Positions 1 to 64,000 of a stretch of DNA of 64,000 bases are shown piece by piece (the stretch's first letter is position 1; every line of letters starts with the position of its first letter). Source of the DNA: Telluria mixta (GTDB lineage: Bacteria > Pseudomonadota > Gammaproteobacteria > Burkholderiales > Burkholderiaceae_D); contig NZ_CP119520.1 of the NCBI RefSeq assembly GCF_029223865.1, positions 5,580,001 through 5,644,000 of the forward strand, given 5' to 3'. The position numbers were made by a program, and so were the translations under genes. The notes beneath the pieces were generated by a model. That model did no database searches. It was not told where the DNA came from and saw only the letters and a program-made list of their open reading frames with translations.

Positions 1-3000
1 CGCGCTGCGGCGCCCCTATACTTTCGTCGTGCTGGCGCTCACGCTGCTCATCATCGGGCCGCTGGCCGCCATGCGCACGCCCACGGACATCTTCCCCGAC
101 ATCAAGATGCCTGTGATCGCCGTCGCGTGGCAGTACACGGGCCTGCCGCCGGACCAGATGTCGGGCCGGGTGTCGACACTGTTCCAGCGTTCGCTGACGA
201 CGACCGTCAACGACATCGAACACATCGAAGCGAACACCTTTCCCGGCATCAGCATCGTCAAGATTTTCTTCCAGCCGGGCGTGGACATCGCGGTCGCGAA
301 CGCGCAGGTGACGGCGATCGCGCAGTCGGCGCTGCGCCAGATGCCGGCCGGGATCACGCCGCCGCTGATCCTCAACTACAACGCGGCCACCGTGCCGATC
401 CTGCAGCTGGCGCTGTCCGGCGCGGGCCTGTCGGAACAGCAGCTGTTCGACCTCGGCATGAACACGCTGCGCACGCCGCTCGTGACGGTGCCGGGCGCCG
501 CGATCCCGCTGCCGTACGGCGGCAAGCAGCGGCAGGTGCAGATCGACGTGAAGCCGGACGCGTTGCAGGCGCGCGGCCTCTCGGCGCAGGACATCGCCAG
601 CGCGCTGGCGGCGCAGAACATCCTGACGCCGGTCGGCAACCAGAAAATCGACGCGCTCGACTACACGATCCAGTTGAACAGCGCGCCGTCCGCCATCGAG
701 GATCTGGGCCGCATCCCGGTGAAAATCGTGAACGGGACGGCGATCCTGTTGCGCGACGTGGCCGACGTCCATGACGGCAACGCGCCGCAGACGAACATCG
801 TGCACGTGGACGGCGGCCGTTCCGTGCTGATGTCGATCCTCAAGAACGGCACCGCGTCCACGCTCGCCATCGTCGACGGCGTGCGCGCGAGGCTGGATGC
901 GATGAAGGCGGCGCTGCCCGACAACCTGAAGGTCGCCGCCATCAACGACCAGTCGGTGTTCGTTCGCGCCGCGATCAAGGGCGTGGCCATGGAGGGCGCC
1001 ATCGCCGCCGCGCTCACGAGCGTGATGATCCTGCTGTTCCTCGGCAGCTGGCGCTCGACCGTCATCATCGCCGTGTCGATCCCGCTGTCGATCCTCGGCT
1101 CGATCATCGCCTTGGCCGCCACCGGCGAGACGCTGAACCTGATGACCCTCGGCGGCCTGGCGCTGGCCGTCGGCATCCTCGTCGACGACGCGACGGTCAC
1201 CATCGAGAACATCAACTGGCACCTGGAGCAGGGCAAGGCCGTGGAACCGGCGATCCTCGACGGCGCCCGGCAGATCGTGGCGCCGGCCCTCGTGTCGCTG
1301 CTGTGCATCTGCATCGTGTTCATTCCGATGTTCTTCCTCGAAGGCGTGGCGCGCTTCCTGTTCGTGCCGATGGCGAAGGCCGTGATCTTCGCGCTCGTGT
1401 GCTCGTTCATCCTGTCGCGGACGCTCGTGCCGACGATGGCCAACTGGCTGCTACGCGCGCACGACACCCATGCGGCGCACGCGCACGCGACGGGCGGCAA
1501 TGCGTTCCAGCGCTTCCAGCGCGGCTTCGAAGCCCGCTTCGAGCGCCTGCGCCAGGGCTATCACGGCATCCTCGAACGCTCGATCGCGCGCCGCAAGGCG
1601 TTCCTGCCGGGCTTCATGGCCGTCGTGCTGCTGTCGTTCGCGCTCGTGCCGTTCCTCGGCTCGAATTTCTTCCCCGCGGTCGATTCCGGCCAGGTGCTGA
1701 TCCACGCGCGCGTCCCGGTGGGTACCCGCGTCGAGGAAACGGCGCTGCGGTTCGCGCAGATCGAGAAGACGATCCGCACCGTCATCCCCGGCCGCCAGAT
1801 CACGACGATGGTCGACAACATCGGCCTGCCGTCGTCGAGCATCAACACCACGTACAACAACACGGGCACGATGGGTTCGCAGGACGGCGACTTCCAGATC
1901 GCGCTGGGCGAAGAGCACGCGCCGACGGCGGACTATGTGCGCAAGCTGCGCACCGTGCTGCCGCGCGCATTCCCCGACACCACGTTCTCGTTCCCGCCGG
2001 CCGACATCGTCAGCCAGATCCTGAATTTCGGCTCGCCGGCGCCGATCGACGTGCAGGTGCGCGGCCGCGACCTCGACGCCGACTACGCCTATGCGCAACA
2101 ACTGCTGAAGCGGATCCGCGCGATCCCCGGCGTGGCCGATGCCCGCATCCAGCAGAGCAACCGCGCGCCCGTGTTCAACGTCGACGTCGACCGCACGCAG
2201 GCGCAGCTCCTCGGCCTGACGACGCGCGACGTCACCAACAGCCTCGTGGTCAACCTCGCGGGCAGCAGCCAAGTGGCGCCCACGTACTGGCTGAATCCGC
2301 AGAACGGCGTGAGCTACCCGATCGTGATGCAGACCCCGCAGGCGCAGCTCGATTCGCTGGCGGCGCTGTCGAATCTCCCGGTCGGCAACGGCGCCAGCGC
2401 CAACGCGGCAACCCTGGGTGCACTGGCCAGGGTCCAGCGCACCAGCGGCAGCGCCCTGATCAGCCAGTACGACGTGCAGCCGATGGTGCAGATTCACGCG
2501 GCCACGCAGGACCGCGACCTGGGCGCCGTCGCCGCCGACATCCGCAAGGTCATCGCCGAAACGAAGGCGGACGTGCCGAAGGGCGCGTCGGTCGAGATGC
2601 TGGGGCAGGTGCGCACCATGGAGCGCGCGTTTTCCGGCCTGCTGTTCGGTCTTCTCGGCGCCGTGGGTCTCATTTACCTGCTCATCGTGATCAACTTCCA
2701 GTCGTGGCTCGATCCGGCCGTGATCGTGTCGGCGCTGCCGGCCGCGCTGGCCGGCATCGTGTGGATGCTGTTCGCCACGCACACGACACTGTCCGTGCCC
2801 GCGCTCACGGGCGCCATCATGTGCATGGGCGTGGCCACGGCGAACAGCGTCCTCGTGATCAGCTTCGCGCGCGAACGCCTCGATGAACTCGGGGACGCCG
2901 CCGCGGCCGCGCTGGAAGCGGGCTTCGTGCGCTTCCGTCCCGTCCTGATGACGGCGCTGGCCATGATCATCGGCATGCTGCCGATGGCGCTGGGCCTGGG

Positions 3001-3166
3001 CGAGGGCGGCGAGCAGAACGCCCCGCTGGGCCGCGCCGTGATCGGCGGCCTGCTGTTCTCCACGGTCGCCACGCTCGTCTTCGTCCCCGTCGTCTTCAGC
3101 CTCGTGCACGGCCGGCCTGCGCGCCGCGCCGTCCCTCATTCCAGAGTACCCGCCCATGCAAACTAA
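1..3166 (+). CDS. RND efflux transporter permease (5' end outside window)
   Basis: Inner-membrane proton-driven efflux pump of the HAE1/AcrB type. The reading frame is open from base 2, before the GTG at 29, and already shows the start of the first membrane helix (ALRRPYTFVVLALTLL), so the true start lies upstream and only a few residues are missing. Over 1,050 residues are visible, the usual size. The paired aspartates of transmembrane helix 4 that relay protons are present (GILVDDATVTIEN, codons at 1184-1189), and hydrophobic segments recur near 2640-2800 and 2930-3100. The stop overlaps the start of the adaptor gene by 11 bp, so the two are cotranscribed and probably coupled in translation. 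The family is certain; the substrate cannot be read from sequence. No outer-membrane channel gene follows in the window. Confidence 0.93.
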   Translation, partial: ALRRPYTFVVLALTLLIIGPLAAMRTPTDIFPDIKMPVIAVAWQYTGLPPDQMSGRVSTLFQRSLTTTVNDIEHIEANTFPGISIVKIFFQPGVDIAVANAQVTAIAQSALRQMPAGITPPLILNYNAATVPILQLALSGAGLSEQQLFDLGMNTLRTPLVTVPGAAIPLPYGGKQRQVQIDVKPDALQARGLSAQDIASALAAQNILTPVGNQKIDALDYTIQLNSAPSAIEDLGRIPVKIVNGTAILLRDVADVHDGNAPQTNIVHVDGGRSVLMSILKNGTASTLAIVDGVRARLDAMKAALPDNLKVAAINDQSVFVRAAIKGVAMEGAIAAALTSVMILLFLGSWRSTVIIAVSIPLSILGSIIALAATGETLNLMTLGGLALAVGILVDDATVTIENINWHLEQGKAVEPAILDGARQIVAPALVSLLCICIVFIPMFFLEGVARFLFVPMAKAVIFALVCSFILSRTLVPTMANWLLRAHDTHAAHAHATGGNAFQRFQRGFEARFERLRQGYHGILERSIARRKAFLPGFMAVVLLSFALVPFLGSNFFPAVDSGQVLIHARVPVGTRVEETALRFAQIEKTIRTVIPGRQITTMVDNIGLPSSSINTTYNNTGTMGSQDGDFQIALGEEHAPTADYVRKLRTVLPRAFPDTTFSFPPADIVSQILNFGSPAPIDVQVRGRDLDADYAYAQQLLKRIRAIPGVADARIQQSNRAPVFNVDVDRTQAQLLGLTTRDVTNSLVVNLAGSSQVAPTYWLNPQNGVSYPIVMQTPQAQLDSLAALSNLPVGNGASANAATLGALARVQRTSGSALISQYDVQPMVQIHAATQDRDLGAVAADIRKVIAETKADVPKGASVEMLGQVRTMERAFSGLLFGLLGAVGLIYLLIVINFQSWLDPAVIVSALPAALAGIVWMLFATHTTLSVPALTGAIMCMGVATANSVLVISFARERLDELGDAAAAALEAGFVRFRPVLMTALAMIIGMLPMALGLGEGGEQNAPLGRAVIGGLLFSTVATLVFVPVVFSLVHGRPARRAVPHSRVPAHAN

Positions 3167-4301
3167 GCCCCACACCCCGCGCAACCGTTCCGCCATCGTG
3201 GCCGTCGTGTGCGTCCTCGGTGCCGGCGCCATCGTCACCGGCGGCTTGATGACCCGCCACTCGCAGGCGGTGGCATTGCAGTCGGCCGCCGCCGACAATG
3301 CCGTGCGCAGCGTGAACCTGGTCGCGTGGAAGGATGCGCCGAACGCGCCGCTCGAACTTCCGGCCCGCATCGAGGCGTGGTCGCGCGCACCGATCTATGC
3401 CCGCGTCGGCGGCTACGTGGGCCGGTGGAACGTCGACATCGGCGCGCCCGTGAAATCCGGGCAGGTGCTGGCCGTGATCGAGACGCCGGACCTCGACCAG
3501 GACCTGCGCCAGGCCCAGGCCCAGCTCGCGGTCGCGCGCACGGCGCTCGGCCTCGCGGAAAGCACCGCGCAGCGCTGGCAATCGCTGGTCGCGCAGAACG
3601 CCGTGTCGAAGCAGGAAGCGGACGAGAAGCAGAACGATTTCGTGGCGAAGCAGGCCAATGTGCAGGCGCTGACCGCCAACGTGGAACGCCAGCAGGCCCT
3701 GAAGCGCTACACGCGCCTCGTCGCGCCGTTCGACGGCGTCGTCACGGCCCGTAACATCGACGTCGGCGCACTCGTGAATTCGGGTGCAAGCGGTACGAGC
3801 GGCAGCGAGTTGTTCGTCGTCTCCGACCTGCGCAAGCTGCGCGTCTACGTGCAGGTGCCGCAGCGCCAGGTTGCGCTCATTCATCCGGGCAGCAGCGCCG
3901 TGCTGAACGTGCCGGAGCGGCCGGGCCGCGCCTACAAGGCGACCGTGCAATCGCTGGCGCAGGCCATCAACGCGGGCACGGGCGCGATGCTCGTGCAGCT
4001 CGCGGTGGACAACGCCGGCGGCGAACTGCTGCCGGGCGCGTACGCGAACGTCCGCTTCGACCTGCCGGCCGCGCGCGACGCCGTGCTCGTGCCGCCGGGC
4101 GCCCTGATTCTCGGGAAGAACGGCACGCGCGTGGCGACGGTCGATGCCGCCAACCGCGTGCACATCAAGTCCGTGACGATCGCGCGCGATCTCGGCAACG
4201 CCATCCAGCTCGAGGGCGTGACGCGCGCCGACCGCATCATCGACAGCCCGCCGGACGGCATCGGCGACGGCGACCAGGTGCGGGTAGCGAAAGCTGGCTG
4301 A
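3156..4301 (+). CDS. RND efflux periplasmic adaptor (membrane fusion protein)
   Basis: Periplasmic adaptor that links the permease encoded immediately upstream to an outer-membrane channel. The 381 residues start with a short cytoplasmic stretch and one hydrophobic anchor (about 12-35). A lipoyl half-motif follows (VGGYVGRWNVDIGAPVKSGQ), then a helical hairpin rich in Ala/Gln/Glu (about 105-190), the second lipoyl half (YTRLVAPFDGVVTARNIDVG) and beta-barrel domains. The ATG at 3156 lies inside the end of the permease gene, the typical arrangement for coupled subunits. The permease-before-adaptor order is less common than the reverse but occurs in this subclass. The gene converges on the terB-like gene with only 6 bp between their stops. 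Confidence 0.93.
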   Translation: MQTKPHTPRNRSAIVAVVCVLGAGAIVTGGLMTRHSQAVALQSAAADNAVRSVNLVAWKDAPNAPLELPARIEAWSRAPIYARVGGYVGRWNVDIGAPVKSGQVLAVIETPDLDQDLRQAQAQLAVARTALGLAESTAQRWQSLVAQNAVSKQEADEKQNDFVAKQANVQALTANVERQQALKRYTRLVAPFDGVVTARNIDVGALVNSGASGTSGSELFVVSDLRKLRVYVQVPQRQVALIHPGSSAVLNVPERPGRAYKATVQSLAQAINAGTGAMLVQLAVDNAGGELLPGAYANVRFDLPAARDAVLVPPGALILGKNGTRVATVDAANRVHIKSVTIARDLGNAIQLEGVTRADRIIDSPPDGIGDGDQVRVAKAG

Positions 4302-4307
4302 CTCTGG

Positions 4308-4702
4308 TCAGTGGGTGACGAAGCCCGACTCGGCACCCCAGCGGATCGCGGCCCGGTTCAGAACGACGGCTTCGGCATCCGCCAGCCAGCCGTCGGCATC
4401 CGCGAGGCGCCACATCGCCCCAGCAGGTTGCGGCGCAGTTCGGGCGACTCGACGTCGTCGAGGAAGGCGTCGATCGTGGCCGTGTCCACCTGGACGGTGC
4501 CATGGTGCGCCGTGGCCAGCAGGTCGTTGCACAACTCGTGCAGGACCGTGTCGAACTCGTCGTCGTCCAGCGCGATGTGGTCCAGGATCCGCGACCGGTA
4601 GACCGCTTTCAGCTCGCTGAGGGCGACGTTGCCGTCCACGATCATCGTCAGGGCCAGCAGGCGGCCGGCGGCGCGGGGACTGTTTTTCGGGTATGAGCGC
4701 AT
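4308..4702 (-). pseudogene. TerB-like tellurite-resistance family protein, frameshifted
   Basis: Small protein resembling the TerB domain. Reading from the ATG at 4702 (preceded by AAGGAG), the frame gives MRSYPKNSPRAAGRLLALTM and continues normally to SPELRRNLLG. It then runs into a low-complexity tail and ends at 4358. The typical TerB C-terminus (MWRLADADGWLADAEAVVLNRAAIRWG) is present in the next frame and ends at 4308. The break falls at a run of four C on the plus strand (4418-4421); one extra base there would restore a single protein of about 131 residues (RNLLGAMWRLADADGW). This is either a real frameshift mutation or a homopolymer sequencing error. The gene follows terC by 13 bp on the same strand, so the two form an operon. 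Confidence 0.75.
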
Positions 4703-4715
4703 CGTTGGTTCTCCT

Positions 4716-5687
4716 TTAAGAATGATGAGTGTCTTGCTTGCGCGCGACGTAGAGGCTGGCGATACAGCTGCCGGCAATGAGCACGGCGACGACGGTCAGC
4801 GAGGCCTGGACCGGCATGTGATACCAGGGCATGATCAGCATCTTCGTGCCGATGAAGGTCAGGACCATCGCCAGGCCGTACTTGAGCAGGTGGAAGCGGT
4901 CCGCCATGTCCACCAGCAGGAAGTACAGGGCACGCAGACCCAGGATCGCGAACAGGTTGGACGTGAAGACGATGAACGGGTCCGTCGTGATGGCGAAGAT
5001 GGCCGGGATCGAATCCACCGCGAAGATCAGGTCCGTCGCTTCGATCAGCATCAGGACCATGAACAGCGGCGTCACGTAGCGGATCCCGTTCGCGATCACA
5101 AAGAACTTCTCGCCATGGTCGCCGTCAGTGACCCGCAGGTGCTTGCGGGCGAAGCGCAGGATCGGGCTGTGCGCCACGTCCGGTTCCTTGTCGGCCGCGA
5201 CCAGCATGCGCATGCCCGTCAGCAGCAGGAAGGCGCCGAACACGTACAGCACCCAGCTGAATTCACTGACGACCCACGCGCCGGCGCCGATCATGACGGC
5301 ACGCATGACGATGGCGCCGAGGACACCGTAGACCAGCACCCGGCGCTGGTATTGCTGGGGCACCTGGAAGGCCGTGAAGATCATCAGGAACACGAAGATG
5401 TTGTCGACCGAGAGCGCTTTTTCGATCAGGTAGCCGGACAGGAATTCGAGCGCCTTCTGGTCGGCGACGTCCGCGCCCACCGTGGTTTTCAGGTACCACC
5501 ACAGGCCGCCGTTGAACAGCAGGGCCATGCTGACCCAGGCGATGGACCACAGTCCCGCTTCCTTCACGCCGACCTTGTGCGCTTTGTTGCCGCCGAACAC
5601 GAACAGGTCCAGCGCCAGCATCACCAGCACGAACCCGACGAAGCCGGCCCACATCGGGCCGCTTGCGATGGTCTCGATTCCGTTCAT
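4716..5687 (-). CDS. TerC family integral membrane protein (Alx-like)
   Basis: Multi-pass membrane protein of the TerC/Alx family; members are linked to tellurite resistance, manganese export or pH response. The 323 residues begin MNGIETIASGPMWAGFVGF and contain about eight to nine hydrophobic helices. Conserved charged family motifs are visible: EKALSVDNIFVFLMIF at about residue 90 and EATDLIFAVDSIPAIFAIT at about residue 217, both carrying acidic residues inside membrane segments. The gene is first in a two-gene operon with the terB-like gene and faces an NhaR-like LysR gene across 109 bp. Some family members are controlled by a yybP-ykoY manganese riboswitch, but the upstream gap is too short and I see no such structure. 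The family is firm; the transported ion is unknown. Confidence 0.92.
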   Translation of the reverse strand: MNGIETIASGPMWAGFVGFVLVMLALDLFVFGGNKAHKVGVKEAGLWSIAWVSMALLFNGGLWWYLKTTVGADVADQKALEFLSGYLIEKALSVDNIFVFLMIFTAFQVPQQYQRRVLVYGVLGAIVMRAVMIGAGAWVVSEFSWVLYVFGAFLLLTGMRMLVAADKEPDVAHSPILRFARKHLRVTDGDHGEKFFVIANGIRYVTPLFMVLMLIEATDLIFAVDSIPAIFAITTDPFIVFTSNLFAILGLRALYFLLVDMADRFHLLKYGLAMVLTFIGTKMLIMPWYHMPVQASLTVVAVLIAGSCIASLYVARKQDTHHS

Positions 5688-5717
5688 GATTGCTCCGGGT
5701 TGTCGTTGAATGAGCTC

Positions 5718-5760
5718 ACTATAGACGCACGTTAAAGATCGTACTAATCGTGTTATCTTT
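5718..5760 (-). promoter_or_regulatory. terC promoter and regulator-type inverted repeat
   Basis: In the gap between terC and the LysR gene, the minus strand reads TTAGTA, 18 bp, then TATAGT (plus-strand 5718-5723), a reasonable -35/-10 pair for terC. Overlapping it, AAAGAT (5734-5739) and ATCTTT (5755-5760) form a perfect inverted repeat separated by 15 bp, the size of a LysR-type binding region. The likely ligand-bound regulator is the adjacent NhaR-like protein. This is inference from position and symmetry only. Confidence 0.45.
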
Positions 5761-5796
5761 CATCATTCATCGGTTTTTTCGATGCATTGGCACGCC

Positions 5797-6699
5797 ATGA
5801 GTTCACTCAACTACAAGCATCTGCGCTATTTCTGGATGGTGGCAAAGACTGGCAGCATCGCGACGGCCGCCGCGCAACTGCACCTGACGCCGCATGCGAT
5901 CTCGGGGCAGCTGTCCGAGTTCGCAGCCACGCTGGGCGTGCAGCTGTTCCGGCGCGCCGGCCGCAACCTCGAGCTGACCGAGGCCGGCCGTCGCATTGCC
6001 CGCTCGGCCGAACAGATCTTCACGGCCGGGGATGAGCTGCTGGAACTCGTGCGGAACAGCCAGTTCGCGACGCCGCAGCCGTTCCGGGTCGGGTGCGCGG
6101 ATTCGGTCTCGAAACTCATCGCGTGCAGGCTCGTGGAGCCGGCGCTCAAGCTGGAGGAGCCGGTCAGGCTGGTGTGCCGCGAAGGCCGTCTGGACAACCT
6201 CCTGGCCGATCTCGCCGTCCACCGCCTCGACCTCGTCATCGCCGACAGGCCGATCCCCGCACACTTCAGCGTGCGCGCCTATAACCACCTGCTGGGGGAA
6301 AGTTCGATGACGGCGTTTGCCACCGCGGACCTGGCGGCGCGGCTGGGGCCGGATTTCCCGGGGTGCCTGGACGATGCGCCTGTCCTGTTCCCCGGCGAGG
6401 ATGTCGCGATCCAGGGCCGTCTGCTGCAATGGCTGGAGCGCGACGACATCCACGTGCGCGTGATCGGGGAGTTCGACGACAGCGCCATGATGCAGGCGTT
6501 CGGCCAGTCGGGAGCCGGTGTGTTCTTTGCGCCGACGGTCATCGCGGCGCAGGTGTGCGACCAGTACCAGGTCGTCGAGATCGGTACCGTCGGTGCCGTG
6601 GTCGAGCAGGTCTACGCGATCACGACCGAGCGGCGCCTGAGCCATCCCGCCACGGTCGCGATTGGCGCGCTCGCGCGGGACACGCTGTTCAGGGCTTGA
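5797..6699 (+). CDS. NhaR-like LysR-family transcriptional regulator
   Basis: DNA-binding regulator of about 300 residues. The N-terminus MSSLNYKHLRYFWMVAKTGS closely follows the opening of E. coli NhaR (MSHINYNHLYYFW), which decides the start at ATG 5797 rather than the in-frame ATG at 5782. A winged helix-turn-helix occupies residues 1-60 and an effector-binding domain the rest. E. coli NhaR responds to sodium. Here the divergent neighbours are terC and the terB-like gene, so control of that ion-related operon is the simplest guess. The 3' end overlaps the convergent lipoprotein gene by 11 bp. Confidence 0.87.
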   Translation: MSSLNYKHLRYFWMVAKTGSIATAAAQLHLTPHAISGQLSEFAATLGVQLFRRAGRNLELTEAGRRIARSAEQIFTAGDELLELVRNSQFATPQPFRVGCADSVSKLIACRLVEPALKLEEPVRLVCREGRLDNLLADLAVHRLDLVIADRPIPAHFSVRAYNHLLGESSMTAFATADLAARLGPDFPGCLDDAPVLFPGEDVAIQGRLLQWLERDDIHVRVIGEFDDSAMMQAFGQSGAGVFFAPTVIAAQVCDQYQVVEIGTVGAVVEQVYAITTERRLSHPATVAIGALARDTLFRA

Positions 6700-6919
6700 T
6701 GTGCGGCTGGGTGGCGCCCGGGTTCAGGATCTGGTTCGTGTCGATCTGGTCCTTGTTGATGACCTGGGCGTTGCCGGTCGTGTGACGGCGCGGCAGCATG
6801 CTGCCCGTCGGTGCCTCGCGGTCTTCGCGCGAGAGTTGCTGGCCGTCGTTGGTCGGCGTTTCGGCGCAACCTGCCAGGACGCAAGCCGCGGCGGCGGCGA
6901 TCAGGAGTGGTTTCATCAT
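6689..6919 (-). CDS. Small secreted lipoprotein of unknown function
   Basis: A 76-residue protein with a textbook lipoprotein signal: MMKPLLIAAAAACVLAGCAE, where LAGC is the lipobox and cysteine 18 is the expected lipidation site. The mature part is short, polar and low in hydrophobic residues, with no domain I recognise. It follows the LysR gene by 17 bp on the same strand and may be cotranscribed with it. A second ATG one codon later (6916) is an equally possible start. The stop overlaps the end of the NhaR-like gene. It is clearly a gene product by its signal, but the function is unknown. Confidence 0.72.
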   Translation of the reverse strand: MMKPLLIAAAAACVLAGCAETPTNDGQQLSREDREAPTGSMLPRRHTTGNAQVINKDQIDTNQILNPGATQPHIKP

Positions 6920-6936
6920 GCCTGGTAATCCTTTTT

Positions 6937-7899
6937 TTATCTGGTTGTTGGTCCAGACAATATAGGCGCGATATCGTCCGAAATCTGTCGTCGATTTGTC
7001 GCCGCGGCCTCCGCGAGAATCCAGTCCCGCACCGCCGACAATGCGCGGCTGCCGGCACCGGGGCGCTCCAGCAGCCAGTAGCCGTGATCGGTCGTCACGG
7101 GCGGCCGCGCCGTGGCCAGCGCGAGCTTGCCGTCCGCGAGCAGGTTCCCGACCAGCGCCAGGCGGCCGAGCGCGACGCCTTGCCCGGCCAGTGCTGCCTG
7201 CACCACCTGGTCGTACTGGTTGAACAGCAGGCGTCCATTCCCCGTCGCCGCTGCCTTGTGCCCGGCGCCCCGCAACCAGTGCTTCCACTGGAGCCCGGGC
7301 CGCGAAGGATCGTCGTAGTCGATCAGCACGTGCCGGCGCAGCTGGGCCGGATCCTCGATGGCCCTCACGCCCAGCGACGGGTGCGCCACGGGCACGAGGA
7401 CCTCGCTGAACAGGCGTACCGCATCTGCCGGCGCCGCCGCGTCGGGGCAATAGCGCAGCGCGAGGTCCATGCCGTCGCGCTCCAGGTCCATCACGCGGTT
7501 GGTGGCGGCGACGCGGACGTCGACGTCGGGTGCGCCGCGCTGGAAGGCGCCCAGCCGCGGCAGCAGCCACAGCGCCGTGACGCCGATCGTGGCCGTGATC
7601 GTGATGCACGGCCGCTCGGCGGGCGGGCGCAGCGTGCCGATCACGGACCCCAGCTGTTCCAGCATCGGATCGGCATTCCGGAACAGGTGCCGGCCTTCCG
7701 GCGTGAACTCGATGCTGCGGTATGCGCGCACGAACAGGCGGCAACCGAGCGCCGCCTCCAGCGCCTGGATCTGGCGGCTCACGGCGGACTGCACGATGCA
7801 CAAGTCTTGCGCGGCCAGCGTGATGCTCATGCGGCGGCCCACCGCGACGAAGGTGCGCAGCAGGTCGAGCGGCGGCAGGTCGATCAATCGGTGCGGCAT
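6937..7899 (-). CDS. LysR-family transcriptional regulator (GcvA type)
   Basis: LysR regulator of 320 residues with an N-terminal winged helix-turn-helix (LPPLDLLRTFVAVGRRMS to about residue 60) and a periplasmic-binding-fold effector domain. I chose the ATG at 7899 because GGGAG sits at the right distance; an in-frame ATG at 7917 exists but has no such site. The DPxxL-like effector motifs and the WKHWL segment recall GcvA/AmpR-like regulators. It is divergent from the CmcJ-family oxidoreductase gene at 8015, with a perfect palindrome between them, so it probably controls that pair. The inducer is unknown. Confidence 0.88.
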   Translation of the reverse strand: MPHRLIDLPPLDLLRTFVAVGRRMSITLAAQDLCIVQSAVSRQIQALEAALGCRLFVRAYRSIEFTPEGRHLFRNADPMLEQLGSVIGTLRPPAERPCITITATIGVTALWLLPRLGAFQRGAPDVDVRVAATNRVMDLERDGMDLALRYCPDAAAPADAVRLFSEVLVPVAHPSLGVRAIEDPAQLRRHVLIDYDDPSRPGLQWKHWLRGAGHKAAATGNGRLLFNQYDQVVQAALAGQGVALGRLALVGNLLADGKLALATARPPVTTDHGYWLLERPGAGSRALSAVRDWILAEAAATNRRQISDDIAPILSGPTTR

Positions 7900-7912
7900 A
7901 TGGCGGCTCCCT

Positions 7913-7933
7913 CGCATGCCGATGCGGCATGCG
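7913..7933. promoter_or_regulatory. Perfect 21-bp palindrome with LysR T-N11-A core
   Basis: CGCATGCCG and CGGCATGCG are perfect 9-bp inverted arms around ATG. The inner part TGCCGATGCGGCA has the T-N11-A shape (T7917, A7929) of LysR-family binding sites. It lies 13 bp before the LysR start on one side and 81 bp before the oxidoreductase start on the other, the expected place for an autoregulated divergent operator. Confidence 0.6.
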
Positions 7934-8014
7934 ACCCGGTCATTTTAAACGTTTGAACGGCGGCCGACGACGGCTTGTAATGAAGGTTCTACGGCATTCA
8001 TTCAAAGGACCAGC

Positions 8015-8836
8015 ATGCAACCGACACCCGTCAGTGCGACACTCCAGTATCTGCAAAGCGCAGAACACAAACCCGTCACCTACATGCTCGCGCCGCCCGG
8101 CGGGCATACGTGGGACACCGGCTGTTACGCGTCGACGCCTGTGACCATCATTGACGGACGCGGCAAGGCCGATGCGCCCGCGCTCGACCGCGAGGGCTTC
8201 CAGTTGTGCAGCGCACCGAGCGCGATGCGTTCGTTCGGCGAGCGCGACGCCATCCAGCGCGTGTACTATCGCGAGATGGAGGAGCTTGCACGCGCCGTCT
8301 CCGGCGCGCGCCACGCCATCGTGTTCGATCATCTCGTGCGCCGGCGCGATCCGGAGACTCCTACGCCGTTCGGCGCGCGCAACGGCCAGCGTCCCGGCAC
8401 GGCCACTCGCGTGCACTGCGATTTCACGCCGGCGTCGGCGCAGCGCAGGCTGGCGATCGAGATGGAGGCGCACGGGATCCGGTCGGTCTCGCGCCATGCC
8501 ATCGTCAATCTCTGGCGCTCGACGGGGCTGCCGGTGCTGGACGCGCCGCTGGCCGTATGCGACGCGCGTACCGTGGCGGCGTCGGACCTCGTGGCCGCGG
8601 ATATCGTCTATCCGACCCGTACCGGCGAAATCTTCGAAGTGCTGCATAACCCGGCCCACGCGTGGACGTATTATCACGCCATGCAGTTCGACGAGGTGCT
8701 GGTGTTCAAGCAGTACGATTCCCAGGACGGCATGTCATGCTTTACGCCGCACGCCGCGTTCGCGCATCCGGACACGCCGCCCGGCACGCCGCCGCGCGAG
8801 AGCATCGAGATCCGCTGCCTTCTCACCTTCGACTGA
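8015..8836 (+). CDS. CmcJ/NvfI-family oxidoreductase
   Basis: Protein of 273 residues resembling the CmcJ/NvfI (GA4-desaturase-like, AsaB-like) group, whose fungal and actinobacterial members act as hydroxylases or methylation helpers in secondary metabolism. Supporting segments are ARHAIVFDHLVRRR (about 97-110), the HCDFTPASAQRRL block with a conserved His and Asp (about 133-145), IVNLWRSTGLPVLDAPLAVCD (about 163-183) and the C-terminal YYHAMQFDEVLVFKQYDS followed by FTPHAAF. The start at 8015 is preceded by AAAGGA. The next gene begins 12 bp after the stop, so the two form an operon. The substrate is unknown; no biosynthetic cluster is visible nearby. Confidence 0.8.
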   Translation: MQPTPVSATLQYLQSAEHKPVTYMLAPPGGHTWDTGCYASTPVTIIDGRGKADAPALDREGFQLCSAPSAMRSFGERDAIQRVYYREMEELARAVSGARHAIVFDHLVRRRDPETPTPFGARNGQRPGTATRVHCDFTPASAQRRLAIEMEAHGIRSVSRHAIVNLWRSTGLPVLDAPLAVCDARTVAASDLVAADIVYPTRTGEIFEVLHNPAHAWTYYHAMQFDEVLVFKQYDSQDGMSCFTPHAAFAHPDTPPGTPPRESIEIRCLLTFD

Positions 8837-8848
8837 CAGGAACCGTGC

Positions 8849-9448
8849 ATGAATACGATCGAATTCTGGTTCGACTTCGGCAGTAACTACAGCTACCTGA
8901 GCATAATGCGTACCCAGCGCATCCGGCGTCTCGCGGCCGACGCGGGTGTGCGGGTGGTACTGAAACCGTTCCTCCTCGGGCCGATCTTCAAGGCGCAGGG
9001 GTGGGAGACGTCGCCGTTCGTGCTGCAGGCCGCCAAGGGGCGCTATGTGTGGCGCGACATGGAGCGGCAGTGTGCGAAATACGGCTTGCGCTGGCGGCAG
9101 CCTTCCGTCTTTCCGCGCAACGGGTTGCTGGCGGCGCGCGTCGCGCTGCACGGGGAGGGCGCGGCGTGGGAGTTCGATTTCTGCGAACAGGTCATGCTGG
9201 CGAACTTCGCGGACGACCGGGAGATCGGGGACGAGGCGGTCATCCGCGCCATTCTGGCCGGACTTGGCGTGGACAGTGACCCGATCGTCGCGGCTGCGCG
9301 GGGCGACGCGTGCAAAGCCGGATTACGTGCGCGGACCGCCGCTGCCCAGTCGCGCGGTATCTTCGGCGCGCCCACTTTCTTCGTTGGCGACGAGATGTTT
9401 TGGGGGAACGATCGGCTCGAGGATGCGCTGGCGCTCGCCGGCCGGTGA
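8849..9448 (+). CDS. 2-hydroxychromene-2-carboxylate isomerase-like (DsbA-fold) protein
   Basis: Protein of 199 residues of the kappa-class GST/HCCA isomerase family, glutathione-dependent enzymes best known from naphthalene breakdown. It starts IEFWFDFGSNYSYLSIMR, the family opening in which the serine near residue 11-16 activates glutathione. It ends GIFGAPTFFVGDEMFWGNDRL, the typical cis-proline loop and C-terminal motif (about 169-190). It is cotranscribed with the preceding oxidoreductase gene (12-bp gap). No ring-cleavage genes are nearby, so a role other than aromatic degradation is likely. A detoxification or side-product isomerisation job is only a guess. Confidence 0.87.
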   Translation: MNTIEFWFDFGSNYSYLSIMRTQRIRRLAADAGVRVVLKPFLLGPIFKAQGWETSPFVLQAAKGRYVWRDMERQCAKYGLRWRQPSVFPRNGLLAARVALHGEGAAWEFDFCEQVMLANFADDREIGDEAVIRAILAGLGVDSDPIVAAARGDACKAGLRARTAAAQSRGIFGAPTFFVGDEMFWGNDRLEDALALAGR

Positions 9449-9546
9449 AATTCATTACTCTGATTCGGGAAAATGATGCCTTTTCGAGACCGTTGAATCG
9501 ATAGAATACAGGCCAGATCGTTCACGTGCCGGATATGAGGAAGTTC

Positions 9547-10578
9547 ATGAAAGTTGGGAAGTGCATTCTCGCAGCAACCATCGCGACTGCCCTGGCAGGG
9601 TGCGCCACGGAGCCTGTCAAGGGCACGTTTCACTGGACATCGAGTGCGCCCCTGATCTCGCCCCAGCCGGTTCCGGACCAGACCATCCATGGCGTGAAAG
9701 ATCCTTCGATCGTCCACGTGAACGGCAAGTATCACGTGTTCATGACGACGGCCGGCTCGAAAGGCTGGGGACTCGCGTACACCAGCTTCGACAAATGGGA
9801 AGATGCCGCGTCCGCGCCCATCGTCCCGCTCGACAAGTCCCCGATGGGGCCGGGTTATCGCGCTGCGCCGCAGGTCTTCTATTTTGCGCCGCAGAAGAAG
9901 TGGTATCTCGTCTACCAGGGGGGCGATCCGCTGTATTCGACGTCGGACGATATCGGCGATCCGATGTCCTGGAGCGCGCCGAAGCCGTTCTTCCCGGTGG
10001 TTCCCGACATCATCAAGGAACCGCAGGGCCACGGCTGGCTGGATTTCTGGGTCATCTGCGACGATAAAAAATGCTATCTGTTCAATACCGACGACCATGG
10101 CCGCCTGCTCCGGTCCGAAACGGATCTGAGCCAGTTCCCGAACGGCTTCCGCAATACGGTCGCCGTCCTCAGCGAAAAAACGGAAGACTTGTTTGAGGCG
10201 AGCAATACCTACCGGATTGCGAATTCGGATACGTACATTACCCTGGTGGAGGCAATGTCTCCGAAAGGACGCTATTTCCGGATCTGGAAGAGCGATCGCC
10301 TGGACGGAAAATGGGAGCCGTTCTCTTCCGCGCCCATGAACACGTTCGCCGGCAGCGATAACGTCGAACGCCTTTGGTCGGAAGGGATCTCGCACGGTGA
10401 AATGATACGGACGAATGCCGACCAGACGATGACGATCGATCCGTGCCGGCCGCTCGAATACCTTTTCCAGGGCAATGACCCGGCCGTGCGTGTGGATGAC
10501 TACATCAAGCTGCCGTATCGCCTGGGTGTCATCACGGCGAAGGGCGACAATCCGGTGAGCGCGCTCTGCCGCCGGTAG
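9547..10578 (+). CDS. GH62 alpha-L-arabinofuranosidase, lipoprotein
   Basis: Secreted enzyme predicted to remove arabinose side chains from arabinoxylan. The start at 9547 is set by GAGGA five bases upstream and gives a lipoprotein signal (MKVGKCILAATIATALAGC, Cys 19), so the enzyme is probably anchored to a membrane. The GH62 signature is strong: FHWTSSAPLISPQ, KDPSIVHVNGKYHVF with the candidate base Asp, FWVICDDKKCYLFNTDDHG, LFEASNTYRI, and GISHGEMIRTNADQTMTIDP holding a Glu expected to be the acid. The length of about 343 residues is a full catalytic domain with no carbohydrate-binding module. It stands about 14 kb from the main xylan cluster, and I see no xyl-box-like operator in front. 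A -10-like TAGAAT lies at 9502-9507. Confidence 0.88.
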   Translation: MKVGKCILAATIATALAGCATEPVKGTFHWTSSAPLISPQPVPDQTIHGVKDPSIVHVNGKYHVFMTTAGSKGWGLAYTSFDKWEDAASAPIVPLDKSPMGPGYRAAPQVFYFAPQKKWYLVYQGGDPLYSTSDDIGDPMSWSAPKPFFPVVPDIIKEPQGHGWLDFWVICDDKKCYLFNTDDHGRLLRSETDLSQFPNGFRNTVAVLSEKTEDLFEASNTYRIANSDTYITLVEAMSPKGRYFRIWKSDRLDGKWEPFSSAPMNTFAGSDNVERLWSEGISHGEMIRTNADQTMTIDPCRPLEYLFQGNDPAVRVDDYIKLPYRLGVITAKGDNPVSALCRR

Positions 10579-10593
10579 TGCTACTATTTCCTC

Positions 10594-10656
10594 ATGCACC
10601 GCACCCATTTCACCCGTCAAGCGATTATTACCACCATCATCCGGATGGTGGGTTAG
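10594..10656 (+). CDS. Candidate Ile/Thr-rich leader peptide
   Basis: A 20-codon frame starting ATG CAC CGC and ending TAG, with consecutive codons Ile-Ile-Thr-Thr-Ile-Ile at 10624-10641. Such runs are the control codons of amino-acid attenuators. The control codons overlap the first arm of the RNA structure described in the next entry. A weak point is the lack of a clear Shine-Dalgarno sequence before the ATG. It begins 15 bp after the GH62 stop. Confidence 0.45.
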   Translation: MHRTHFTRQAIITTIIRMVG

Positions 10657-10690
10657 CGCTTGCTTTGCGACCCGCCTGGAGGCGGGTTCG
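10630..10690 (+). promoter_or_regulatory. Attenuator-like alternative RNA hairpins
   Basis: Four segments can pair in mutually exclusive ways. Segment 1, ACCACCAT (10630-10637), pairs with ATGGTGGGT (10645-10653). Segment 2, GGTGGGT (10647-10653), can instead pair along its full length with ACCCGCC (10670-10676). That ACCCGCC can also pair with segment 4, GGCGGGT (10681-10687), giving a strong hairpin extended by GCG/CGC. This is the 1:2, 2:3, 3:4 logic of a leader-peptide attenuator. The 3:4 hairpin is not followed by a T-run, so it may act on Rho or on translation instead of as a standard terminator. It may alternatively just mark the end of the GH62 transcript. Confidence 0.45.
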
Positions 10691-10730
10691 CACCACAACC
10701 AGTCTCCATGGCCCAACCCAAGGAGACTTC

Positions 10731-11132
10731 ATGGCACCCCATCCCCTCGAACGACTGATCCGCGCCGCCGATGCCGCCATCACGGCGGAAGATTTCAATG
10801 CGCTGATGGATTTTTATGCGGACGATGCGACGCTCGTCGTCAAGCCCGGGCTGAACGTTTCCGGCAAGGAGAACATCCGCGCGGCGTTCGTGCGGATCGC
10901 CGACTACGTGCAGCACAGTCTTGTCGTCGGGCAGGGACGGATGGAGGTGATCGAAGGCGGGAATACCGCCCTCGTCATCATGGAATCCACGCTGGACTAC
11001 GTGGAGGCGGGGGACAAGGTGAGCGTCACGCGGCGCGCGACCTATGTGTTCCGGCGGGAGACCGACGGGCACTGGGTGTGCACCGTCGACAATTCGTACG
11101 GCACGGCGTTGCTGGATTACCCACCCAGATAA
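10731..11132 (+). CDS. NTF2-like (SnoaL/DUF4440-type) small protein
   Basis: A 133-residue protein with the cone-shaped NTF2-like fold pattern: an N-terminal helix pair (LIRAADAAITAEDFNALMDFYADDATLVV) followed by beta strands with alternating residues and the ending RRETDGHWVCTVDNSYG. Annotation pipelines often call such proteins SgcJ/EcaC or YybH family. The start at 10731 has AAGGAG at ideal distance; an upstream in-frame extension to a GTG at 10578 would read through the leader and is rejected. The reaction is unknown. It sits downstream of the attenuator-like leader, so it may respond to amino-acid supply. It overlaps the end of the alanine racemase gene by 16 bp. Confidence 0.75.
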   Translation: MAPHPLERLIRAADAAITAEDFNALMDFYADDATLVVKPGLNVSGKENIRAAFVRIADYVQHSLVVGQGRMEVIEGGNTALVIMESTLDYVEAGDKVSVTRRATYVFRRETDGHWVCTVDNSYGTALLDYPPR

Positions 11133-12247
11133 CGCCGGTCGAACCGGTTGCCCATCCGCGTCAGCACTTCGTAGCCGATCGTCCCGGCTTCCGCCGCGAC
11201 GACGTCGACATGCTGATGCGGCCCAAGCAGCTCGACGGTCATGCCCGGCTGCAGACGGGCTTCCGGCATGCCGGTGACGTCCAGCGTGATGCTGTCCATC
11301 GACACCGTACCGGCAATCGGCACGCGCACGCCGTCGATGTATGCGCAACCCCGGCCGGACAGGGCGCGCTGCCAGCCGTCCGCATAGCCGATGGCGATGG
11401 TGGCGATACGGCGCGTGCCGTCCGCCACGTAGCGGGCCCCGTAGCCGACGGCATCGCCGGCCTCGATCGTCCGTACCTGCACGATGCGCGCGTCCAGCGA
11501 CACGGCCTGGCGCAGCGGGTTCGCATGACCCGGCTGCGGATTGATGCCGTACAGCGCGGCGCCCGGACGCGCGAGGTCGTAGTGAAAATCGGGGCCGAGG
11601 AAGACGGCCGACGAATTCGCGAGGCTCGCGGGCATCGCCGGGAATTGCGCGCGGATGGCGTCGAAGCGCCGGCGCTGGCGCTCGTTCATCGGATGATCCG
11701 GCACGTCCGCGCAGGCCAGGTGGCTCATCAGGAGGACCGGCTCGAATGCAGCGAGCCAGTTGGGCGGATCGCCCAGCGCATCGAGGTCCGCGGGCGACAG
11801 GCCCATGCGCGACATGCCGCTGTCGACCTGCACCGCGGCGGAAAGGCGGCGGCCGAGGCGTTCGCACAGGGCGCTCCATTCGCGCACCTGGCCGGGGTCG
11901 TTCAGCACCGGCGTCAGGCCGTGTTCGAGGAAGTCGGCGGCCGTGCCGGGCGGCGGTCCATGCAGGACGTAGATGGTGCTGTCGGGCGGGACGATGTCGC
12001 GCAGGTGGATGCCTTCGTCGACGTGGGCCGTGAAGAACACGCGGCAGCCCGCGTGCACGAGCGCGGGCGCGACGCGCACCATGCCGAGACCATAGGCGTC
12101 GGCCTTCATGACGCCGGCGACGACGGCGCCGCCCGCGCGTTCCACCAGCAGGCGGTAGTTCGCCGCGATGGCGTCCAGGTCGATGGTCAGGAGCGCGCCG
12201 GCGCGGGAAGCGTTCGCGACGTGCGAGGGATGGGCGACCGCGTTCAT
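11117..12247 (-). CDS. dadX: Alanine racemase (catabolic, DadX type)
   Basis: PLP-dependent enzyme interconverting L- and D-alanine. The 376 residues contain the PLP-binding lysine in [10 protein letters not shown] (Lys 48) and the second catalytic tyrosine in [12 protein letters not shown] (about residue 267), with the C-terminal barrel ending [18 protein letters not shown]. Its ATG overlaps the dadA stop in ATGA, so it is the second gene of a dadA-racemase operon. This points to alanine catabolism (the racemase feeds D-alanine to DadA) and not to the biosynthetic alr. The Lrp-type regulator divergent from dadA supports that role. The assignment as DadX instead of Alr rests on this context. 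Confidence 0.92.
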
Positions 12248-13536
12248 GCCTTGGCCAGCTCCGCGCGCACGGGTGCGGTGCGGGTGCCGGCATAGCGGAA
12301 CACGGCCAGGTCGTCGGCGTGGATGGCCGGGACCTTGCCGCTCACCAGGTCGGCGATGACGCTGGCCGAGCCGCATGCCATCGTCCATCCCAGCGTGCCG
12401 TGGCCGGTGTTGAGGAACAGGTTCTTCAGCGGCGTGGCGCCGACGATCGGGGTGCTGTCCGGCGTCATCGGGCGCAGGCCCGTCCAGAACGTGGCGCGCG
12501 CGACGTCGCCGCCGCCCGGGAACAGGTCGTTGACGACGAGTTCCAGCGTCTCGCGCCGGCGCGGATTCAGCACCTTGCTGTAGCCCGCGATCTCCGCCAT
12601 GCCGCCCACGCGGATCCGGTCGTCGAAGCGGGTCACGGCGATTTTATAAGTCTCGTCGAGGATCGTGGAGGCCGGTGCTTTCGCCGCATCGACGATCGGC
12701 ACCGTGATCGAATAGCCCTTGAGCGGGTAGACGGGCACGCGGAACTGGTCCTGCAGGAGCAGGCGCGAATAGCTTCCCAGTGCCAGCACGTAGCGGTCGG
12801 CCGTCACGCGGCCCTTGTCCGTTTGTACGCCGACGACGTGGCCATTGGCGATGTCGAGGCGTTCGATCGCCGTGTCGAACTGGAAGCGCACGCCGAGCTC
12901 GCGCGCCATCTGCGCGAGACGCGTCGTGAACAGCTGGCAGTCGCCCGTCTCGTCGTTCGGCAGGCGCAAGCCGCCGACCAGTTTATTGCGCACGTTGCCC
13001 AGTGCCGGCTCGGCCTGCGCGAGCTGCTCGCGGCCGAGAACTTCGAACGCCACGCCGGCTTCCTTCAGCACCTCGATGTCCTTGGCGGCGCCGTCGAACT
13101 GCGCCTGCGTGCGGAACAGCTGCAGGGTGCCTTGCTGGCGGCCTTCGTAGGCGATACCCGTTTCGGCACGGAGCGAACGGATGCAATCGCGGCTGTACTC
13201 GGCGAGGCGTACCATACGCTCCTTGTTGACGGCGTAGCGGTCGGCGTCGCAGTTCTTATACATCTCCCACATCCACTGAAGCTGGAACAGGGAGCCGTCC
13301 GGCTGGATCGCCAGCGGCGCGTGGCGCTGGAACAGCCATTTGAACGCCTTCAGCGGAATGCCCGGCGCCGCCCACGGCGATGCGTAGCCCGGCGAGATCT
13401 GGCCGGCGTTGGCGAAGCTGGTTTCCAGGGCCGGACCCGGTTGACGGTCGATCACGGTGACGTCGTGGCCGGCCTTGGCCAGGTAATAAGCGGTGGTCAC
13501 GCCGACCACGCCGCTGCCGAGTACGATGACGCGCAT
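12244..13536 (-). CDS. dadA: D-amino acid dehydrogenase small subunit
   Basis: FAD enzyme at the inner membrane that oxidises D-alanine and other D-amino acids, passing electrons to the respiratory chain. The 430 residues start with the dinucleotide-binding motif [20 protein letters not shown] and the following acidic strand end (VIDR). They carry the family segment [20 protein letters not shown] and end with the FAD-contacting [15 protein letters not shown]. The gene heads the operon with the racemase (4-bp overlap) and is divergent from an Lrp/AsnC gene across a 106-bp AT-rich gap, the usual arrangement for alanine-induced dad operons. Confidence 0.95.
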
Positions 13537-13642
13537 AGCTTTCCTTGTGTCTCTGTTATTCTAGAATCAGAAAATGTTTTTATTGTAGTAGTCGTAATGC
13601 GATAATTGTTTCGGTTTGCAATTAACTTTTTAGTGATAAATC
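13537..13642. promoter_or_regulatory. AT-rich divergent promoter region of dadA and lrp-like gene
   Basis: This 106-bp stretch is strikingly AT-rich compared with the rest of the window and separates dadA from the Lrp-type gene. Lrp-family proteins bind degenerate AT-rich sites, so it probably contains both promoters and the regulator's sites. I cannot place a single operator with confidence. Confidence 0.5.
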
Positions 13643-14128
13643 ATGCGCGTGCAAAAAGACTCGAACCGTGTGCTGGACCGCATCGACCTGCACATCTTGT
13701 CCATCCTGCAGGACGACGGCCGCATCGTGATGAAGGACCTGGCGGAGCGCGTGGGCCTGTCGCTGACGCCCTGCATCGAGCGTGTGAAACGCATGGAGCG
13801 CGACGGCGTCATCGCCGGCTACCATGCCCGCGTGGCGCCGCGGGCGCTGGGGCTGCAGATCCTCGTGTTCGTGGAGATCACGCTGCGCCAGAAGTCGGAG
13901 CAGGCGTTCGAACGCTTCCGCCGCGCGATGCTGGCGATTCCCGAGGTGATGGAATGCCACCTCGTGTCCGGGGACTTCGATTACCTGATCAAGGCGCGCA
14001 TTCCGGAGATGACGGAATACCGGCGATTGCTGGGCGAGATCCTGCACGTGGCGGATGGCGGCCAGTCGAAGAGTTATGTCGTGATGGAAGAGGTCAAGGA
14101 GACGCTCGCGGTGTCGATCGCGCGTTGA
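13643..14128 (+). CDS. Lrp/AsnC-family transcriptional regulator, probable dad operon regulator
   Basis: A 161-residue leucine-responsive-type regulator. It has an N-terminal helix-turn-helix (LDRIDLHILSILQDDGRIVMKDLAERVGLS to about residue 62) and a C-terminal RAM ligand-binding domain (about 75-155) with the family stretch EVMECHLVSGDFDYLIKARI. The divergent position next to dadA matches the known pairing of Lrp-type activators with alanine catabolic operons (BkdR/DadR-like). Alanine is the likely ligand by context. A perfect 26-bp dyad at its 3' end probably terminates transcription. Confidence 0.93.
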   Translation: MRVQKDSNRVLDRIDLHILSILQDDGRIVMKDLAERVGLSLTPCIERVKRMERDGVIAGYHARVAPRALGLQILVFVEITLRQKSEQAFERFRRAMLAIPEVMECHLVSGDFDYLIKARIPEMTEYRRLLGEILHVADGGQSKSYVVMEEVKETLAVSIAR

Positions 14129-14152
14129 CGGGACGTGCCGGCACGTCCCGTC
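14127..14152. terminator. Perfect 26-bp dyad, bidirectional terminator candidate
   Basis: GACGGGACGTGCC and GGCACGTCCCGTC are perfect 13-bp complements with no spacer (four bases would form the loop). It overlaps the lrp stop and lies between two convergent genes. T-runs are missing on both sides, so Rho-independent termination would be weak. Confidence 0.5.
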
Positions 14153-14164
14153 GAACGGTCAGCC

Positions 14165-15217
14165 TCAGCGGGTGACTTTATCCCAGCCGTGCCGGACGGC
14201 GGCCTTCACCTTTTCCCAGGTCGAGCCGGCGGCGCTGCCATGGCTGCTTTCCCAATCGGTGCGCAGGTCCGGTTCGACGTCGTCCCATTGGCGGCCCTGG
14301 TAGCGCGCGTCGCTGCGCATCTGCGTGCCGTAGCTGTACGCCGGCGCATAATCGTCGTAGCTGCCGCCCGCGGCGCCGTAGGTGCTGGCGTAGTGCGTGC
14401 GATAGTAGGTGTCGTCGGCTTGCGCCGAACCGCCCAGCCGCTCGACCTGCACTTCGGTGTGGCGCACGGTGTCGCTCACGTTTTCCTGACGCTGGGTGAC
14501 TTCCTTGCCGACCAGGACTTCCTCGACGACGCGGGCGGTCTTCTGCACGACCGCCTCCTCGCCGGTGGCACGCACCTCGATCGCCTGTTCACGCAGTGCG
14601 TCGGCGTCGGCCGGACGGTCGACCGCATGGCGCTCGACATTCACGCGTTCCTCGCGCAGGCGGATCTGCTCGTGCACCGGTTGCTCCGTCATGTAGGAGC
14701 GCACGCGCACGCCGCCGCGCTCGACTTCGCGCTTGCCGACGATGAGCTGTTCCTCGACGACGGGGACGTGCGCTTCGCCGCCCGTGGTCCCCGCGGCCGG
14801 CGCATCGCGGTCGGCGGCCGCGACCGTGGCCGCGCCGGCGGCGCCCGTCACTGGCGGCACCCAGCCTTCCGATTTCCACTGGTTGGCGCGCTCGTCGATA
14901 TCGACGCTCCCGAGATGGCCGTCCTCGAGGGCGCGGACCGCCTCGTCGACCTCGTCGTCATCGACGTCGGCGACCAGCAGCAGGCCGCCACGGCGCACGC
15001 CTTCCTCGTACACGTGGCGGTCCTCCTCGGGCAAGAACGCGTTCTTGATCGACGCCCACATGCCGGGCGCCGCGGGCGACGAGTAGCCGGTCTCGCCGAT
15101 CGACGACTTGTCGTAGATATTGACGTTGTCCATATCGATATTCGCGTCGAGCAGACGCTGGCGGCCGGCCTCGGCATCGGCCCGCGTATCGAACAATGCT
15201 GTGATAGTCCGTGACAT
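14165..15217 (-). CDS. YsnF/AvaK (DUF2382) domain stress protein
   Basis: A 350-residue soluble protein without signal peptide. The N-terminal part (ITALFDTRADAEAGRQRLLDANI, about 1-110) resembles the general-stress 17M-like domain. The middle (about 145-255) is the YsnF/AvaK domain: VPVVEEQLIVGKREVERGGVRVRSY, then RLREERVNVERHAVDRP and VQKTARVVEEVLVGKEVTQRQENVSDTVR. The C-terminus is rich in Gly, Tyr and Asp and ends in a helix (TWEKVKAAVRHGWDKV). Related proteins are general stress proteins of unknown biochemistry. It precedes the OmpA-like gene's stop by 28 bp on the same strand, consistent with a small stress operon or shared induction. Confidence 0.85.
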   Translation of the reverse strand: MSRTITALFDTRADAEAGRQRLLDANIDMDNVNIYDKSSIGETGYSSPAAPGMWASIKNAFLPEEDRHVYEEGVRRGGLLLVADVDDDEVDEAVRALEDGHLGSVDIDERANQWKSEGWVPPVTGAAGAATVAAADRDAPAAGTTGGEAHVPVVEEQLIVGKREVERGGVRVRSYMTEQPVHEQIRLREERVNVERHAVDRPADADALREQAIEVRATGEEAVVQKTARVVEEVLVGKEVTQRQENVSDTVRHTEVQVERLGGSAQADDTYYRTHYASTYGAAGGSYDDYAPAYSYGTQMRSDARYQGRQWDDVEPDLRTDWESSHGSAAGSTWEKVKAAVRHGWDKVTR

Positions 15218-15245
15218 GGGATATTCCTTTCTGTGTCTGTTGGGA

Positions 15246-15872
15246 TCAGCGCTGGAGCACGATCAGCTCGGTGCGACGGTTCTCGAAGCGGCCGCTCTGG
15301 GTGGCGTTGGTGTCGACGGGATTCGACTCGCCGCCGGATGCCGTCTCCAGGCGGGTAGCGGCAATACCTTCGGCCACGAGTGCCGCCTTCACGCTCTCCG
15401 CACGTTCGTTGCCGAGCGTGGCGTTGGCGGGAGCCGTGCCGCGTGCATCGGCATAACCGACGATGCGGATGCGCGCATTCGGATACTGCTTCAGGGTGGC
15501 TGCCAGCGCGTTCACCTCGTCGCGGTCCGCCGCACGGATGTCGCTCTTGTTGGTATCGAAATTCAGCTTTTCGAACACGAAGGTGCGGGGCAATGCTTCG
15601 GTACCGCCAAGATAGGTACCGACGGTCGACGTCACGGGGAGGGGCGTCGTCGTCGTCGTCGGGGTGACGGGGACGGTGGCGGGTGCGGCGGTGGAGCCCG
15701 CTGCAACACGGGCGGCCTCATTGTTGCGGTTGCAACGTGTCAGCCCAAACAGCAGAGCAAGAACGCCCAGCGCGAGCAGTAACCAGGGCAGCCAGCCCGT
15801 CTTTTTTGTAGCCGGGCCGACGTGAACGTCCCGTGGCGGTGCGCCGTCGCCGCGATGATCCGGATTTGCCAT
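15246..15872 (-). CDS. OmpA-family peptidoglycan-binding protein, inner-membrane anchored
   Basis: A 208-residue protein with a cytoplasmic N-terminal tail, one hydrophobic helix (GWLPWLLLALGVLALLFGL, about 26-44), a Thr/Pro-rich linker (VTPTTTTTPLPVT) and a C-terminal OmpA domain (about 95-205). The domain carries the peptidoglycan-contacting segments TNKSDIRAADRDEVNALAATL and VGYADARGT, plus GNERAESVKAAL and the final FENRRTELIVL. Unlike true OmpA it has no beta-barrel, so it likely tethers the inner membrane to the cell wall. It is preceded by a 620-bp gap holding an inverted repeat. Confidence 0.88.
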   Translation of the reverse strand: MANPDHRGDGAPPRDVHVGPATKKTGWLPWLLLALGVLALLFGLTRCNRNNEAARVAAGSTAAPATVPVTPTTTTTPLPVTSTVGTYLGGTEALPRTFVFEKLNFDTNKSDIRAADRDEVNALAATLKQYPNARIRIVGYADARGTAPANATLGNERAESVKAALVAEGIAATRLETASGGESNPVDTNATQSGRFENRRTELIVLQR

Positions 15873-16493
15873 GATGCCTTCTCCTTATTCCGTTGTAGGT
15901 ATGTTTGAAGTAGTCGCCAACGTGTCACGAATGCGATCAACATGTCATAAAAATGCATTACTGCATTCATATGTTGGCAATTTGATGACAATTCCATTGT
16001 AGCGATCAGCTGCGTGTCTTTTTGGTGCGCTTGTAAGCCAAGTGCGCATACATAGGTAGGACAAGGGAGGCGTAAAGTGTAAACACAGCCCGACAGTTTG
16101 CGGAGCGTCCGCGGGTCGCGCAGCGTGGGAGCGGCACGCGGCCTTCGTGGAATATCGTCTGCCGGTCTCGATTACGTGCTGGTCGCTGTCGCGCAGCCAC
16201 GACCTCGACCTGGAGCGGGCGACGACGGGACTTTCCACCGGCGGGTCCGGCGTGCGGGCGCTGAAGCTGCGATCCAGATCGCCCGGATCCGCCCGTTTCG
16301 TGGATTGGTCGCCAGAACGATCATGTCGAGGCGGACAAGATAGTCGAAACGGGCGGGGCTATCAGAATCGACTTTTTTACCGACACTCCAAGTTCCGGGA
16401 AAGCTTTACGGCAACGCGATGCCGGCGTGCCGCAATCAATGGCGCGCCCCCGGCATCTTAATATTTCCACATCGAGATATCGCAAGCTAAATA
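15873..16493. other. 620-bp intergenic region with inverted repeat and gene relic
   Basis: No convincing gene. The part next to the OmpA-like gene is AT-rich and contains a nested dyad (15939-15977): AATGCA-TTAC-TGCATT at 15952-15967, flanked by CAACAT and ATGTTG. At 16115-16159 lies a 45-bp copy nearly identical to part of the S51 peptidase gene at 17955-18000 (about 42 of 46 positions match), on the same strand relative to that gene. Short open frames here lack ribosome sites and known domains. Confidence 0.6.
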
Positions 16494-17138
16494 TCAGTGG
16501 TGGCGGGCTTCATGCCGGGCCTGAGCGCCGTCGCCCTTCGTGTCGACCGGGTCCGCGTCCAGGTCCGCATCCGCTTGCGTCGGTTGCGAGGCGTCGCCGA
16601 TCTCGGAGTGGCGGTTCAGGTGCTGGACGATGAACCAGGACTGGAGTTCGTTCAGGCGCACCAGATCGCTGACGATCAGGTCGTTCGTGCCGTCGTCACC
16701 GTGATCGGCGGCTTCGCGGGCAAGCGGACGGGCTTCCAGCAGAATCGTTTCATGGCCATCGGCAAGGCGGTCGAGCTGGGCACGGGCCGATTCACGGCCG
16801 CGCGGTCCGCGCGCGATGGACGACTCGCTGTTGACGTCGCCCGGCAATGCAAACGTAACGCCGCCCAGTCCCTGAATGCGCTCGGCGATCGTGTCCATCA
16901 GTTCCGCCTGCTCTTCGTAATGCTTGTCGAACAGCAGATGCAATTCGTAGAACGTGGCGCCGGCCGTTTGCCAGTGCGCTTTCTTGTAGGCGTCGCGCAT
17001 GGCCATGGTATGGGCCAGCAGGCGATTCAATGCACGCACGCTCCTGGCGCGCACGTCGGCGCCGAGTCCGATGCGCACGTTCTGCAGGGTGCCGAAATCC
17101 TGGATGACGTGATCGTCCTGATTATTCTTGTCGCTCAT
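16494..17138 (-). CDS. Dps-like ferritin family protein
   Basis: A 214-residue iron-storage/DNA-protection protein of the Dps group, forming shells that oxidise and hold iron and shield DNA under stress. The ferroxidase-type segments are visible: ALNRLLAHTMAMRDAYKKAHWQ (His about 59), FYELHLLFDKHYEEQAELMD and IAERIQGLGG. The start at 17138 (MSDKNNQDDHVIQDFG) has an AGCGAGGACAC context. The C-terminal 35 residues form an acidic then basic tail (DADLDADPVD, ARHEARHH) not found in short Dps proteins. A stress role agrees with the neighbouring YsnF-like and OmpA-like genes. Confidence 0.9.
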   Translation of the reverse strand: MSDKNNQDDHVIQDFGTLQNVRIGLGADVRARSVRALNRLLAHTMAMRDAYKKAHWQTAGATFYELHLLFDKHYEEQAELMDTIAERIQGLGGVTFALPGDVNSESSIARGPRGRESARAQLDRLADGHETILLEARPLAREAADHGDDGTNDLIVSDLVRLNELQSWFIVQHLNRHSEIGDASQPTQADADLDADPVDTKGDGAQARHEARHH

Positions 17139-17299
17139 GGTGTGTCCTCGCTGAAGATGACTGCAGGATGGAGTTGGCCTGTGCCGCGTTATCGCAGGCT
17201 GCGCAGGACGCACCATGAAAGTACACGACCCGATCGGTCGACGCAGGCCGTCCGATTGAAAAACGTGGTCAAACCCGGGTCAGCGATGAGCAAGCCGTC

Positions 17300-18532
17300 T
17301 CAATCCTCCCGATACAACGGCAACGTCAGCTTCACCGGCCGCACATCCATGCGCACGCGGTACACGGAATAGGTATCGGCCCGGTTCGACGTCCAGCCCT
17401 CGCTCTCCGGTGTGCGCGTAAATGTGAATTCGAAACCGCGGTCCGCCGCCGCGCCGGCCGGGTCGCCGAACGCGATGCCGGTGGCGCGGGCCTGGTCGCT
17501 GTCGCACAGCTTCATCAGCAGGTCGACGACGGCCGTGTTGCCGAGGATGTCCGGGGTGAACAGGGGACCGCGGTAGGATGGGTCGGCCGGGTCCACTTTT
17601 TCCTTGTCCGGGCCGGGCGTGAAGCGGCCGCTGGCCGGGTCGTAGCGGTCGCCGCTGTCCAGGTAGCTGATGCGGGCGCCCGTCACGTTGAAGCCGGTGC
17701 GCGCGGCGTCCACGCTGGCCTGGCCGAGGTCGAGCAGCAGCGCGCCCTTGTAGCCGATGACGGCGATCGACCGGTCCGGCGCGACGACGGCCGCCGTGTT
17801 TTCGTCGATGCCCAGGCCGAGCCTGTAGTGCTTGGCCAGCATCGCGGGCAGCATGCGGGCGAAGCGGCCGCGGATCAGCAAATGCTGGTCGACGAACACG
17901 TCGTCGCCGATGAAGCCGAGGCCGGGCGCGATATCGCGGCCATCCGTGATGCCGTCGCGCAGCGTGGGCAGCGGCGCGCGGCCTTCGTAGAACATCGTCT
18001 TGCTCATGATGGCCGCGCCGGCGCTCGTGCCGGCGATGACGCCGCCGCGCCGGTACATGTCCCACAGCGCGTCCAGCACGGCGCTGTTGCCGCCGTCGGC
18101 ATGGCGCAGCGCGGCCGTGATGCGGCCCTGGTCGCCGCCGGTGAAGAAAGCGCCGCCGGCCGCGCGCACGCTGGCGGCCAGTTGCGGGTCGTCCGCGGCC
18201 TTGCGCACGTCGGTCCCGGCCAGTTTCGCGGCGAGCGGCACGACGAACGGGCGGGCGCCGTAGCCGGCCAGGATTTCGGCCGTCAGGCGGCCGGAGCGCT
18301 CCGGATTGCCGGCCGCCGTCGGGAACACGGCGATGCGCGCGCCGGGGCCGCCGGCCAGTTCCACGATCTTTTTCCACACGGGGGCGTTGTCGGCCCGCAG
18401 CGCGCCGCCGGCGATCACGAGCGAGCCCTTGCCCGGGCCCGCGGGTGCCTGCGCGTCCGCGCGCGCGGCGGCGGGTACCAGGCCGAGGCTCAGCACGAAA
18501 GCGAGGGGCAACACAGGAAAGCGGATCGGCAT
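17300..18532 (-). CDS. Secreted S51-family peptidase (cyanophycinase-like)
   Basis: A 410-residue serine hydrolase of the S51 (class-I glutamine amidotransferase-like) group with a signal peptide (MPIRFPVLPLAFVLSLGLVPAAARA). The catalytic nucleophile is the serine of VIAGTSAGAAIMS (about residue 167), and GGAFFTGGDQGRIT is the upstream family motif. Cyanophycinases cleave the Arg-Asp storage polymer; others in this fold are isoaspartyl or Asp-specific dipeptidases. A likely job is extracellular or periplasmic degradation of a peptide polymer. The gene stands alone, divergent from a MYG1-like gene, and a second S51 protein is encoded at 29703. A fragment resembling this gene lies at 16115-16159. 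Confidence 0.86.
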   Translation of the reverse strand: MPIRFPVLPLAFVLSLGLVPAAARADAQAPAGPGKGSLVIAGGALRADNAPVWKKIVELAGGPGARIAVFPTAAGNPERSGRLTAEILAGYGARPFVVPLAAKLAGTDVRKAADDPQLAASVRAAGGAFFTGGDQGRITAALRHADGGNSAVLDALWDMYRRGGVIAGTSAGAAIMSKTMFYEGRAPLPTLRDGITDGRDIAPGLGFIGDDVFVDQHLLIRGRFARMLPAMLAKHYRLGLGIDENTAAVVAPDRSIAVIGYKGALLLDLGQASVDAARTGFNVTGARISYLDSGDRYDPASGRFTPGPDKEKVDPADPSYRGPLFTPDILGNTAVVDLLMKLCDSDQARATGIAFGDPAGAAADRGFEFTFTRTPESEGWTSNRADTYSVYRVRMDVRPVKLTLPLYRED

Positions 18533-18634
18533 GGCGGGCGTCTCGATGCGGATGGGAACACCCATCATCATACGCGTGCCCGGCCTTGCAGCCAAAGCCG
18601 GTATCATGGGGTATGCACTCAGATTGGAGCCAGA

Positions 18635-19594
18635 ATGTTGATCGTGACCCACAGCGGTAAATTCCACGCGGACGATGCGTGGGCGGTGGCCGTCCTGCTG
18701 CTGTTGTACCCGGACGCGGAGCTCGTGCGCACGCGCGACCCGGCCATCATCGCGCGGGCCGACGTCGCCATCGACGTGGGCGGCGAATGGAATCCGGCCG
18801 CGGGCCGCTTCGACCACCACCAGAAGGGCTTCGACGGCGCCCGCATGAGCGGCGTCCCCTACGCCAGCGCCGGCCTCGTGTGGCGCGAGTACGGCGCGCG
18901 CTGCGTGGCGCTGCTGGCGGAACGGCACGCCGGCTATAAATTGTCGGACGAGGCCGCGCAGCAGATGGCGTACGCGATCGATGCGGACGTGGTGCAATAC
19001 CTCGACCTGTCCGACGTGGGCGCGGCCCGCAACGCGCCCGGCAGCTATGGCCTGTCCGCGATCGTGTCCGGCTTCAATCCGAACTGGCTCGACGAGCAGC
19101 GGCTGGGCTATGGCCCGGCGGCCGAGGCCTACCGCGACGCGCAGTTCCGGCGCGTGCTGGGCCTGCTCACGGACCTGATGATCAATGCGGTGAAGTATCG
19201 CGTGGGCGCACAGCTCGCGGTCGAGCAGGTACGCCATGCGGAGGTGCTCGAAGGCGGCCGCGTGCTGTTCCTGAAAAATGCGGCACTGCCGTGGACGGCC
19301 ATCGTGCGCAAGGAGATGCCGAAGGTGCTGTTCGTCATCAGCTACAGCCTGGCCGAGCAGCGCCACATGATCCACACGGTGCCCGTCAGCGCGGAAAGCT
19401 TCGATGCGCGCGCCGACCTCCCGGCCGCGTGGGCGGGTTTGCGCGATGCCGACCTGGCCGCCGTGACCGGCGTGCCGGACGCGGGCTTTTGCCACAACGG
19501 CCGCTTCATCGCGGCGGCAAAGTCGTTCGAGGGGATCCTCGAGATGGCGCGGCAGGCGCTGCGCGAGGTAGATGCGCAGGCGCCCACGGCGTGA
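18635..19594 (+). CDS. MYG1 family protein (DHH-like exonuclease fold)
   Basis: A 319-residue protein of the MYG1 (UPF0160) family, conserved from bacteria to humans; the eukaryotic member is a 3'-5' RNA exonuclease. The metal-site motifs are present: THSGKFHADDAWAV at the N-terminus and DVGGEWNPAAGRFDHHQKGF (about 47-66), followed by GLVWREYGARCV. The substrate of the bacterial proteins is not established. The start at 18635 follows TTGGAG. It is divergent from the S51 peptidase gene with a 102-bp gap and no obvious partner. Confidence 0.9.
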   Translation: MLIVTHSGKFHADDAWAVAVLLLLYPDAELVRTRDPAIIARADVAIDVGGEWNPAAGRFDHHQKGFDGARMSGVPYASAGLVWREYGARCVALLAERHAGYKLSDEAAQQMAYAIDADVVQYLDLSDVGAARNAPGSYGLSAIVSGFNPNWLDEQRLGYGPAAEAYRDAQFRRVLGLLTDLMINAVKYRVGAQLAVEQVRHAEVLEGGRVLFLKNAALPWTAIVRKEMPKVLFVISYSLAEQRHMIHTVPVSAESFDARADLPAAWAGLRDADLAAVTGVPDAGFCHNGRFIAAAKSFEGILEMARQALREVDAQAPTA

Positions 19595-19668
19595 CAATGC
19601 GCGCAACTTGCGGGCGGAGCCGGATGCGGGAATAGCGGCTTTCGCTTTCGCTTTCGACCGGATGTGAC

Positions 19669-19794
19669 ATGATCAAGGTGGAGCTCGACGCGCTTCCGCA
19701 CAACGGCCTGGTCAGCGAGAGCCCGGAGAACGCGGCCGCGCTCGTCGGTACGATCGAGAATGGCATCAGTTATCTTCCTTACACTGCTCACTGA
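19669..19794 (+). CDS. Possible small protein of 41 residues
   Basis: The frame MIKVELDALPHNGLVSESPE is followed by ENAAALVGTIENGISYLPYTAH. The first 30 codons have the strong G/C third-position bias of genuine genes here; the last ten do not. There is no clear ribosome site and no recognised domain. It may be a small gene or the remnant of a longer one. A triple CTTTCG repeat lies just upstream (about 19639-19657). Confidence 0.25.
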   Translation: MIKVELDALPHNGLVSESPENAAALVGTIENGISYLPYTAH

Positions 19795-19838
19795 TCCGCC
19801 TCAGCCGCACCGTTACGATTTCATCAAATGGTTGTGGT

Positions 19839-19862
19839 TTTTTGGTGCGAAATCACCAAAAA
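19839..19862. terminator. T-rich hairpin before cheV
   Basis: TTTTTGGTG and CACCAAAAA are perfect 9-bp arms around CGAAAT. The A/T ends make it terminator-like in both directions. It separates the MYG1-like gene and small frame from cheV. The rest of the 354-bp gap shows no other feature I can support. Confidence 0.5.
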
Positions 19863-19948
19863 GTGACGGAGATTCATGCTGGTCTTTACACCGACACGCG
19901 GTTCGCGTCTAGAATTTCCCAAAAGAATCAACCTTTTTGGGATGGGAC

Positions 19949-20908
19949 ATGAAATCGGTTCAGCAGGAAGTCGACGAGCGCAGCAACCTTACGGGCACGA
20001 ATAAATTCGAGCTTTTGCTTTTCCGTCTCGGCGGCGACGCCAGCGGCGAGCACAGCGAGCTGTTCGGCATCAACGTCTTTAAAATCCGCGAGATCGTCGC
20101 CATGCCGACGATCACCAAGGTGGCCGGCGCGCCCGATCACGTCCTCGGCGTGGTCAACCTGCGCGGCCAGATCATCCAGGTCCTCGACCTGCCGGGCATC
20201 GCCGGCGTCACGCCCAAGACCGGCCTGAACATCATGCTGGTGACGGAATTCGCGCGCACCACGCAGGCGTTTGCAGTGGAGAGCGTGGAAGAAATCGTGC
20301 GCCTCGACTGGACACAGGTGATGTCGGCCGAGAAGAGCGCCGGCAGCGGCATGGTCACGAGCATCGCGCGCCTGGAAGCGGTCGACGGCCAACCGGCCCG
20401 CCTGGCCCAGGTGCTCGACGTCGAGACCATCCTGCGCAACCTGAACCCGGAATCCGAGACCGAGAACATCGAACAGGCCGTCGGTGCCAAAATGAAGCTG
20501 AAACCGGGCGCCGTGATCCTGGCCGCGGACGATTCCGTCGTCGCGCGCGCGCTGATCGAGCAGGGCCTGGATGCCATGGGCCTGCCGTTCGTCATGACCA
20601 AGAGCGGCAAGGAATGCTGGGAACAGCTGAACCACATCGCCGCCGCGGCGGAAGCCGAAGGCAAGACCGTGCACGACAAGGTCGCGCTCGTGCTGACCGA
20701 CCTCGAGATGCCGGAAATGGACGGCTTCACCCTGACCCGCAACATCAAGTCGAACGCGCGCTTCGGCAACATGCCGGTCGTGATCCACTCGTCGCTGTCC
20801 GGCACGACGAACGAGGAACACGTCAAGAACGTCCGCGCCGACGCCTATGTCGCCAAGTTCTCGGCCGAGGACCTGTCGCGCACCCTGCGCACGCTGCTGC
20901 GCCAGTAA
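19949..20908 (+). CDS. cheV: Chemotaxis coupling/response-regulator protein CheV
   Basis: A 319-residue fusion of a CheW domain (about 15-160), which couples chemoreceptors to CheA, with a receiver domain (about 185-315). The CheW part has ELFGINVFKIREIVAMPTIT and GVVNLRGQIIQVLDLP. The receiver phosphoacceptor is the Asp of LVLTDLEMPEMDGF, with VIHSSLSGTTNEEH and ADAYVAKF as the conserved Ser/Thr and Lys regions. I place the start at the ATG at 19949, after GGGATGGG. CheV acts at the receptor array in the cytoplasm. No other chemotaxis gene is present in the window; the next gene encodes a c-di-GMP enzyme. Confidence 0.94.
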   Translation: MKSVQQEVDERSNLTGTNKFELLLFRLGGDASGEHSELFGINVFKIREIVAMPTITKVAGAPDHVLGVVNLRGQIIQVLDLPGIAGVTPKTGLNIMLVTEFARTTQAFAVESVEEIVRLDWTQVMSAEKSAGSGMVTSIARLEAVDGQPARLAQVLDVETILRNLNPESETENIEQAVGAKMKLKPGAVILAADDSVVARALIEQGLDAMGLPFVMTKSGKECWEQLNHIAAAAEAEGKTVHDKVALVLTDLEMPEMDGFTLTRNIKSNARFGNMPVVIHSSLSGTTNEEHVKNVRADAYVAKFSAEDLSRTLRTLLRQ

Positions 20909-20919
20909 TTCTTCCCCAC

Positions 20920-20951
20920 GCGGTGCCGGCATGCCTGCCGGCCCGCACCGC
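20920..20951. terminator. Hairpin after cheV
   Basis: GCCGGCA (20925-20931) and TGCCGGC (20936-20942) form a perfect stem around TGCC, extended by outer GCGGT/ACCGC complementarity. There is no T-run, so the effect on transcription is uncertain. Confidence 0.45.
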
Positions 20952-21077
20952 ACCGCCCACTGCTGAGTTGTTGTCGGGCAACACTCCCAAGCGAATTTAC
21001 GTAGGCCTTGCCCTACGGCAATAGTCATGCCGCATAATGACTGCTCAGGGTGCTGTTTCCCACCTTTTCAGAATCCC

Positions 21078-23462
21078 ATGCCACACCCGACATCGTTTAT
21101 CGCGAGCATCTGGACAACGGATACGGAGGGCGTCTGCACGTCCGCCGTCGACCACGCACAGGGCGCGCTGCCGCCGTTCGCCGTCGCGACGCGCCTGCCC
21201 GACTGGCTGCGCGCGTATGCCGTGGACGGGCAGGCGGCGGACCGCGTCGCGGATGCGCTGGCGCGGCACACGGCGTTCGGCGAAGAGGTCGGGATCAAGT
21301 GCGCGGATGGCGTCATGCGCCGCGTCGCCGTGTCCGGGCTCCCGGGGATGGATACCGCGGGCCGGTGCACCGGGTGGTCCGGCGCCTTCGCCGACGTCAC
21401 GGAACAGAAGGCGACGCTCGACCGCGCGCTGCGCAGCGACGCGGAGCACCGCCTCATCGTCGACCACAGCATGGACCTGATCGCGCATTGCGGCGTGGAC
21501 GGCCGCTATATCCACGTGTCGCCGTCCTACACGACCTTGCTGGGCTGGGAGGCGGCGGACATCGTGGGACGAAACGGGCTCGATTTCCTCCATCCCGACG
21601 ACCGGGCCCAGGCGGCTGCCGCGCTGGCACGTGTCGTCGCCGGCGAGGAGATCGGCGACGTGATCGAGGTCCGCAAGCGGCATCGCGACGGCCATTATGT
21701 GGAGCTGGGCTCCAAGCTGCGCAAGGTCGCGGATCCCGCCACCGGCGCCGTGTTCGGGGCCGTCCTCGTCTCGCGCGACATCACGCGCGAAAAGGAGATG
21801 CTGCACCGGGTCGAGCAGGCGCACGCGCGGGTACGCACGATCCTGGAAAGCATTGAGGATGGCTTCTTCTCGGTGAATCGGGACTGGGAGATCACGTACG
21901 CGAACACGCTCGCCGAAGTCTTTGCCGGGGTCGAGCCGGGGACGTCGGGTGGCAAGGTATTGTGGGATCTGGCCAACGGGCTGGAAGGTACGGAAACCAG
22001 CCGTGTCTACCGGCGCGCGATGGAACGGCGCGAGAACGAGGCGTTCGAGACGTTCTACGAACCGGAGGGCGTCTGGCTCAGCGTGCGCGTGTATGCCCAC
22101 GAGGACGGACTGTCGGTGTTCTTCCACGATATCTCCGACCGCAAGCGCGCCGAGGAGCGGCTGGAACAGCTGGCCACGCGCGACGATCTCACCGGCCTGC
22201 CCAACCGGGCCTGGTTGAACGGCCATTTGCGCTCGATGCTGGGCCAGGCACGCGGCCAGGCGGAAACCACCGTGCTGTTCATCGACCTGAACCGCTTCAA
22301 GGAAGTCAACGATTCGCTGGGCCACGCGGCCGGCGACCATCTGCTGCGGCAGGTGGGCTTGCGACTGCAATCGTGCCTGCGTCCGGGCGACGTCGTGGCG
22401 CGGCTGGGCGGCGACGAATTCGTCGTCGCGGCCCATTGCGCGGGCCGCGAGGCGGCCGCCGGCATCGCACAGCGCTTGCTGAAAACGCTCACCAATCCAT
22501 TCCACATCGACGGGCTGGAGATGTGCGTGGGCGCGTCCATCGGCATCAGCCTGTCGGGCCAGGACGGCGCCACGCCGGAGCTGCTGTTCCAGAACGCGGA
22601 TACGGCGATGTACAAGGCGAAGGCGCTGGGCGCGAGTTCCTACCAGTTCTTCGAACCGGAGATGAGCGTGGAAGCGCGGCGCCGGCTGCAGGTGGAGACG
22701 GCCCTGCGGCGCGCGCTGGAGCTGGGCCAGTTCGAACTGCACTACCAGCCGCGCATCGACGTGCGCACCTTCCGCCTGCGCGGCGTGGAAGTGCTGTTGC
22801 GCTGGAAGCATCCGGAACTCGGGCAGGTGGCGCCGTTCGAATTCGTCCCGATCGCGGAAGAGCGCGGCCACATCGAAGAAATCGGCCGCTGGGTGCTGCG
22901 CGAGGCCTGCCGCGTCGGCAAGGAGCTCTCGGACAAGTACGGCACGCAGCTGCATGTGTCCGTGAACGTGTCGGCACGCCAGCTGCGGTCGGCGGAGCTC
23001 GTCGCCGACGTCGAGCAGGCGCTGCGCGTGTCCGGTTTCGCGCCGCGCGCGCTGGAACTGGAGCTGACCGAGAGCGCGCTGATCGACGACATCGAACAAT
23101 CCGTCGACGTGCTCCACCGCCTCAAGCGCCTGGGCGTGAAGCTGGCGCTGGACGACTTCGGTACCGGCTATTCGAGCCTGTCGTACCTGAAGCGTTTCCC
23201 CGTCGACGTGCTGAAACTGGACCGCTCGTTCTTCCTGGACGAGTGCCCGAACGGCGACGACTTCGTCGCGGCGCTCGTCCACATGGCGCACGCGCTCGGC
23301 CTCACGGTGGTCGCGGAAGGCATCGAGACGGAAGAAGTGATGGAGACGCTGCGCGACTGCCGCTGCGACGAGGCGCAGGGCTATCTGTTCGCGCGGCCGA
23401 TGGCGCTGCCGGACTTCGACAAATTCCTGCAGTGCGAAGTGCCGGGGGCGCTGGCCGCCTGA
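21078..23462 (+). CDS. PAS-GGDEF-EAL cyclic-di-GMP enzyme
   Basis: Cytoplasmic c-di-GMP signalling protein of about 794 residues, without membrane segments. Two to three PAS sensor modules come first (ending near GAFADVTEQKATL, VLVSRDITREKEM and VFFHDISDRKRAEER). A GGDEF domain follows with intact RLGGDEFV, then an EAL domain whose signature reads EVLLRW instead of EALLRW but keeps the catalytic Glu. DDFGTGYSSLSYLKRF, KLDRSF and VVAEGIET are conserved, so phosphodiesterase activity is likely; net direction cannot be read. Neither possible start (21027 or 21078) has a good ribosome site; I prefer 21078 because the extra residues look non-coding. Proximity to cheV suggests a motility link. Confidence 0.9.
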   Translation: MPHPTSFIASIWTTDTEGVCTSAVDHAQGALPPFAVATRLPDWLRAYAVDGQAADRVADALARHTAFGEEVGIKCADGVMRRVAVSGLPGMDTAGRCTGWSGAFADVTEQKATLDRALRSDAEHRLIVDHSMDLIAHCGVDGRYIHVSPSYTTLLGWEAADIVGRNGLDFLHPDDRAQAAAALARVVAGEEIGDVIEVRKRHRDGHYVELGSKLRKVADPATGAVFGAVLVSRDITREKEMLHRVEQAHARVRTILESIEDGFFSVNRDWEITYANTLAEVFAGVEPGTSGGKVLWDLANGLEGTETSRVYRRAMERRENEAFETFYEPEGVWLSVRVYAHEDGLSVFFHDISDRKRAEERLEQLATRDDLTGLPNRAWLNGHLRSMLGQARGQAETTVLFIDLNRFKEVNDSLGHAAGDHLLRQVGLRLQSCLRPGDVVARLGGDEFVVAAHCAGREAAAGIAQRLLKTLTNPFHIDGLEMCVGASIGISLSGQDGATPELLFQNADTAMYKAKALGASSYQFFEPEMSVEARRRLQVETALRRALELGQFELHYQPRIDVRTFRLRGVEVLLRWKHPELGQVAPFEFVPIAEERGHIEEIGRWVLREACRVGKELSDKYGTQLHVSVNVSARQLRSAELVADVEQALRVSGFAPRALELELTESALIDDIEQSVDVLHRLKRLGVKLALDDFGTGYSSLSYLKRFPVDVLKLDRSFFLDECPNGDDFVAALVHMAHALGLTVVAEGIETEEVMETLRDCRCDEAQGYLFARPMALPDFDKFLQCEVPGALAA

Positions 23463-23480
23463 CACCCCGCCCGCGCCGGT

Positions 23481-24848
23481 TCAGCGCGCGTAGCTCGGCT
23501 TCTTCGGATCGTACGTCCAGCCGGGCACGAGGTAACGCATCGCCATCGCGTCGTCGCGCGCGCCGCCGGCCACCTTCTTGTACAACTCGTGCGCGGCGGC
23601 GATGCGCTCCATGTCCGGCTTGACGCCGAGGCCCGGCGCGTCCGGCACGGCGACCTGGCCGCCCACGATCTTCAGCGGTTCCGTCGTCAGGCGCTCGCGG
23701 CCTTCCTGCCAGATCCAGTGCGTGTCGATGGCCGTGATGTCGCCCGGCGCGGCGGCGGCGCAGTGCGTGAACATGGCCAGCGACACGTCGAAGTGGTTGT
23801 TCGAGTGCGAACCCCACGTCAGGCCCCAGTCGTGGCACAGCTGTGCGAGGCGCACGGAGCCCTGCATGGTCCAGAAGTGCGGGTCGGCGAGCGGGATGTC
23901 GACGGCGCCCAGCAGGTGCGAGTGCGCCATCTGGCGCCAGTCCGTCGCGACCATGTTCGTCGCCGTGCGGATGCCCGTGGCGCGCTTGAATTCCGCCATG
24001 ATCTCGCGGCCCGAGTAGCCGTTCTCCGGACCGCACGGATCCTCCGCATACGACAGCACATGGCCCTGGCCCTTGCAGGCGGCAATCGCTTCCGCCAGCG
24101 ACCAGGCGCCGTTCGGGTCCAGCGTCGCGCGCGCGTCCGGGAAGCGCCGCTTGATGGCGGCCACCGCCGCGATCTCGTCCTCGGGCCGCATCACGCCGCC
24201 TTTTAGCTTGAAGTCGCGGAAGCCGTATTTGTCGACGGCGGCGGACGCCAGGTCGGCAATCTGCTCGGGGCTCAGCGCTTCCTCGTCGCGAACCTTGTAC
24301 CAGCCATCCTTCACCGCCTCGCCGTCGTACGGAAGATCCGTCTGCGTACGGTCGCCGATGTAGAACAGGTAGGCGAGCATCGTCACGTGCGTGCGCTGCT
24401 GGCCGTCGCCCAGCAATTCGCACAGCGGCACCGCGAGGTGCTGGCCCAGCAGGTCCAGCAGGGCCGCTTCCACGGCCGTCACCACGTTTTCCAGGCGCAG
24501 GTTGATTTCGTGCGGCTGCTTCATGACCGCTTCCTCGGCGCTTGACGTCACCTGGTGGCTCACGCCGGAGATCGCCGTGCGCAGCACGTTCAGGGTGCGG
24601 TTGTAGCGCGCCACCTCGGTGCCCGTCACGAGCGGCACGAGCCGCTCCAGCGCGCGCAGAATGCCGTTCGAGCCGGGCACCTCGCCCATGCCGGTATTAC
24701 CGGCGCTGTCCTTCAGCAGGACGAGGATACGGGTGAAGTAGGGCGCGTGGGCGCCGCACAGGTTCAGCAGCATGCTGTCGCGGCCGGCCACGGGGATCAC
24801 CTGCATCTCGGTGACGATCGGGCTGGCGGCGCGCTGGATGAGGGGCAT
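23481..24848 (-). CDS. gudD: D-glucarate dehydratase
   Basis: Enolase-superfamily enzyme converting D-glucarate to 5-dehydro-4-deoxyglucarate. The 455 residues start [22 protein letters not shown] after AGGAGACACTGAA. The catalytic lysine pair lies in [18 protein letters not shown] (about 210-225), metal ligands around [11 protein letters not shown] and [10 protein letters not shown], and the catalytic histidine in [15 protein letters not shown] (about 338). Full length equals the E. coli enzyme. It is divergent from the SGNH esterase-GH115 pair, which releases methylglucuronate. Glucuronate oxidised to glucarate would be consumed here, linking glucuronoxylan debranching to central metabolism. 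The oxidising dehydrogenase (Udh) is not in the window. Confidence 0.95.
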
Positions 24849-24895
24849 TTCAGTGTCTCCTGGTGATGACGGGCATATCGAAAAAATAGTTCTCG

Positions 24896-24937
24896 TTGCC
24901 CGTAACATTGATCTAAACTAGAATGGTAGCGCAACCA
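24896..24937 (+). promoter_or_regulatory. Promoter with xyl-box-like operator before SGNH esterase-GH115
   Basis: TTGCCC (24896-24901), 17 bp, TAGAAT (24919-24924) form a good promoter. The operator-like TGGTAGCGCAACCA (24924-24937) starts on the last base of the -10 box and sits inside the symmetric AATGGTAGCGCAACCATT. It differs at two positions from the xyl-box TGGTAGCGCTAACA known from Xanthomonas. A repressor bound here would block transcription start. The divergent gudD gene could share this control. Confidence 0.65.
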
Positions 24938-24961
24938 TTTGCTCAGTGTGAAGGAATAACG

Positions 24962-26218
24962 ATGTCCCGTCAATCGATTCTGGCTGCCAGCCTCCTGTGT
25001 CTCTCCCTCGGCGGCTGTGCCGCGATCGCCGTCCAAACCCCAGCCGGCGAGTACTGGGTCGCCTCGTGGGGCAGTGCCCAGCTGGTACCGGAAGGCCAGA
25101 ACGAACTGCCTGCCGCCCAATGGCGGGATGCCAGCCTGCGCCAGGTCGTGCGGGTGTCGCTGGGCGGCCGCCAGCTGCGCGTCAAGCTCTCCAACGTGTT
25201 CAGCACGGCCCCGCTCGTGATCGACGCCGGCAGCGTCGCGCTGGCGACCGCACCCGGCAAGGCCGACGTCGACGCCGCCAGCCTGCGCCCGCTGCGCTTC
25301 GGGGGTGCCGCGTCCATCACGATTCCGGCCGGCGCGGAATACCTGAGTGATCCCGTCGACCTGCCGCATGCCGCGGGCGCCGATCTCGCCATCTCGCTGC
25401 ATTTTCCCCAGGCGCCGGCGCGCCAGACGGGCCACCCCGGCGCGCGCGCGACGAGCTTTCGCGTGCCCGGCAACCAGGTACTGGCCGCGGGCTGGCCGCA
25501 GGCCGACACCTTTACGCGCTGGTACCAGATCACGGGCGTCGAAGTGCTGGACCGCGCCGGGGCGCATACGGTCGTCGCGATCGGCGACTCGATCACGGAC
25601 GGCTATGGCGTGAATCCGGATACGTACATGCGCTGGACGGACGGCCTGGCCACGCGCCTGCGCGCCGCCGGCATGACGGACGTGGGCGTCGTCAACGCGG
25701 GCATCGGCGGCGGCCGCATGCTGCGCGACGGTCTGGGCCCGAACCTCGTGTCCCGCTTCGAACGCGACGTGCTGGCGCGGCCCGGCGTCTCCCACGCCAT
25801 CGTCATGATCGGCGTGAACGATTTCGGCGTGCAGCACCGGAACAAGGAAGACACCCCGGCGGCGCGCGCGGCGCTGCTGGACGACCTGAAACAGGCGTAT
25901 CGCCAGATCGTCGCGCGTGCCCATCTGCAGGGCGTGTGCGTGCTGGGCGCCACCATCAGCCCGTACGGCGGCAGCGGCTATTACGCGCCGGGCCCGGACA
26001 ACGAAGCCGACCGCCTCGCGTACAACCAGTGGATCCGCAGCGCGGGCGTCGTCGACGGCGTCGTCGACTTCGACGCGGCGCTGCGCGATCCGGCCAAACC
26101 CGACCACCTGCTCAAGGCACTTGACAACGACGGCCTGCATCCGTCGACCGCCGGCTACAAGGCAATGGCGGACGCCGTCCCGCTGGAGCAGCTCAAGACC
26201 TGCCGCATCGCGCGCTGA
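24962..26218 (+). CDS. Secreted SGNH/GDSL hydrolase, probable carbohydrate esterase
   Basis: A 418-residue lipoprotein-type secreted esterase (signal MSRQSILAASLLCLSLGGC, Cys 19). An N-terminal beta-rich domain (about 25-195) precedes the SGNH catalytic domain. The nucleophile is in VAIGDSITDGYG (about 206), the oxyanion Gly in VVNAGIGGGR, the Asn in MIGVNDFG, and the Asp-His pair in DNDGLHPSTAGY (about 390). The substrate is not readable, but the neighbouring GH115 gene 30 bp downstream and the xyl-box-like operator upstream suggest deacetylation (or another ester removal) on glucuronoxylan. Confidence 0.88.
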   Translation: MSRQSILAASLLCLSLGGCAAIAVQTPAGEYWVASWGSAQLVPEGQNELPAAQWRDASLRQVVRVSLGGRQLRVKLSNVFSTAPLVIDAGSVALATAPGKADVDAASLRPLRFGGAASITIPAGAEYLSDPVDLPHAAGADLAISLHFPQAPARQTGHPGARATSFRVPGNQVLAAGWPQADTFTRWYQITGVEVLDRAGAHTVVAIGDSITDGYGVNPDTYMRWTDGLATRLRAAGMTDVGVVNAGIGGGRMLRDGLGPNLVSRFERDVLARPGVSHAIVMIGVNDFGVQHRNKEDTPAARAALLDDLKQAYRQIVARAHLQGVCVLGATISPYGGSGYYAPGPDNEADRLAYNQWIRSAGVVDGVVDFDAALRDPAKPDHLLKALDNDGLHPSTAGYKAMADAVPLEQLKTCRIAR

Positions 26219-26248
26219 ACGCGTTCCCATAAAAACATCAGGAGACTT

Positions 26249-29110
26249 ATGAAATCACTCGTCGTCGCCGCGACGCTGACGCTCGCGGCCGCGCACCCGG
26301 CATGGGCGCTGGGCGAGCGCCCCTTCGTCACGTTCGAAGCCGGCAAGGATGCCGTCGTGCTCGCGCGATCCGGCCAGGCCGCGCGCATCGTCGTGGATCC
26401 GAACGAATTCAAGGGCGTGCGCCGCGCGGCGGCCGACCTGCAGGCGGACATCGAGCGCGTGTCCGGCACGCGGCCCGCGCTGCTGGCGTCCGCGGGCGCC
26501 GTGGCGAAGGGATCGGACGTCGTCATCGTCGGCACGCTCGGCAAGAGTGCACTGATCGACCGTCTCGCGCGCGAGAACAGGATCGACGCGAAGGCCGTAC
26601 GCGGCAAGTGGGAAGGGTATCTCGTGCAGACGGTGCGCAATCCGCTGCCGGGCGTCGCCCGCGCGCTCGTCGTCGCGGGCAGCGACCGGCGCGGCACGAT
26701 CTTCGGGCTGTACACGGTGTCCGAACAGATCGGCGTCTCGCCCTGGAACTGGTGGGCCGACGTGGCGCCGCCGAAGCACGACGTGCTCGCTGTGGCGGCC
26801 GGCACGCGCGTGGCCGACGCGCCGGTCGTGCGCTACCGCGGCATCTTCCTGAACGACGAGGCGCCGGCGCTGTCCGGCTGGGCCAAGGAAAAATTCGGCG
26901 GCTTCAACCACAAGTTCTACGGCAAACTGTTCGAGCTGATCCTGCGCATGCGCGGCAACTACCTGTGGCCGGCGATGTGGGGCAATGCGTTCTACGACGA
27001 CGATCCCGAGAACGGCCCGCTGGCCGACGAGATGGGCATCGTGATGGGCACGTCGCACCACGAACCGCTGATGCGCGCACACGCGGAGTGGAAAAAATAC
27101 GGCAAGGGGCCGTGGGACTACAACCGCAACGAACAGGTGCTGCGCGAATTCTGGCAGCAGGGCCTGGACCGATCGAAGGACTACGACAAGGTCATCACGC
27201 TGGGCATGCGCGGCGACGGCGACGAGCCGATGTCGGAGGAGTCGAACGTCGCGCTGCTGGAGCGCATCGTGGCCGACCAGCGCGCGATGATCGCAAAGAC
27301 GACCGGGAAACCGCTGCCGCAGGTGCCGCAGGTCTGGGCCCTGTACAAGGAAGTGCAGGAGTATTACGAGAAGGGCATGCGCGTGCCGGACGACGTCACG
27401 CTGCTCTGGTGCGACGACAACTGGGGCAATATCCGCCGCCTGCCGACTGCGGAGGAACGCAAGCGCAGCGGCGGCGCCGGCATCTACTACCACTTCGATT
27501 ACGTCGGTGGCCCGCGCTCGTACAAGTGGATCAACGTGACGCCGCTGCCGAAGGTGTGGGAACAGATGCACCTGGCGTGGCGCCTCGGCGCGGACCGGCT
27601 GTGGGTCGTGAACGTGGGCGACCTCAAGCCGATGGAAGTGCCGACCGAATTCTTCCTCACCTACGCCTGGAACCCGGCCGCGTGGCCGGCGTCGCGCCTG
27701 CCGGATTACCTGAAGCTGTGGGCGGCGCGCGAATTCGGCGCCGACAACGCCGCGGAAATCGCCGACATCGTGGAGACGTACGCCCGCTACAACGGCCGCC
27801 GCCGGCCGGAGCAGCTGGAGCCGGGCACGTACAGCGCGACGAATTACCGCGAGTCCGAGCGCATCGTCGCCGACTGGCGCGACCTGGCCGCGCGCGTGGA
27901 GCGCGTGAAAGCGAAGCTGGCGCCGGCGCAGCGCGACGCTTTCTTCCAGCTCGTCGAGCATCCCGTGCGCGCGTCCGGCACGCTGGGCGAGCTGTATGCG
28001 ACGGTGCAGGCGAACCGCCTCCATGCGCAACAGGGGCGCGCGGACACGAACGATCTCGCGGCCCGCGCACGCGACCTGTTCGCGCAGGACGCCGCGATCT
28101 CGCGCGAGTACCACTCGATCAATGGCGGCAAGTGGAACCACATGATGGCGCAGACGCACATCGGCTACACGAGCTGGCGCGACCCCGCCACGAACATCAT
28201 GCCCGACGTGCGCGAGATCGCGGTGCCGGGTGCGGGTGCGCTGGGCGTGGCGGTGGAGGGCAGCGAGGCCGCGTGGCCCGCTGCAAAGGATCTGAGCCTG
28301 CCGGCGTTCGAACCGTTCGACAAATCGAACCGCTATATCGAGGTGTTCGACCGCGGCGCCGCACCGGTGGCGTGGACCGCGCGCGCCGACCAGCCGTGGA
28401 TCGTGCTGGGCGAATCGTCCGGCACGACGGACAAGTCGACGCGGATCGTCGTCGACGTGCGCTGGGACCAGGTGCCGGCGGGCGCCACGTCCGGCCGGGT
28501 GCTGGTCAGCGGCCCGGATGGCCGGCAGGCTGCCGTCGCCGTCCCGCTGCGCCATGCCGACCAGCGCGGCGCGCGGCTTGCCGGCTTCGTCGAGACCGGC
28601 GGCACGGTGGCCATCGAGGCGGAGCACTACAGCCGTGCGCTGGCGCCGACCGGCCGCGAGTGGCTGCGCGTGCCGGGCCTGGGCCGCACGCTGTCCGGCA
28701 TGACGACGCTGCCGGTGGACGCGCCCGCGCTGGCGCCTGCGGACGGCATGTGGCTGGAGTACGACGTGTATTTGTTCGAGCCGGGCAAGGTGAACGTGCA
28801 GGCGACGCTGGCGCCCACGTTAAAATTCCGGCCGGGGCCGGGCTTCCGCTATGCCGTCTCCATCGACGACGAGGCGCCGCGCATCGTCGATGTGCATGCG
28901 GACGACTCGCCGAGGCACTGGGAAAAGATCGTCACGGACGGCGTCGCGCAATTCACGACGGCGCACGAGGTGAAGGCGCCGGGACGGCACACCTTGAAGT
29001 TCTGGGCGCTGGATCCGGGCCTCGTGCTGCAGCGCGTCGTGATCGATGCGGGCGGTCTGAAGCCGAGCTATCTCGGCCCGCAGGAGAGCCCGCTGGTCAA
29101 GGCAGATTAA
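26249..29110 (+). CDS. GH115 xylan alpha-1,2-glucuronidase
   Basis: Secreted enzyme of 953 residues (signal MKSLVVAATLTLAAAHPAWA) that removes (4-O-methyl)glucuronic acid from internal xylose units of glucuronoxylan. GH115 landmarks are clear: SPWNWWADVAPPK (about 167), YRGIFLNDEAPALSGWAKEKFGGF (about 197), MRGNYLWPAMWGNAFYDDDPENG (about 235), TSHHEPLMRAHAEW and VTLLWCDDNWGNIRRLP (about 388). The C-terminal third is a beta-rich region. It is cotranscribed with the SGNH esterase (30-bp gap, AGGAGA ribosome site). It complements the GH67 enzyme at 36248, which acts on terminal residues of oligosaccharides. The 3' end overlaps the convergent small gene by 4 bp. Confidence 0.93.
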   Translation: MKSLVVAATLTLAAAHPAWALGERPFVTFEAGKDAVVLARSGQAARIVVDPNEFKGVRRAAADLQADIERVSGTRPALLASAGAVAKGSDVVIVGTLGKSALIDRLARENRIDAKAVRGKWEGYLVQTVRNPLPGVARALVVAGSDRRGTIFGLYTVSEQIGVSPWNWWADVAPPKHDVLAVAAGTRVADAPVVRYRGIFLNDEAPALSGWAKEKFGGFNHKFYGKLFELILRMRGNYLWPAMWGNAFYDDDPENGPLADEMGIVMGTSHHEPLMRAHAEWKKYGKGPWDYNRNEQVLREFWQQGLDRSKDYDKVITLGMRGDGDEPMSEESNVALLERIVADQRAMIAKTTGKPLPQVPQVWALYKEVQEYYEKGMRVPDDVTLLWCDDNWGNIRRLPTAEERKRSGGAGIYYHFDYVGGPRSYKWINVTPLPKVWEQMHLAWRLGADRLWVVNVGDLKPMEVPTEFFLTYAWNPAAWPASRLPDYLKLWAAREFGADNAAEIADIVETYARYNGRRRPEQLEPGTYSATNYRESERIVADWRDLAARVERVKAKLAPAQRDAFFQLVEHPVRASGTLGELYATVQANRLHAQQGRADTNDLAARARDLFAQDAAISREYHSINGGKWNHMMAQTHIGYTSWRDPATNIMPDVREIAVPGAGALGVAVEGSEAAWPAAKDLSLPAFEPFDKSNRYIEVFDRGAAPVAWTARADQPWIVLGESSGTTDKSTRIVVDVRWDQVPAGATSGRVLVSGPDGRQAAVAVPLRHADQRGARLAGFVETGGTVAIEAEHYSRALAPTGREWLRVPGLGRTLSGMTTLPVDAPALAPADGMWLEYDVYLFEPGKVNVQATLAPTLKFRPGPGFRYAVSIDDEAPRIVDVHADDSPRHWEKIVTDGVAQFTTAHEVKAPGRHTLKFWALDPGLVLQRVVIDAGGLKPSYLGPQESPLVKAD

Positions 29111-29508
29111 TCGGAATGGGCGACGCGCAGCCCGCCCTTGCGGTCGGGCAGCCATACTTCGGCGAGGTCGGAACTGACGTCGAAGAAGCCCAGTTCGTGC
29201 TTCGCCGCGAGCCGGTGCACGGCTTCCCAGGCGGCGTCGATCCGGTCCCAGTCGAGGAACGACATATAGAGGAGTGTCCGGCCGATGGTGTAATCGGTGC
29301 CGGTTTCGGGCTCGTCCGCATCCGCCGGTGCCGGCGGGAATTCGGCAGCCAGTGCCGCGTAAAAGGCTTGCAGCGCGGGCGTGGCCACGCCCGGGTCGTC
29401 GTAGCCATGGTCCTCGTTCCACGCCGTCTGTTCCTCGTACCAGTCGAGGAAGGCGGGGCGCTTGGCCGGGGCGGCGTCGGGGGCGAATACCATCAGGTCG
29501 AAACTCAT
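29107..29508 (-). CDS. Acidic protein of unknown function, 133 residues
   Basis: A soluble, acidic protein with no signal or membrane segment: MSFDLMVFAPDAAPAKRPAF opens it, then FLDWYEEQTAWNEDHGYDDP and DYTIGRTLLYMSFLDWDRID; it ends KGGLRVAHSD. Codon bias is normal, and I have the impression that the opening (FDLMVF.P, LDWY..QT.W) belongs to a widespread uncharacterised family, but I cannot name a domain. It lies between GH115 and the second S51 gene, convergent with the former. No function can be proposed. Confidence 0.75.
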   Translation of the reverse strand: MSFDLMVFAPDAAPAKRPAFLDWYEEQTAWNEDHGYDDPGVATPALQAFYAALAAEFPPAPADADEPETGTDYTIGRTLLYMSFLDWDRIDAAWEAVHRLAAKHELGFFDVSSDLAEVWLPDRKGGLRVAHSD

Positions 29509-29702
29509 CGTGCGGCTCTCTCGGGGCGGATTTCTCGGGGCACTTCTGCGGTCAGGCATGACGATACACGCCGCCCGCGTGTGGTGCAAATGCCGAAAAA
29601 CCGGCAATCCATGCGCGCGGCTGGTTCCGGCGGTGCAAAAAAGATAATATGCTGAGCCTGCCATAGCCTGCCGTCCCGAACCCATCGCCCATTGGAGCCC
29701 AC

Positions 29703-30980
29703 ATGACTTCTACGCTGAAATCCAAGGCCGCTCGCGCCTTGCTCGCCATCGCTCCGCTGCTCGCCGCCGAGGCGGCGCACGCCGGTCCCAGGTACACGTA
29801 CAGCTACGTGGGCAATCCGACCACGCCCGTGCGCGCGAAACCGGTGTCGTGCTGGGAGACGGTCTGCACGCCCTCCGTCGTGCTGATGGGCGGCGGCTAT
29901 GACGTGGCCGAGGCGTTCCGCTGGATGATCGCGCAGGCCGGCATCACGAAGGCCACCGGCGGCCGCTTCGTCATCCTGCGCGCAACGGGCGGCGATGCGT
30001 ACAACCCGTACGTTTACAGCCGTCTCGGTACCGTCGATACCACGACGTCGCGCAATTACGAGATGGTCGGCGGCCTCGATCTGGGCGTGACCTCCGTCGA
30101 GACGCTCGTGGTCCCGAGCCGCACCGCGGCGGCGGATCCGTTCGTGCTGGACGTGGTCTCGAAAGCGAGCGCCATCTTCATCGCCGGCGGCGACCAGGCC
30201 GATTACTACCAGTACTGGCAAAGCACGCCGCTGGCCGCCGCACTGCAGCGCGCCGTCAACGCGGGCGTCCCGATCGGCGGCACGAGCGCGGGGAATGCGA
30301 TGCTGGGCCAGTATGCGTTCGTCGCGCTGAACGACACCGTCACGTCGGACGAGGCGCTGGCCAATCCGTTCAACCGCTACATGACGATCGATCCGCTCAA
30401 CACGTCGTCCGGCAAGTTCGTCCAGACCGGCAGCTTCATCAGCATCCCGGGCCTGGAAAAGACGATCACGGACGACCATTTCAATACGCGCGACCGCCTG
30501 GGCCGCCTGATCGGTTTCGTATCCCGCATCGGCAACGGCTGTCCCGGCGGCGTCGAACAGTTCGACCAGGTGCTGGGCGTCGGCGTCGACGAGGAGACGG
30601 CCGTGCTGGTGTCCGGCGCGCGCGGCAGCGTCAAGGCGCAACTGGTCGCCAACCCGTACAACCCGGAAAACACGACGGCACCGTACGCGCCGCAGAACTC
30701 CGCCTACTTCACGAAGCTCGCGCGCACGCCGGCGCAGTGCGCCGCGAAGAAGACGCTGGACATCAACAGCGGCGTGCAGGTCTACCGCCTGAGCGCGCAG
30801 GTGGCGCAGCCGTCGCCGTATCCGTCGGCGCCGCAGTACAGCTTCAAGACCAATGCGACGTTCAACCTGTCCAGCTGGACCCAGCAGACACCGACGACCT
30901 ACGCGGACGGCTCGTCGCTGAACGGCCCGTTCGTGTTCGGCACGGCGGGCGGCGCGATCCTGGGCAACCAGGTCCGCTGA
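29703..30980 (+). CDS. Secreted S51-family (cyanophycinase-like) peptidase
   Basis: A 425-residue protein with a signal peptide (MTSTLKSKAARALLAIAPLL, cleavage likely after AAHA). The S51 core is present: VVLMGGGYDVAEAFRWMI, IFIAGGDQADYYQYWQ and the nucleophile motif VPIGGTSAGNAMLGQY (Ser about 196), then DDHFNTRDRLGRL and LGVGVDEETAVLV. It is a distant relative of the protein at 17300 but not a recent duplicate. The C-terminus has a Ser/Thr/Asn-rich segment. The substrate is presumably a peptide, possibly cyanophycin-like. The arfB-like gene follows by 6 bp. Confidence 0.85.
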   Translation: MTSTLKSKAARALLAIAPLLAAEAAHAGPRYTYSYVGNPTTPVRAKPVSCWETVCTPSVVLMGGGYDVAEAFRWMIAQAGITKATGGRFVILRATGGDAYNPYVYSRLGTVDTTTSRNYEMVGGLDLGVTSVETLVVPSRTAAADPFVLDVVSKASAIFIAGGDQADYYQYWQSTPLAAALQRAVNAGVPIGGTSAGNAMLGQYAFVALNDTVTSDEALANPFNRYMTIDPLNTSSGKFVQTGSFISIPGLEKTITDDHFNTRDRLGRLIGFVSRIGNGCPGGVEQFDQVLGVGVDEETAVLVSGARGSVKAQLVANPYNPENTTAPYAPQNSAYFTKLARTPAQCAAKKTLDINSGVQVYRLSAQVAQPSPYPSAPQYSFKTNATFNLSSWTQQTPTTYADGSSLNGPFVFGTAGGAILGNQVR

Positions 30981-30986
30981 CCGCGC

Positions 30987-31391
30987 ATGCGTCCGCCCGT
31001 CGCCATCGATCCGGACGAGGTCGAGTTCAGCGCGATCCGTGCGCAGGGCCCGGGCGGGCAGAACGTGAACAAGGTGTCGAACGCCGTGCAGGCGCGCTTC
31101 GACATCGGCGCGTCCTCGCTGCCGGCGGACGTGAAGGAGCGCCTGCGCGCGCTGCCCGACACGCGCATCACGCGCGACGGCGTCGTCGTGATCAAGGCGC
31201 AGTCCGCGCGCAGCCTGGAGCGCAACCGCGCGGAGGCGCTGGCGCGGCTGCAGGCGCTCGTCGATGCGGCCGCCGCCGTGCCGCTCGTGCGCCGGCCCAC
31301 GCGTCCCACGCTGGGCTCGCAGCGACGCAGGCTCGAATCCAAGGCCGGCCGCGGGCAGGTAAAAGCCTTGCGCGGCAAGGTCCGCGAATAA
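30987..31391 (+). CDS. arfB: Alternative ribosome-rescue factor ArfB (peptidyl-tRNA hydrolase)
   Basis: A 134-residue RF1-like factor that releases nascent chains from stalled ribosomes. The catalytic GGQ is in SAIRAQGPGGQNVNKVSNAVQ-type context (about residue 24-26). A C-terminal basic tail (SQRRRLESKAGRGQVKALRGK) is needed in ArfB to enter the empty mRNA channel. Length matches E. coli ArfB (YaeJ, 140). It begins 6 bp after the S51 gene, so it is probably cotranscribed although functionally unrelated. Confidence 0.94.
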   Translation: MRPPVAIDPDEVEFSAIRAQGPGGQNVNKVSNAVQARFDIGASSLPADVKERLRALPDTRITRDGVVVIKAQSARSLERNRAEALARLQALVDAAAAVPLVRRPTRPTLGSQRRRLESKAGRGQVKALRGKVRE

Positions 31392-31609
31392 GCCAGCCAT
31401 ATCGAAATCCGCATTTGCCATACGAAGTTGGCATGTCTCCCGTGATAGCGGTTAACAATCAGTGTTAGCACGATTGACGCTGCACATGGCCGTCTCTACG
31501 ATGAAATCGGTTACATAAAAATAAGAATGCGGCAACAAGGCCCCGGATGCCGTATGCGGATACGGCGGTTGCGGTCCGCTTCAAGTGGGGCGAACATCAA
31601 GGAGACTAT

Positions 31610-32335
31610 ATGAAGCACGCACTTTGCATCACGGCAGTGGCATTGGCAGCGGCTCTCGTCGCCCCGGCACAGGCGGCAACCTGGTCGACCACCGCGCAGT
31701 ACGGGTCGACCACGATGGGCGCGTACACCTTCAATAACGACATCTGGGGGCAGGGCGCCGGGCCGCAGACCCTGTGGGTCAACTCGCCGACCGACTGGGG
31801 CGTGTGGTCGAACCAGCCGAACACCGGCGGCATCAAGTCCTACCCGCACATCAGCTTCTACGTCGGCAAGTCGCTGAGCGCGCTGTCGCGCGTGACGTCC
31901 GTCGTGTCGGCCACGACGCCGGCCGGCGGCGCCTGGGAATCCACGTACGACATCTGGGACTCGAACCACGCCAACGAGATCATGCTGTGGCTGAACTACA
32001 CGGGCACGTCGGCCGGCTGCGGCAACGTCAAGCCGGTCTCGTACAACTGGACGGCCACCGGCTGCGCGATCCCTGTGTACACGAACGTGAACGTCGGCGG
32101 CGCGACGTGGAATGTCTATCGCGGCAATAACGGCGGCAACATGGTGTATTCGTTCCTGCGCACGACGAAGACGAACAACACGACCGTCGACATCCTGGCC
32201 ATCATGCGCTATCTGCAGAACCTCGGCTGGATCGGCAACGTGACGCTGGGCGACGTCCAGTACGGGTTCGAGATCACGTCGTCGTCGGGCGGCATGGATT
32301 TCGGCGCCCGCAACTTCTCGGTCACCGCCTATTGA
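31610..32335 (+). CDS. GH12 endoglucanase/xyloglucanase
   Basis: Secreted 241-residue beta-jelly-roll enzyme (signal MKHALCITAVALAAALVAPAQA, ribosome site AAGGAGACTAT). GH12 motifs are present in order: YTFNNDIWG (about 41), SYPHISFYVGKSL, WESTYDIWDS, the nucleophile Glu in NEIMLWLNY (about 124), and the acid/base Glu in YGFEITSSSGGMDF (about 223). GH12 enzymes cleave beta-1,4-glucan or xyloglucan backbones; the xyloglucan locus at 54-61 kb makes xyloglucan plausible. The upstream 217-bp gap includes TGATAGCGG and TGTTAGCACG, which resemble degenerate operators but are too poor to call. The 3' end overlaps the convergent cyclase gene by 14 bp. Confidence 0.9.
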   Translation: MKHALCITAVALAAALVAPAQAATWSTTAQYGSTTMGAYTFNNDIWGQGAGPQTLWVNSPTDWGVWSNQPNTGGIKSYPHISFYVGKSLSALSRVTSVVSATTPAGGAWESTYDIWDSNHANEIMLWLNYTGTSAGCGNVKPVSYNWTATGCAIPVYTNVNVGGATWNVYRGNNGGNMVYSFLRTTKTNNTTVDILAIMRYLQNLGWIGNVTLGDVQYGFEITSSSGGMDFGARNFSVTAY

Positions 32336-33542
32336 CCAGTCCCGCGCGGCGCGGTCTTTCGCGACCCGGTCCCGCCGCGTCGTTGGCGCAGGCGCAGCGC
32401 GCGTGGACGCGGTCGCGTCCACCGCGCTTGGCGTCGTACATCAGCTTGTCGGCAATGGCGATAAGGTCGCGCAGCACGTGATGCCCGCCATCGGCCGCGG
32501 GGTCGGCGCAGGCGACGCCGAAGCTCGCGGTCGTGCGCACGTGCTCCGTGCCGTCGTCGGTCAGGACGCTCGTGTCGGCGAAACGCGTGCGCAGCCGTTC
32601 GGCCAGGTGGATGCCGCCTTCCAGGTCCGTGCCGGGCAGGATCGCGAGGAATTCCTCGCCCCCGTAGCGGACCACGCTGTCGACACCGTCGCGCGTCATG
32701 CGCCGCAACAGGTCCGCGAAGCTGCGCAGCACGGCATCGCCGCTGGCGTGGCCGTAGGTATCGTTGATGCGCTTGAAGTGATCGATGTCGCACAGGACCA
32801 CCGTCACCAGCCCGCCATGCTCCGCCGCGCGCACCTGGCCTGGGCGCATCAGGGTCTCGTGCAGGTAGCGCCGGTTGAAGCAGCCGGTGAGGTGGTCGCG
32901 CGCCGCCGTGTGCTGGAGCTGCACGCGTGCCTGGTACTCCTCGCGCGACACCTGGTTGAAGCGCCGCGCCGCGAGCGCGCCGAACGCGTTCGCCAGCACC
33001 AGCAGCATGACCATCGTGACGTCGTCGGCGGCCGTCAGCCGGCCGTACGTCACGGTCAGTGCAAGGAAGACGGCGGTCGCGCCCCATGCGAGCACAAGGG
33101 CGTTGGAAAAACTGTTGGGGATGAACAGGTAGATCACGATGAGCATGATCCCGAGCGACATCGCGTGCCAGTGGAACTCGTCGGGGCGCAGTACGGCAAT
33201 GAACATGAAGCATGCGAGCGCCACCACGTCCGCGACGCAGGCGGCGATGCGCGTCGCGTGGAGGCTCAGCGGCCTGTGGTAAGCGAGCCAGGCGCACGTG
33301 CCGGCCGTCGCGGCGACGACGGCACGCGCCGCGCACAGCTTCAGGTAGGTCGGACCATAGCCCAGCGCGGCCAGGTCCGAGATCGAGAACGCCACGTAGA
33401 ACAGCGTGCAGAACACGAGCGTGTAGCCCAGCAGGGCCCGCGTCTGCGGCAGCTGGTGGACGAGGAACGCGGTTTCGTCTGCGGGCAGCGCAAACTCGCC
33501 GGTGAGCGGGTGTATTCTCATGCGGTCGATGGACGGGAACAT
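32322..33542 (-). CDS. Membrane-bound diguanylate cyclase (GGDEF)
   Basis: A 406-residue protein with about six membrane helices (about 30-205, e.g. LLGYTLVFCTLFYVAFSIS and MSLGIMLIVIYLFIPNSF) and a C-terminal GGDEF domain (about 220-385). The active-site motif is GGEEF (RYGGEEFLAIL) and CDIDHFKRINDTYGHASGD is intact, so c-di-GMP synthesis is expected. The product-inhibition site RxxD is absent: the aligned bases encode DGVD. The start is uncertain between 33542 and 33521; neither has a ribosome site. It sits between glycoside hydrolase genes but has no visible link to them. Confidence 0.9.
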   Translation of the reverse strand: MFPSIDRMRIHPLTGEFALPADETAFLVHQLPQTRALLGYTLVFCTLFYVAFSISDLAALGYGPTYLKLCAARAVVAATAGTCAWLAYHRPLSLHATRIAACVADVVALACFMFIAVLRPDEFHWHAMSLGIMLIVIYLFIPNSFSNALVLAWGATAVFLALTVTYGRLTAADDVTMVMLLVLANAFGALAARRFNQVSREEYQARVQLQHTAARDHLTGCFNRRYLHETLMRPGQVRAAEHGGLVTVVLCDIDHFKRINDTYGHASGDAVLRSFADLLRRMTRDGVDSVVRYGGEEFLAILPGTDLEGGIHLAERLRTRFADTSVLTDDGTEHVRTTASFGVACADPAADGGHHVLRDLIAIADKLMYDAKRGGRDRVHARCACANDAAGPGRERPRRAGLVNRR

Positions 33543-33607
33543 AAAGGGCCGGCGCGAACCGGACCATTATGTTCCAAAATCTGGATCGACGCTATTCTTT
33601 GTCGCGG

Positions 33608-34972
33608 TCAGGCGGACAGGCCCAGTAACGTCGACGCGTGCGGTGCCAGCGTGATGCGCAGCGCGCCGCGGGCGGCCGGCTGGTCGCGCCGTGCCCACAG
33701 GTCGCGCACGGCGACGCTGCGGTTGCCCAGGTCCAGGCGCGACAGGTCGAACACGGTTTCCGTGGGCGCGTCGGACGTATTGAACAGCGCCAGGTACTGC
33801 AGGTTGCGCTTGTCGGCGGAACGCGCGCTCCAGATGCGCGTGCCGGCATCCGCGCGATGCGGACGGTTGTCGCGGCTGCGCTGGTTCACGGCCAGCACCT
33901 CGGGGTTCGTCAGCAGTGCGAGCGTCTTCGCGTCCAGGTGGCGCAGGTCGCCGCCCATGATCAGCGGCGAGCGGGCAATGCTCCACAGGGACATCAGTGT
34001 CTGCTGTTCGTCGGGCGTGAACTTGGTATCGCGCGCGCCGAGGGCGAGGCGGCCCAGCGGCAGCATGTCGGCGTCGGGCCACGAGTTCTCGCCCATGACG
34101 GGGTTCCAGTTTTCCAGGCGCTGGAACTGGTCGTTGAGCAGGCGCCATTCGTCCCAGAAGTCGTCCGAGATGCGCCACATCTGCGCATAGTGCGGCACGT
34201 GGTTGGCCCAGCGCAGGTCCATTTCGCCCGGCGACAGGCTCAGGACGATCGGACGGCCGCTGGCTGCGATGGCCTTGTGCGCGGCCTCGACTTCCGGCCA
34301 GTTCCGGTCGTACGGGCGCGACATGTCATCCATCTTGACGAAGTCGACGCCCCACGCCGCGTACTGCTTGAACACGGAATTGTAGTATTCCTGGGCGCCC
34401 GGCTTCTTCATGTCGACGCCGTACATGTCGCCGTTCCACTCGCAGATCGCCTTCGTGTCGGCGATGTCCTGTGCGCGCAGGTTCGTGCCGAGAATCGGTG
34501 TGTTCAGGCGCACGGCCTGGCGCGGGATGCCGCGCATGAGGTGGATGCCGAACTTCATGCCGCGCGCGTGGATCTGGTCGGCGAGCTTCTTGAAGCCCGC
34601 GCCGCCGGCCGCGGACGGGAAGCGGTTCGGCGCCGGCTGCAGGCGGCCGTACTGGTCCATCGTCAGCTCGGCGTCCTTGCGGTACTCGTAGCTGTTCGCG
34701 TTCGGCTCGTACCACTGGATGTCGACGGTGAAGACGTTGTACCCGAACGGCAGCAGTTTCGCGACCATGATGTCGGCGTTTTCCAGCGCCTGGGCTTCCG
34801 TGATGGTCGGGCCGAACGAGTTCCAGCTGTTCCAGCCCATCGGCGGCGTCGGGGCGAGGCCCGCGGCCGGCGAAGGCGACCTGGATTTTGCGGCGAAAGC
34901 GAGCGACGGGATGCCGGCGGCGGCAGCGGTGGCGAGTGAAGCGGTAAGGATGCGGCGGCGATTCGAGTCCAT
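33608..34972 (-). CDS. GH27 alpha-galactosidase
   Basis: Secreted 454-residue enzyme removing terminal alpha-galactose. The N-terminus has twin arginines (MDSNRRRILTASLATAAAAG), suggesting Tat export. GH27 landmarks: APTPPMGWNSWNSFG (about 41), the catalytic nucleophile Asp in WGVDFVKMDDMS (about 215), the acid/base Asp in MWRISDDFWDEW (about 272), and IARSPLIMGGDLRHL. The C-terminus is a beta-sandwich ending in LAPHASTLLGLSA. It follows the GH10 gene on the same strand after 103 bp containing a strong inverted repeat, so it may be a separate unit. The substrate could be galactose-bearing hemicellulose side chains. Confidence 0.93.
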   Translation of the reverse strand: MDSNRRRILTASLATAAAAGIPSLAFAAKSRSPSPAAGLAPTPPMGWNSWNSFGPTITEAQALENADIMVAKLLPFGYNVFTVDIQWYEPNANSYEYRKDAELTMDQYGRLQPAPNRFPSAAGGAGFKKLADQIHARGMKFGIHLMRGIPRQAVRLNTPILGTNLRAQDIADTKAICEWNGDMYGVDMKKPGAQEYYNSVFKQYAAWGVDFVKMDDMSRPYDRNWPEVEAAHKAIAASGRPIVLSLSPGEMDLRWANHVPHYAQMWRISDDFWDEWRLLNDQFQRLENWNPVMGENSWPDADMLPLGRLALGARDTKFTPDEQQTLMSLWSIARSPLIMGGDLRHLDAKTLALLTNPEVLAVNQRSRDNRPHRADAGTRIWSARSADKRNLQYLALFNTSDAPTETVFDLSRLDLGNRSVAVRDLWARRDQPAARGALRITLAPHASTLLGLSA

Positions 34973-35016
34973 GTGCGGGCAAAGAGTTGATGAGCGTCGC
35001 GCGAGTATAAGTACCG

Positions 35017-35055
35017 ATCGGTCGGCGCACCAATTACTTGTGCGCGCCGACCGAT
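35017..35055. terminator. Long inverted repeat between GH10 and GH27 genes
   Basis: ATCGGTCGGCGCAC (35017-35030) pairs with GTGCGCGCCGACCGAT (35040-35055), with one GC bulge and a 9-base loop. It lies 21 bp past the GH10 stop on the minus strand. No T-run follows in either direction. It may end the GH67-GH10 transcript, or stabilise its 3' end. Confidence 0.45.
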
Positions 35056-35075
35056 ACCCGAATCGATATCGCAGG

Positions 35076-36209
35076 TCAGCCCTGGCGTGCCGGCGCCGCC
35101 TTGATGGCGTCGATGATCGCCTGCTTCATCGGCTTCGCTTTCAATTGCGCGTCGAACGGCGTCGGGCGCATCGGCAGCTTGTCCGTGCGCGGCGCCTCGT
35201 CCCACGTCTGCAGCCAGCTGATGTTGTCGGCCAGGCCCCACACGAGGATGTCGCGCAGGCGCGGGTAGGCCAGGGTCACGTCGAGGAAGTCGCGGGTGGC
35301 GGCGGCCACGCCGGCGTCGCGCTTGGCGATGTCGGCCGGCAGGCGGCGGTCGTTCACGTCCAGTTCCGTGATCAGCAGGTCGTAGCCCATGCCCGATACC
35401 TCATCGAGGAATTTACGCCACTCGACCAGGTCCGAGCGGCCCTTGTCGGTTTCGTCCCACGAACCGATGTGGCTCTGCAGGCCCAGGGCGTTGACCGGCG
35501 TGCCGCGCTTCTTGAGGTCCGCGAGCAGGGCCAGGACACCCGCGCGGTGCTTCGCGCTGCCGGCGTCGCCGCGCATGTAGTCGTTGTAGACCAGCTGCGC
35601 CTGCGGGGCATACTCTTTCGCGAGGCGGAACGCGAGGTCGATCTGCTCGACGGCGCCCAGCGGCTTCGTGAGGGCGTTCTGGCGCAGCTTGCCGTCGGCC
35701 GGGTCGACGGCTTCGTTGACGACGTCCCAGCTCTTGATGCTCTTGCCGAAGTGGCCGCACACGGTGCTCACGTGCGTGCGCATCAGCTGCTCGACGGCTT
35801 TCGCGGGCTGCGGGCCGAAGTTCTGCTTGGCGACCCATGCCGGCACCCATTTCTCGGCCTGCCAGAACAGGTTGTGGCCGCGCACGGCGATGCCCTTGTC
35901 CCGCGCCCAGGCGATGACGTCGTCGGCGGGGCCGAAGTTCGGCTTGCCCGGCGCCGGTTCCAGCGCCTGCCATTTCATCTCGTTCTCGAGCACGATCAGG
36001 TTGCACTCGCGCTCGACGAGGGCGCGGTAGGCCGCATCGCCGAACTGGTTGCGGCCTGCGCTGATGGCGGTGCCGAAGCGCATGCCCTTGCGGGCCGCGA
36101 CGTCCTTCAGTGTTTCGCCCGCGGGGCCCTGTGCGCGCGCGAACGGCGCGACGGCCGGCAGCAGGGCGGCGCCGGCAAGCGCCTGGATGATCTCTCGTCT
36201 CGTAGTCAT
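35076..36209 (-). CDS. GH10 endo-1,4-beta-xylanase
   Basis: Secreted enzyme cutting the xylan backbone. The 377 residues start with a Tat-like signal (MTTRREIIQALAGAALLPAV). The acid/base Glu is in SWDVVNEAVD (about 165) and the nucleophile Glu in DLLITELDVNDR (about 270). RGHNLFWQAEKWVPAWV and DILVWGLADNISWLQTW are further GH10 markers. It is a single catalytic domain without binding modules. It lies 38 bp after the GH67 gene and is certainly in its operon, which starts at the operator-bearing promoter shared with the LacI regulator. Confidence 0.96.
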   Translation of the reverse strand: MTTRREIIQALAGAALLPAVAPFARAQGPAGETLKDVAARKGMRFGTAISAGRNQFGDAAYRALVERECNLIVLENEMKWQALEPAPGKPNFGPADDVIAWARDKGIAVRGHNLFWQAEKWVPAWVAKQNFGPQPAKAVEQLMRTHVSTVCGHFGKSIKSWDVVNEAVDPADGKLRQNALTKPLGAVEQIDLAFRLAKEYAPQAQLVYNDYMRGDAGSAKHRAGVLALLADLKKRGTPVNALGLQSHIGSWDETDKGRSDLVEWRKFLDEVSGMGYDLLITELDVNDRRLPADIAKRDAGVAAATRDFLDVTLAYPRLRDILVWGLADNISWLQTWDEAPRTDKLPMRPTPFDAQLKAKPMKQAIIDAIKAAPARQG

Positions 36210-36247
36210 TATGGTTCCTTCTGTTTTGCGTGGTGGTGTTAAAAGGT

Positions 36248-38473
36248 TCAGCCGTGGCCGGGCGCGAACGGGAAAGAGAGCGACCGGTAATACTCGAGGG
36301 ATTGCGCGGGCGCGCGCACGCCGGCCGGCAGTGCGCGGCCGGACTGGTGCTGGAAGTACGCGATGCACGCGTCGCGCCACCATGCGGCCTCGCGCTGCTG
36401 CTGGGCCAGACGCTGGGCGACGTCGTCGAAGCGCTGCGCATCCACGAACGGGCGCAGGCGCTGCCAGTCGGCCTGCATCGCCGCCACTTCGGCCACGCCG
36501 TGGTCGTAGTGCGCAATGATGTCCGCCCACAGCGTGCGGCCGTCCGGCATGCGGTAGTCCCACGGCAGGTGGTGGAACCACAGCAGGTATTCGGGCGGCG
36601 TCGTGGCCGGGTCGGCGAAGCGGCGCGCGACCTCGGGCGCGTACTGGGCCACGGCATTGCTGCCTTTGGACGTGCGGTCGAAGCCGATGCCGTTCCTGTC
36701 GGCGCGGTGATAATAGACCGGGTTCCAGTCGGCGCGTCCGAGGTCGTCGACCCATGGCGCGGGACCGTAATGGTGGCCGGTCCCCATCATGTGATGCAGG
36801 CCGAGCGGCGTCATGTAGTCGACCACCGCTTCGCGCGAGCGCATCATCATGGCGACGACCGGGTCGACGACGCGTGCATCCGGCGCGAACGTCTGGCCCG
36901 CCCATTCGCGCGCGATGGCTCGGCTGTCCAGGTCAGGATTCCATGCGAGGCGGCCGTAGGCATACCAGTTGGCCTGGTCGAACGTGGAACCGGTCCAGTT
37001 GCGGCTCGATCCGATGTTGGCGACACCTGCGATGCCGCCCACGTGCGCATCCTGTGCGCCTTCCAGCACATGCGCGACGGTCATGGGCTTGTTCCCGGCA
37101 CGGGTGTCGGAGCGCAGCGTCTCCTGGAAGAGGGGACCGAGGTAGACGAGGTGGGTGGCGAAGCCCAGGTATTCCTTCGTCACCTGGAATTCCATCACGA
37201 GCGGCGTGTCCGGCATCGCGCCGAACAGCGGGTGCGCGGGCTCGCGCGGCTGGAAGTCGATGGCGCCGTTCTTCACCTGCACGAGGACGTTCTTGTCGAA
37301 CTTGCCGTCCAGCGGCTTGAACTGGTCGTACGCCTGGGCGGCGCGATCGCCGCTTTTTTCTCTTCCTTGGCTCGGGTGCGCAGGCGGGTTGTAGACGAAG
37401 GCGCGCCACATCACGATGCCCTTGTGCGGCGCGAGCGCGCGCGCCAGCATGTTGGCGCCGTCCGCGTGGTTGCGGTCATAGTCCTGCGGGCCGGGCTGGC
37501 CTTCCGAATTCGCCTTGACGAGGAAGCCGCCGAAGTCGGGGATCGTCCGGTAGATCTCGTCCGCCTTGCGGGCCCACCACGCGGCGACGGCGGGGTCGAG
37601 CGGGTCGGCCGTCTTCGTTTCCTTCAGTTCCAGCGGCGTCGACCAGCGCACGGACAGATAGACGCGGATGCCGTACGGGCGCAGCACGTTCGCGATAGCG
37701 GCTGTCTTGGCGATGAACGCGGGGCTCAGCACCTCGGCCTTGGCGTTGACGTTGTTGAGGACCGTGCCGTTGATGCCCAGCGACGCGTTGGCGCGCGCGT
37801 AATCCGTGTAGCGCGGGTCGACGATGTTCGGCAGCTCCCACCAGTTCCAGATCGACTCGCCCGCGTAGCCGCGTTCCACCGTACGATCCAGGTTGTCCCA
37901 GTGGTTCAGCACGCGCAGCGGCAGCGCAGGTTTGTCGACGAGGGCGATCCTGTCGGGTGAGATACCCAGCTGCAGCTGGCGCAGCCACGCGAAGCTGCCG
38001 TACAGGAGGCCGATGTCCGTGTTCGCCGCGATCAGCGTGACGGGGACGCCGCCCTGGCGCGTACGGCGCACGACATAGCCTTCGGCACCGGCGGCCGCGA
38101 GGTCGCGGCGCACGGCGTCCGCGTCGGCCAGGCCCGCCGGCACGGTGGCGCGGGCGAGGACGACCGCGCCGGCGCGTGCCCTGGCGTTCGAGGGGATGGC
38201 GTCCTGTGGCCGGGCCAGCATGCCGGCCAGGCCGCGTTTCAGTTCCGCGCTGGCGGCGCGCACGGTCGGGGTGTCGTCCGGTGCCGTGATGCCGGTGGCG
38301 GCGGCTGCCAGTGCGGAGCGCTGGGCGGCGGGAAGGGGGCGGTAGCGCAGCCACAGGTCGTAGCCGTCTTCATCGGCGGCGTGGGCGAGGCGGGTGCCGA
38401 ACAGTGCGAGAACGACGTTCAGCGCGAGGGCAACCAGCAGGCGTGCGCGGGCATGCCGCATCAAACGTTCCAT
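36248..38473 (-). CDS. aguA: GH67 alpha-glucuronidase
   Basis: A 741-residue enzyme releasing (4-O-methyl)glucuronic acid from the non-reducing end of aldouronic acids produced by GH10 xylanase. A signal-like hydrophobic stretch (ARLLVALALNVVLALFGTRLAHA) suggests a periplasmic location. Catalytic residues are in GFLVKANSEGQPGPQDY (Glu, about 333) and VQVKNGAIDFQPREP (Asp and Glu, about 405-415). ESIWNWWELPNIV and MGTGHHYGPAPWVDDLGR are strong family motifs. The ATG at 38473 follows CGGAGAC. It leads an operon with the GH10 gene and is divergent from the LacI regulator. Confidence 0.95.
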   Translation of the reverse strand: MERLMRHARARLLVALALNVVLALFGTRLAHAADEDGYDLWLRYRPLPAAQRSALAAAATGITAPDDTPTVRAASAELKRGLAGMLARPQDAIPSNARARAGAVVLARATVPAGLADADAVRRDLAAAGAEGYVVRRTRQGGVPVTLIAANTDIGLLYGSFAWLRQLQLGISPDRIALVDKPALPLRVLNHWDNLDRTVERGYAGESIWNWWELPNIVDPRYTDYARANASLGINGTVLNNVNAKAEVLSPAFIAKTAAIANVLRPYGIRVYLSVRWSTPLELKETKTADPLDPAVAAWWARKADEIYRTIPDFGGFLVKANSEGQPGPQDYDRNHADGANMLARALAPHKGIVMWRAFVYNPPAHPSQGREKSGDRAAQAYDQFKPLDGKFDKNVLVQVKNGAIDFQPREPAHPLFGAMPDTPLVMEFQVTKEYLGFATHLVYLGPLFQETLRSDTRAGNKPMTVAHVLEGAQDAHVGGIAGVANIGSSRNWTGSTFDQANWYAYGRLAWNPDLDSRAIAREWAGQTFAPDARVVDPVVAMMMRSREAVVDYMTPLGLHHMMGTGHHYGPAPWVDDLGRADWNPVYYHRADRNGIGFDRTSKGSNAVAQYAPEVARRFADPATTPPEYLLWFHHLPWDYRMPDGRTLWADIIAHYDHGVAEVAAMQADWQRLRPFVDAQRFDDVAQRLAQQQREAAWWRDACIAYFQHQSGRALPAGVRAPAQSLEYYRSLSFPFAPGHG

Positions 38474-38531
38474 TGTAGTCTCCGTTGTATTTATATGAAT
38501 GCCGGATGCGGCGGCCCGTCCGGCGCAGGAA

Positions 38532-38545
38532 TGTTAGCGCAAACT
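38532..38545. promoter_or_regulatory. xyl-box-like operator in aguA/lacI divergent region
   Basis: TGTTAGCGCAAACT matches the palindrome TGTTAGCGCTAACA at 12 of 14 positions and lies 58 bp upstream of the aguA start. It probably controls the GH67-GH10 operon. Confidence 0.6.
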
Positions 38546-38619
38546 TTGGAAATGGGAAATCGATTTCTGGGTGTTTACGGCCATTTTTATAGCTATCTTT
38601 GCACGCCCGTGAAGTGCTA

Positions 38620-38633
38620 AGATAGCGCAAACA
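38620..38633. promoter_or_regulatory. xyl-box-like operator before the LacI regulator gene
   Basis: AGATAGCGCAAACA directly overlaps a -10-like TAAGAT (38618-38623), 23 bp before the lacI-type ATG. It is a poorer match than the others (ten to eleven of 14), consistent with weak autorepression. Confidence 0.5.
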
Positions 38634-38656
38634 AAAAATGATGGGGAATCGGGAGA

Positions 38657-39769
38657 ATGTCTAAAACCAAACCAGAGTCCGTCCAGGAAGAGCTGGAACG
38701 CCGGGGCCAGCCGACGATGGCCGACGTCGCCAAGCTCGCGGGCGTGTCCGCCATGACGGTATCGCGCGTCATGAACGGCAAGGGTCTCGTGCGCGAAAGC
38801 ACGCGCCGCAAGGTCGCGGAAGCCGTGGCGGCGTTGAACTACACGCCGAACCAGGAGGCGCGCAACCTCGCCGGCTCCAAGCCGATCCGCGTCGGCTTCT
38901 TGTACAGTAACCCGAGCGCGGCCTACCTGAGCGAGTTCCTCGTCGGCCTCCTGAGCCAGTCGGGCCTGAACAACGTCCAGCTGTTCGTGGAAAAATGCGA
39001 AGCGGGCGAGCATGAAGCGGAACAGACGCGCCGTCTCGTCGAGAACGGCCTGGACGGCATCATCCTGCCGCCGCCGCTGTGCGACAGCGAAGAGGTGCTC
39101 GCCGCCATCGCGGACGCGAACATCCCGGCCGTCGTCGTCGCGTGCGGCCTGCCGGACAGCCGCGTGGGCGCCGTCAGCATCGACGACTACGAAGCGGCGC
39201 ACGCCATGGCGCGCCACCTGATCAACCTGGGCCATCACCGCATCGGCTTCGTCGTCGGCCATCCGAACCAGACCGCGAGCGCGCGCCGCCTCGAAGGCTA
39301 TCGGGCGGCGATTGCGGAGCAGGGCGCGGACGCGTCCGAGGAACTCGTCGTGCAGGGCATGTTCACGTACCGCTCGGGCCTGGACGCGGCCGAACACCTG
39401 CTGGCGCTGGAAGAACGTCCGACCGCCATCTTTGCCAGCAACGACGACATGGCGGCAGCCTGCGTCGCCGTCGCGCACCGTCTCGGGCTCGACGTGCCGG
39501 GCGACCTCACCGTCACCGGCTTCGACGATACGGCGCTCGCCACCACGATCTGGCCGGAACTGACCACGGTGCGCCAGCCGATCGCCGGCATGGCGCGCGA
39601 GGCCGTGCAGTCGCTCGTGCGCCGCGTGCGTGCGCTGCGCGAAGGCGAGGAAGCCGATCCGGAACAGGTGCGCATGGAGTTCGAACTCGTGCGCCGCCAG
39701 TCCGACGCCGCCCCGCGTACCCGTCCTTCCGCACTGTTGCCGCTCTCGGCCGCCAAGCGCGCCGGCTGA
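38657..39769 (+). CDS. LacI-family transcriptional repressor, XylR-like
   Basis: A 370-residue LacI/GalR regulator with an N-terminal helix-turn-helix and hinge (PTMADVAKLAGVSAMTVSRVMN, about 18-40, then LNYTPNQEARNLAGSKP). The sugar-binding domain contains GLDGIILPPPL, GHHRIGFVVGHPN, AIFASNDDMAAA and the C-terminal VTGFDDTALATTIWPELTTVRQP. Its position between the GH67-GH10 and GH3-Weimberg operons, and LacI-type palindromes before those operons, point to a xylose or xylo-oligosaccharide-responsive repressor. The ligand is inferred. The N-terminal 16 residues before the HTH are longer than usual. A perfect hairpin follows the stop. Confidence 0.9.
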   Translation: MSKTKPESVQEELERRGQPTMADVAKLAGVSAMTVSRVMNGKGLVRESTRRKVAEAVAALNYTPNQEARNLAGSKPIRVGFLYSNPSAAYLSEFLVGLLSQSGLNNVQLFVEKCEAGEHEAEQTRRLVENGLDGIILPPPLCDSEEVLAAIADANIPAVVVACGLPDSRVGAVSIDDYEAAHAMARHLINLGHHRIGFVVGHPNQTASARRLEGYRAAIAEQGADASEELVVQGMFTYRSGLDAAEHLLALEERPTAIFASNDDMAAACVAVAHRLGLDVPGDLTVTGFDDTALATTIWPELTTVRQPIAGMAREAVQSLVRRVRALREGEEADPEQVRMEFELVRRQSDAAPRTRPSALLPLSAAKRAG

Positions 39770-39777
39770 TCCCTCCT

Positions 39778-39800
39778 GGCCGCGGCATCCTGCCGCGGCC
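39778..39800 (+). terminator. Hairpin after the LacI-family gene
   Basis: GGCCGCGGCA and TGCCGCGGCC are perfect 10-bp arms around TCC, starting 9 bp after the stop. No T-run follows, so it is a strong hairpin but an imperfect Rho-independent terminator. Confidence 0.5.
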
Positions 39801-39821
39801 CGCTACGCGCGACGCATAAAC

Positions 39822-39835
39822 TGTTCGCGCAAACA
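39822..39835. promoter_or_regulatory. Upstream xyl-box-like operator of the GH3-Weimberg operon
   Basis: TGTTCGCGCAAACA matches TGTTAGCGCTAACA at 12 of 14 positions. It lies 132 bp upstream (centre to centre) of the second operator at 39954-39967, a spacing compatible with DNA looping by a tetrameric LacI-family protein. Confidence 0.55.
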
Positions 39836-39919
39836 TCCTGAATTCCCTCTTTTCCTGCCATTTCTGCCACTGCCTGCAGCCGTTGCGTCGCCTCTGCCGG
39901 ACATCTTCCCAATAATTCA

Positions 39920-39967
39920 TTGACAAGCGCCAAATTAGACGTTTAGACTGGAATGGTTGCGGTAACA
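39920..39967 (+). promoter_or_regulatory. Promoter and operator of the GH3-Weimberg operon
   Basis: TTGACA (39920-39925), 18 bp, TAGACT (39944-39949), then the operator TGGTTGCGGTAACA (39954-39967), which differs from TGGTAGCGCTAACA at two positions. The operator covers the expected transcription start, the classical site for repression. The message would have a leader of about 115 bases before the GH3 ATG at 40073. Confidence 0.65.
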
Positions 39968-40072
39968 TTTTTGTTATTGGAATGTTGGGCAAAGACCTAC
40001 CGCATGCCAGGCAGACTACACGCCGCCGACCATACGGCGGCACTTACAAAAACAAGCAGGAGACATAAGTCG

Positions 40073-42463
40073 ATGGGTATCAAACGCAGAGAGTTTCTGG
40101 CCACCGTTGGGGGCGCGGCCGGCATGGCAGTCGTGCCCGGCGCGATGGCGGCCAAGGCCGTCAAGGGCGGCGCACCGGTCTACAAGCAGGCAAACGCGCC
40201 CGTCGCGTCCCGCGTGGAAGACCTGCTGGGCCGCATGACGGTCGATGAAAAGATCGCGCAGCTGCAATGCGTCTGGCTGACGAAAAAGGATCTGCAGAAC
40301 GAAGACACGAGCTTCAACGCCGAGAAGGCGAGCCGCGTGCACCCGCACGGCATGGGCATGTTCGCGCGCCCGTCCGACCGCCAGATCGGCGCGGACAACA
40401 ATGCCGGCAACTCGGGTGCCGTCGGCAACCGCGGTCCGAAGGAAACGGCGGAATACGTGAACGCCGTGCAGAAGTGGGCGCTGGAGAACACGCGCCTGGG
40501 CATCCCGGTCTTCATGCACGAGGAATCGCTGCACGGCTACGTGGCGCCGGAGGCAACCAGCTTCCCGCAGGCGATCGGCCTGGCGTCCTCGTTCGATCCG
40601 CAGATGGTCGAGCAGATCTTCTCGTTCGCCGCGAAGGAAATGCGTGCACGCGGCGCCAACCTGGCGCTGGCGCCCGTCGTCGACGTCGCGCGCGAGCCGC
40701 GCTGGGGCCGCATCGAAGAGACCTATGGCGAAGACCCGCACGTGTGCGGCGTGATGGGCAAGGCGGCCGTGCTGGGCTTTTCGGGCAATACGCTGCCGCT
40801 GGCGCAGGACAAGGTCTTCGCCACGCTGAAGCACATGACGGGCCACGGCCAGCCGGAGTCCGGCACCAACATCGGCCCCGCGAACGTGGGCGAACGCGCG
40901 CTGCGCGAAGACTTCTTCCCGCCGTTCGAGAAGATCATCAAGGAAACGAAGATCGCGGCCGTGATGCCGTCGTATAACGAGATCGACGGCGTCCCGTCGC
41001 ATGCCAACCGCTGGCTGCTGACGGACGTGCTGCGCAAGGAATGGGGCTTCCAGGGCCTGACCGTGTCCGACTACATGGCGGTCGCGGAACTGGGCAGCCG
41101 CCACCACCTCGTCGGCTCCGTGAAGGAAGGCGGCCTGCGCGCATTCAAGGCCGGCGTCGACATCGAGACGCCGGATCCCGCCGGCTTCGCCGCGCTGAAC
41201 GAACTGGTCAAGGAAGGCAAGATCACGACGAAGGAACTCGACGCCGTCGTGCGGCGCATCCTGCGCTGGAAATTCGACGCGGGCCTGTTCGAGAACCCGT
41301 ACGCGGACGCCGCCCAGGCCGACGCGCGCACCGCCACGCCGGAAGCCATCGCCCTCGCGCGCAAGGCTGCCCAGCGCACCGCCGTCCTCCTCAAAAACGA
41401 CAAAGGCCTGCTGCCGCTCGCGCCGAAGAAGGTCGGCAAGCTGCTGCTGGTCGGTACGCACGCGAAGGACACACCGATCGGCGGCTACTCCGACAAGCCG
41501 CGCCACGTCGTCTCCATCCACGAATCGCTGCAGAAGGAAGCGCAGGCGGGCGGCTTCACTCTGGACTATTCGGAAGGCGTGCGCCTGACGGAAGGCCACG
41601 TGTGGGGCCAGGACGAAATCGTCTGGACCAAGCCGGAAGTCAATGCGCGCCTGATCGCCGAGGCGGTGGAAGCCGCGAAGAAGGCCGACACCATCGTCAT
41701 GGTCCTCGGTGACAACGAGCAGACGGCACGCGAGGCCTGGGCCGACAACCACCTGGGCGACCGCACCACGCTCGACCTGATCGGCCAGCAGAACGACCTG
41801 GCACGCGCCATCTTCGCGCTGAACAAGCCGACCGTCGTGCTGCTGCTGAACGGCCGTCCGCTGTCCGTGAACTACCTGGCCGAACGCGCCGACGCGCTGA
41901 TGGAATGCTGGTACATGGGCCAGGAAACGGGCCACGCCGTCGCCGACCTGATCTTCGGTCGCGCCAACCCGGGCGGCAAACTGCCCGTGACGATCGCGCG
42001 CAACGTCGGCCAGCTGCCGATGTACTACAACCGCAAGCCGAGCAGCCGCCGCGGCTACATCGACGACACCACGACGCCGCTGTACCCGTTCGGCTACGGC
42101 CTGTCGTACACCCGCTTCGACATCTCCGCGCCGCGCCTCACGAAGGACCGGATGGGAGTCTCCGGCACGACCCAGGTACAAGTGGACGTGCAGAACACGG
42201 GCGCCGTGCGCGGCGACGAAGTCGTGCAGATGTACATCCGCGACGACGTCAGCTCCGTCACCCGTCCGCTGCTCGAACTGAAGGGCTTCCAGCGCGTCAC
42301 CCTGGAGCCGGGCGAAAAGCGCACGGTCACCTTCGACATCAAACCGACCGACCTGTGGTTCTACAACGCCGACATGAAACGCGTCGTGGAGCCGGGGACG
42401 TTCACCATTTTCGCAGGACCGAACAGCGTCGACCTGAAGAAGGCAACGCTGACGGTGGCATAA
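40073..42463 (+). CDS. GH3 beta-xylosidase/beta-glucosidase
   Basis: A 796-residue GH3 enzyme with a Tat-type signal (MGIKRREFLATVGGAAG), so probably periplasmic. The N-terminal barrel contains GIPVFMHEESLHGYV (about 142), EPRWGRIEETYGEDPH, KHMTGHGQPESG and the nucleophile Asp in GLTVSDYMAVAELG (about 331). The second domain and C-terminal fibronectin-like domain (GYGLSYTRFDIS, DVQNTGAVRGDEVVQMYI) follow. Because it is the first gene of the xylose-oxidation operon (16 bp before xylX), its product is most likely xylose from xylo-oligosaccharides. Distinguishing xylosidase from glucosidase needs assay. Confidence 0.92.
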   Translation: MGIKRREFLATVGGAAGMAVVPGAMAAKAVKGGAPVYKQANAPVASRVEDLLGRMTVDEKIAQLQCVWLTKKDLQNEDTSFNAEKASRVHPHGMGMFARPSDRQIGADNNAGNSGAVGNRGPKETAEYVNAVQKWALENTRLGIPVFMHEESLHGYVAPEATSFPQAIGLASSFDPQMVEQIFSFAAKEMRARGANLALAPVVDVAREPRWGRIEETYGEDPHVCGVMGKAAVLGFSGNTLPLAQDKVFATLKHMTGHGQPESGTNIGPANVGERALREDFFPPFEKIIKETKIAAVMPSYNEIDGVPSHANRWLLTDVLRKEWGFQGLTVSDYMAVAELGSRHHLVGSVKEGGLRAFKAGVDIETPDPAGFAALNELVKEGKITTKELDAVVRRILRWKFDAGLFENPYADAAQADARTATPEAIALARKAAQRTAVLLKNDKGLLPLAPKKVGKLLLVGTHAKDTPIGGYSDKPRHVVSIHESLQKEAQAGGFTLDYSEGVRLTEGHVWGQDEIVWTKPEVNARLIAEAVEAAKKADTIVMVLGDNEQTAREAWADNHLGDRTTLDLIGQQNDLARAIFALNKPTVVLLLNGRPLSVNYLAERADALMECWYMGQETGHAVADLIFGRANPGGKLPVTIARNVGQLPMYYNRKPSSRRGYIDDTTTPLYPFGYGLSYTRFDISAPRLTKDRMGVSGTTQVQVDVQNTGAVRGDEVVQMYIRDDVSSVTRPLLELKGFQRVTLEPGEKRTVTFDIKPTDLWFYNADMKRVVEPGTFTIFAGPNSVDLKKATLTVA

Positions 42464-42479
42464 CCAAGAGAGACAAGAC

Positions 42480-43652
42480 ATGACAGCAATCCAAGCCAAT
42501 CCGCTGCCGCAGGACCTCGACCAGGCTCTGATGGTCGGCCGCGTCTGGCGCAGCACCCCATCCGAAGGCCCGGCCGTGGTCGCCGTTCGTAACGGTCGTG
42601 TAATCGATATCACGCGCCACGCTCCGACCGTGTCCGAACTGCTCGAGCGCGACGACCTCGTCGCCATCGTGCGCGGCGCGGAAGGCGAGGACCTGGGCGA
42701 CGTGAATGCGCTCGTCGCCGCCGCGCTGGCAGGCGACGAGGGTGCGCCGGTGCGCCTGCTGGCCCCGTGCGACCTGCAGGCGATCAAGGCGTGCGGCGTC
42801 ACGTTCGCGGTCAGCCTGCTGGAACGCGTGATCGAAGAACAGGCCAAGGGCGATCCGGCCCGCGCGGCCGCGATGCGCCAGCAGCTGCAGGAAACCATCG
42901 GCACGAACCTGTCGGAATTGGAACCGGGCGGCGAGGCCGCGATGCGCCTGAAGGCCGACCTGTCGGCACGCGGCATGTGGTCGCAGTACATGGAAGTGGG
43001 CATCGGCCCGGACGCGGAAGTGTTCACCAAGTCGCAGCCGATGTCGGCGGTCGGCCATGGCGCCGCCGTCGGCCTGCACCCGTCGTCGCACTGGAACAAC
43101 CCGGAGCCGGAAATCGTCCTGGCCGTGAACAGCCGCGCGCAAGTGGTCGGCGCCACGCTGGGCAACGACGTCAACCTGCGCGACATCGAAGGCCGCAGCG
43201 CGCTGCTGCTCGGCAAGGCGAAGGACAACAACGGTTCGTGCGCCATCGGCCCGTTCATCCGCCTGTTCGACGGCGACTTCAACATCGACACGCTGCGCAA
43301 CGCGGAAGTCCGCATGCTGATCGAAGGCGTCGACGACAACTTCGAACTGGAAGGCAGCAGCTTCATGCGCGAGATCAGCCGCGACCCGCTGGACCTCGTG
43401 CGCCAGACCTGCGGCAAGCATCATCAATACCCCGACGGCTTCATGCTGTTCCTCGGCACGATGTTCTCGCCGATCAAGGACCGCGACGCGCAAGGCGGCG
43501 GCTTTACCCACCACGCGGGCGACCGCGTGAGCATCTCCACGCCGTCGCTGGGCACGCTGGTCAATACCGTCCAGCGCAGCGACCAGATCGCACCGTGGAC
43601 CTTCGGCGTGCGCGCGCTGTACGCCAACCTGGCCCAACGCGGCCTGCTGTGA
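42480..43652 (+). CDS. xylX: 2-keto-3-deoxy-xylonate dehydratase (FAH superfamily)
   Basis: Fourth step of the Weimberg pathway: 2-keto-3-deoxyxylonate to 2-oxoglutarate semialdehyde. The 390 residues belong to the fumarylacetoacetate hydrolase fold. The C-terminal half carries HPSSHWNNPEPEIVLAVNSR (metal-binding Glu residues, about 197-216) and GNDVNLRDIEGRSALLLGKAKD (about 226), and ends GFMLFLGTMFSPIKDRD and GDRVSISTPSLGTLVNTV. The gene order with xylB, xylC and xylD supports the specific function over other FAH members (araD1-like L-arabinonate enzymes are the alternative). The gene is 16 bp after GH3 and 21 bp before xylB. Confidence 0.88.
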   Translation: MTAIQANPLPQDLDQALMVGRVWRSTPSEGPAVVAVRNGRVIDITRHAPTVSELLERDDLVAIVRGAEGEDLGDVNALVAAALAGDEGAPVRLLAPCDLQAIKACGVTFAVSLLERVIEEQAKGDPARAAAMRQQLQETIGTNLSELEPGGEAAMRLKADLSARGMWSQYMEVGIGPDAEVFTKSQPMSAVGHGAAVGLHPSSHWNNPEPEIVLAVNSRAQVVGATLGNDVNLRDIEGRSALLLGKAKDNNGSCAIGPFIRLFDGDFNIDTLRNAEVRMLIEGVDDNFELEGSSFMREISRDPLDLVRQTCGKHHQYPDGFMLFLGTMFSPIKDRDAQGGGFTHHAGDRVSISTPSLGTLVNTVQRSDQIAPWTFGVRALYANLAQRGLL

Positions 43653-43673
43653 ACTGAACATAACGAGAATTAC

Positions 43674-44462
43674 ATGTCTGAACAAAACCAAGCATTCGTC
43701 TACGCGACGTTCCCCGACCTCGCCGGCAAGCGCGTCGTCATCACCGGCGGCGGCAGCGGCATCGGCGCCGAGCTGACCACGGCCTTCGCCGGCCAGGGCG
43801 CCCGCGTCTACTTCCTCGACATCGCCGAGGAAGCCTCGCGTTCCCTGGAAGCGACGCTGGCCGGTTCGCGCATCGCGCCGAAGTTCATCAAGTGCGACCT
43901 GACCAACCTCGACGAGCTGAAGGCGACTTTCGCGCGCATCGAAGAGGAAGCGGGCGGCGTCGACATCCTGCTGAACAACGCGGCCAACGACGACCGCCAC
44001 GACATCGAGAACGTGACGCCGGCATACTGGGAAAGCCGCATGAACGTGAACCTGCGCCACCAGTACTTCTGCGCACAGGCCGTCATTCCGGGCATGAAAG
44101 CGCGCAAGTACGGCGTGCTGCTGAACTTCGGTTCGATTTCGTGGCACCTGCCGCACACCCAGCTGGGCCTGTACATGATGGCGAAGGCCGCCATCGAAGG
44201 CATGACCCGCAACATGGCGCGCGAATTCGGCCCGCACGGCATCCGTGCCGTGACGGTCGTCCCGGGCGCCGTCGTCACGCCGCGCCAGAAGGCGCTGTGG
44301 CACAACCCGGATGAGGAAGCCCGCATCCTGGCCGGCCAGTGCATCCCCGAGCGCGTGGAGATGGAAGACGTCGCCGCGCTGGCGCTGTTCCTGGCGTCGA
44401 ACAACGCGCGCCACATCAGCGGCCGCGAGTACTTCGTCGACGCGGGCTGGTACGGCGCATGA
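43674..44462 (+). CDS. xylB: D-xylose 1-dehydrogenase (SDR family)
   Basis: First Weimberg step: NAD-dependent oxidation of D-xylose to xylonolactone. The 262 residues follow Caulobacter XylB closely: GKRVVITGGGSGIGAELT (cofactor loop, about 18-34), FLDIAEEASRSLEA with an acidic residue favouring NAD, NNAANDDRHDIENVTPAYW (about 100), catalytic Ser in LNFGSISWHL (about 156), and the Tyr-Lys pair in GLYMMAKAAIEGMTR (about 166-170). The ending GREYFVDAGWYGA is typical. It overlaps xylC by 4 bp (ATGA). Confidence 0.92.
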   Translation: MSEQNQAFVYATFPDLAGKRVVITGGGSGIGAELTTAFAGQGARVYFLDIAEEASRSLEATLAGSRIAPKFIKCDLTNLDELKATFARIEEEAGGVDILLNNAANDDRHDIENVTPAYWESRMNVNLRHQYFCAQAVIPGMKARKYGVLLNFGSISWHLPHTQLGLYMMAKAAIEGMTRNMAREFGPHGIRAVTVVPGAVVTPRQKALWHNPDEEARILAGQCIPERVEMEDVAALALFLASNNARHISGREYFVDAGWYGA

Positions 44463-45343
44463 GTACCGCGATCGCCACGCAACCCACGCCGCTGTGGGAA
44501 GTCGGCGCGACGCTGGGCGAGGGCGTCCTGTGGGATGCCCCGAACGGCCAGGTCTGGTTCGTCGACATCAAAGGCAAGCGCCTGCACCGCTGCGCGGCGG
44601 ACGGCAGCGCCAGGCAGAGCTGGGACGCGCCCGGCCAGGTGAGCTTCGTCGTGCGCGCCACGGACGGCGGCCTCGTCGTTTCGCTGGAGGACGGCCTGTA
44701 CCGCTTCGTGGAAAGCACCGGCGAATTCGTGCCGTTCGTGAAGGTCGAGGCGGACGTCCCCGGCAACCGCTTCAACGACGGCCACGTGGATGCGCAGGGC
44801 CTGCTGTGGTTCGGCTCAATGGACGACGCGGAGGAGGCCCCGTCGGGTGTGCTGTACCGTTTCGACGGCAAGCACGTCGTGCGCATGGACGACGGCTACA
44901 TCATCACGAACGGCCCGGCCGTGAGCCCGGACGGACGCACGCTGTATCACACCGACACGCTCGATAAACGGGTGTATGCTTTCGACCTGGCGGAAGACGG
45001 CAGCCTGTCGAACAAGCGCCTGTTCGCAGAGATCACGGACGGCGGCTGGCCGGACGGCATGGCGGTCGACGCCGAGGGTCACGTGTGGATCGCGGTGTTC
45101 CGCGGCTGGCGTATCGAGCGCCGCAATCCGCAAGGCGACAAGGTGGGCGAAGTGCGCTTCCCCTGCTCGAACATCACCAAGCTGGCTTTTGCCGGCGCCG
45201 ACCTGCGCACCGTGTACGCGACGTCGGCGCGCAAGGGCCTGACGGCCGAGGAACTGGCCCAGCAGCCGCTCGCGGGCGCGCTGTTCACCTTCCGCGCCGA
45301 GACGGCCGGATTGCCGCACCACGTGCTGCGGCTGCAGGAGTAA
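44459..45343 (+). CDS. xylC: Xylonolactonase (SMP-30/gluconolactonase family)
   Basis: Second Weimberg step: hydrolysis of xylonolactone to xylonate. The 294 residues form a six-bladed propeller with metal-binding residues in ATLGEGVLWDAPN (Glu about 20), NRFNDGHVDAQGLLWFGSMD (about 103), YIITNGPAVSPDGRTLYHTDT (Asn about 149) and GWPDGMAVDAEGHVWIAVF (Asp about 199). The ATG at 44459 overlaps the xylB stop. It lies in the same operon 6 bp before xylD. The lactone specificity follows from context; the fold alone would also fit gluconolactone or arabinolactone. Confidence 0.9.
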   Translation: MSTAIATQPTPLWEVGATLGEGVLWDAPNGQVWFVDIKGKRLHRCAADGSARQSWDAPGQVSFVVRATDGGLVVSLEDGLYRFVESTGEFVPFVKVEADVPGNRFNDGHVDAQGLLWFGSMDDAEEAPSGVLYRFDGKHVVRMDDGYIITNGPAVSPDGRTLYHTDTLDKRVYAFDLAEDGSLSNKRLFAEITDGGWPDGMAVDAEGHVWIAVFRGWRIERRNPQGDKVGEVRFPCSNITKLAFAGADLRTVYATSARKGLTAEELAQQPLAGALFTFRAETAGLPHHVLRLQE

Positions 45344-45349
45344 TACGGA

Positions 45350-47134
45350 ATGACACAACAGAACAGCAAACCGAAGCGCTTCCGGTCGCAGGACTGGTTC
45401 GACAACGAAGAGCGCATCGACATGACCGCGCTCTACCTCGAGCGCTTCATGAACTATGGCATCACCCCTGAGGAACTCCGTTCGGGCAAGCCGATCATCG
45501 GCATCGCCCAGAGCGGCAGCGACATCTCGCCGTGCAACCGCATCCACCTGGACCTGGCCAAGCGCGTGCGCGACGGCATCCGCGATGCCGGCGGCATCCC
45601 GATGGAATTCCCGCTGCATCCGATCTTCGAGAACTGCCGCCGCCCGACCGCGGCGCTGGACCGCAACCTGGCCTACCTGGGCCTCGTCGAGATCCTGCAT
45701 GGCTATCCGATCGACGCCGTCGTGCTGACGACCGGCTGCGACAAGACGACGCCGGCCCAGCTGATGGCCGCCGCCACCGTCGACATCCCCGCGATCGTGC
45801 TGTCGGGCGGTCCGATGCTGGACGGCTGGTTCGAAGGTGAACTGGTCGGCTCCGGCGCCGCGATCTGGAAGGGCCGCCGTCGCCTCGCCGCGGGCGAGAT
45901 CGACGAAAAGAAATTCATCGACATCGCGACCGCATCGGCCCCGTCGGCCGGCCACTGCAACACGATGGGCACCGCATCGACGATGAACGCCATCGCGGAA
46001 GCGCTGGGCATGTCGCTGACCGGTTGCTCGGCCATTCCGGCGCCGTACCGCGAACGCGGCCAGATGGCGTATGAAACCGGCAAGCGCATCGTCGGCATGG
46101 CGTTCGAAGACCTGCGTCCGTCGCAGATCCTGTCGCGCGACGCCTTCATCGACGCCATCGTCGTCAACGCCGCGATCGGCGGTTCCAGCAACGCGCAGCC
46201 GCACATCGTGGCGATGGCGCGTCACGCCGGCGTCGAGATCACGCCCGAAGACTGGATGGAATACGGCTACGACGTCCCACTGCTGCTGAACATGCAGCCG
46301 GCCGGCAAATACCTCGGCGAGCGTTACCACCGCGCCGGCGGCACGCCCGCCATCATGTGGGAGCTGGAGCAGAAAGGCCTGCTGCGTTCGAAGCGCCAGA
46401 CCGTCACCGGCAAGACGATGGCCGAGAACCTCGTCGGCCGCGAGAGCCATGACCGCGAAATGATCACCCCGTTCGACCAGCCGCTGAAGCAGAAGGCCGG
46501 CTTCATGGTCCTGAAGGGCAACCTGTTCGACTTCGCGATCATGAAGACGAGCGTGATCTCGGACGCCTTCCGCCAGCGCTACCTGTCGACGCCGGGTTCG
46601 GAAAACGCGTTCGAGTGCAAGGTCGTCGTGTTCGACGGTTCGGACGATTACCACCACCGCATCAACGATCCGGCACTCGGCATCGACGAGAACACGATGC
46701 TCGTGATCCGCGGTTCCGGTCCGGTGGGCTGGCCGGGTTCGGCGGAAGTCGTCAACATGCAACCGCCCGATGCACTGATCAAGAAGGGCATCAACGCGCT
46801 ACCGACGCTGGGCGACGGCCGCCAGTCCGGCACGTCGGACAGCCCGTCGATCCTGAATGCGTCGCCGGAAAGCGCGGCGGGCGGCAACCTGGCGCTGCTG
46901 CGCACGGGCGACCGCGTGCGCGTGGACCTGAACACGGGCAGCTGCAACGTGCTGATCCCGGACGAGGAACTGGAAGCGCGCCGCAAGGATGCGCCGCCGC
47001 CGATCCCGCCGAACCAGACGCCGTGGCAGCAGATCTACCGCGCGACCGTCGGCCAGCTGCACACGGGTGCCGTGATGGAGATGGCGCTGCAGTATCGCGA
47101 CGTCGGCCACGACATGCCGCGTCATAACCACTGA
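45350..47134 (+). CDS. xylD: D-xylonate dehydratase (IlvD/Edd family)
   Basis: Third Weimberg step: xylonate to 2-keto-3-deoxyxylonate, using an iron-sulphur cluster. The 594 residues are very close to Caulobacter XylD throughout, starting PKRFRSQDWFDNEERIDMTA and ending DMPRHNH. Cluster cysteines are in SGSDISPCNRIHLDL (about 62), VVLTTGCDKTTPAQ (about 130) and SAGHCNTMGTASTMN (about 203). GWPGSAEVVNMQPPDALIKK and GRQSGTSDSPSILNASPESA are active-site regions near the C-terminus. It is the last gene of the operon, followed 20 bp later by a strong terminator. Confidence 0.95.
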   Translation: MTQQNSKPKRFRSQDWFDNEERIDMTALYLERFMNYGITPEELRSGKPIIGIAQSGSDISPCNRIHLDLAKRVRDGIRDAGGIPMEFPLHPIFENCRRPTAALDRNLAYLGLVEILHGYPIDAVVLTTGCDKTTPAQLMAAATVDIPAIVLSGGPMLDGWFEGELVGSGAAIWKGRRRLAAGEIDEKKFIDIATASAPSAGHCNTMGTASTMNAIAEALGMSLTGCSAIPAPYRERGQMAYETGKRIVGMAFEDLRPSQILSRDAFIDAIVVNAAIGGSSNAQPHIVAMARHAGVEITPEDWMEYGYDVPLLLNMQPAGKYLGERYHRAGGTPAIMWELEQKGLLRSKRQTVTGKTMAENLVGRESHDREMITPFDQPLKQKAGFMVLKGNLFDFAIMKTSVISDAFRQRYLSTPGSENAFECKVVVFDGSDDYHHRINDPALGIDENTMLVIRGSGPVGWPGSAEVVNMQPPDALIKKGINALPTLGDGRQSGTSDSPSILNASPESAAGGNLALLRTGDRVRVDLNTGSCNVLIPDEELEARRKDAPPPIPPNQTPWQQIYRATVGQLHTGAVMEMALQYRDVGHDMPRHNH

Positions 47135-47153
47135 TCGTCCTGAACCCGACGAG

Positions 47154-47176
47154 GGCCCGTTCGCGGGCCTTTTTTT
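47154..47176 (+). terminator. Rho-independent terminator after xylD
   Basis: GGCCCG-TTCG-CGGGCC followed directly by TTTTTTT (47170-47176). This is the best intrinsic terminator in the window. Its T-run touches the first possible ATG (47177) of the following GH2 gene. Confidence 0.9.
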
Positions 47177-47191
47177 ATGCCCGAACCAAAG

Positions 47192-49183
47192 ATGCACGCT
47201 ACCATGATCCGTATTTGCCGGGTGCTCGTCCTGGCGCTTTCCTGTGTCGCCTCCGTCCAGGCGGCACCCCGTACCGTCACCGCGCTGGACGACGGCTGGC
47301 AGTTCGCCAAGGGTGCGCCAAGCGGCTGGACGACCGTCGCGCTGCCCCACACGTTCAACGCGGACGACGGCACGTCGCCCAACTTCTATCGCGGCGCGGG
47401 CTGGTACCGGCGCACGATCACCGTCGGACGCTCGAATGCGGGCCGCACGTACCTGGAATTCGACGGCGCCGCGCTGTCGACGGACGTCTGGCTGAACGGC
47501 ACGCGCATCGGCCGCCACGAAGGCGGTTTCGCGCGCTTCCGTTTCGACGTCACGGATCACCTGCGGCCCGGCGCCAACGCGTTGCTGGTCCGCGTCGACA
47601 ACACGCGCCAGCCGGATGTGGCGCCGCTGGGCGGCGACTATACGCTGTACGGCGGCCTGTATCGGCACGTACGCCTCGTGGCGACGGACGACGTGCACAT
47701 CGACATGCTCGATGCGGGCGGACCGGGCGTGTATTTCAGTACGCCGCAGGCGGACCGCCCGCACTGGCGCGCGCGCGTGGCCAACGACCGTGCGCGGCCG
47801 GAGAACGTCGTGGTGACGGCCCGGCTGCGCGATGCAGGCGGCAAGGTCGTGGCGACGGCGCAGCGGTCCGTCGCGCTGCCCGCGCGCGCCGTGGTGCCGG
47901 TCGAGCTGGATGCGGTGCTGGCGAACCCGCACCTGTGGCAGGGCGTCGAGGATCCGTATTTGTACACGAGCGAGGTGACGGTGGCCCGTGCGGGCGCGGT
48001 TCTCGACCGCGTGGACAACGAGGTCGGCATCCGGACCGTGCAACTCGACCCGGACCGCGGCCTGCTGCTGAACGGCCGCCCGTACCGCGTGCACGGCGTG
48101 AACGTGCACCTGACGTACGTGCCGGGCAAGGGCGTCGCGGTGGACGATGCCGACATCGACGACGACTACCGCATCCTGTCCGAGCTGGGCGTCACGGGCC
48201 TGCGCTTTGCCCACTACCAGCACAACGAACACAGTTACGCGCTGTCGGACCGCAAGGGCTTCCTTGTCTGGACCGAGCTGCCGCTGACGTCGGAAGTGAA
48301 CGGGAGCGATGCGTACGCGGCCAATGCGGCGCAGCAGGCGCGCGAACTCGTGCGCCAGAATTTCAACCATCCGTCCGTATTCGTGTGGGGGCTCGGGAAC
48401 GAGATCTACAAGGTCGACGAGGTGAGCGGCCGCGTGCTGGACGCCATGCAGAAGCTCGTGCACGCGGAGGATGCGAGCCGGCCGACCGCGTACGCGAACT
48501 GCTGCGCGCCCATCGACGGGCCGCAGGCGATGCACACGGACGCCGTCGGGTCCAACGTCTATTTCGGCTGGTACGACAAGGAATTCGCGGATCTGGCCCC
48601 GTTCCTCGCGGCTAACCATGCGAAGCGGCCGCGCACGCCGAAGTCGCTGAGCGAATACGGCGCCGGCGGCAGCGCGCTGCACCAGGAAGACCCGGTGCGC
48701 CGGCCGGTGGCGCCCAGCCGCTGGCATCCGGAGCAATACCAGGCGCTGTACCACGAGGCGGCCTGGCGCCAGATCGAGGCGGCGCCGTGGCTGTGGGCGA
48801 GCTATGTGTGGACGGGATTCGATTTCGCGTCCGCCGGGCGCAACGAGGGCGATGCGCGGGGCGTCAACGACAAGGGCCTTGTCAGCATGGACCGCAAGGT
48901 GCGCAAGGATGCGTATTACTGGTACCAGGCCAACTGGTCGAAGCAGCCGATGGTGTACATCACGTCGCGGCGCGCGGTGAAGCGGACCGCGGCGCAGGTG
49001 GAAGTGAAGGTGTACAGCAACCAGCCGGCGGCGTGGCTGCGGGTGAATGGCACCGACCAGGGCGAGCGGGCCGTCGAAGGCCATATCGCCCGGTGGCCGG
49101 TGCGGTTGGCGCCGGGGACGAACCGGATCGAGGTGCAGGCCGGCGCCGTCCAGGACAGCGTCGAATGGCACCTCGAACCGTGA
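47192..49183 (+). CDS. GH2 beta-galactosidase-like glycoside hydrolase
   Basis: A 663-residue secreted GH2 enzyme. Starts at 47177, 47192 and 47204 are all possible; I choose 47192 because it leaves a compact signal peptide (MHATMIRICRVLVLALSCVASVQA) clear of the terminator, though no ribosome site is visible. Domains in order: sugar-binding jelly roll (WQFAKGAPSGWTTVALPHTF), Ig-like domain, and barrel with the acid/base Glu in FVWGLGNEIYKVD and nucleophile Glu in PKSLSEYGAGGSA. A C-terminal Ig-like domain follows WYQANWSKQPMVYI. In a xyloglucan context it may remove galactose from side chains. It starts 57 bp after xylD with the terminator between them. Confidence 0.88.
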   Translation: MHATMIRICRVLVLALSCVASVQAAPRTVTALDDGWQFAKGAPSGWTTVALPHTFNADDGTSPNFYRGAGWYRRTITVGRSNAGRTYLEFDGAALSTDVWLNGTRIGRHEGGFARFRFDVTDHLRPGANALLVRVDNTRQPDVAPLGGDYTLYGGLYRHVRLVATDDVHIDMLDAGGPGVYFSTPQADRPHWRARVANDRARPENVVVTARLRDAGGKVVATAQRSVALPARAVVPVELDAVLANPHLWQGVEDPYLYTSEVTVARAGAVLDRVDNEVGIRTVQLDPDRGLLLNGRPYRVHGVNVHLTYVPGKGVAVDDADIDDDYRILSELGVTGLRFAHYQHNEHSYALSDRKGFLVWTELPLTSEVNGSDAYAANAAQQARELVRQNFNHPSVFVWGLGNEIYKVDEVSGRVLDAMQKLVHAEDASRPTAYANCCAPIDGPQAMHTDAVGSNVYFGWYDKEFADLAPFLAANHAKRPRTPKSLSEYGAGGSALHQEDPVRRPVAPSRWHPEQYQALYHEAAWRQIEAAPWLWASYVWTGFDFASAGRNEGDARGVNDKGLVSMDRKVRKDAYYWYQANWSKQPMVYITSRRAVKRTAAQVEVKVYSNQPAAWLRVNGTDQGERAVEGHIARWPVRLAPGTNRIEVQAGAVQDSVEWHLEP

Positions 49184-49189
49184 TGTGAC

Positions 49190-50770
49190 TTACTTCGCGA
49201 CCTGCAGGGTCCCGTCCACCATGCGCGTGAGCCCCAGCGGATTCTCGTCGCGCAGCGCTTCCGGCAGCAGGTCCGCCGGCACGTCCTGGTAGCACACCGG
49301 ACGCAGGAAACGCTCGATGGCCGTCGCGCCCACCGACGTGGTGCGGCTGTCCGACGTGGCCGGGAACGGGCCGCCGTGCACCATCGAGTGGGACACTTCG
49401 ACGCCGGTCGGGAAACCGTTGAACAGGATGCGGCCGGCTTTGCGTTCCAGCGTCGGCATCAGCTGCGCGGCCAGTTCGCGGTCGGCGGCCGTCGCGTGGA
49501 TCGTGGCCGTCAGCTGGCCTTCCACGTGGCGCGTCACCTCCAGCAGCTCGGCTTCGTCCTTGCACACGACGATCAGCGAGCTCGGTCCGAAGATCTCTTC
49601 TTCCAGCGCGCTGTTCGACAGGAACGTGGCCGCATCCGTCTGGTACAGCGCGGCCTGCGCGGCGCAGCCGCAGCCGTCCGAGCTGCCCTGGGCGATGAGT
49701 TCCACGCCGGCGAGACCGGAGCGGCGCGCGATCGCGTCGACGTACGCCTGGTGGATGCCCGCGGTGAGCATCGTGCCCGCGCCCTTGGCGGCCAGCGCTT
49801 CCGTGACGGCCCTCCGGAACACGTCGAGCTCAGGGCCGGCGAGGGCGATCACGAGGCCCGGGTTGGTGCAGAACTGGCCCGTGCCCATCGTGAGCGAATC
49901 GACGAAGCCTTGCGCCAGCTTGGCGCCGCCCGCGGCCAGGGCGCCCGGCAGCAGGTAGAACGGATTGATGCTGCTCATTTCGGCGTAGACCGGGATCGGT
50001 TCCTTGCGGGCCTGCGCCGCATTGACGAGCGCGAGGCCGCCATTGCGGGAGCCCGTGAAGCCGACGGCCTTGATGACGGGGTGCTGGACGAGCGCGAGGC
50101 CGATCTCGAAGCCGGTGCCGATCAGCATGGAGAAGGTCCCTTCCGGCATGCCGCAGTCTTCGACGGCCTGGCGGATCGCCTTGCCGACCAGTTCCGACGT
50201 GCCCAGGTGCGCGTTATGGGCTTTCACGACGACGGGGCAGCCGGCCGCCAGCGCGGACGCGGTGTCGCCGCCGGCGACGGAGAACGCGAGCGGGAAGTTC
50301 GACGCACCGAACACGGCGACGGGGCCGAGGCCGATCTTGCGCATGCGCAGGTCGGATCGCGGCGGCGTGCGCTGGGGCAGGGCGGAGTCCAGCGTCGCTT
50401 CCATGAAGTGGCCGTCGCGGACGACCTTCGCGAACAGGCGCAGCTGGTTGCAGGTGCGCGCGCGCTCGCCTTCCAGGCGGGCCGTCGGCAGGCCGGATTC
50501 GGCGGAGGCACGCTCGATCAGGGCCGGGCCCAGGTCCATGATGCGGTCGGCGATGGTTTCCAGGAAGCGGGCGCGCTGCTCGAGCGGCTGGTTGCGGTAG
50601 GCGTCGAACGCCTGTTCCGCCAACAGGCAGGCGGCGGCAAGGTCGTCCATGCCGGCGGCGCCGAATTCGGGTTCCATCTCGGCGCGCGTCGACGGATTGT
50701 AGGCGCGCAGCGTGCCGGCGCTGCCGCGCACGGCCTGCTTGCCGATGATCATTTCGCCTTGGATGTTCAT
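49190..50770 (-). CDS. 2-oxoglutarate semialdehyde dehydrogenase (ALDH family)
   Basis: A 526-residue aldehyde dehydrogenase assigned to the final Weimberg step, 2-oxoglutarate semialdehyde to 2-oxoglutarate. The catalytic Cys is in TMGTGQFCTNPGLVIAL (about 309) and the Glu in IPVYAEMSSINPFYLLPGAL (about 264); both motifs are typical of KGSADH enzymes and not of betaine-type dehydrogenases. The cofactor region reads VAVFGASNFPLAFSVAGGDT. It lies on the strand opposite the xyl operon, converging on GH2 with a 6-bp gap, and downstream of TonB-dependent receptor 1, separated from it by a terminator. The ribosome site is AAGGAG. Confidence 0.88.
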   Translation of the reverse strand: MNIQGEMIIGKQAVRGSAGTLRAYNPSTRAEMEPEFGAAGMDDLAAACLLAEQAFDAYRNQPLEQRARFLETIADRIMDLGPALIERASAESGLPTARLEGERARTCNQLRLFAKVVRDGHFMEATLDSALPQRTPPRSDLRMRKIGLGPVAVFGASNFPLAFSVAGGDTASALAAGCPVVVKAHNAHLGTSELVGKAIRQAVEDCGMPEGTFSMLIGTGFEIGLALVQHPVIKAVGFTGSRNGGLALVNAAQARKEPIPVYAEMSSINPFYLLPGALAAGGAKLAQGFVDSLTMGTGQFCTNPGLVIALAGPELDVFRRAVTEALAAKGAGTMLTAGIHQAYVDAIARRSGLAGVELIAQGSSDGCGCAAQAALYQTDAATFLSNSALEEEIFGPSSLIVVCKDEAELLEVTRHVEGQLTATIHATAADRELAAQLMPTLERKAGRILFNGFPTGVEVSHSMVHGGPFPATSDSRTTSVGATAIERFLRPVCYQDVPADLLPEALRDENPLGLTRMVDGTLQVAK

Positions 50771-50785
50771 GAGTGCTCCTTGTTG

Positions 50786-50826
50786 AAAATAAAACGCCGC
50801 CGCGACCCGTGAAGGCCGCGGCGGCG
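50786..50826 (-). terminator. Terminator between TonB receptor 1 and the ALDH gene
   Basis: On the minus strand the perfect 10-bp arms (plus-strand 50795-50804 and 50817-50826, CGCCGCCGCG/CGCGGCGGCG) are followed by TTTTATTTT. It ends the TonB-receptor transcript. No promoter for the downstream ALDH gene is visible in the short gap, so partial read-through is likely. Confidence 0.8.
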
Positions 50827-50878
50827 GTGGGCAGGAATCGATCAGCGATTGTATCGAATCATGCGGATTTCCGTTCGA

Positions 50879-53800
50879 TCAGAACGAGTACTGGGCCAGC
50901 AGCGTGTAACGCGGACCGCTCATGAACACCTGGCGGGTGAAGTTGCCAGCGTGCTGCTCCATGATCTGACGCGTGTACGAGTTGGTCAGGTTCGTCGCTT
51001 CCAGGCCGACGCGGAACTTGTCCGTGAAGTCGTAGAAGATCGAACCGTCCAGCTGGCCGTACGGTGCCTGGTACAGCGGCAGGCCGAATGCCTGGTCGTT
51101 GTTCGTCGTCGGGATCAGGAACTTCGCCGGATCCGCCGCCGGGTTCGTGTTCAGGCCGTTGTTGCCGCGGCTGCCCCACTGGGTCACGCCCAGCAGGTAA
51201 CGCGAACGCCAGTTGTACGCGAGGCGCATCGACAGGCCGTGCTGTTCGTACATGACCGCGAAGTTGATCGTGTGACGCGACAGGCCCTGCAGCGGGGTCT
51301 TGCCGAATGCACGACCGTCGGTATCGCAGCCGTTGATGAACAGGTTGTAGTTCGAACCCGCATCGTTACCCGAGCACCATGCTTCGAACACCGGATTCTT
51401 CAGCGTGCGCTCGCTCGACACGTAGGTCCAGCTTGCCTGGGTACCGATACCCTTCAGCCAGTCGGGCACGAAGTCGTAGTACTGCTGGTGCGCGATCTCG
51501 AAGCCGCGGGCGAAGCCGTTGGCGCCGTTGACCGGACCCGTGACCACGAACGTCTGCGGCTTGCCGTTGACGTCGTTCCTCGTGTACGCGTAGTTCTGCG
51601 TCGTGATGATGTCCTTGATGTCCTTGTTGAACGCCGAGAACGTCAGCGAACCGGCCTTGGCGAAGTACCATTCCGCCGTCAGGTCGACGTTGGTCGACGT
51701 GGTCGGCTTCAGCATCGCGTTGCCGTCGCTGTTGCCGGACAGGCTGGTGCCGTTGAAGATGACCTGGGTCGTCTTGCCGGACGCGTCGCGGATCGTCGTC
51801 TGGTTCGGCGACGAGTTCAGCGTCGTCTGCACCTGCAGCTGGTTGAAGTCCGGACGCGACATGGACTTGGCCACGGCGAAGCGGAACTGCAGCTGGTCGC
51901 TGTACTTCAGGCGCAGGTTCAGGCTCGGCAGCCAGTTGTGGTACGAGTTGCTGGCCGACTGGGCTGCCGCGAACGGCGCGATGTTGACCAGCGTGTCCGC
52001 GCCGGTGACGGGGGCATCGGTCGGGATGTTGACGGTCGGCGGGCTGTACGAGACGTAGCCGCTGCCCGAGCCGTTCGTCTTCACGTAACGGATGCCGATG
52101 TTACCGTCGATCGGGTACTTCAGGTCGTCGAAGCCGAAGCGCAGCTGCGTGTACGCGGCGCGGGTCTTCTCGCTCTGCGTGTTGGTCGCTGCCGGATCGT
52201 TGAAGGTCGCTGCCTTCCACGGATCGCAGGTCGAACCCTGCTCCTTGCACAGCACGTCGTGGTAGGCGTGGATCTTCGCCCATTCGTTCGGGAAGCCGCG
52301 CACCACGGATTCGTCGGCGAACAGCATCGGCGGCAGGTTGTATTTGCCGTCGAAGAAGTTGTCGATCTTCTGCAGCGAGGCGCCGCCGGCGAAGCGCGGG
52401 TCACCCAGGCGGGCAACGTGCGGGATCTGCCAGCCTTCCATCCACGGGAACGTGATGGCCTGCCAGTTGTAGAACTTCTGGGCCTTGTGGTTCTCGCCGT
52501 CGCGGTTGGCCATGCGGAAGCCGAAGCGGACGTCGCGCAGCACCGGGTGGTCGAACGCGTACTTGAAGTCGGTCTTCCATGCCTTCTGGGTCGCCGTGGC
52601 GTGGTCCAGCGCTTCCTGGGTGTAGGCCCAGTAGTAGTTGTTCGGGTCGGCCATGTAGGCTGCCGAGCCGAGGGTAATCTGCGGGACGTCGCCGCGCATG
52701 TCCATCTGCTGGTTCGGCATGATGAAGCCGGTCGACACGTCGGCGTCGAAGCCTTCGGTCGTCGAGCGCACGTGCTGGAAGTCGTTGGTCCAGGTCAGGC
52801 TCGGCGTGACGCGCCATTGCAGGTTCAGCGAGGTGTCGCGGGTGCTGGATTCACGCGAGTTGATGCGCTGCGAGCTGTTGAACGGCGAACCGCCGTACGT
52901 CGGGTTCGAGATCGTACCGCTCTGGAACACGCCGTTGCTGTTGAAGACCGAGTCCTGGCTCGCGACCTGCTGGTACCACTTGTCCTCGGACGAACCGACG
53001 ACGTGCTCGTCGAGGTCTTCCTTGTACTTCGTCTTGAAGTAGGTGAGGGCGGCCGTGAAGTCGCGGTTCGGACGCCACTGGAAGGCGGCGTAGTCGCCGC
53101 GGCGGGTACGCTCGAAGTCCTGCGAACGGTAGCCGACGCCCAGCGGGATCCACTGGGTCTTCGAGCGGTCGTACAGGGCCGGATTCGTGGAGTTCACGTG
53201 CGGGTAGTACACGTCGACGCCGACGCCGTCGGAACGGGTCGGGCTCTTCGCATGCGCGAAGTCGACCAGGGCGCCGAATTCGCCGAACGTGTCCGACTTC
53301 CAGCGGTTCGACAGCAGGACCGTGCCGGTGGGGGACGGCGCGCCCTTGCGCAGGGTCGAATAGGTTTCCGACACGCCGAGAGTGCCCTTGAAGCCCTTGT
53401 AGTCGAACGGCATGGCCGTGCGCAGGTTCACGAGGCCGGCGACGGCGCCTTCGATCTGTTCCGCGGACGGGTTCTTGTAGACGTCGACGCCGGCCATCAG
53501 CTCCGGTGCAACGTCGGCGAAGCCGAGCGAGCGGCCGCCGCCGGCCGAGAATGCGTCGCGGCCGTTGACTTCCGAACGCACGTAGGTCAGGCCGCGGACG
53601 GACACGCCCGAGCCTTCGACGGACTGGCGGTTCGGGTCGCCCGCCATGTTGCGGTCGATGGTGACGCCGGCGATACGCTGCAGCACCTCGGTGACCGAAC
53701 GGTCCGGCAGCTTGCCGATGTCTTCGGCGACGATCGAATCGACGACTTCGTCGGCATCCTGCTTGAGTTTTTGCGCCGACTGCAGTGCGGCGCGCTGGCC

Positions 53801-53932
53801 GCTGACCACGACGACGGCGGCGCCGCTGGCGGGGTCGGTCGTGCCGGTGGTTTGTGCCCATGCTGCGGCGCTGGAAAGGACGGCTACGTGCGCAACCGCT
53901 GCCGCAATCGCGGTCTTTTGGAAATTCCTCAT
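50879..53932 (-). CDS. TonB-dependent receptor 1 (carbohydrate type)
   Basis: A 1,017-residue outer-membrane importer. The signal peptide ([21 protein letters not shown] to AWAQ) is followed by a TonB-box-like [15 protein letters not shown]. The plug domain has [20 protein letters not shown] and [19 protein letters not shown] (about 75-125). A long 22-strand barrel ends in TLLAQYSF with the terminal Phe needed for assembly. This large plug-plus-barrel type without a SusD partner is the kind used for plant oligosaccharides in Xanthomonas and Caulobacter. It is divergent from the uncharacterised gene at 54514, so xyloglucan or xylan oligosaccharides are the likely cargo. The ribosome site is GGGGGAG. 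Confidence 0.93.
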
Positions 53933-54336
53933 TGTCTCCCCCGATGATCAGGTAGTGTTGTTATAACAAGCTCTAACAAATCCAGTGTGAATGTGAGACT
54001 TAACACTGGTTGTTATACGCTACCATAAATTTTTTATTTCTTGCTACTCCGTTGTCAGTTTTGTGACAACGCAACGTTTCTTTTTTCCGACAGTGGAGGC
54101 AAAGAGACCGTTGCCAGGACCTCGCCCCCGTATGCTGGCCAGCCGGGAGAGCGCTGGGCCGGAAGCGCGCGAGGCCCCGTCTTACCTGTGAACACTGCCG
54201 TTTTCGAGAGTGCGCTCGCGTTCGCGTGCGTCATCTGAGCCCGGCTGCAAGCTCACCAGACGATGTTATACGCAATCGATTTCATGACTGCCAAAAAAAT
54301 CTTCTTGTGCGTGTGAGAAATACAACAAGTGTGTCA

Positions 54337-54350
54337 TGTCAGCGCTACCT
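54337..54350. promoter_or_regulatory. xyl-box-like operator in the xyloglucan-like locus
   Basis: TGTCAGCGCTACCT matches TGTTAGCGCTACCA, the reverse complement of the Xanthomonas xyl-box, at 12 of 14 positions. It is 164 bp upstream of the gene at 54514. Confidence 0.5.
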
Positions 54351-54425
54351 TTTCACAACGTTTCGCACAGTTTCAGGGTGTAGCGACTAAACACGCTAAA
54401 CACCGGGATGAGGAGCGCTACCATT

Positions 54426-54475
54426 TGTTAGCGCGAACATTCGCCTTGCGCACCCCACATCGGTTCGCTTAGCAT
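54426..54475 (+). promoter_or_regulatory. xyl-box-like operator and promoter before the uncharacterised gene
   Basis: TGTTAGCGCGAACA (54426-54439) matches TGTTAGCGCTAACA at 13 of 14 positions, the best site in the window. Just downstream, TTGCGC (54446-54451), 18 bp, TAGCAT (54470-54475) could be the promoter of the 54514-GH74-GH95 operon. The operator would then lie directly upstream of the -35 box. A half-site AGCGCTACCA adjoins on the left. Confidence 0.55.
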
Positions 54476-54513
54476 AGCGGCGATTAACACCATAAAAACA
54501 TTGCCGGAGACAC

Positions 54514-56385
54514 ATGCGCACCTCGCTCGCCCGCCAGACCGCTGCCGCGCTGGCCTTTCTCGCTTTCGCCGGCAATGCCATGCTGGCGCCCGTCCCGGCG
54601 CAGGCCGCCGGCCACTACAAGCACTTCAAGACCGCGATCTATATTCCGGTGAACGTCACGCAGAGCCTCGTCGACCCGCAGGTCTTCGAGCACCAATTCG
54701 CGCGTGCCATGAGCCAGGTCCCGTTCGACAAGGTCTATATCGAAGGCTACCGCGACAACCACTTTGCCAGCGACGCCGAGATCGAGGCCGTGAAGCGCCA
54801 GTTCCAGGCGAAGGGCATCGAGGTGGCGGGCGGCGTCACGCTCGCGGCGGGCGGTTTCGACGGCCAGTTCATGACCTTCGACTACGAGTCGCCGAAAGAC
54901 CGCGACACGTGCAAGCGCGCGATGGCACTGATGGCGCGCCATTTCGACCACGTGATCCTCGACGACTTCACGTTCTACACGTCGAAGTCGGACGCCGACA
55001 TCAAGGCGAAGGGCGCACGCACGTGGACGGACTACCGCCTCGCCACGATGCGCAAGGTGTCGAAAGACCTGATCATCGACCCGGCGCGCGCCGTCAACAA
55101 AAACGTCAAGATCGTCATCAAGTACCCGAACTGGTACGAGCATTTCGAAGGCCTGGGCTTCGACCTCGCGCAGCAGCCCGACATGTTCGACGGGATCTAT
55201 GCGGGCACCGAGACGCGCGACCCGGTCATCACCGACCAGTTGCTGCAGCAGTACGAGTCGTACAACATCATCCGCTATTACGAGACGCTCCGTAAGGACG
55301 GCAAGAACGGCGGCGGCTGGGTCGACACCTATTCGATCCGCTACATCGACCGTTACGCGGAACAGCTGTGGGACACGATGCTTGCGAAGGCGCCCGAGAT
55401 CACGCTGTTCAACTGGCACCCGGCCGCGCAGGACACGCCGGCCGAAGCGGGCGAGCGTCCGTGGGCGGGGACGCCCACGACGTTCGACTGGGACCGCATC
55501 GTGGCCGACTGGAAGGCGGCGAACCCGGACGCGACAGCGCCGCCGGGCTGGGGTCTGGCCGCGGGCGCCGCGTTGAAGCAGATCGACGCCGTACTCGACC
55601 AGCTGGGCAATCCGACCGGCATCCCGACCTACCGTCCGGCCAACTCGTCGTCGGCCGAGGACTTCCTGCCCAACTACCTGGGCAACGTCGGCATCCCGAT
55701 CGCACTGACGGCGCGCTTCCCGCGGGACGCGCAGACGATCCTGCTGACGCAGGCATCGGCCGCGGACCCCGATGTGCTGAACAAGGTGAAGCGCCAGCTG
55801 GAGGCGGGGAAGGTCGTGTTCGTGACGTCCGGCTTCGTCAAGGCGACGCAGGATCCGAAGCGCAAGGACCGCGGCTTCCAGGACCTGCTCGAGGTCTATG
55901 CGACCGGCAACCAGGTGCTGCTGAACGACTACTACAACGGCTATGGCGCGGGCAACGGCGAATCGCTGCGCGACGATCCGAAGGTGGCACCGCGCGACGT
56001 GCTGTTCCCCGAGCTGCACTACTTCACGAACGACGCGTGGCCCATCATCCGCGGCGTCGCGGGCGCACGCGGCTTCCCGGTGCTGCTGATGAACCGCTAT
56101 TCGAAGGGCGTGCTCTACGTCCTGTCCATTCCCAGCAATATCGGCGACCTGTATAGTATGCCGCCGGGCGTGATGAACAGCGTGAAGAAATACCTGATGG
56201 CCGACACGCCCGTACGCATCGAGGCGCCGGCCGGCGTGAGCCTGTTCACTTACGATAACGGCGCCTACGTCATCCAGTCGTTCCGCGACACCGCGACGAC
56301 AGTGAAGGTCGTGAAGCACGGGCCGACCGATGCGGTGAGCGAGGTGGTGATCCCGCCGCACAGCTTCCGTGTCTACAAGGGCTAA
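54514..56385 (+). CDS. Uncharacterised secreted protein, candidate glycoside hydrolase
   Basis: A 623-residue secreted protein (signal MRTSLARQTAAALAFLAFAG to AQAA; ribosome site CCGGAGAC). I cannot assign a named family. The N-terminal half looks like a beta/alpha barrel: FDKVYIEGYRDNHFASDAEI, EVAGGVTLAAGGFDG, FDHVILDDFTFYTSK with paired Asp (about 155), VNKNVKIVIKYPNWYEHFEG (about 198) and DGIYAGTETRDPVITD (Glu about 232), then GGGWVDTYSIRYIDRYAEQLW. Acidic residues at strand ends resemble retaining glycosidases. The C-terminal half (about 340-560) resembles an amidotransferase-like domain such as the trimerisation domain of beta-galactosidases, ending in a small beta domain. It leads an operon with GH74 and GH95 and carries xyl-box-like operators. 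Confidence 0.85.
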   Translation: MRTSLARQTAAALAFLAFAGNAMLAPVPAQAAGHYKHFKTAIYIPVNVTQSLVDPQVFEHQFARAMSQVPFDKVYIEGYRDNHFASDAEIEAVKRQFQAKGIEVAGGVTLAAGGFDGQFMTFDYESPKDRDTCKRAMALMARHFDHVILDDFTFYTSKSDADIKAKGARTWTDYRLATMRKVSKDLIIDPARAVNKNVKIVIKYPNWYEHFEGLGFDLAQQPDMFDGIYAGTETRDPVITDQLLQQYESYNIIRYYETLRKDGKNGGGWVDTYSIRYIDRYAEQLWDTMLAKAPEITLFNWHPAAQDTPAEAGERPWAGTPTTFDWDRIVADWKAANPDATAPPGWGLAAGAALKQIDAVLDQLGNPTGIPTYRPANSSSAEDFLPNYLGNVGIPIALTARFPRDAQTILLTQASAADPDVLNKVKRQLEAGKVVFVTSGFVKATQDPKRKDRGFQDLLEVYATGNQVLLNDYYNGYGAGNGESLRDDPKVAPRDVLFPELHYFTNDAWPIIRGVAGARGFPVLLMNRYSKGVLYVLSIPSNIGDLYSMPPGVMNSVKKYLMADTPVRIEAPAGVSLFTYDNGAYVIQSFRDTATTVKVVKHGPTDAVSEVVIPPHSFRVYKG

Positions 56386-56415
56386 ACAGGTGTATGTACG
56401 CATGATGGAGACGGC

Positions 56416-58569
56416 ATGATGAAGTCGATGAAGCTGGCCCCCGCGGTCGCATTGGCGGTCGCGCTGTTGGCCGGCCGCGTGGAGGCGCAGCAGGTGCCGT
56501 ACGTATGGGACAGCGTCGCGATCGGCGGCGGCGGCTTCGTCACGGCCGTCGTGCCCAGCCGCGCCGCGCCCGGCGTCGCCTATGCGCGCACGGACGTGGG
56601 CGGCGCGTACCGCTGGGATCCGCGCGCACGCCGCTGGCATCCACTGCTCGACTGGGTGGCGGAAGACCAGACGGGTTACCTCGGCATCGATTCGCTCGCG
56701 GTCGACCCGCGCGATGCCGACAACATCTGGCTGCTCGCCGGTATCGCCTACCTGAACGGCGGCCGCACCGCGATCCTGCATTCGACGGACGCGGGCAAGA
56801 CCTTTTCCGTCGTCGACGTCACGAACCAGTTCAAGACCCACGGCAACGGCATGGGCCGCCAGGATGGCGAGCGCCTCGCCGTCGATCCGGGCAACAGCAA
56901 GCTGCTGTACGTCGGCACGCGCCGCGACGGCCTGTTCAAGAGCGCCGACGCGGGCCGCACGTGGACCCGCGTGACGGCGCTGCCGGTAATGGCCACGCCG
57001 AACGACGTCGGCATCGATGTCGTCGTGCCGGACCCCGCCAGCGTGAAGGATGGGCAGGCGCGCCGCGTGTTCGTGGGCGTGTCGCGTTTCGGCGCCGTCG
57101 GTGCGAACCTGTACCGCAGCGACGACGGCGGCGCGACGTTCGAACCCGTGGCCGGTGCGCCGCTCGACCTGATGCCGCAGCGCGCCATCCTCGACGGGGC
57201 AGGGAACCTCATCGTCACGTTCGCGAACGGCGCCGGCCCGCATCCGGATCGCACGGGCCGCGAGCCGATGGACCGCGGCCAGATCTGGAGATACGCGATC
57301 GCGAGCGGCGTGTGGACGAACATCACGCCCGCCGGCTGGACGCGCCCGTTCGCCGGCATCAGCGTCGATCCGAAAAATCCGCAGCGCCTCGTCGCGTCGA
57401 CCATCAATACGTTCCTGCCGCAGGGCGACGCGAAGGGCGACCGCATCTTCCTGTCGAATGACGGCGGCGCCTCGTGGACCGACGTGATCGGCCGGGGGTT
57501 CGTGCGCGACGCGGCCGGGGTGCCCTGGCTGAAAGGTCACTCGATCCATTGGGCCGGTTCCGTCGAATTCGACCCGGCCGACACGCATGCCGTCTGGGTC
57601 ACGTCCGGCAACGGCGTGTTCCGCACGGCGAACATCGATGCGTCGCCCGCCACGTGGACGTTCACCGTCGACGGGCTGGAAGAGACGGTCCCGCTGGGCT
57701 TCGCCAGTATTCCCGGCGGTCCGCTCGTTTCCGCCATCGGGGACATCGACGGCTACCTGCACGACGATCCGTCGCGCCACGGTCGCATCCACGATCCGCA
57801 GATCGGCACGACGACGGGCCTCGCCTACGCTCCAAAGGATCCGCGCACGATGGTACGCGTGGGCGACAGCATGCTCGTCACGCACGACGGCGGCGCCACG
57901 TGGAAGAAGACGGCGGCCATCAACGGCAAGCGCGGACAGGTCGCGATATCGGCCGACGGCGCCGTGATCCTGCACGCACCCGAGAAGGCGCAAGAGGCCT
58001 GGCGCTCGGGCGATGGCGGCACGACGTGGACTGCCGTGGCGGGTCTCGCGAAGGCCAACCTGCGCCCGGTGGGCGACCCGGTCGACGCGAAGGTGTTCTA
58101 CGCGTACGACGATACGGCGCTTCTCGTCAGCACCGACGGCGGCGCCTCGTTCGCGCCACGCGCGAGCCTGCCCGCGGGCGGGTCGCGCCTCGTGCGGGTT
58201 GCGCCGGGGCGGGGCGGGGACGTGTGGGTCGCGCTGAAGAACGGCGGTCTCGTACGCTCCGTCGACGGCGGCACCCACTTCGCGGCGCTGGACGCCGTGC
58301 GCTATTGCGGCGCAGTCGGCTTCGGCAAGGCGGCGCCCGGACACGACTACCCGGCGGTCTACATCTGGGGCGACGTGAAGGGCGTGCGCGGCATCCATCG
58401 CTCCATCGACGGCGGCGCCACCTGGACCCGCATCAACGACGACGCCCACCAGTACGGCGGACCGGGCGACGGCCAGTTCATCGTGGGCGACATGAACCGC
58501 TACGGCGTCGTCTACATGAGCACGGCCGGTCGCGGCATCGTGTACGGCAAACCTGCCGCCGCCAACTGA
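56416..58569 (+). CDS. GH74 xyloglucanase-like enzyme
   Basis: A 717-residue secreted enzyme (signal [20 protein letters not shown] to VEAQ) built of two seven-bladed propellers, with many Asp-box repeats ([65 protein letters not shown]). The two catalytic Asp are expected in [16 protein letters not shown] (about 58) and [14 protein letters not shown] (about 440), both matching GH74. It should cut the xyloglucan backbone. It follows the uncharacterised gene by 30 bp (ribosome site TGGAGAC) and precedes GH95 by 25 bp. No binding module or sorting domain is attached. Confidence 0.9.
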
Positions 58570-58594
58570 TCAACGCTTCCTGACAGCGATTTTT

Positions 58595-60889
58595 ATGGCC
58601 CTTCTTTGTAATCGATTTCATCCGTTGATGTTCGCGCTGGCCCTGGCCGGCGCCGTCTCCACTGCGGTAGCGGCACAGGACCTCGTGCTGCGCTACGACC
58701 GCCCGGCCCAGGACAATGACCAGGGCTGGGAAAAGGAAGCGCTCCCGATCGGCAACGGCCGCATCGGCGCGATGGTGTTCGGCGGCCTCGCGCGCGAACA
58801 CCTGCAGTTCAACGACATCACCTTGTGGTCGGGCGACGCGAAGGAGACGGGTACCTATCAGCCGTTCGGCGACGTCGTCGTCGACCTGCCGGGGCACGAC
58901 TGGGATGCGCGGGACTACCGCCGCACGCTGGACCTGGCGCATGCCGTCCACGCCGTCACGTACACGCACGGCGGCGTGCATTATCGCCGCGAGGCGTGGG
59001 CCAGCCACCCGGCGCAGGTACTCGTGCTGCGCCTGACGGCCGACAAGCCGGGCCAGTACTCGGGGTCGATCGCGCTGTCCGACCGCCACGGCGCGCATCT
59101 CGCGTCCAGCAAGGATACCCTGTACGCGACGGGCACGCTGGCCGGCTGGACGCTGCCGAACGAAGCGCCGACGGCCAATACGCTGGACTACGCGAGCCAG
59201 GCGAGGATCGTGAACGAGGGCGGCAAGGTGGCCGTCGAGAACGGCCGCATCGTGTTCACGGGCTGCGATGCGCTGACCGTGATCGTGGGCGCCGGCACGA
59301 GCTATGTAGCCGACGCGGCGAAGCACTTCCGGGGCGAGCATCCGCTGGCGCGCGTGACGGCACAGGTGGCGAAAGCAGCCGCACGTCCCGCCGACCAGCT
59401 GCGCGCAGAGCATGAGCGCGACGTGGCAAGCCTGCTGGGCCGCGTCCAGCTCGACCTGGGCGCGACCGCGCCGGACCGCAAGGCGCTGCCGACGGACGCG
59501 CGTGTACTGGCATACACGAAGGACGGCAACGACCCGGAACTGGAAGCGCAGTACTTCCAGTATGGCCGCTACCTGCTGGCGTCCAGCTCGCGCGGGTCGC
59601 TCCCGGCCAACCTGCAGGGCCTGTGGAACAACAGTCTCACGCCGCCGTGGCGCTCGGACTACCACACGAACATCAACGTCCAGATGAATTACTGGCCGGC
59701 CGAGGTGACGAACCTGTCCGAGATGGCCAAGCCGTTCTTCGGCTTCGTGACGAGCGTGGCGCCCGTGTGGCGCCAGGCGACGGCGGCGGAGTTCAAGACT
59801 AAAGAGGGCAGACCGGTGCGCGGCTGGACGCTGCGCACGGAATCGAATCCCTTCGGCGGCATGAGCTACACGTGGAACAAGACGGGCAACGCCTGGTATG
59901 CCCAGCACTTCTGGGAACACTACGCGTTCACGCAGGATAAAACGTTCCTGCGCGACGTCGCGTACCCGATGATGAAGGAGGCGAGCGCGTTCTGGCAGGA
60001 CTATCTGAAGGAACTGCCGGACGGCCGGCTCGTCGCGCCGCAGGGCTGGTCGCCCGAGCACGGCCCCATCGAGGACGGCGTCACGTACGACCAGGAGATC
60101 GTCTGGGACCTGTTCAACAACACGGTGGAAGCGGCGGACGTCCTCGGCGTCGACAAGCCCCTGCGCGACAAACTCGCCCGCATGCGCGATCGCCTGGCGG
60201 CGCCGAAGGTCGGCAGCTGGGGCCAGCTGCTCGAGTGGCTCGACGAGAAGAAGGATCCGGTGCTGGATACGCCGGGCGACACGCATCGCCATGTCTCGCA
60301 CCTGTTCGCGCTGTTCCCGGGGCGCCAGATCAGCCCCGCGCGCACGCCGGCGCTGTCCGCCGCCGCGAAGCGCACGCTGGAAGCCCGCGGCGACGCGGGC
60401 ACCGGGTGGTCGATGGCGTGGAAGATGGCGTTCTGGGCCCGCCTCTACGACGGCGACCACGCCTACAAAATGTTGCGCGGGGTGCTGGCGAGCCCGGGCG
60501 CGCGCGCGGCCCAGCAGGCCAGCGCCGGCTCGGAACAACTGAATGGCGGCGGCACGTATCCGAACCTGCTGGACGCGCATCCGCCGTTCCAGATCGACGG
60601 CAATTTCGGCGCGACGGCCGGCATCGCGGAGATGCTGCTGCAGTCGCAGGCGGGCGCGATCCAGCTGCTGCCCGCGCTGCCGTCCGCGTGGCCGGACGGC
60701 GAAGTGAAAGGCCTGCGTGCGCGCGGCGGATTCGAGGTGGACCTGCGCTGGACGCGCGGCCGCCTCGTCGATGCCGTCGTGCGCAGGGTAGCAGGCAGCG
60801 GTGCCGCGAACGTGCGCTATGGCGAGCGCACCGTCGCGGTGAAGCTGCGTCCGGGCGAGAGCGTGCGCCTGGATGCGGCACGGTTTTGA
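58595..60889 (+). CDS. GH95 alpha-L-fucosidase/alpha-L-galactosidase
   Basis: A 764-residue secreted enzyme with the GH95 domain order: beta-sandwich ([19 protein letters not shown], about 48), helical barrel and C-terminal beta domain. Catalytic residues known from Bifidobacterium AfcA are all in place: the two Asn of [17 protein letters not shown] (about 358), the Glu of [13 protein letters not shown] (about 487) and the Asp of [17 protein letters not shown] (about 669). It would remove alpha-1,2-fucose (or L-galactose) from xyloglucan side chains. The start at 58595 has no clear ribosome site; ATG 58628 is an alternative that still leaves a signal. It is the third gene of the operon. Confidence 0.92.
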
Positions 60890-60980
60890 GGAGTTCAGAG
60901 GCAGACCCCGGGAGGTCGTCTCTTTGCAGTAAAGGGCACCGTCATTCGATGGGCCCTGTTGTCAGCCAAAGGAGATGTAG

Positions 60981-63900
60981 ATGTATCAATTGAAGAAAAC
61001 AGCCATCGCCGTGGCCGTAACGCATGTCGCGTTGCTGGCCGGCGGCATGGCGGTCGCGCAGGAGGCCCAGCCGGCCGGCGGCAGCAATGTCGTCGTCGTC
61101 ACGGGCCAGCGCGCCGCGCTGAATTCGGCGCAGGCGCTCAAGCGCGATTCCGACGAGATCGTCGATTCGATCGTCGCGGACGATATCGGCAAGCTGCCGG
61201 ACCGTTCGATCACGGAAGTGCTGCAGCGCGTGGTCGGCGTCACCATCGACCGCACGATGTCGAAGGGCGACCCGGAACACTATTCGGTGGAAGGCTCGGG
61301 CGTCACCATCCGCGGCCTGTCGTACACGCGTTCGGAATTGAACGGCCGCGATTCGTTCTCGGCCAACGGCGGCCGCTCGCTCAACTTCGAAGACGTCCCG
61401 CCCGAGCTGATGGCCGGCGTCGATATCTATAAAAACCCGTCGGCGGAACAGATCGAAGGCGCCATCGGCGGCCTCGTGAACCTGCGCACGGCGATGCCGT
61501 TCGACTTCAAGGGCCGCAAGCTGGCCGCGTCGCTGCAGAACACGTACTCGGAACTGAAGAAGGGCAAGCGCCAGCCGTCCGGTTCGTTCATGTTCTCGGA
61601 CCGCTGGAAGACGGGCTTCGGCGAGATCGGCGCCCTGGTCGACTACGCGTACTCGGAAAGCGGCACCCGCACCGACGCGTTCCAGGTCGAGCCGTATTAC
61701 CAGCGCAGCGACGTCGTCGCCGGCCAGAACGTGTGGGTGCCGAAAGGCTCGCAGTACCGCACGCTGAACTTCGACCGCAAGCGCCAGGGCCTCTACGGCG
61801 CGCTGCAGTGGAAGAAGGATGCGACCCTGCAGTCCTCGCTCACGTACTTCAAGTCGAAGTACCGCATGCAGTGGGACGAGCAGGCGATCTTCTCGTCCGC
61901 CAGCCCGTACAACATCGGCGTCACCAACGGCACGTACGGCACCAACGGCCAGCTGCTGACCGGCACCCTGACCGACGCCACCGACAAGGGCATCGACTTC
62001 GGCGCCGACACCCGCGCCGCCAACCGCAAGTCGCAGACAACGGATATCTCCTGGCACCTGACCTGGCGTCCGACCAGCGCGTGGCAGTTCGACACCGACC
62101 TGCAGCGCGTGCGCGCGACGAGCAACAGCTTCGACTCGACCGTCGCCACGGCCGTCAAGATGCCGTATGAGAACGTGGACCTGTCCGGCTCCGTGCCGAA
62201 GCTGACGTTCGACCAGTACCAGACCAGCTACCTGGCCAATCCGGCGAACTACTACTGGGCGTTCACGCAGGAGCACTTCGACGACAGCCATGCCGGCGAA
62301 TGGGCGTGGAAGACGGATGCGAAATACACGTTCGACCATCCGGTCCTGCGCGACGTCCGTTTCGGCATGCGTTTGACGAAGGCCGATTCGACGACGACGA
62401 ACTCGAACCCGAGCTACAACTGGGCGGCCATCACCCAGCCGTGGCAGTCGGACACGGGCGGCCAGCTCGCGTACCTGGGCGATCCGCGCTTCTCGAACCA
62501 GACGCAGGTCCACCAGTTCACGAACTTCTTCAACAATAACACCGCGGTCCCGGCCCTCGTGTTCCCGAACGTGGCGCTGGCCACGGGCTACCCGGGCAGC
62601 TATGCGACGCTGCACAGCTACCACGACATCCTGTGCCAGCAGGCGAACCAGGCGAACGGCACGAGCAACCCGTGCACGCCGTGGTCGCCCGCGACGTTCG
62701 GCACCGACCCGGCAGGCACGAACGACCTGTCCGAGCGCACCGGCGCGTTCTACACGCAGCTGCGCTTCGGCTTCGACGACCTGAAGTACCCGATCGACGG
62801 CAACATCGGCGTGCGCTACGTGCAGACGCTGCTGAAGGCGCACGGCTACACGGTGTTCAACCCGAACGTCACGCAGCCGGCCCAGGGCACGACGGTCATC
62901 GGTCCGGAAATCCCGAACATCGCCGCGTTCTCGACGCGCCAGGACTTCGACAATCACTACCACAACGTGTTGCCGAGCCTGAACCTGCGCATGAAGGCGA
63001 CCGACAAGCTGCAGTTCCGCTTCGCGGCCGCAATGGGCATCTCGAAACCGGATTATTCGCAGCTGCAAAGCTACACGACCCTGTCGGAAAACGTCGACCA
63101 GACCACGACGGGCAACGTCGTCACCGTCAACAACGTCGGCCTGACGGGTACCGGCACCGGCAATCCGAAGCTCAAGCCGGTGCAGTCGCGCCAGGTCGAC
63201 CTGTCGGCGGAATGGTATTTCGCGCCGGCCGGTTCGCTGACGGTGGCCGTCTTCAACAAGCAGCTGAAGGACATCATCATCAACCAGTCCTACGGCTACA
63301 ACGTGGCCGGCGTGACCGGTACGCCGTACACGTTCACGGTCACGGGTCCGGTCAACGGCGCGCGCGGTCGTGCGCGCGGCGCGGAGATCGCGTACCAGCA
63401 GTACTTCGACAAGCTGCCGGGCTGGATGTCGGGATTTGGCGTCCAGGCCAACTACACGTACGTGGACAGCAAGGAAGACCTGTACCATCCGGTCAACTCG
63501 GCGTTCTGCTCGGGCAGCTCGAACGGCGCGGATAACCTGAACCTGAACCAGAACGGCTGCGACACCAACGGCGCGACGTTCGGCAACCTGCCGCTGCAGA
63601 ACCTGTCGAAGAACGCCTACAACCTGGCCCTGCTGTACGACAAGGGCAAGGTCTCGGCACGCCTGGCATGGGCCTGGCGTTCGAAGGCACTGCAGAACGT
63701 GAACGTCAACGGCACCAACGGCACGGACGGCCGCCGCGTCGATCCGGCGACCGGCGCCACGCAGACGGTCGCGTGGGCATTGCCGACGTGGTCGGACAGC
63801 TATGGCCAACTGGACGGTTCATTCTTCTACAATATCAATGAGCAGCTGTCGCTCGGCGTGGAAGCGCAGAACCTGACCAACTCGAAGTACCGACAGCTGA

Positions 63901-63983
63901 TGCAGCAGTCGATCGGCATGATGACCCGCGCGGTCTTCGTGTCCGGCCGCCGCTACACGGCGTCACTGCGCTACTCGTTCTAA
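60981..63983 (+). CDS. TonB-dependent receptor 2 (carbohydrate type)
   Basis: A 1,000-residue outer-membrane importer (signal MYQLKKTAIAVAVTHVALLAGG to AVAQ; ribosome site AAAGGAGA). The TonB-box-like VVVVTGQRAALNSAQ, plug motifs LPDRSITEVLQRVVGVTIDR and GSGVTIRGLSYTRSELNGR and the C-terminal TASLRYSF are present. It is clearly a paralogue of receptor 1: plug and many barrel segments align ([36 protein letters not shown]). It lies 91 bp after GH95 on the same strand with only weak hairpins between, so it is probably part of that operon. It likely imports xyloglucan-derived oligosaccharides. The window ends 17 bp after its stop. Confidence 0.93.
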   Translation: MYQLKKTAIAVAVTHVALLAGGMAVAQEAQPAGGSNVVVVTGQRAALNSAQALKRDSDEIVDSIVADDIGKLPDRSITEVLQRVVGVTIDRTMSKGDPEHYSVEGSGVTIRGLSYTRSELNGRDSFSANGGRSLNFEDVPPELMAGVDIYKNPSAEQIEGAIGGLVNLRTAMPFDFKGRKLAASLQNTYSELKKGKRQPSGSFMFSDRWKTGFGEIGALVDYAYSESGTRTDAFQVEPYYQRSDVVAGQNVWVPKGSQYRTLNFDRKRQGLYGALQWKKDATLQSSLTYFKSKYRMQWDEQAIFSSASPYNIGVTNGTYGTNGQLLTGTLTDATDKGIDFGADTRAANRKSQTTDISWHLTWRPTSAWQFDTDLQRVRATSNSFDSTVATAVKMPYENVDLSGSVPKLTFDQYQTSYLANPANYYWAFTQEHFDDSHAGEWAWKTDAKYTFDHPVLRDVRFGMRLTKADSTTTNSNPSYNWAAITQPWQSDTGGQLAYLGDPRFSNQTQVHQFTNFFNNNTAVPALVFPNVALATGYPGSYATLHSYHDILCQQANQANGTSNPCTPWSPATFGTDPAGTNDLSERTGAFYTQLRFGFDDLKYPIDGNIGVRYVQTLLKAHGYTVFNPNVTQPAQGTTVIGPEIPNIAAFSTRQDFDNHYHNVLPSLNLRMKATDKLQFRFAAAMGISKPDYSQLQSYTTLSENVDQTTTGNVVTVNNVGLTGTGTGNPKLKPVQSRQVDLSAEWYFAPAGSLTVAVFNKQLKDIIINQSYGYNVAGVTGTPYTFTVTGPVNGARGRARGAEIAYQQYFDKLPGWMSGFGVQANYTYVDSKEDLYHPVNSAFCSGSSNGADNLNLNQNGCDTNGATFGNLPLQNLSKNAYNLALLYDKGKVSARLAWAWRSKALQNVNVNGTNGTDGRRVDPATGATQTVAWALPTWSDSYGQLDGSFFYNINEQLSLGVEAQNLTNSKYRQLMQQSIGMMTRAVFVSGRRYTASLRYSF

Positions 63984-64000
63984 GCGCATCACGGCGGGCG

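Follow-up and report, generated by a model that had tools for sequence, protein, structure and literature searches.

What is the role of the secreted protein encoded at the head of a xyloglucan gene group in Telluria mixta? The protein, termed T here, is the putative product of a 623-amino acid open reading frame lying towards the end of the stretch of DNA that was analysed (the window, 64,000 nucleotides). A preliminary description of the locus had proposed a glycosidase of a new family, acting on a side chain of xyloglucan or xylan. T is the sole match for its own sequence in a search of the whole 7.44-Mb genome. Its N-terminus reads by eye as a Sec-type signal peptide, cut between AQA and A, in keeping with the signal peptide assigned earlier. 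The features of the locus are itemized in Table 1.

Table 1. Features of the T locus (nucleotide positions are those of the window, residue numbers those of T)
Feature	Position	Strand	Remark
Aldehyde dehydrogenase	49190..50770	-	
Divergent TonB-dependent receptor	50879..53932	-	
Xyl-box-like operator TGTTAGCGCGAACA	54426..54439	+	begins 88 bp before T start codon
T, 623-aa ORF, ATG start	54514..56385	+	putative secreted glycosidase
T barrel domain	residues ~35-345		approximate borders, from models
T amidotransferase-like middle domain	residues ~350-560		approximate borders, from full model
T C-terminal beta-sandwich	residues ~565-623		approximate borders, from full model
D150-D151 codons	54961..54966	+	after strand 4 (VILDDFTFY), invariant
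K203 codon	55120..55122	+	end of strand 5, invariant
E233-T234-R235 codons	55210..55218	+	just after strand 6 (GTETRD); E233 and R235 invariant
D271 codon	55324..55326	+	end of strand 7, invariant
GH74 endo-xyloglucanase	56416..58569	+	PDB match, Pfam
GH95 alpha-L-fucosidase	58595..60889	+	Pfam, further match
TonB-dependent receptor	60981..63983	+	same direction as T
GH35 then GH31	just past window end		seen in locus L163, downstream of TonB-dependent receptor

T, GH74, GH95, the TonB-dependent receptor, GH35 and GH31 are predicted to form a single operon. The gaps between T and GH74 and between GH74 and GH95 are 30 and 25 bp respectively, and no terminator-like site was found between 53900 and 61000. 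The GH74 protein matches solved xyloglucanases over nearly its full length (best 6p2l, E = 2.9e-184), and the best PDB matches in the related loci include Bgl35A-type beta-galactosidases (GH35, locus L097) and xyloglucan alpha-xylosidases (GH31, locus L098). The aldehyde dehydrogenase gene adjoins the xyloglucan genes in 14 mapped Massilia loci. The same set of glycosidases, together with TonB-dependent receptors, is found in the XyGUL of Xanthomonas (TBDTs, GH74, GH31, GH35, GH95 and CE20; excerpted text of PMC8245568). The gene list in that excerpt has no T-like protein, whereas the Massilia operon begins with one. A Sphingomonas esterase query gave no match in the 14 Massilia loci L086-L099. 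Elsewhere in the window, positions 38657-47131 carry a LacI-type regulator, a GH3, an FAA-hydrolase-like protein, a D-xylose 1-dehydrogenase (NF053674, above cut-off) and a dihydroxy-acid/sugar-acid dehydratase, which with the aldehyde dehydrogenase look like an oxidative xylose pathway near the xyloglucan genes. A GH115 and a GDSL esterase are followed immediately by a peptidase S51-type protein (29703-30980), an odd member of a xylan group.

The barrel-only model of T has a mean pLDDT of 91.4, in agreement with the barrel-like N-terminal half of the preliminary description. In the full-length model (mean pLDDT 82.4) the C-terminal half comprises an amidotransferase-like domain followed by a beta-sandwich; the former had been likened to the corresponding domain of trimeric beta-galactosidases, and the model bears this out. 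A Foldseek comparison of the predicted structure, proposed as a check on the earlier reading, returned GH42/GH164-like matches over three domains, with the barrel present. T has the full-length domain order of the GH42 beta-galactosidases (Thermus A4 beta-galactosidase, 1kwg, and that of B. circulans, 3tts), namely barrel, amidotransferase-like trimerisation domain and beta-sandwich. The GH164 beta-mannosidase Bs164 has the same three-domain fold, but with 10-11% identity to T in the listed fold alignments and no PDB sequence match at E values up to 10. The alpha-L-fucosidase isoenzyme 2 (6tvk, a member of GH151) is also among the comparisons, again with no sequence match. The matched chains of Cwp19 and PgaB/BpsB align with the barrel only. 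GH112-type phosphorylases, also found by Foldseek, were set aside because they are cytosolic while T has a signal peptide.

The likeness to GH42 is less apparent in the sequence. The GH42 model PF02449 does not match T at E<=1, nor any of 30 family members at E<=10. A profile of the T family aligns collinearly with 14 Verrucomicrobiota GH42 proteins over 480 columns, with a score of 41.2 (E = 8e-4) compared with scores of at most 26.9 for 11 control families from the neighbourhood; by its probability of 24% this weak match is not significant. GHL6 (PF14871) profiles gave scores of 42.4 over 40 columns and 40.4 over 80, and 30.9 in another comparison, but one of the 14 rows in these alignments (L135) is in the wrong frame and nothing has been built on the scores. 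The PF14871 model itself matched neither T nor the 30 members.

The active site of GH42 enzymes is based upon two glutamates, acting as acid/base and nucleophile. The column of the acid/base glutamate is occupied by F152 in T, and by Phe in 216, Trp in 21 and Leu in one of 238 T-family sequences. The asparagine preceding this glutamate in GH42 aligns with D151. The nucleophile (LMESTPS) falls on Y273, in a column that is mostly Tyr, Phe, Leu or Ile in the family; the alignment here is weak, and D271 is placed two residues before this column in the same weak strand-7 register. The possibility that D151 and D271 lie exactly upon the two GH42 glutamates is ruled out by counting columns. In GH42 a cysteine cluster that follows strand 4 binds zinc. 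Such a cluster is also present in other branches of the T family (113 of the 114 newer rows and 136 of all 238), with the first cysteine six residues after the position of D151; in GH42 it lies six residues after the asparagine. The equal spacing therefore backs the register of T and GH42 at strand 4. T itself lacks the GH42-type cluster and has D123 and the segment TSKSD there instead. We conclude that T keeps a GH42-like scaffold without either of the GH42 catalytic glutamates.

The residues that are retained lie at the ends of the barrel strands. The 238 sequences, some of which are only about 25% identical to T, comprise 114 listed proteins (those of at least 470 residues among 120) together with the T of the window, 81 proteins from the loci, five distant members and 37 picked sequences. 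Ten residues, D150, D151, K203, P205, G215, G231, E233, R235, W269 and D271, are unchanged in all of them. R175 is kept in 218 and D236 in 168, while E209 is kept in 168 and replaced by Asp in 61. Of the three acidic strand-end motifs pointed out earlier, two keep their carboxylates D150-D151 and E233 throughout the family, but the third (WYEHFEG) does not keep E209. Since both GH42 glutamates are gone, the chemistry of T would have to use other invariant residues at the barrel end. If T is an enzyme, catalysis would rest on D150 or D151, E233 and D271, assisted by K203 and R235, and the acid/base pair would be expected to comprise one of the strand-4 aspartates plus either E233 or D271. With hydrophobic residues in the GH42 catalytic columns, this assignment is a guess.

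The preliminary description could match T to no known family. This holds insofar as T has no match in the local Pfam set at E<=1, reaches no cut-off in NCBIfam (two chance matches, E ~0.1) and matches no PDB chain sequence at E<=10; nor did a profile of 30 relatives match any PDB chain at E values up to 10. A collection of plasmids contained no match to T. It does not hold for the protein database, where 6504 of 7996 scored candidates are relatives at E<=0.001 and the best 120 all carry the newer accessions PF28584, PF28585 and PF27250. PF28584 is absent from the Pfam set used for the search with T. Among the best 120, one is named 'permease' (by one source) and the others are shown as 'hypothetical' or 'uncharacterized'. 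Searches begun from distant members add two branches. One, of Opitutaceae type, has PF28584 and in most cases PF27250; the other has PF28584, sometimes accompanied by the remaining two accessions, and its named hosts belong to Planctomycetota, Oscillospiraceae, Armatimonadota and Verrucomicrobia. PF28584 thus extends into the further branches while the other two accessions vary, and it is therefore most likely the barrel. The family is functionally uncharacterised, though present in databases.

T-like genes are rare overall in the sampled genomes. In a set of 61 genomes, made up of the window genome and relatives, T occurs in five, each of them from the genus of the window. There are T-like genes in two of 397 Pseudomonadota genomes, one being the window genome, and in nine of 288 Verrucomicrobiota genomes including the chosen centre, four of the nine having distant members only. 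Across GTDB species genomes 533 T-like stretches were confirmed, and the best 80 were retained as loci. In some loci there are two copies. In L079 (4952-6838 and 9920-11842) each follows a GH74-like gene; L073 and L068 (Verrucomicrobia/Pseudomonadota loci) also have two, the first copy in L073 being split between two frames. A barrel-only distant relative on the reverse strand of L118 (1-2424) adjoins a GH78-like alpha-L-rhamnosidase, as read by eye.

Within Massilia the T gene is an optional cassette between a conserved operator and GH74. An orthologous GH74 (70-100% identity) is present in 15 genomes of the genus of the window among the 61. In five of these T lies directly ahead of GH74 on the same strand, and in the other ten T is absent. 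Replacement of T by another gene was considered and rejected, as no gene of at least 100 amino acids was called between GH74 and the divergent neighbour in the ten T-less loci. The operator box precedes GH74 in all ten (identical in seven, changed in three); in one it falls 47 bp inside the called start of GH74, which has probably been set too far upstream. No such box lies ahead of GH74 in the window. As the box stands before T or, in T-less loci, before GH74, T appears to be a member of the xyloglucan regulon and yet dispensable.

The operator was sought using the pattern TGGTAGCGCTAACA, which we take to be the xyl-box consensus. With up to three mismatches there are 12 matches in the window (near-palindromes being counted on both strands) compared with 2.76 expected and a maximum of eight in 100 shuffles. 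The site before T had been described as the best xyl-box-like site of the window. Using TGGTAGCGCTAACA it has two mismatches and ties with three other sites (24924, 39954 and 54337), but it is the only site with a single mismatch to the palindrome TGTTAGCGCTAACA, as deduced from overlapping-window counts over bases 1-63500. Its sequence is identical in seven of seven aligned Massilia upstream regions, the window included. The same is true of TGTTATACGCAATCGATTTCAT (window 54264-54285), between the divergent TonB-dependent receptor and T, possibly another regulatory site.

The association of T with xyloglucan genes extends beyond Massilia, into several bacterial classes and across phyla. Genes in the loci were scored by tblastn; the gene caller had missed, for example, GH95 in L007 and L008 and T in L015. 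At least two of GH74, GH95, GH31 and GH35 are present in 21 of the best 80 T loci; the other 59, many of them on short contigs, do not show two of these genes. Over the 80 loci the individual counts are 23 for GH31, 17 for GH74, 15 for GH35, nine for GH95 and six for GH67. In a quick tree of T (no bootstrap, L015 left out) the 21 loci are spread over separate groups, in Massilia, in Sphingomonas, at two other positions among the Alphaproteobacteria, in gammaproteobacterial MAGs and in Verrucomicrobia. Fifty non-Massilia T-bearing genomes were drawn from the 72 loci L014-L085, mostly by dropping close relatives by eye. GH74 (E<=1e-60) is present in 32 of them, in 46 copies, and gave no match in the remaining 18. 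In the background samples GH74 is found in six of 299 Pseudomonadota and 15 of 288 Verrucomicrobiota genomes, each sample including its T-bearing centre. Against the T-less background Fisher's test gives p = 4e-29, uncorrected for relatedness and lifestyle; seven T-bearing genomes (G000, G269, G449, G466, G555, G599 and G727) were removed from this background, and four Verrucomicrobiota with distant members (G540, G651, G685 and G709) were counted as T-less. In Verrucomicrobiota alone, with the centre omitted, GH74 is found in two of four T-bearing genomes compared with 12 of 283 others (p = 0.013). GH74 lies within ~10 kb of T in ten of the 50 genomes (L014, L019, L030, L062, L065, L067, L069, L073, L079 and L085), where 0.24 would be expected by chance.

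Other loci have a different setting. In Caulobacter, Nitrospirillum and FCPU426 the scanned neighbours are mostly housekeeping or unrelated genes (ATP synthase, TauE, a sensor kinase, a TPR protein and exonuclease VII), and an alpha-amylase lies near T in the Rhizomicrobium-like L043. The ancestral substrate of T may have been something other than xyloglucan. In L036 a SASA-type esterase (PF03629, 7741-9645), possibly CE20-like, stands directly before T, and its relatives are one gene from T in L047 and L048. Proteins of ~500 amino acids resembling flavin halogenases occur beside the TonB-dependent receptor in L062 (2349-5365; one was scanned, with weak NCBIfam matches) and in the xyloglucan loci L036, L047, L048, L015 and L061.

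Taken together, T is probably a secreted exo-acting glycoside hydrolase with a GH42-like fold and a rebuilt active site, directed in Massilia to xyloglucan side chains; judged on sequences and models, we give this a probability of about 0.58. This agrees with the preliminary description in all that can be computed: T is a putative glycosidase, secreted and GH42-like, its family has no assigned function, and its gene belongs to a xyloglucan operon. The other enzymes of the operon already cover the backbone, xylose, galactose and fucose. In the periplasm or on the cell surface T would trim a side chain beyond the reach of GH74, GH95, GH35 and GH31.

A substrate can be suggested tentatively. GH42 relatives act on beta-D-galacto and alpha-L-arabino sugars, and the galacturonic acid (GalA) attached to xylose in acidic xyloglucan is the beta anomer. 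The GH42-like scaffold would fit a beta-D-galacto geometry. GalA is present in the xyloglucan of Arabidopsis root hairs and is listed, with L-arabinopyranose, as a cap at O-2 of xylose (excerpted text of PMC4844278, among whose references are titles on the xyloglucan of mosses and liverworts). In part of the family T lies in hexuronate or glucuronoxylan loci. L070 and its close relatives have an MFS transporter (scoring below the cut-off of its model), a D-mannonate dehydratase and T in that order, with glucuronate isomerase and GH67 alongside, and a Verrucomicrobiota genome has MFS, GH8, GH67, GH43, T, where the GH67 was identified by BLAST to the L070 GH67 cluster. The GH8-GH67-GH43-T group is followed, after a few genes, by a GH106 alpha-L-rhamnosidase (L128, 13617-16487). 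In Massilia glucuronate isomerase (UxaC) is present in four of five T-bearing and three of ten T-less genomes (Fisher p = 0.10). G021, with T and no UxaC match, is a counterexample, and the genomes having both T and UxaC may share ancestry. The variation at R175 (kept in 218 of 238 sequences) also counts against a uronic acid. The invariant K203 and R235, the gene order with hexuronate genes and GH67 and the UxaC counts hint weakly at a uronic acid. Because of the sugar preference of GH42, the two invariant basic residues and these loci, our guess is that T removes beta-D-galacturonic acid from xylose in root-hair or moss xyloglucan, although this specific assignment is rather unlikely to be correct. 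In the partial texts returned by a search of largely open-access literature, the matches listed describe no bacterial enzyme for the GalA-xyloglucan step.

A different exo-acting specificity has to be weighed against this. T could be an alpha-L-arabinopyranosidase, or another neutral exo-beta-glycosidase of a rarer side chain, removing alpha-L-Arap from xyloglucan xylose or a sugar that caps the MeGlcA of xylan. Alpha-L-Arap has the beta-D-galacto geometry accepted by GH42, one of the fold matches of T, 5xb7, is a GH42 alpha-L-arabinopyranosidase, and a neutral exo-glycosidase would also suit the GH67 contexts. L-Arabinopyranose is itself one of the O-2 caps listed in the excerpt of PMC4844278. 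We regard this as unlikely, since it leaves the invariant K203 and R235 and the mannonate dehydratase and UxaC neighbours unexplained. The GH42-like fold could also be that of a beta-glucosidase or beta-galactosidase that repeats one of the usual steps of xyloglucan breakdown, on backbone glucose or the galactose of the L chain, and there is no GH3 beta-glucosidase within the Massilia operon (the GH3 of the window is at 39953). Yet GH35 is present in all 14 of the Massilia loci L086-L099 and in the operon of the window, ten of the 15 GH74-bearing genomes manage without T, and Sphingomonas L036, L047 and L048 carry T and GH3 side by side, so that such duplication is distinctly unlikely.

It is very improbable that T is a GH151-like alpha-L-fucosidase working in parallel with GH95. 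GH95 is present in five of five T-bearing and nine of ten T-less Massilia loci; T therefore does not replace it there, and the notion that T stands in for the fucosidase is not supported. T might alternatively be a pseudo-enzyme or a glycan-binding protein on a GH42-like scaffold, as the hydrophobic residues in both GH42 glutamate columns would allow. Four other carboxylates together with K203 and R235 are nevertheless retained in 238 of 238 sequences, including those near 25% identity. This is unlike a decayed active site, and a non-catalytic role is improbable. An exo-acting hydrolase with a rebuilt site thus remains the preferred reading of T.

What is new here is the loss of both GH42 glutamates along with family-wide invariance of other residues, the link to GH74 across phyla and the cassette under one operator. 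The thousands of proteins of this family, so far without a function, now have a fold, a short list of residues for mutation and a few candidate substrates. In its fullest form, which is quite unlikely, T would found a new GH family with a site drawn from D150-D151, E233 and D271 and a basic pocket, removing GalA from acidic xyloglucan as a cassette in root-associated Massilia. If T is active, it would represent a new glycosidase family in which the catalytic site has moved within a known scaffold. If acidic xyloglucan is its substrate, T would be the missing enzyme for the xyloglucan of root hairs and bryophytes, and might be a trait of root-associated bacteria.
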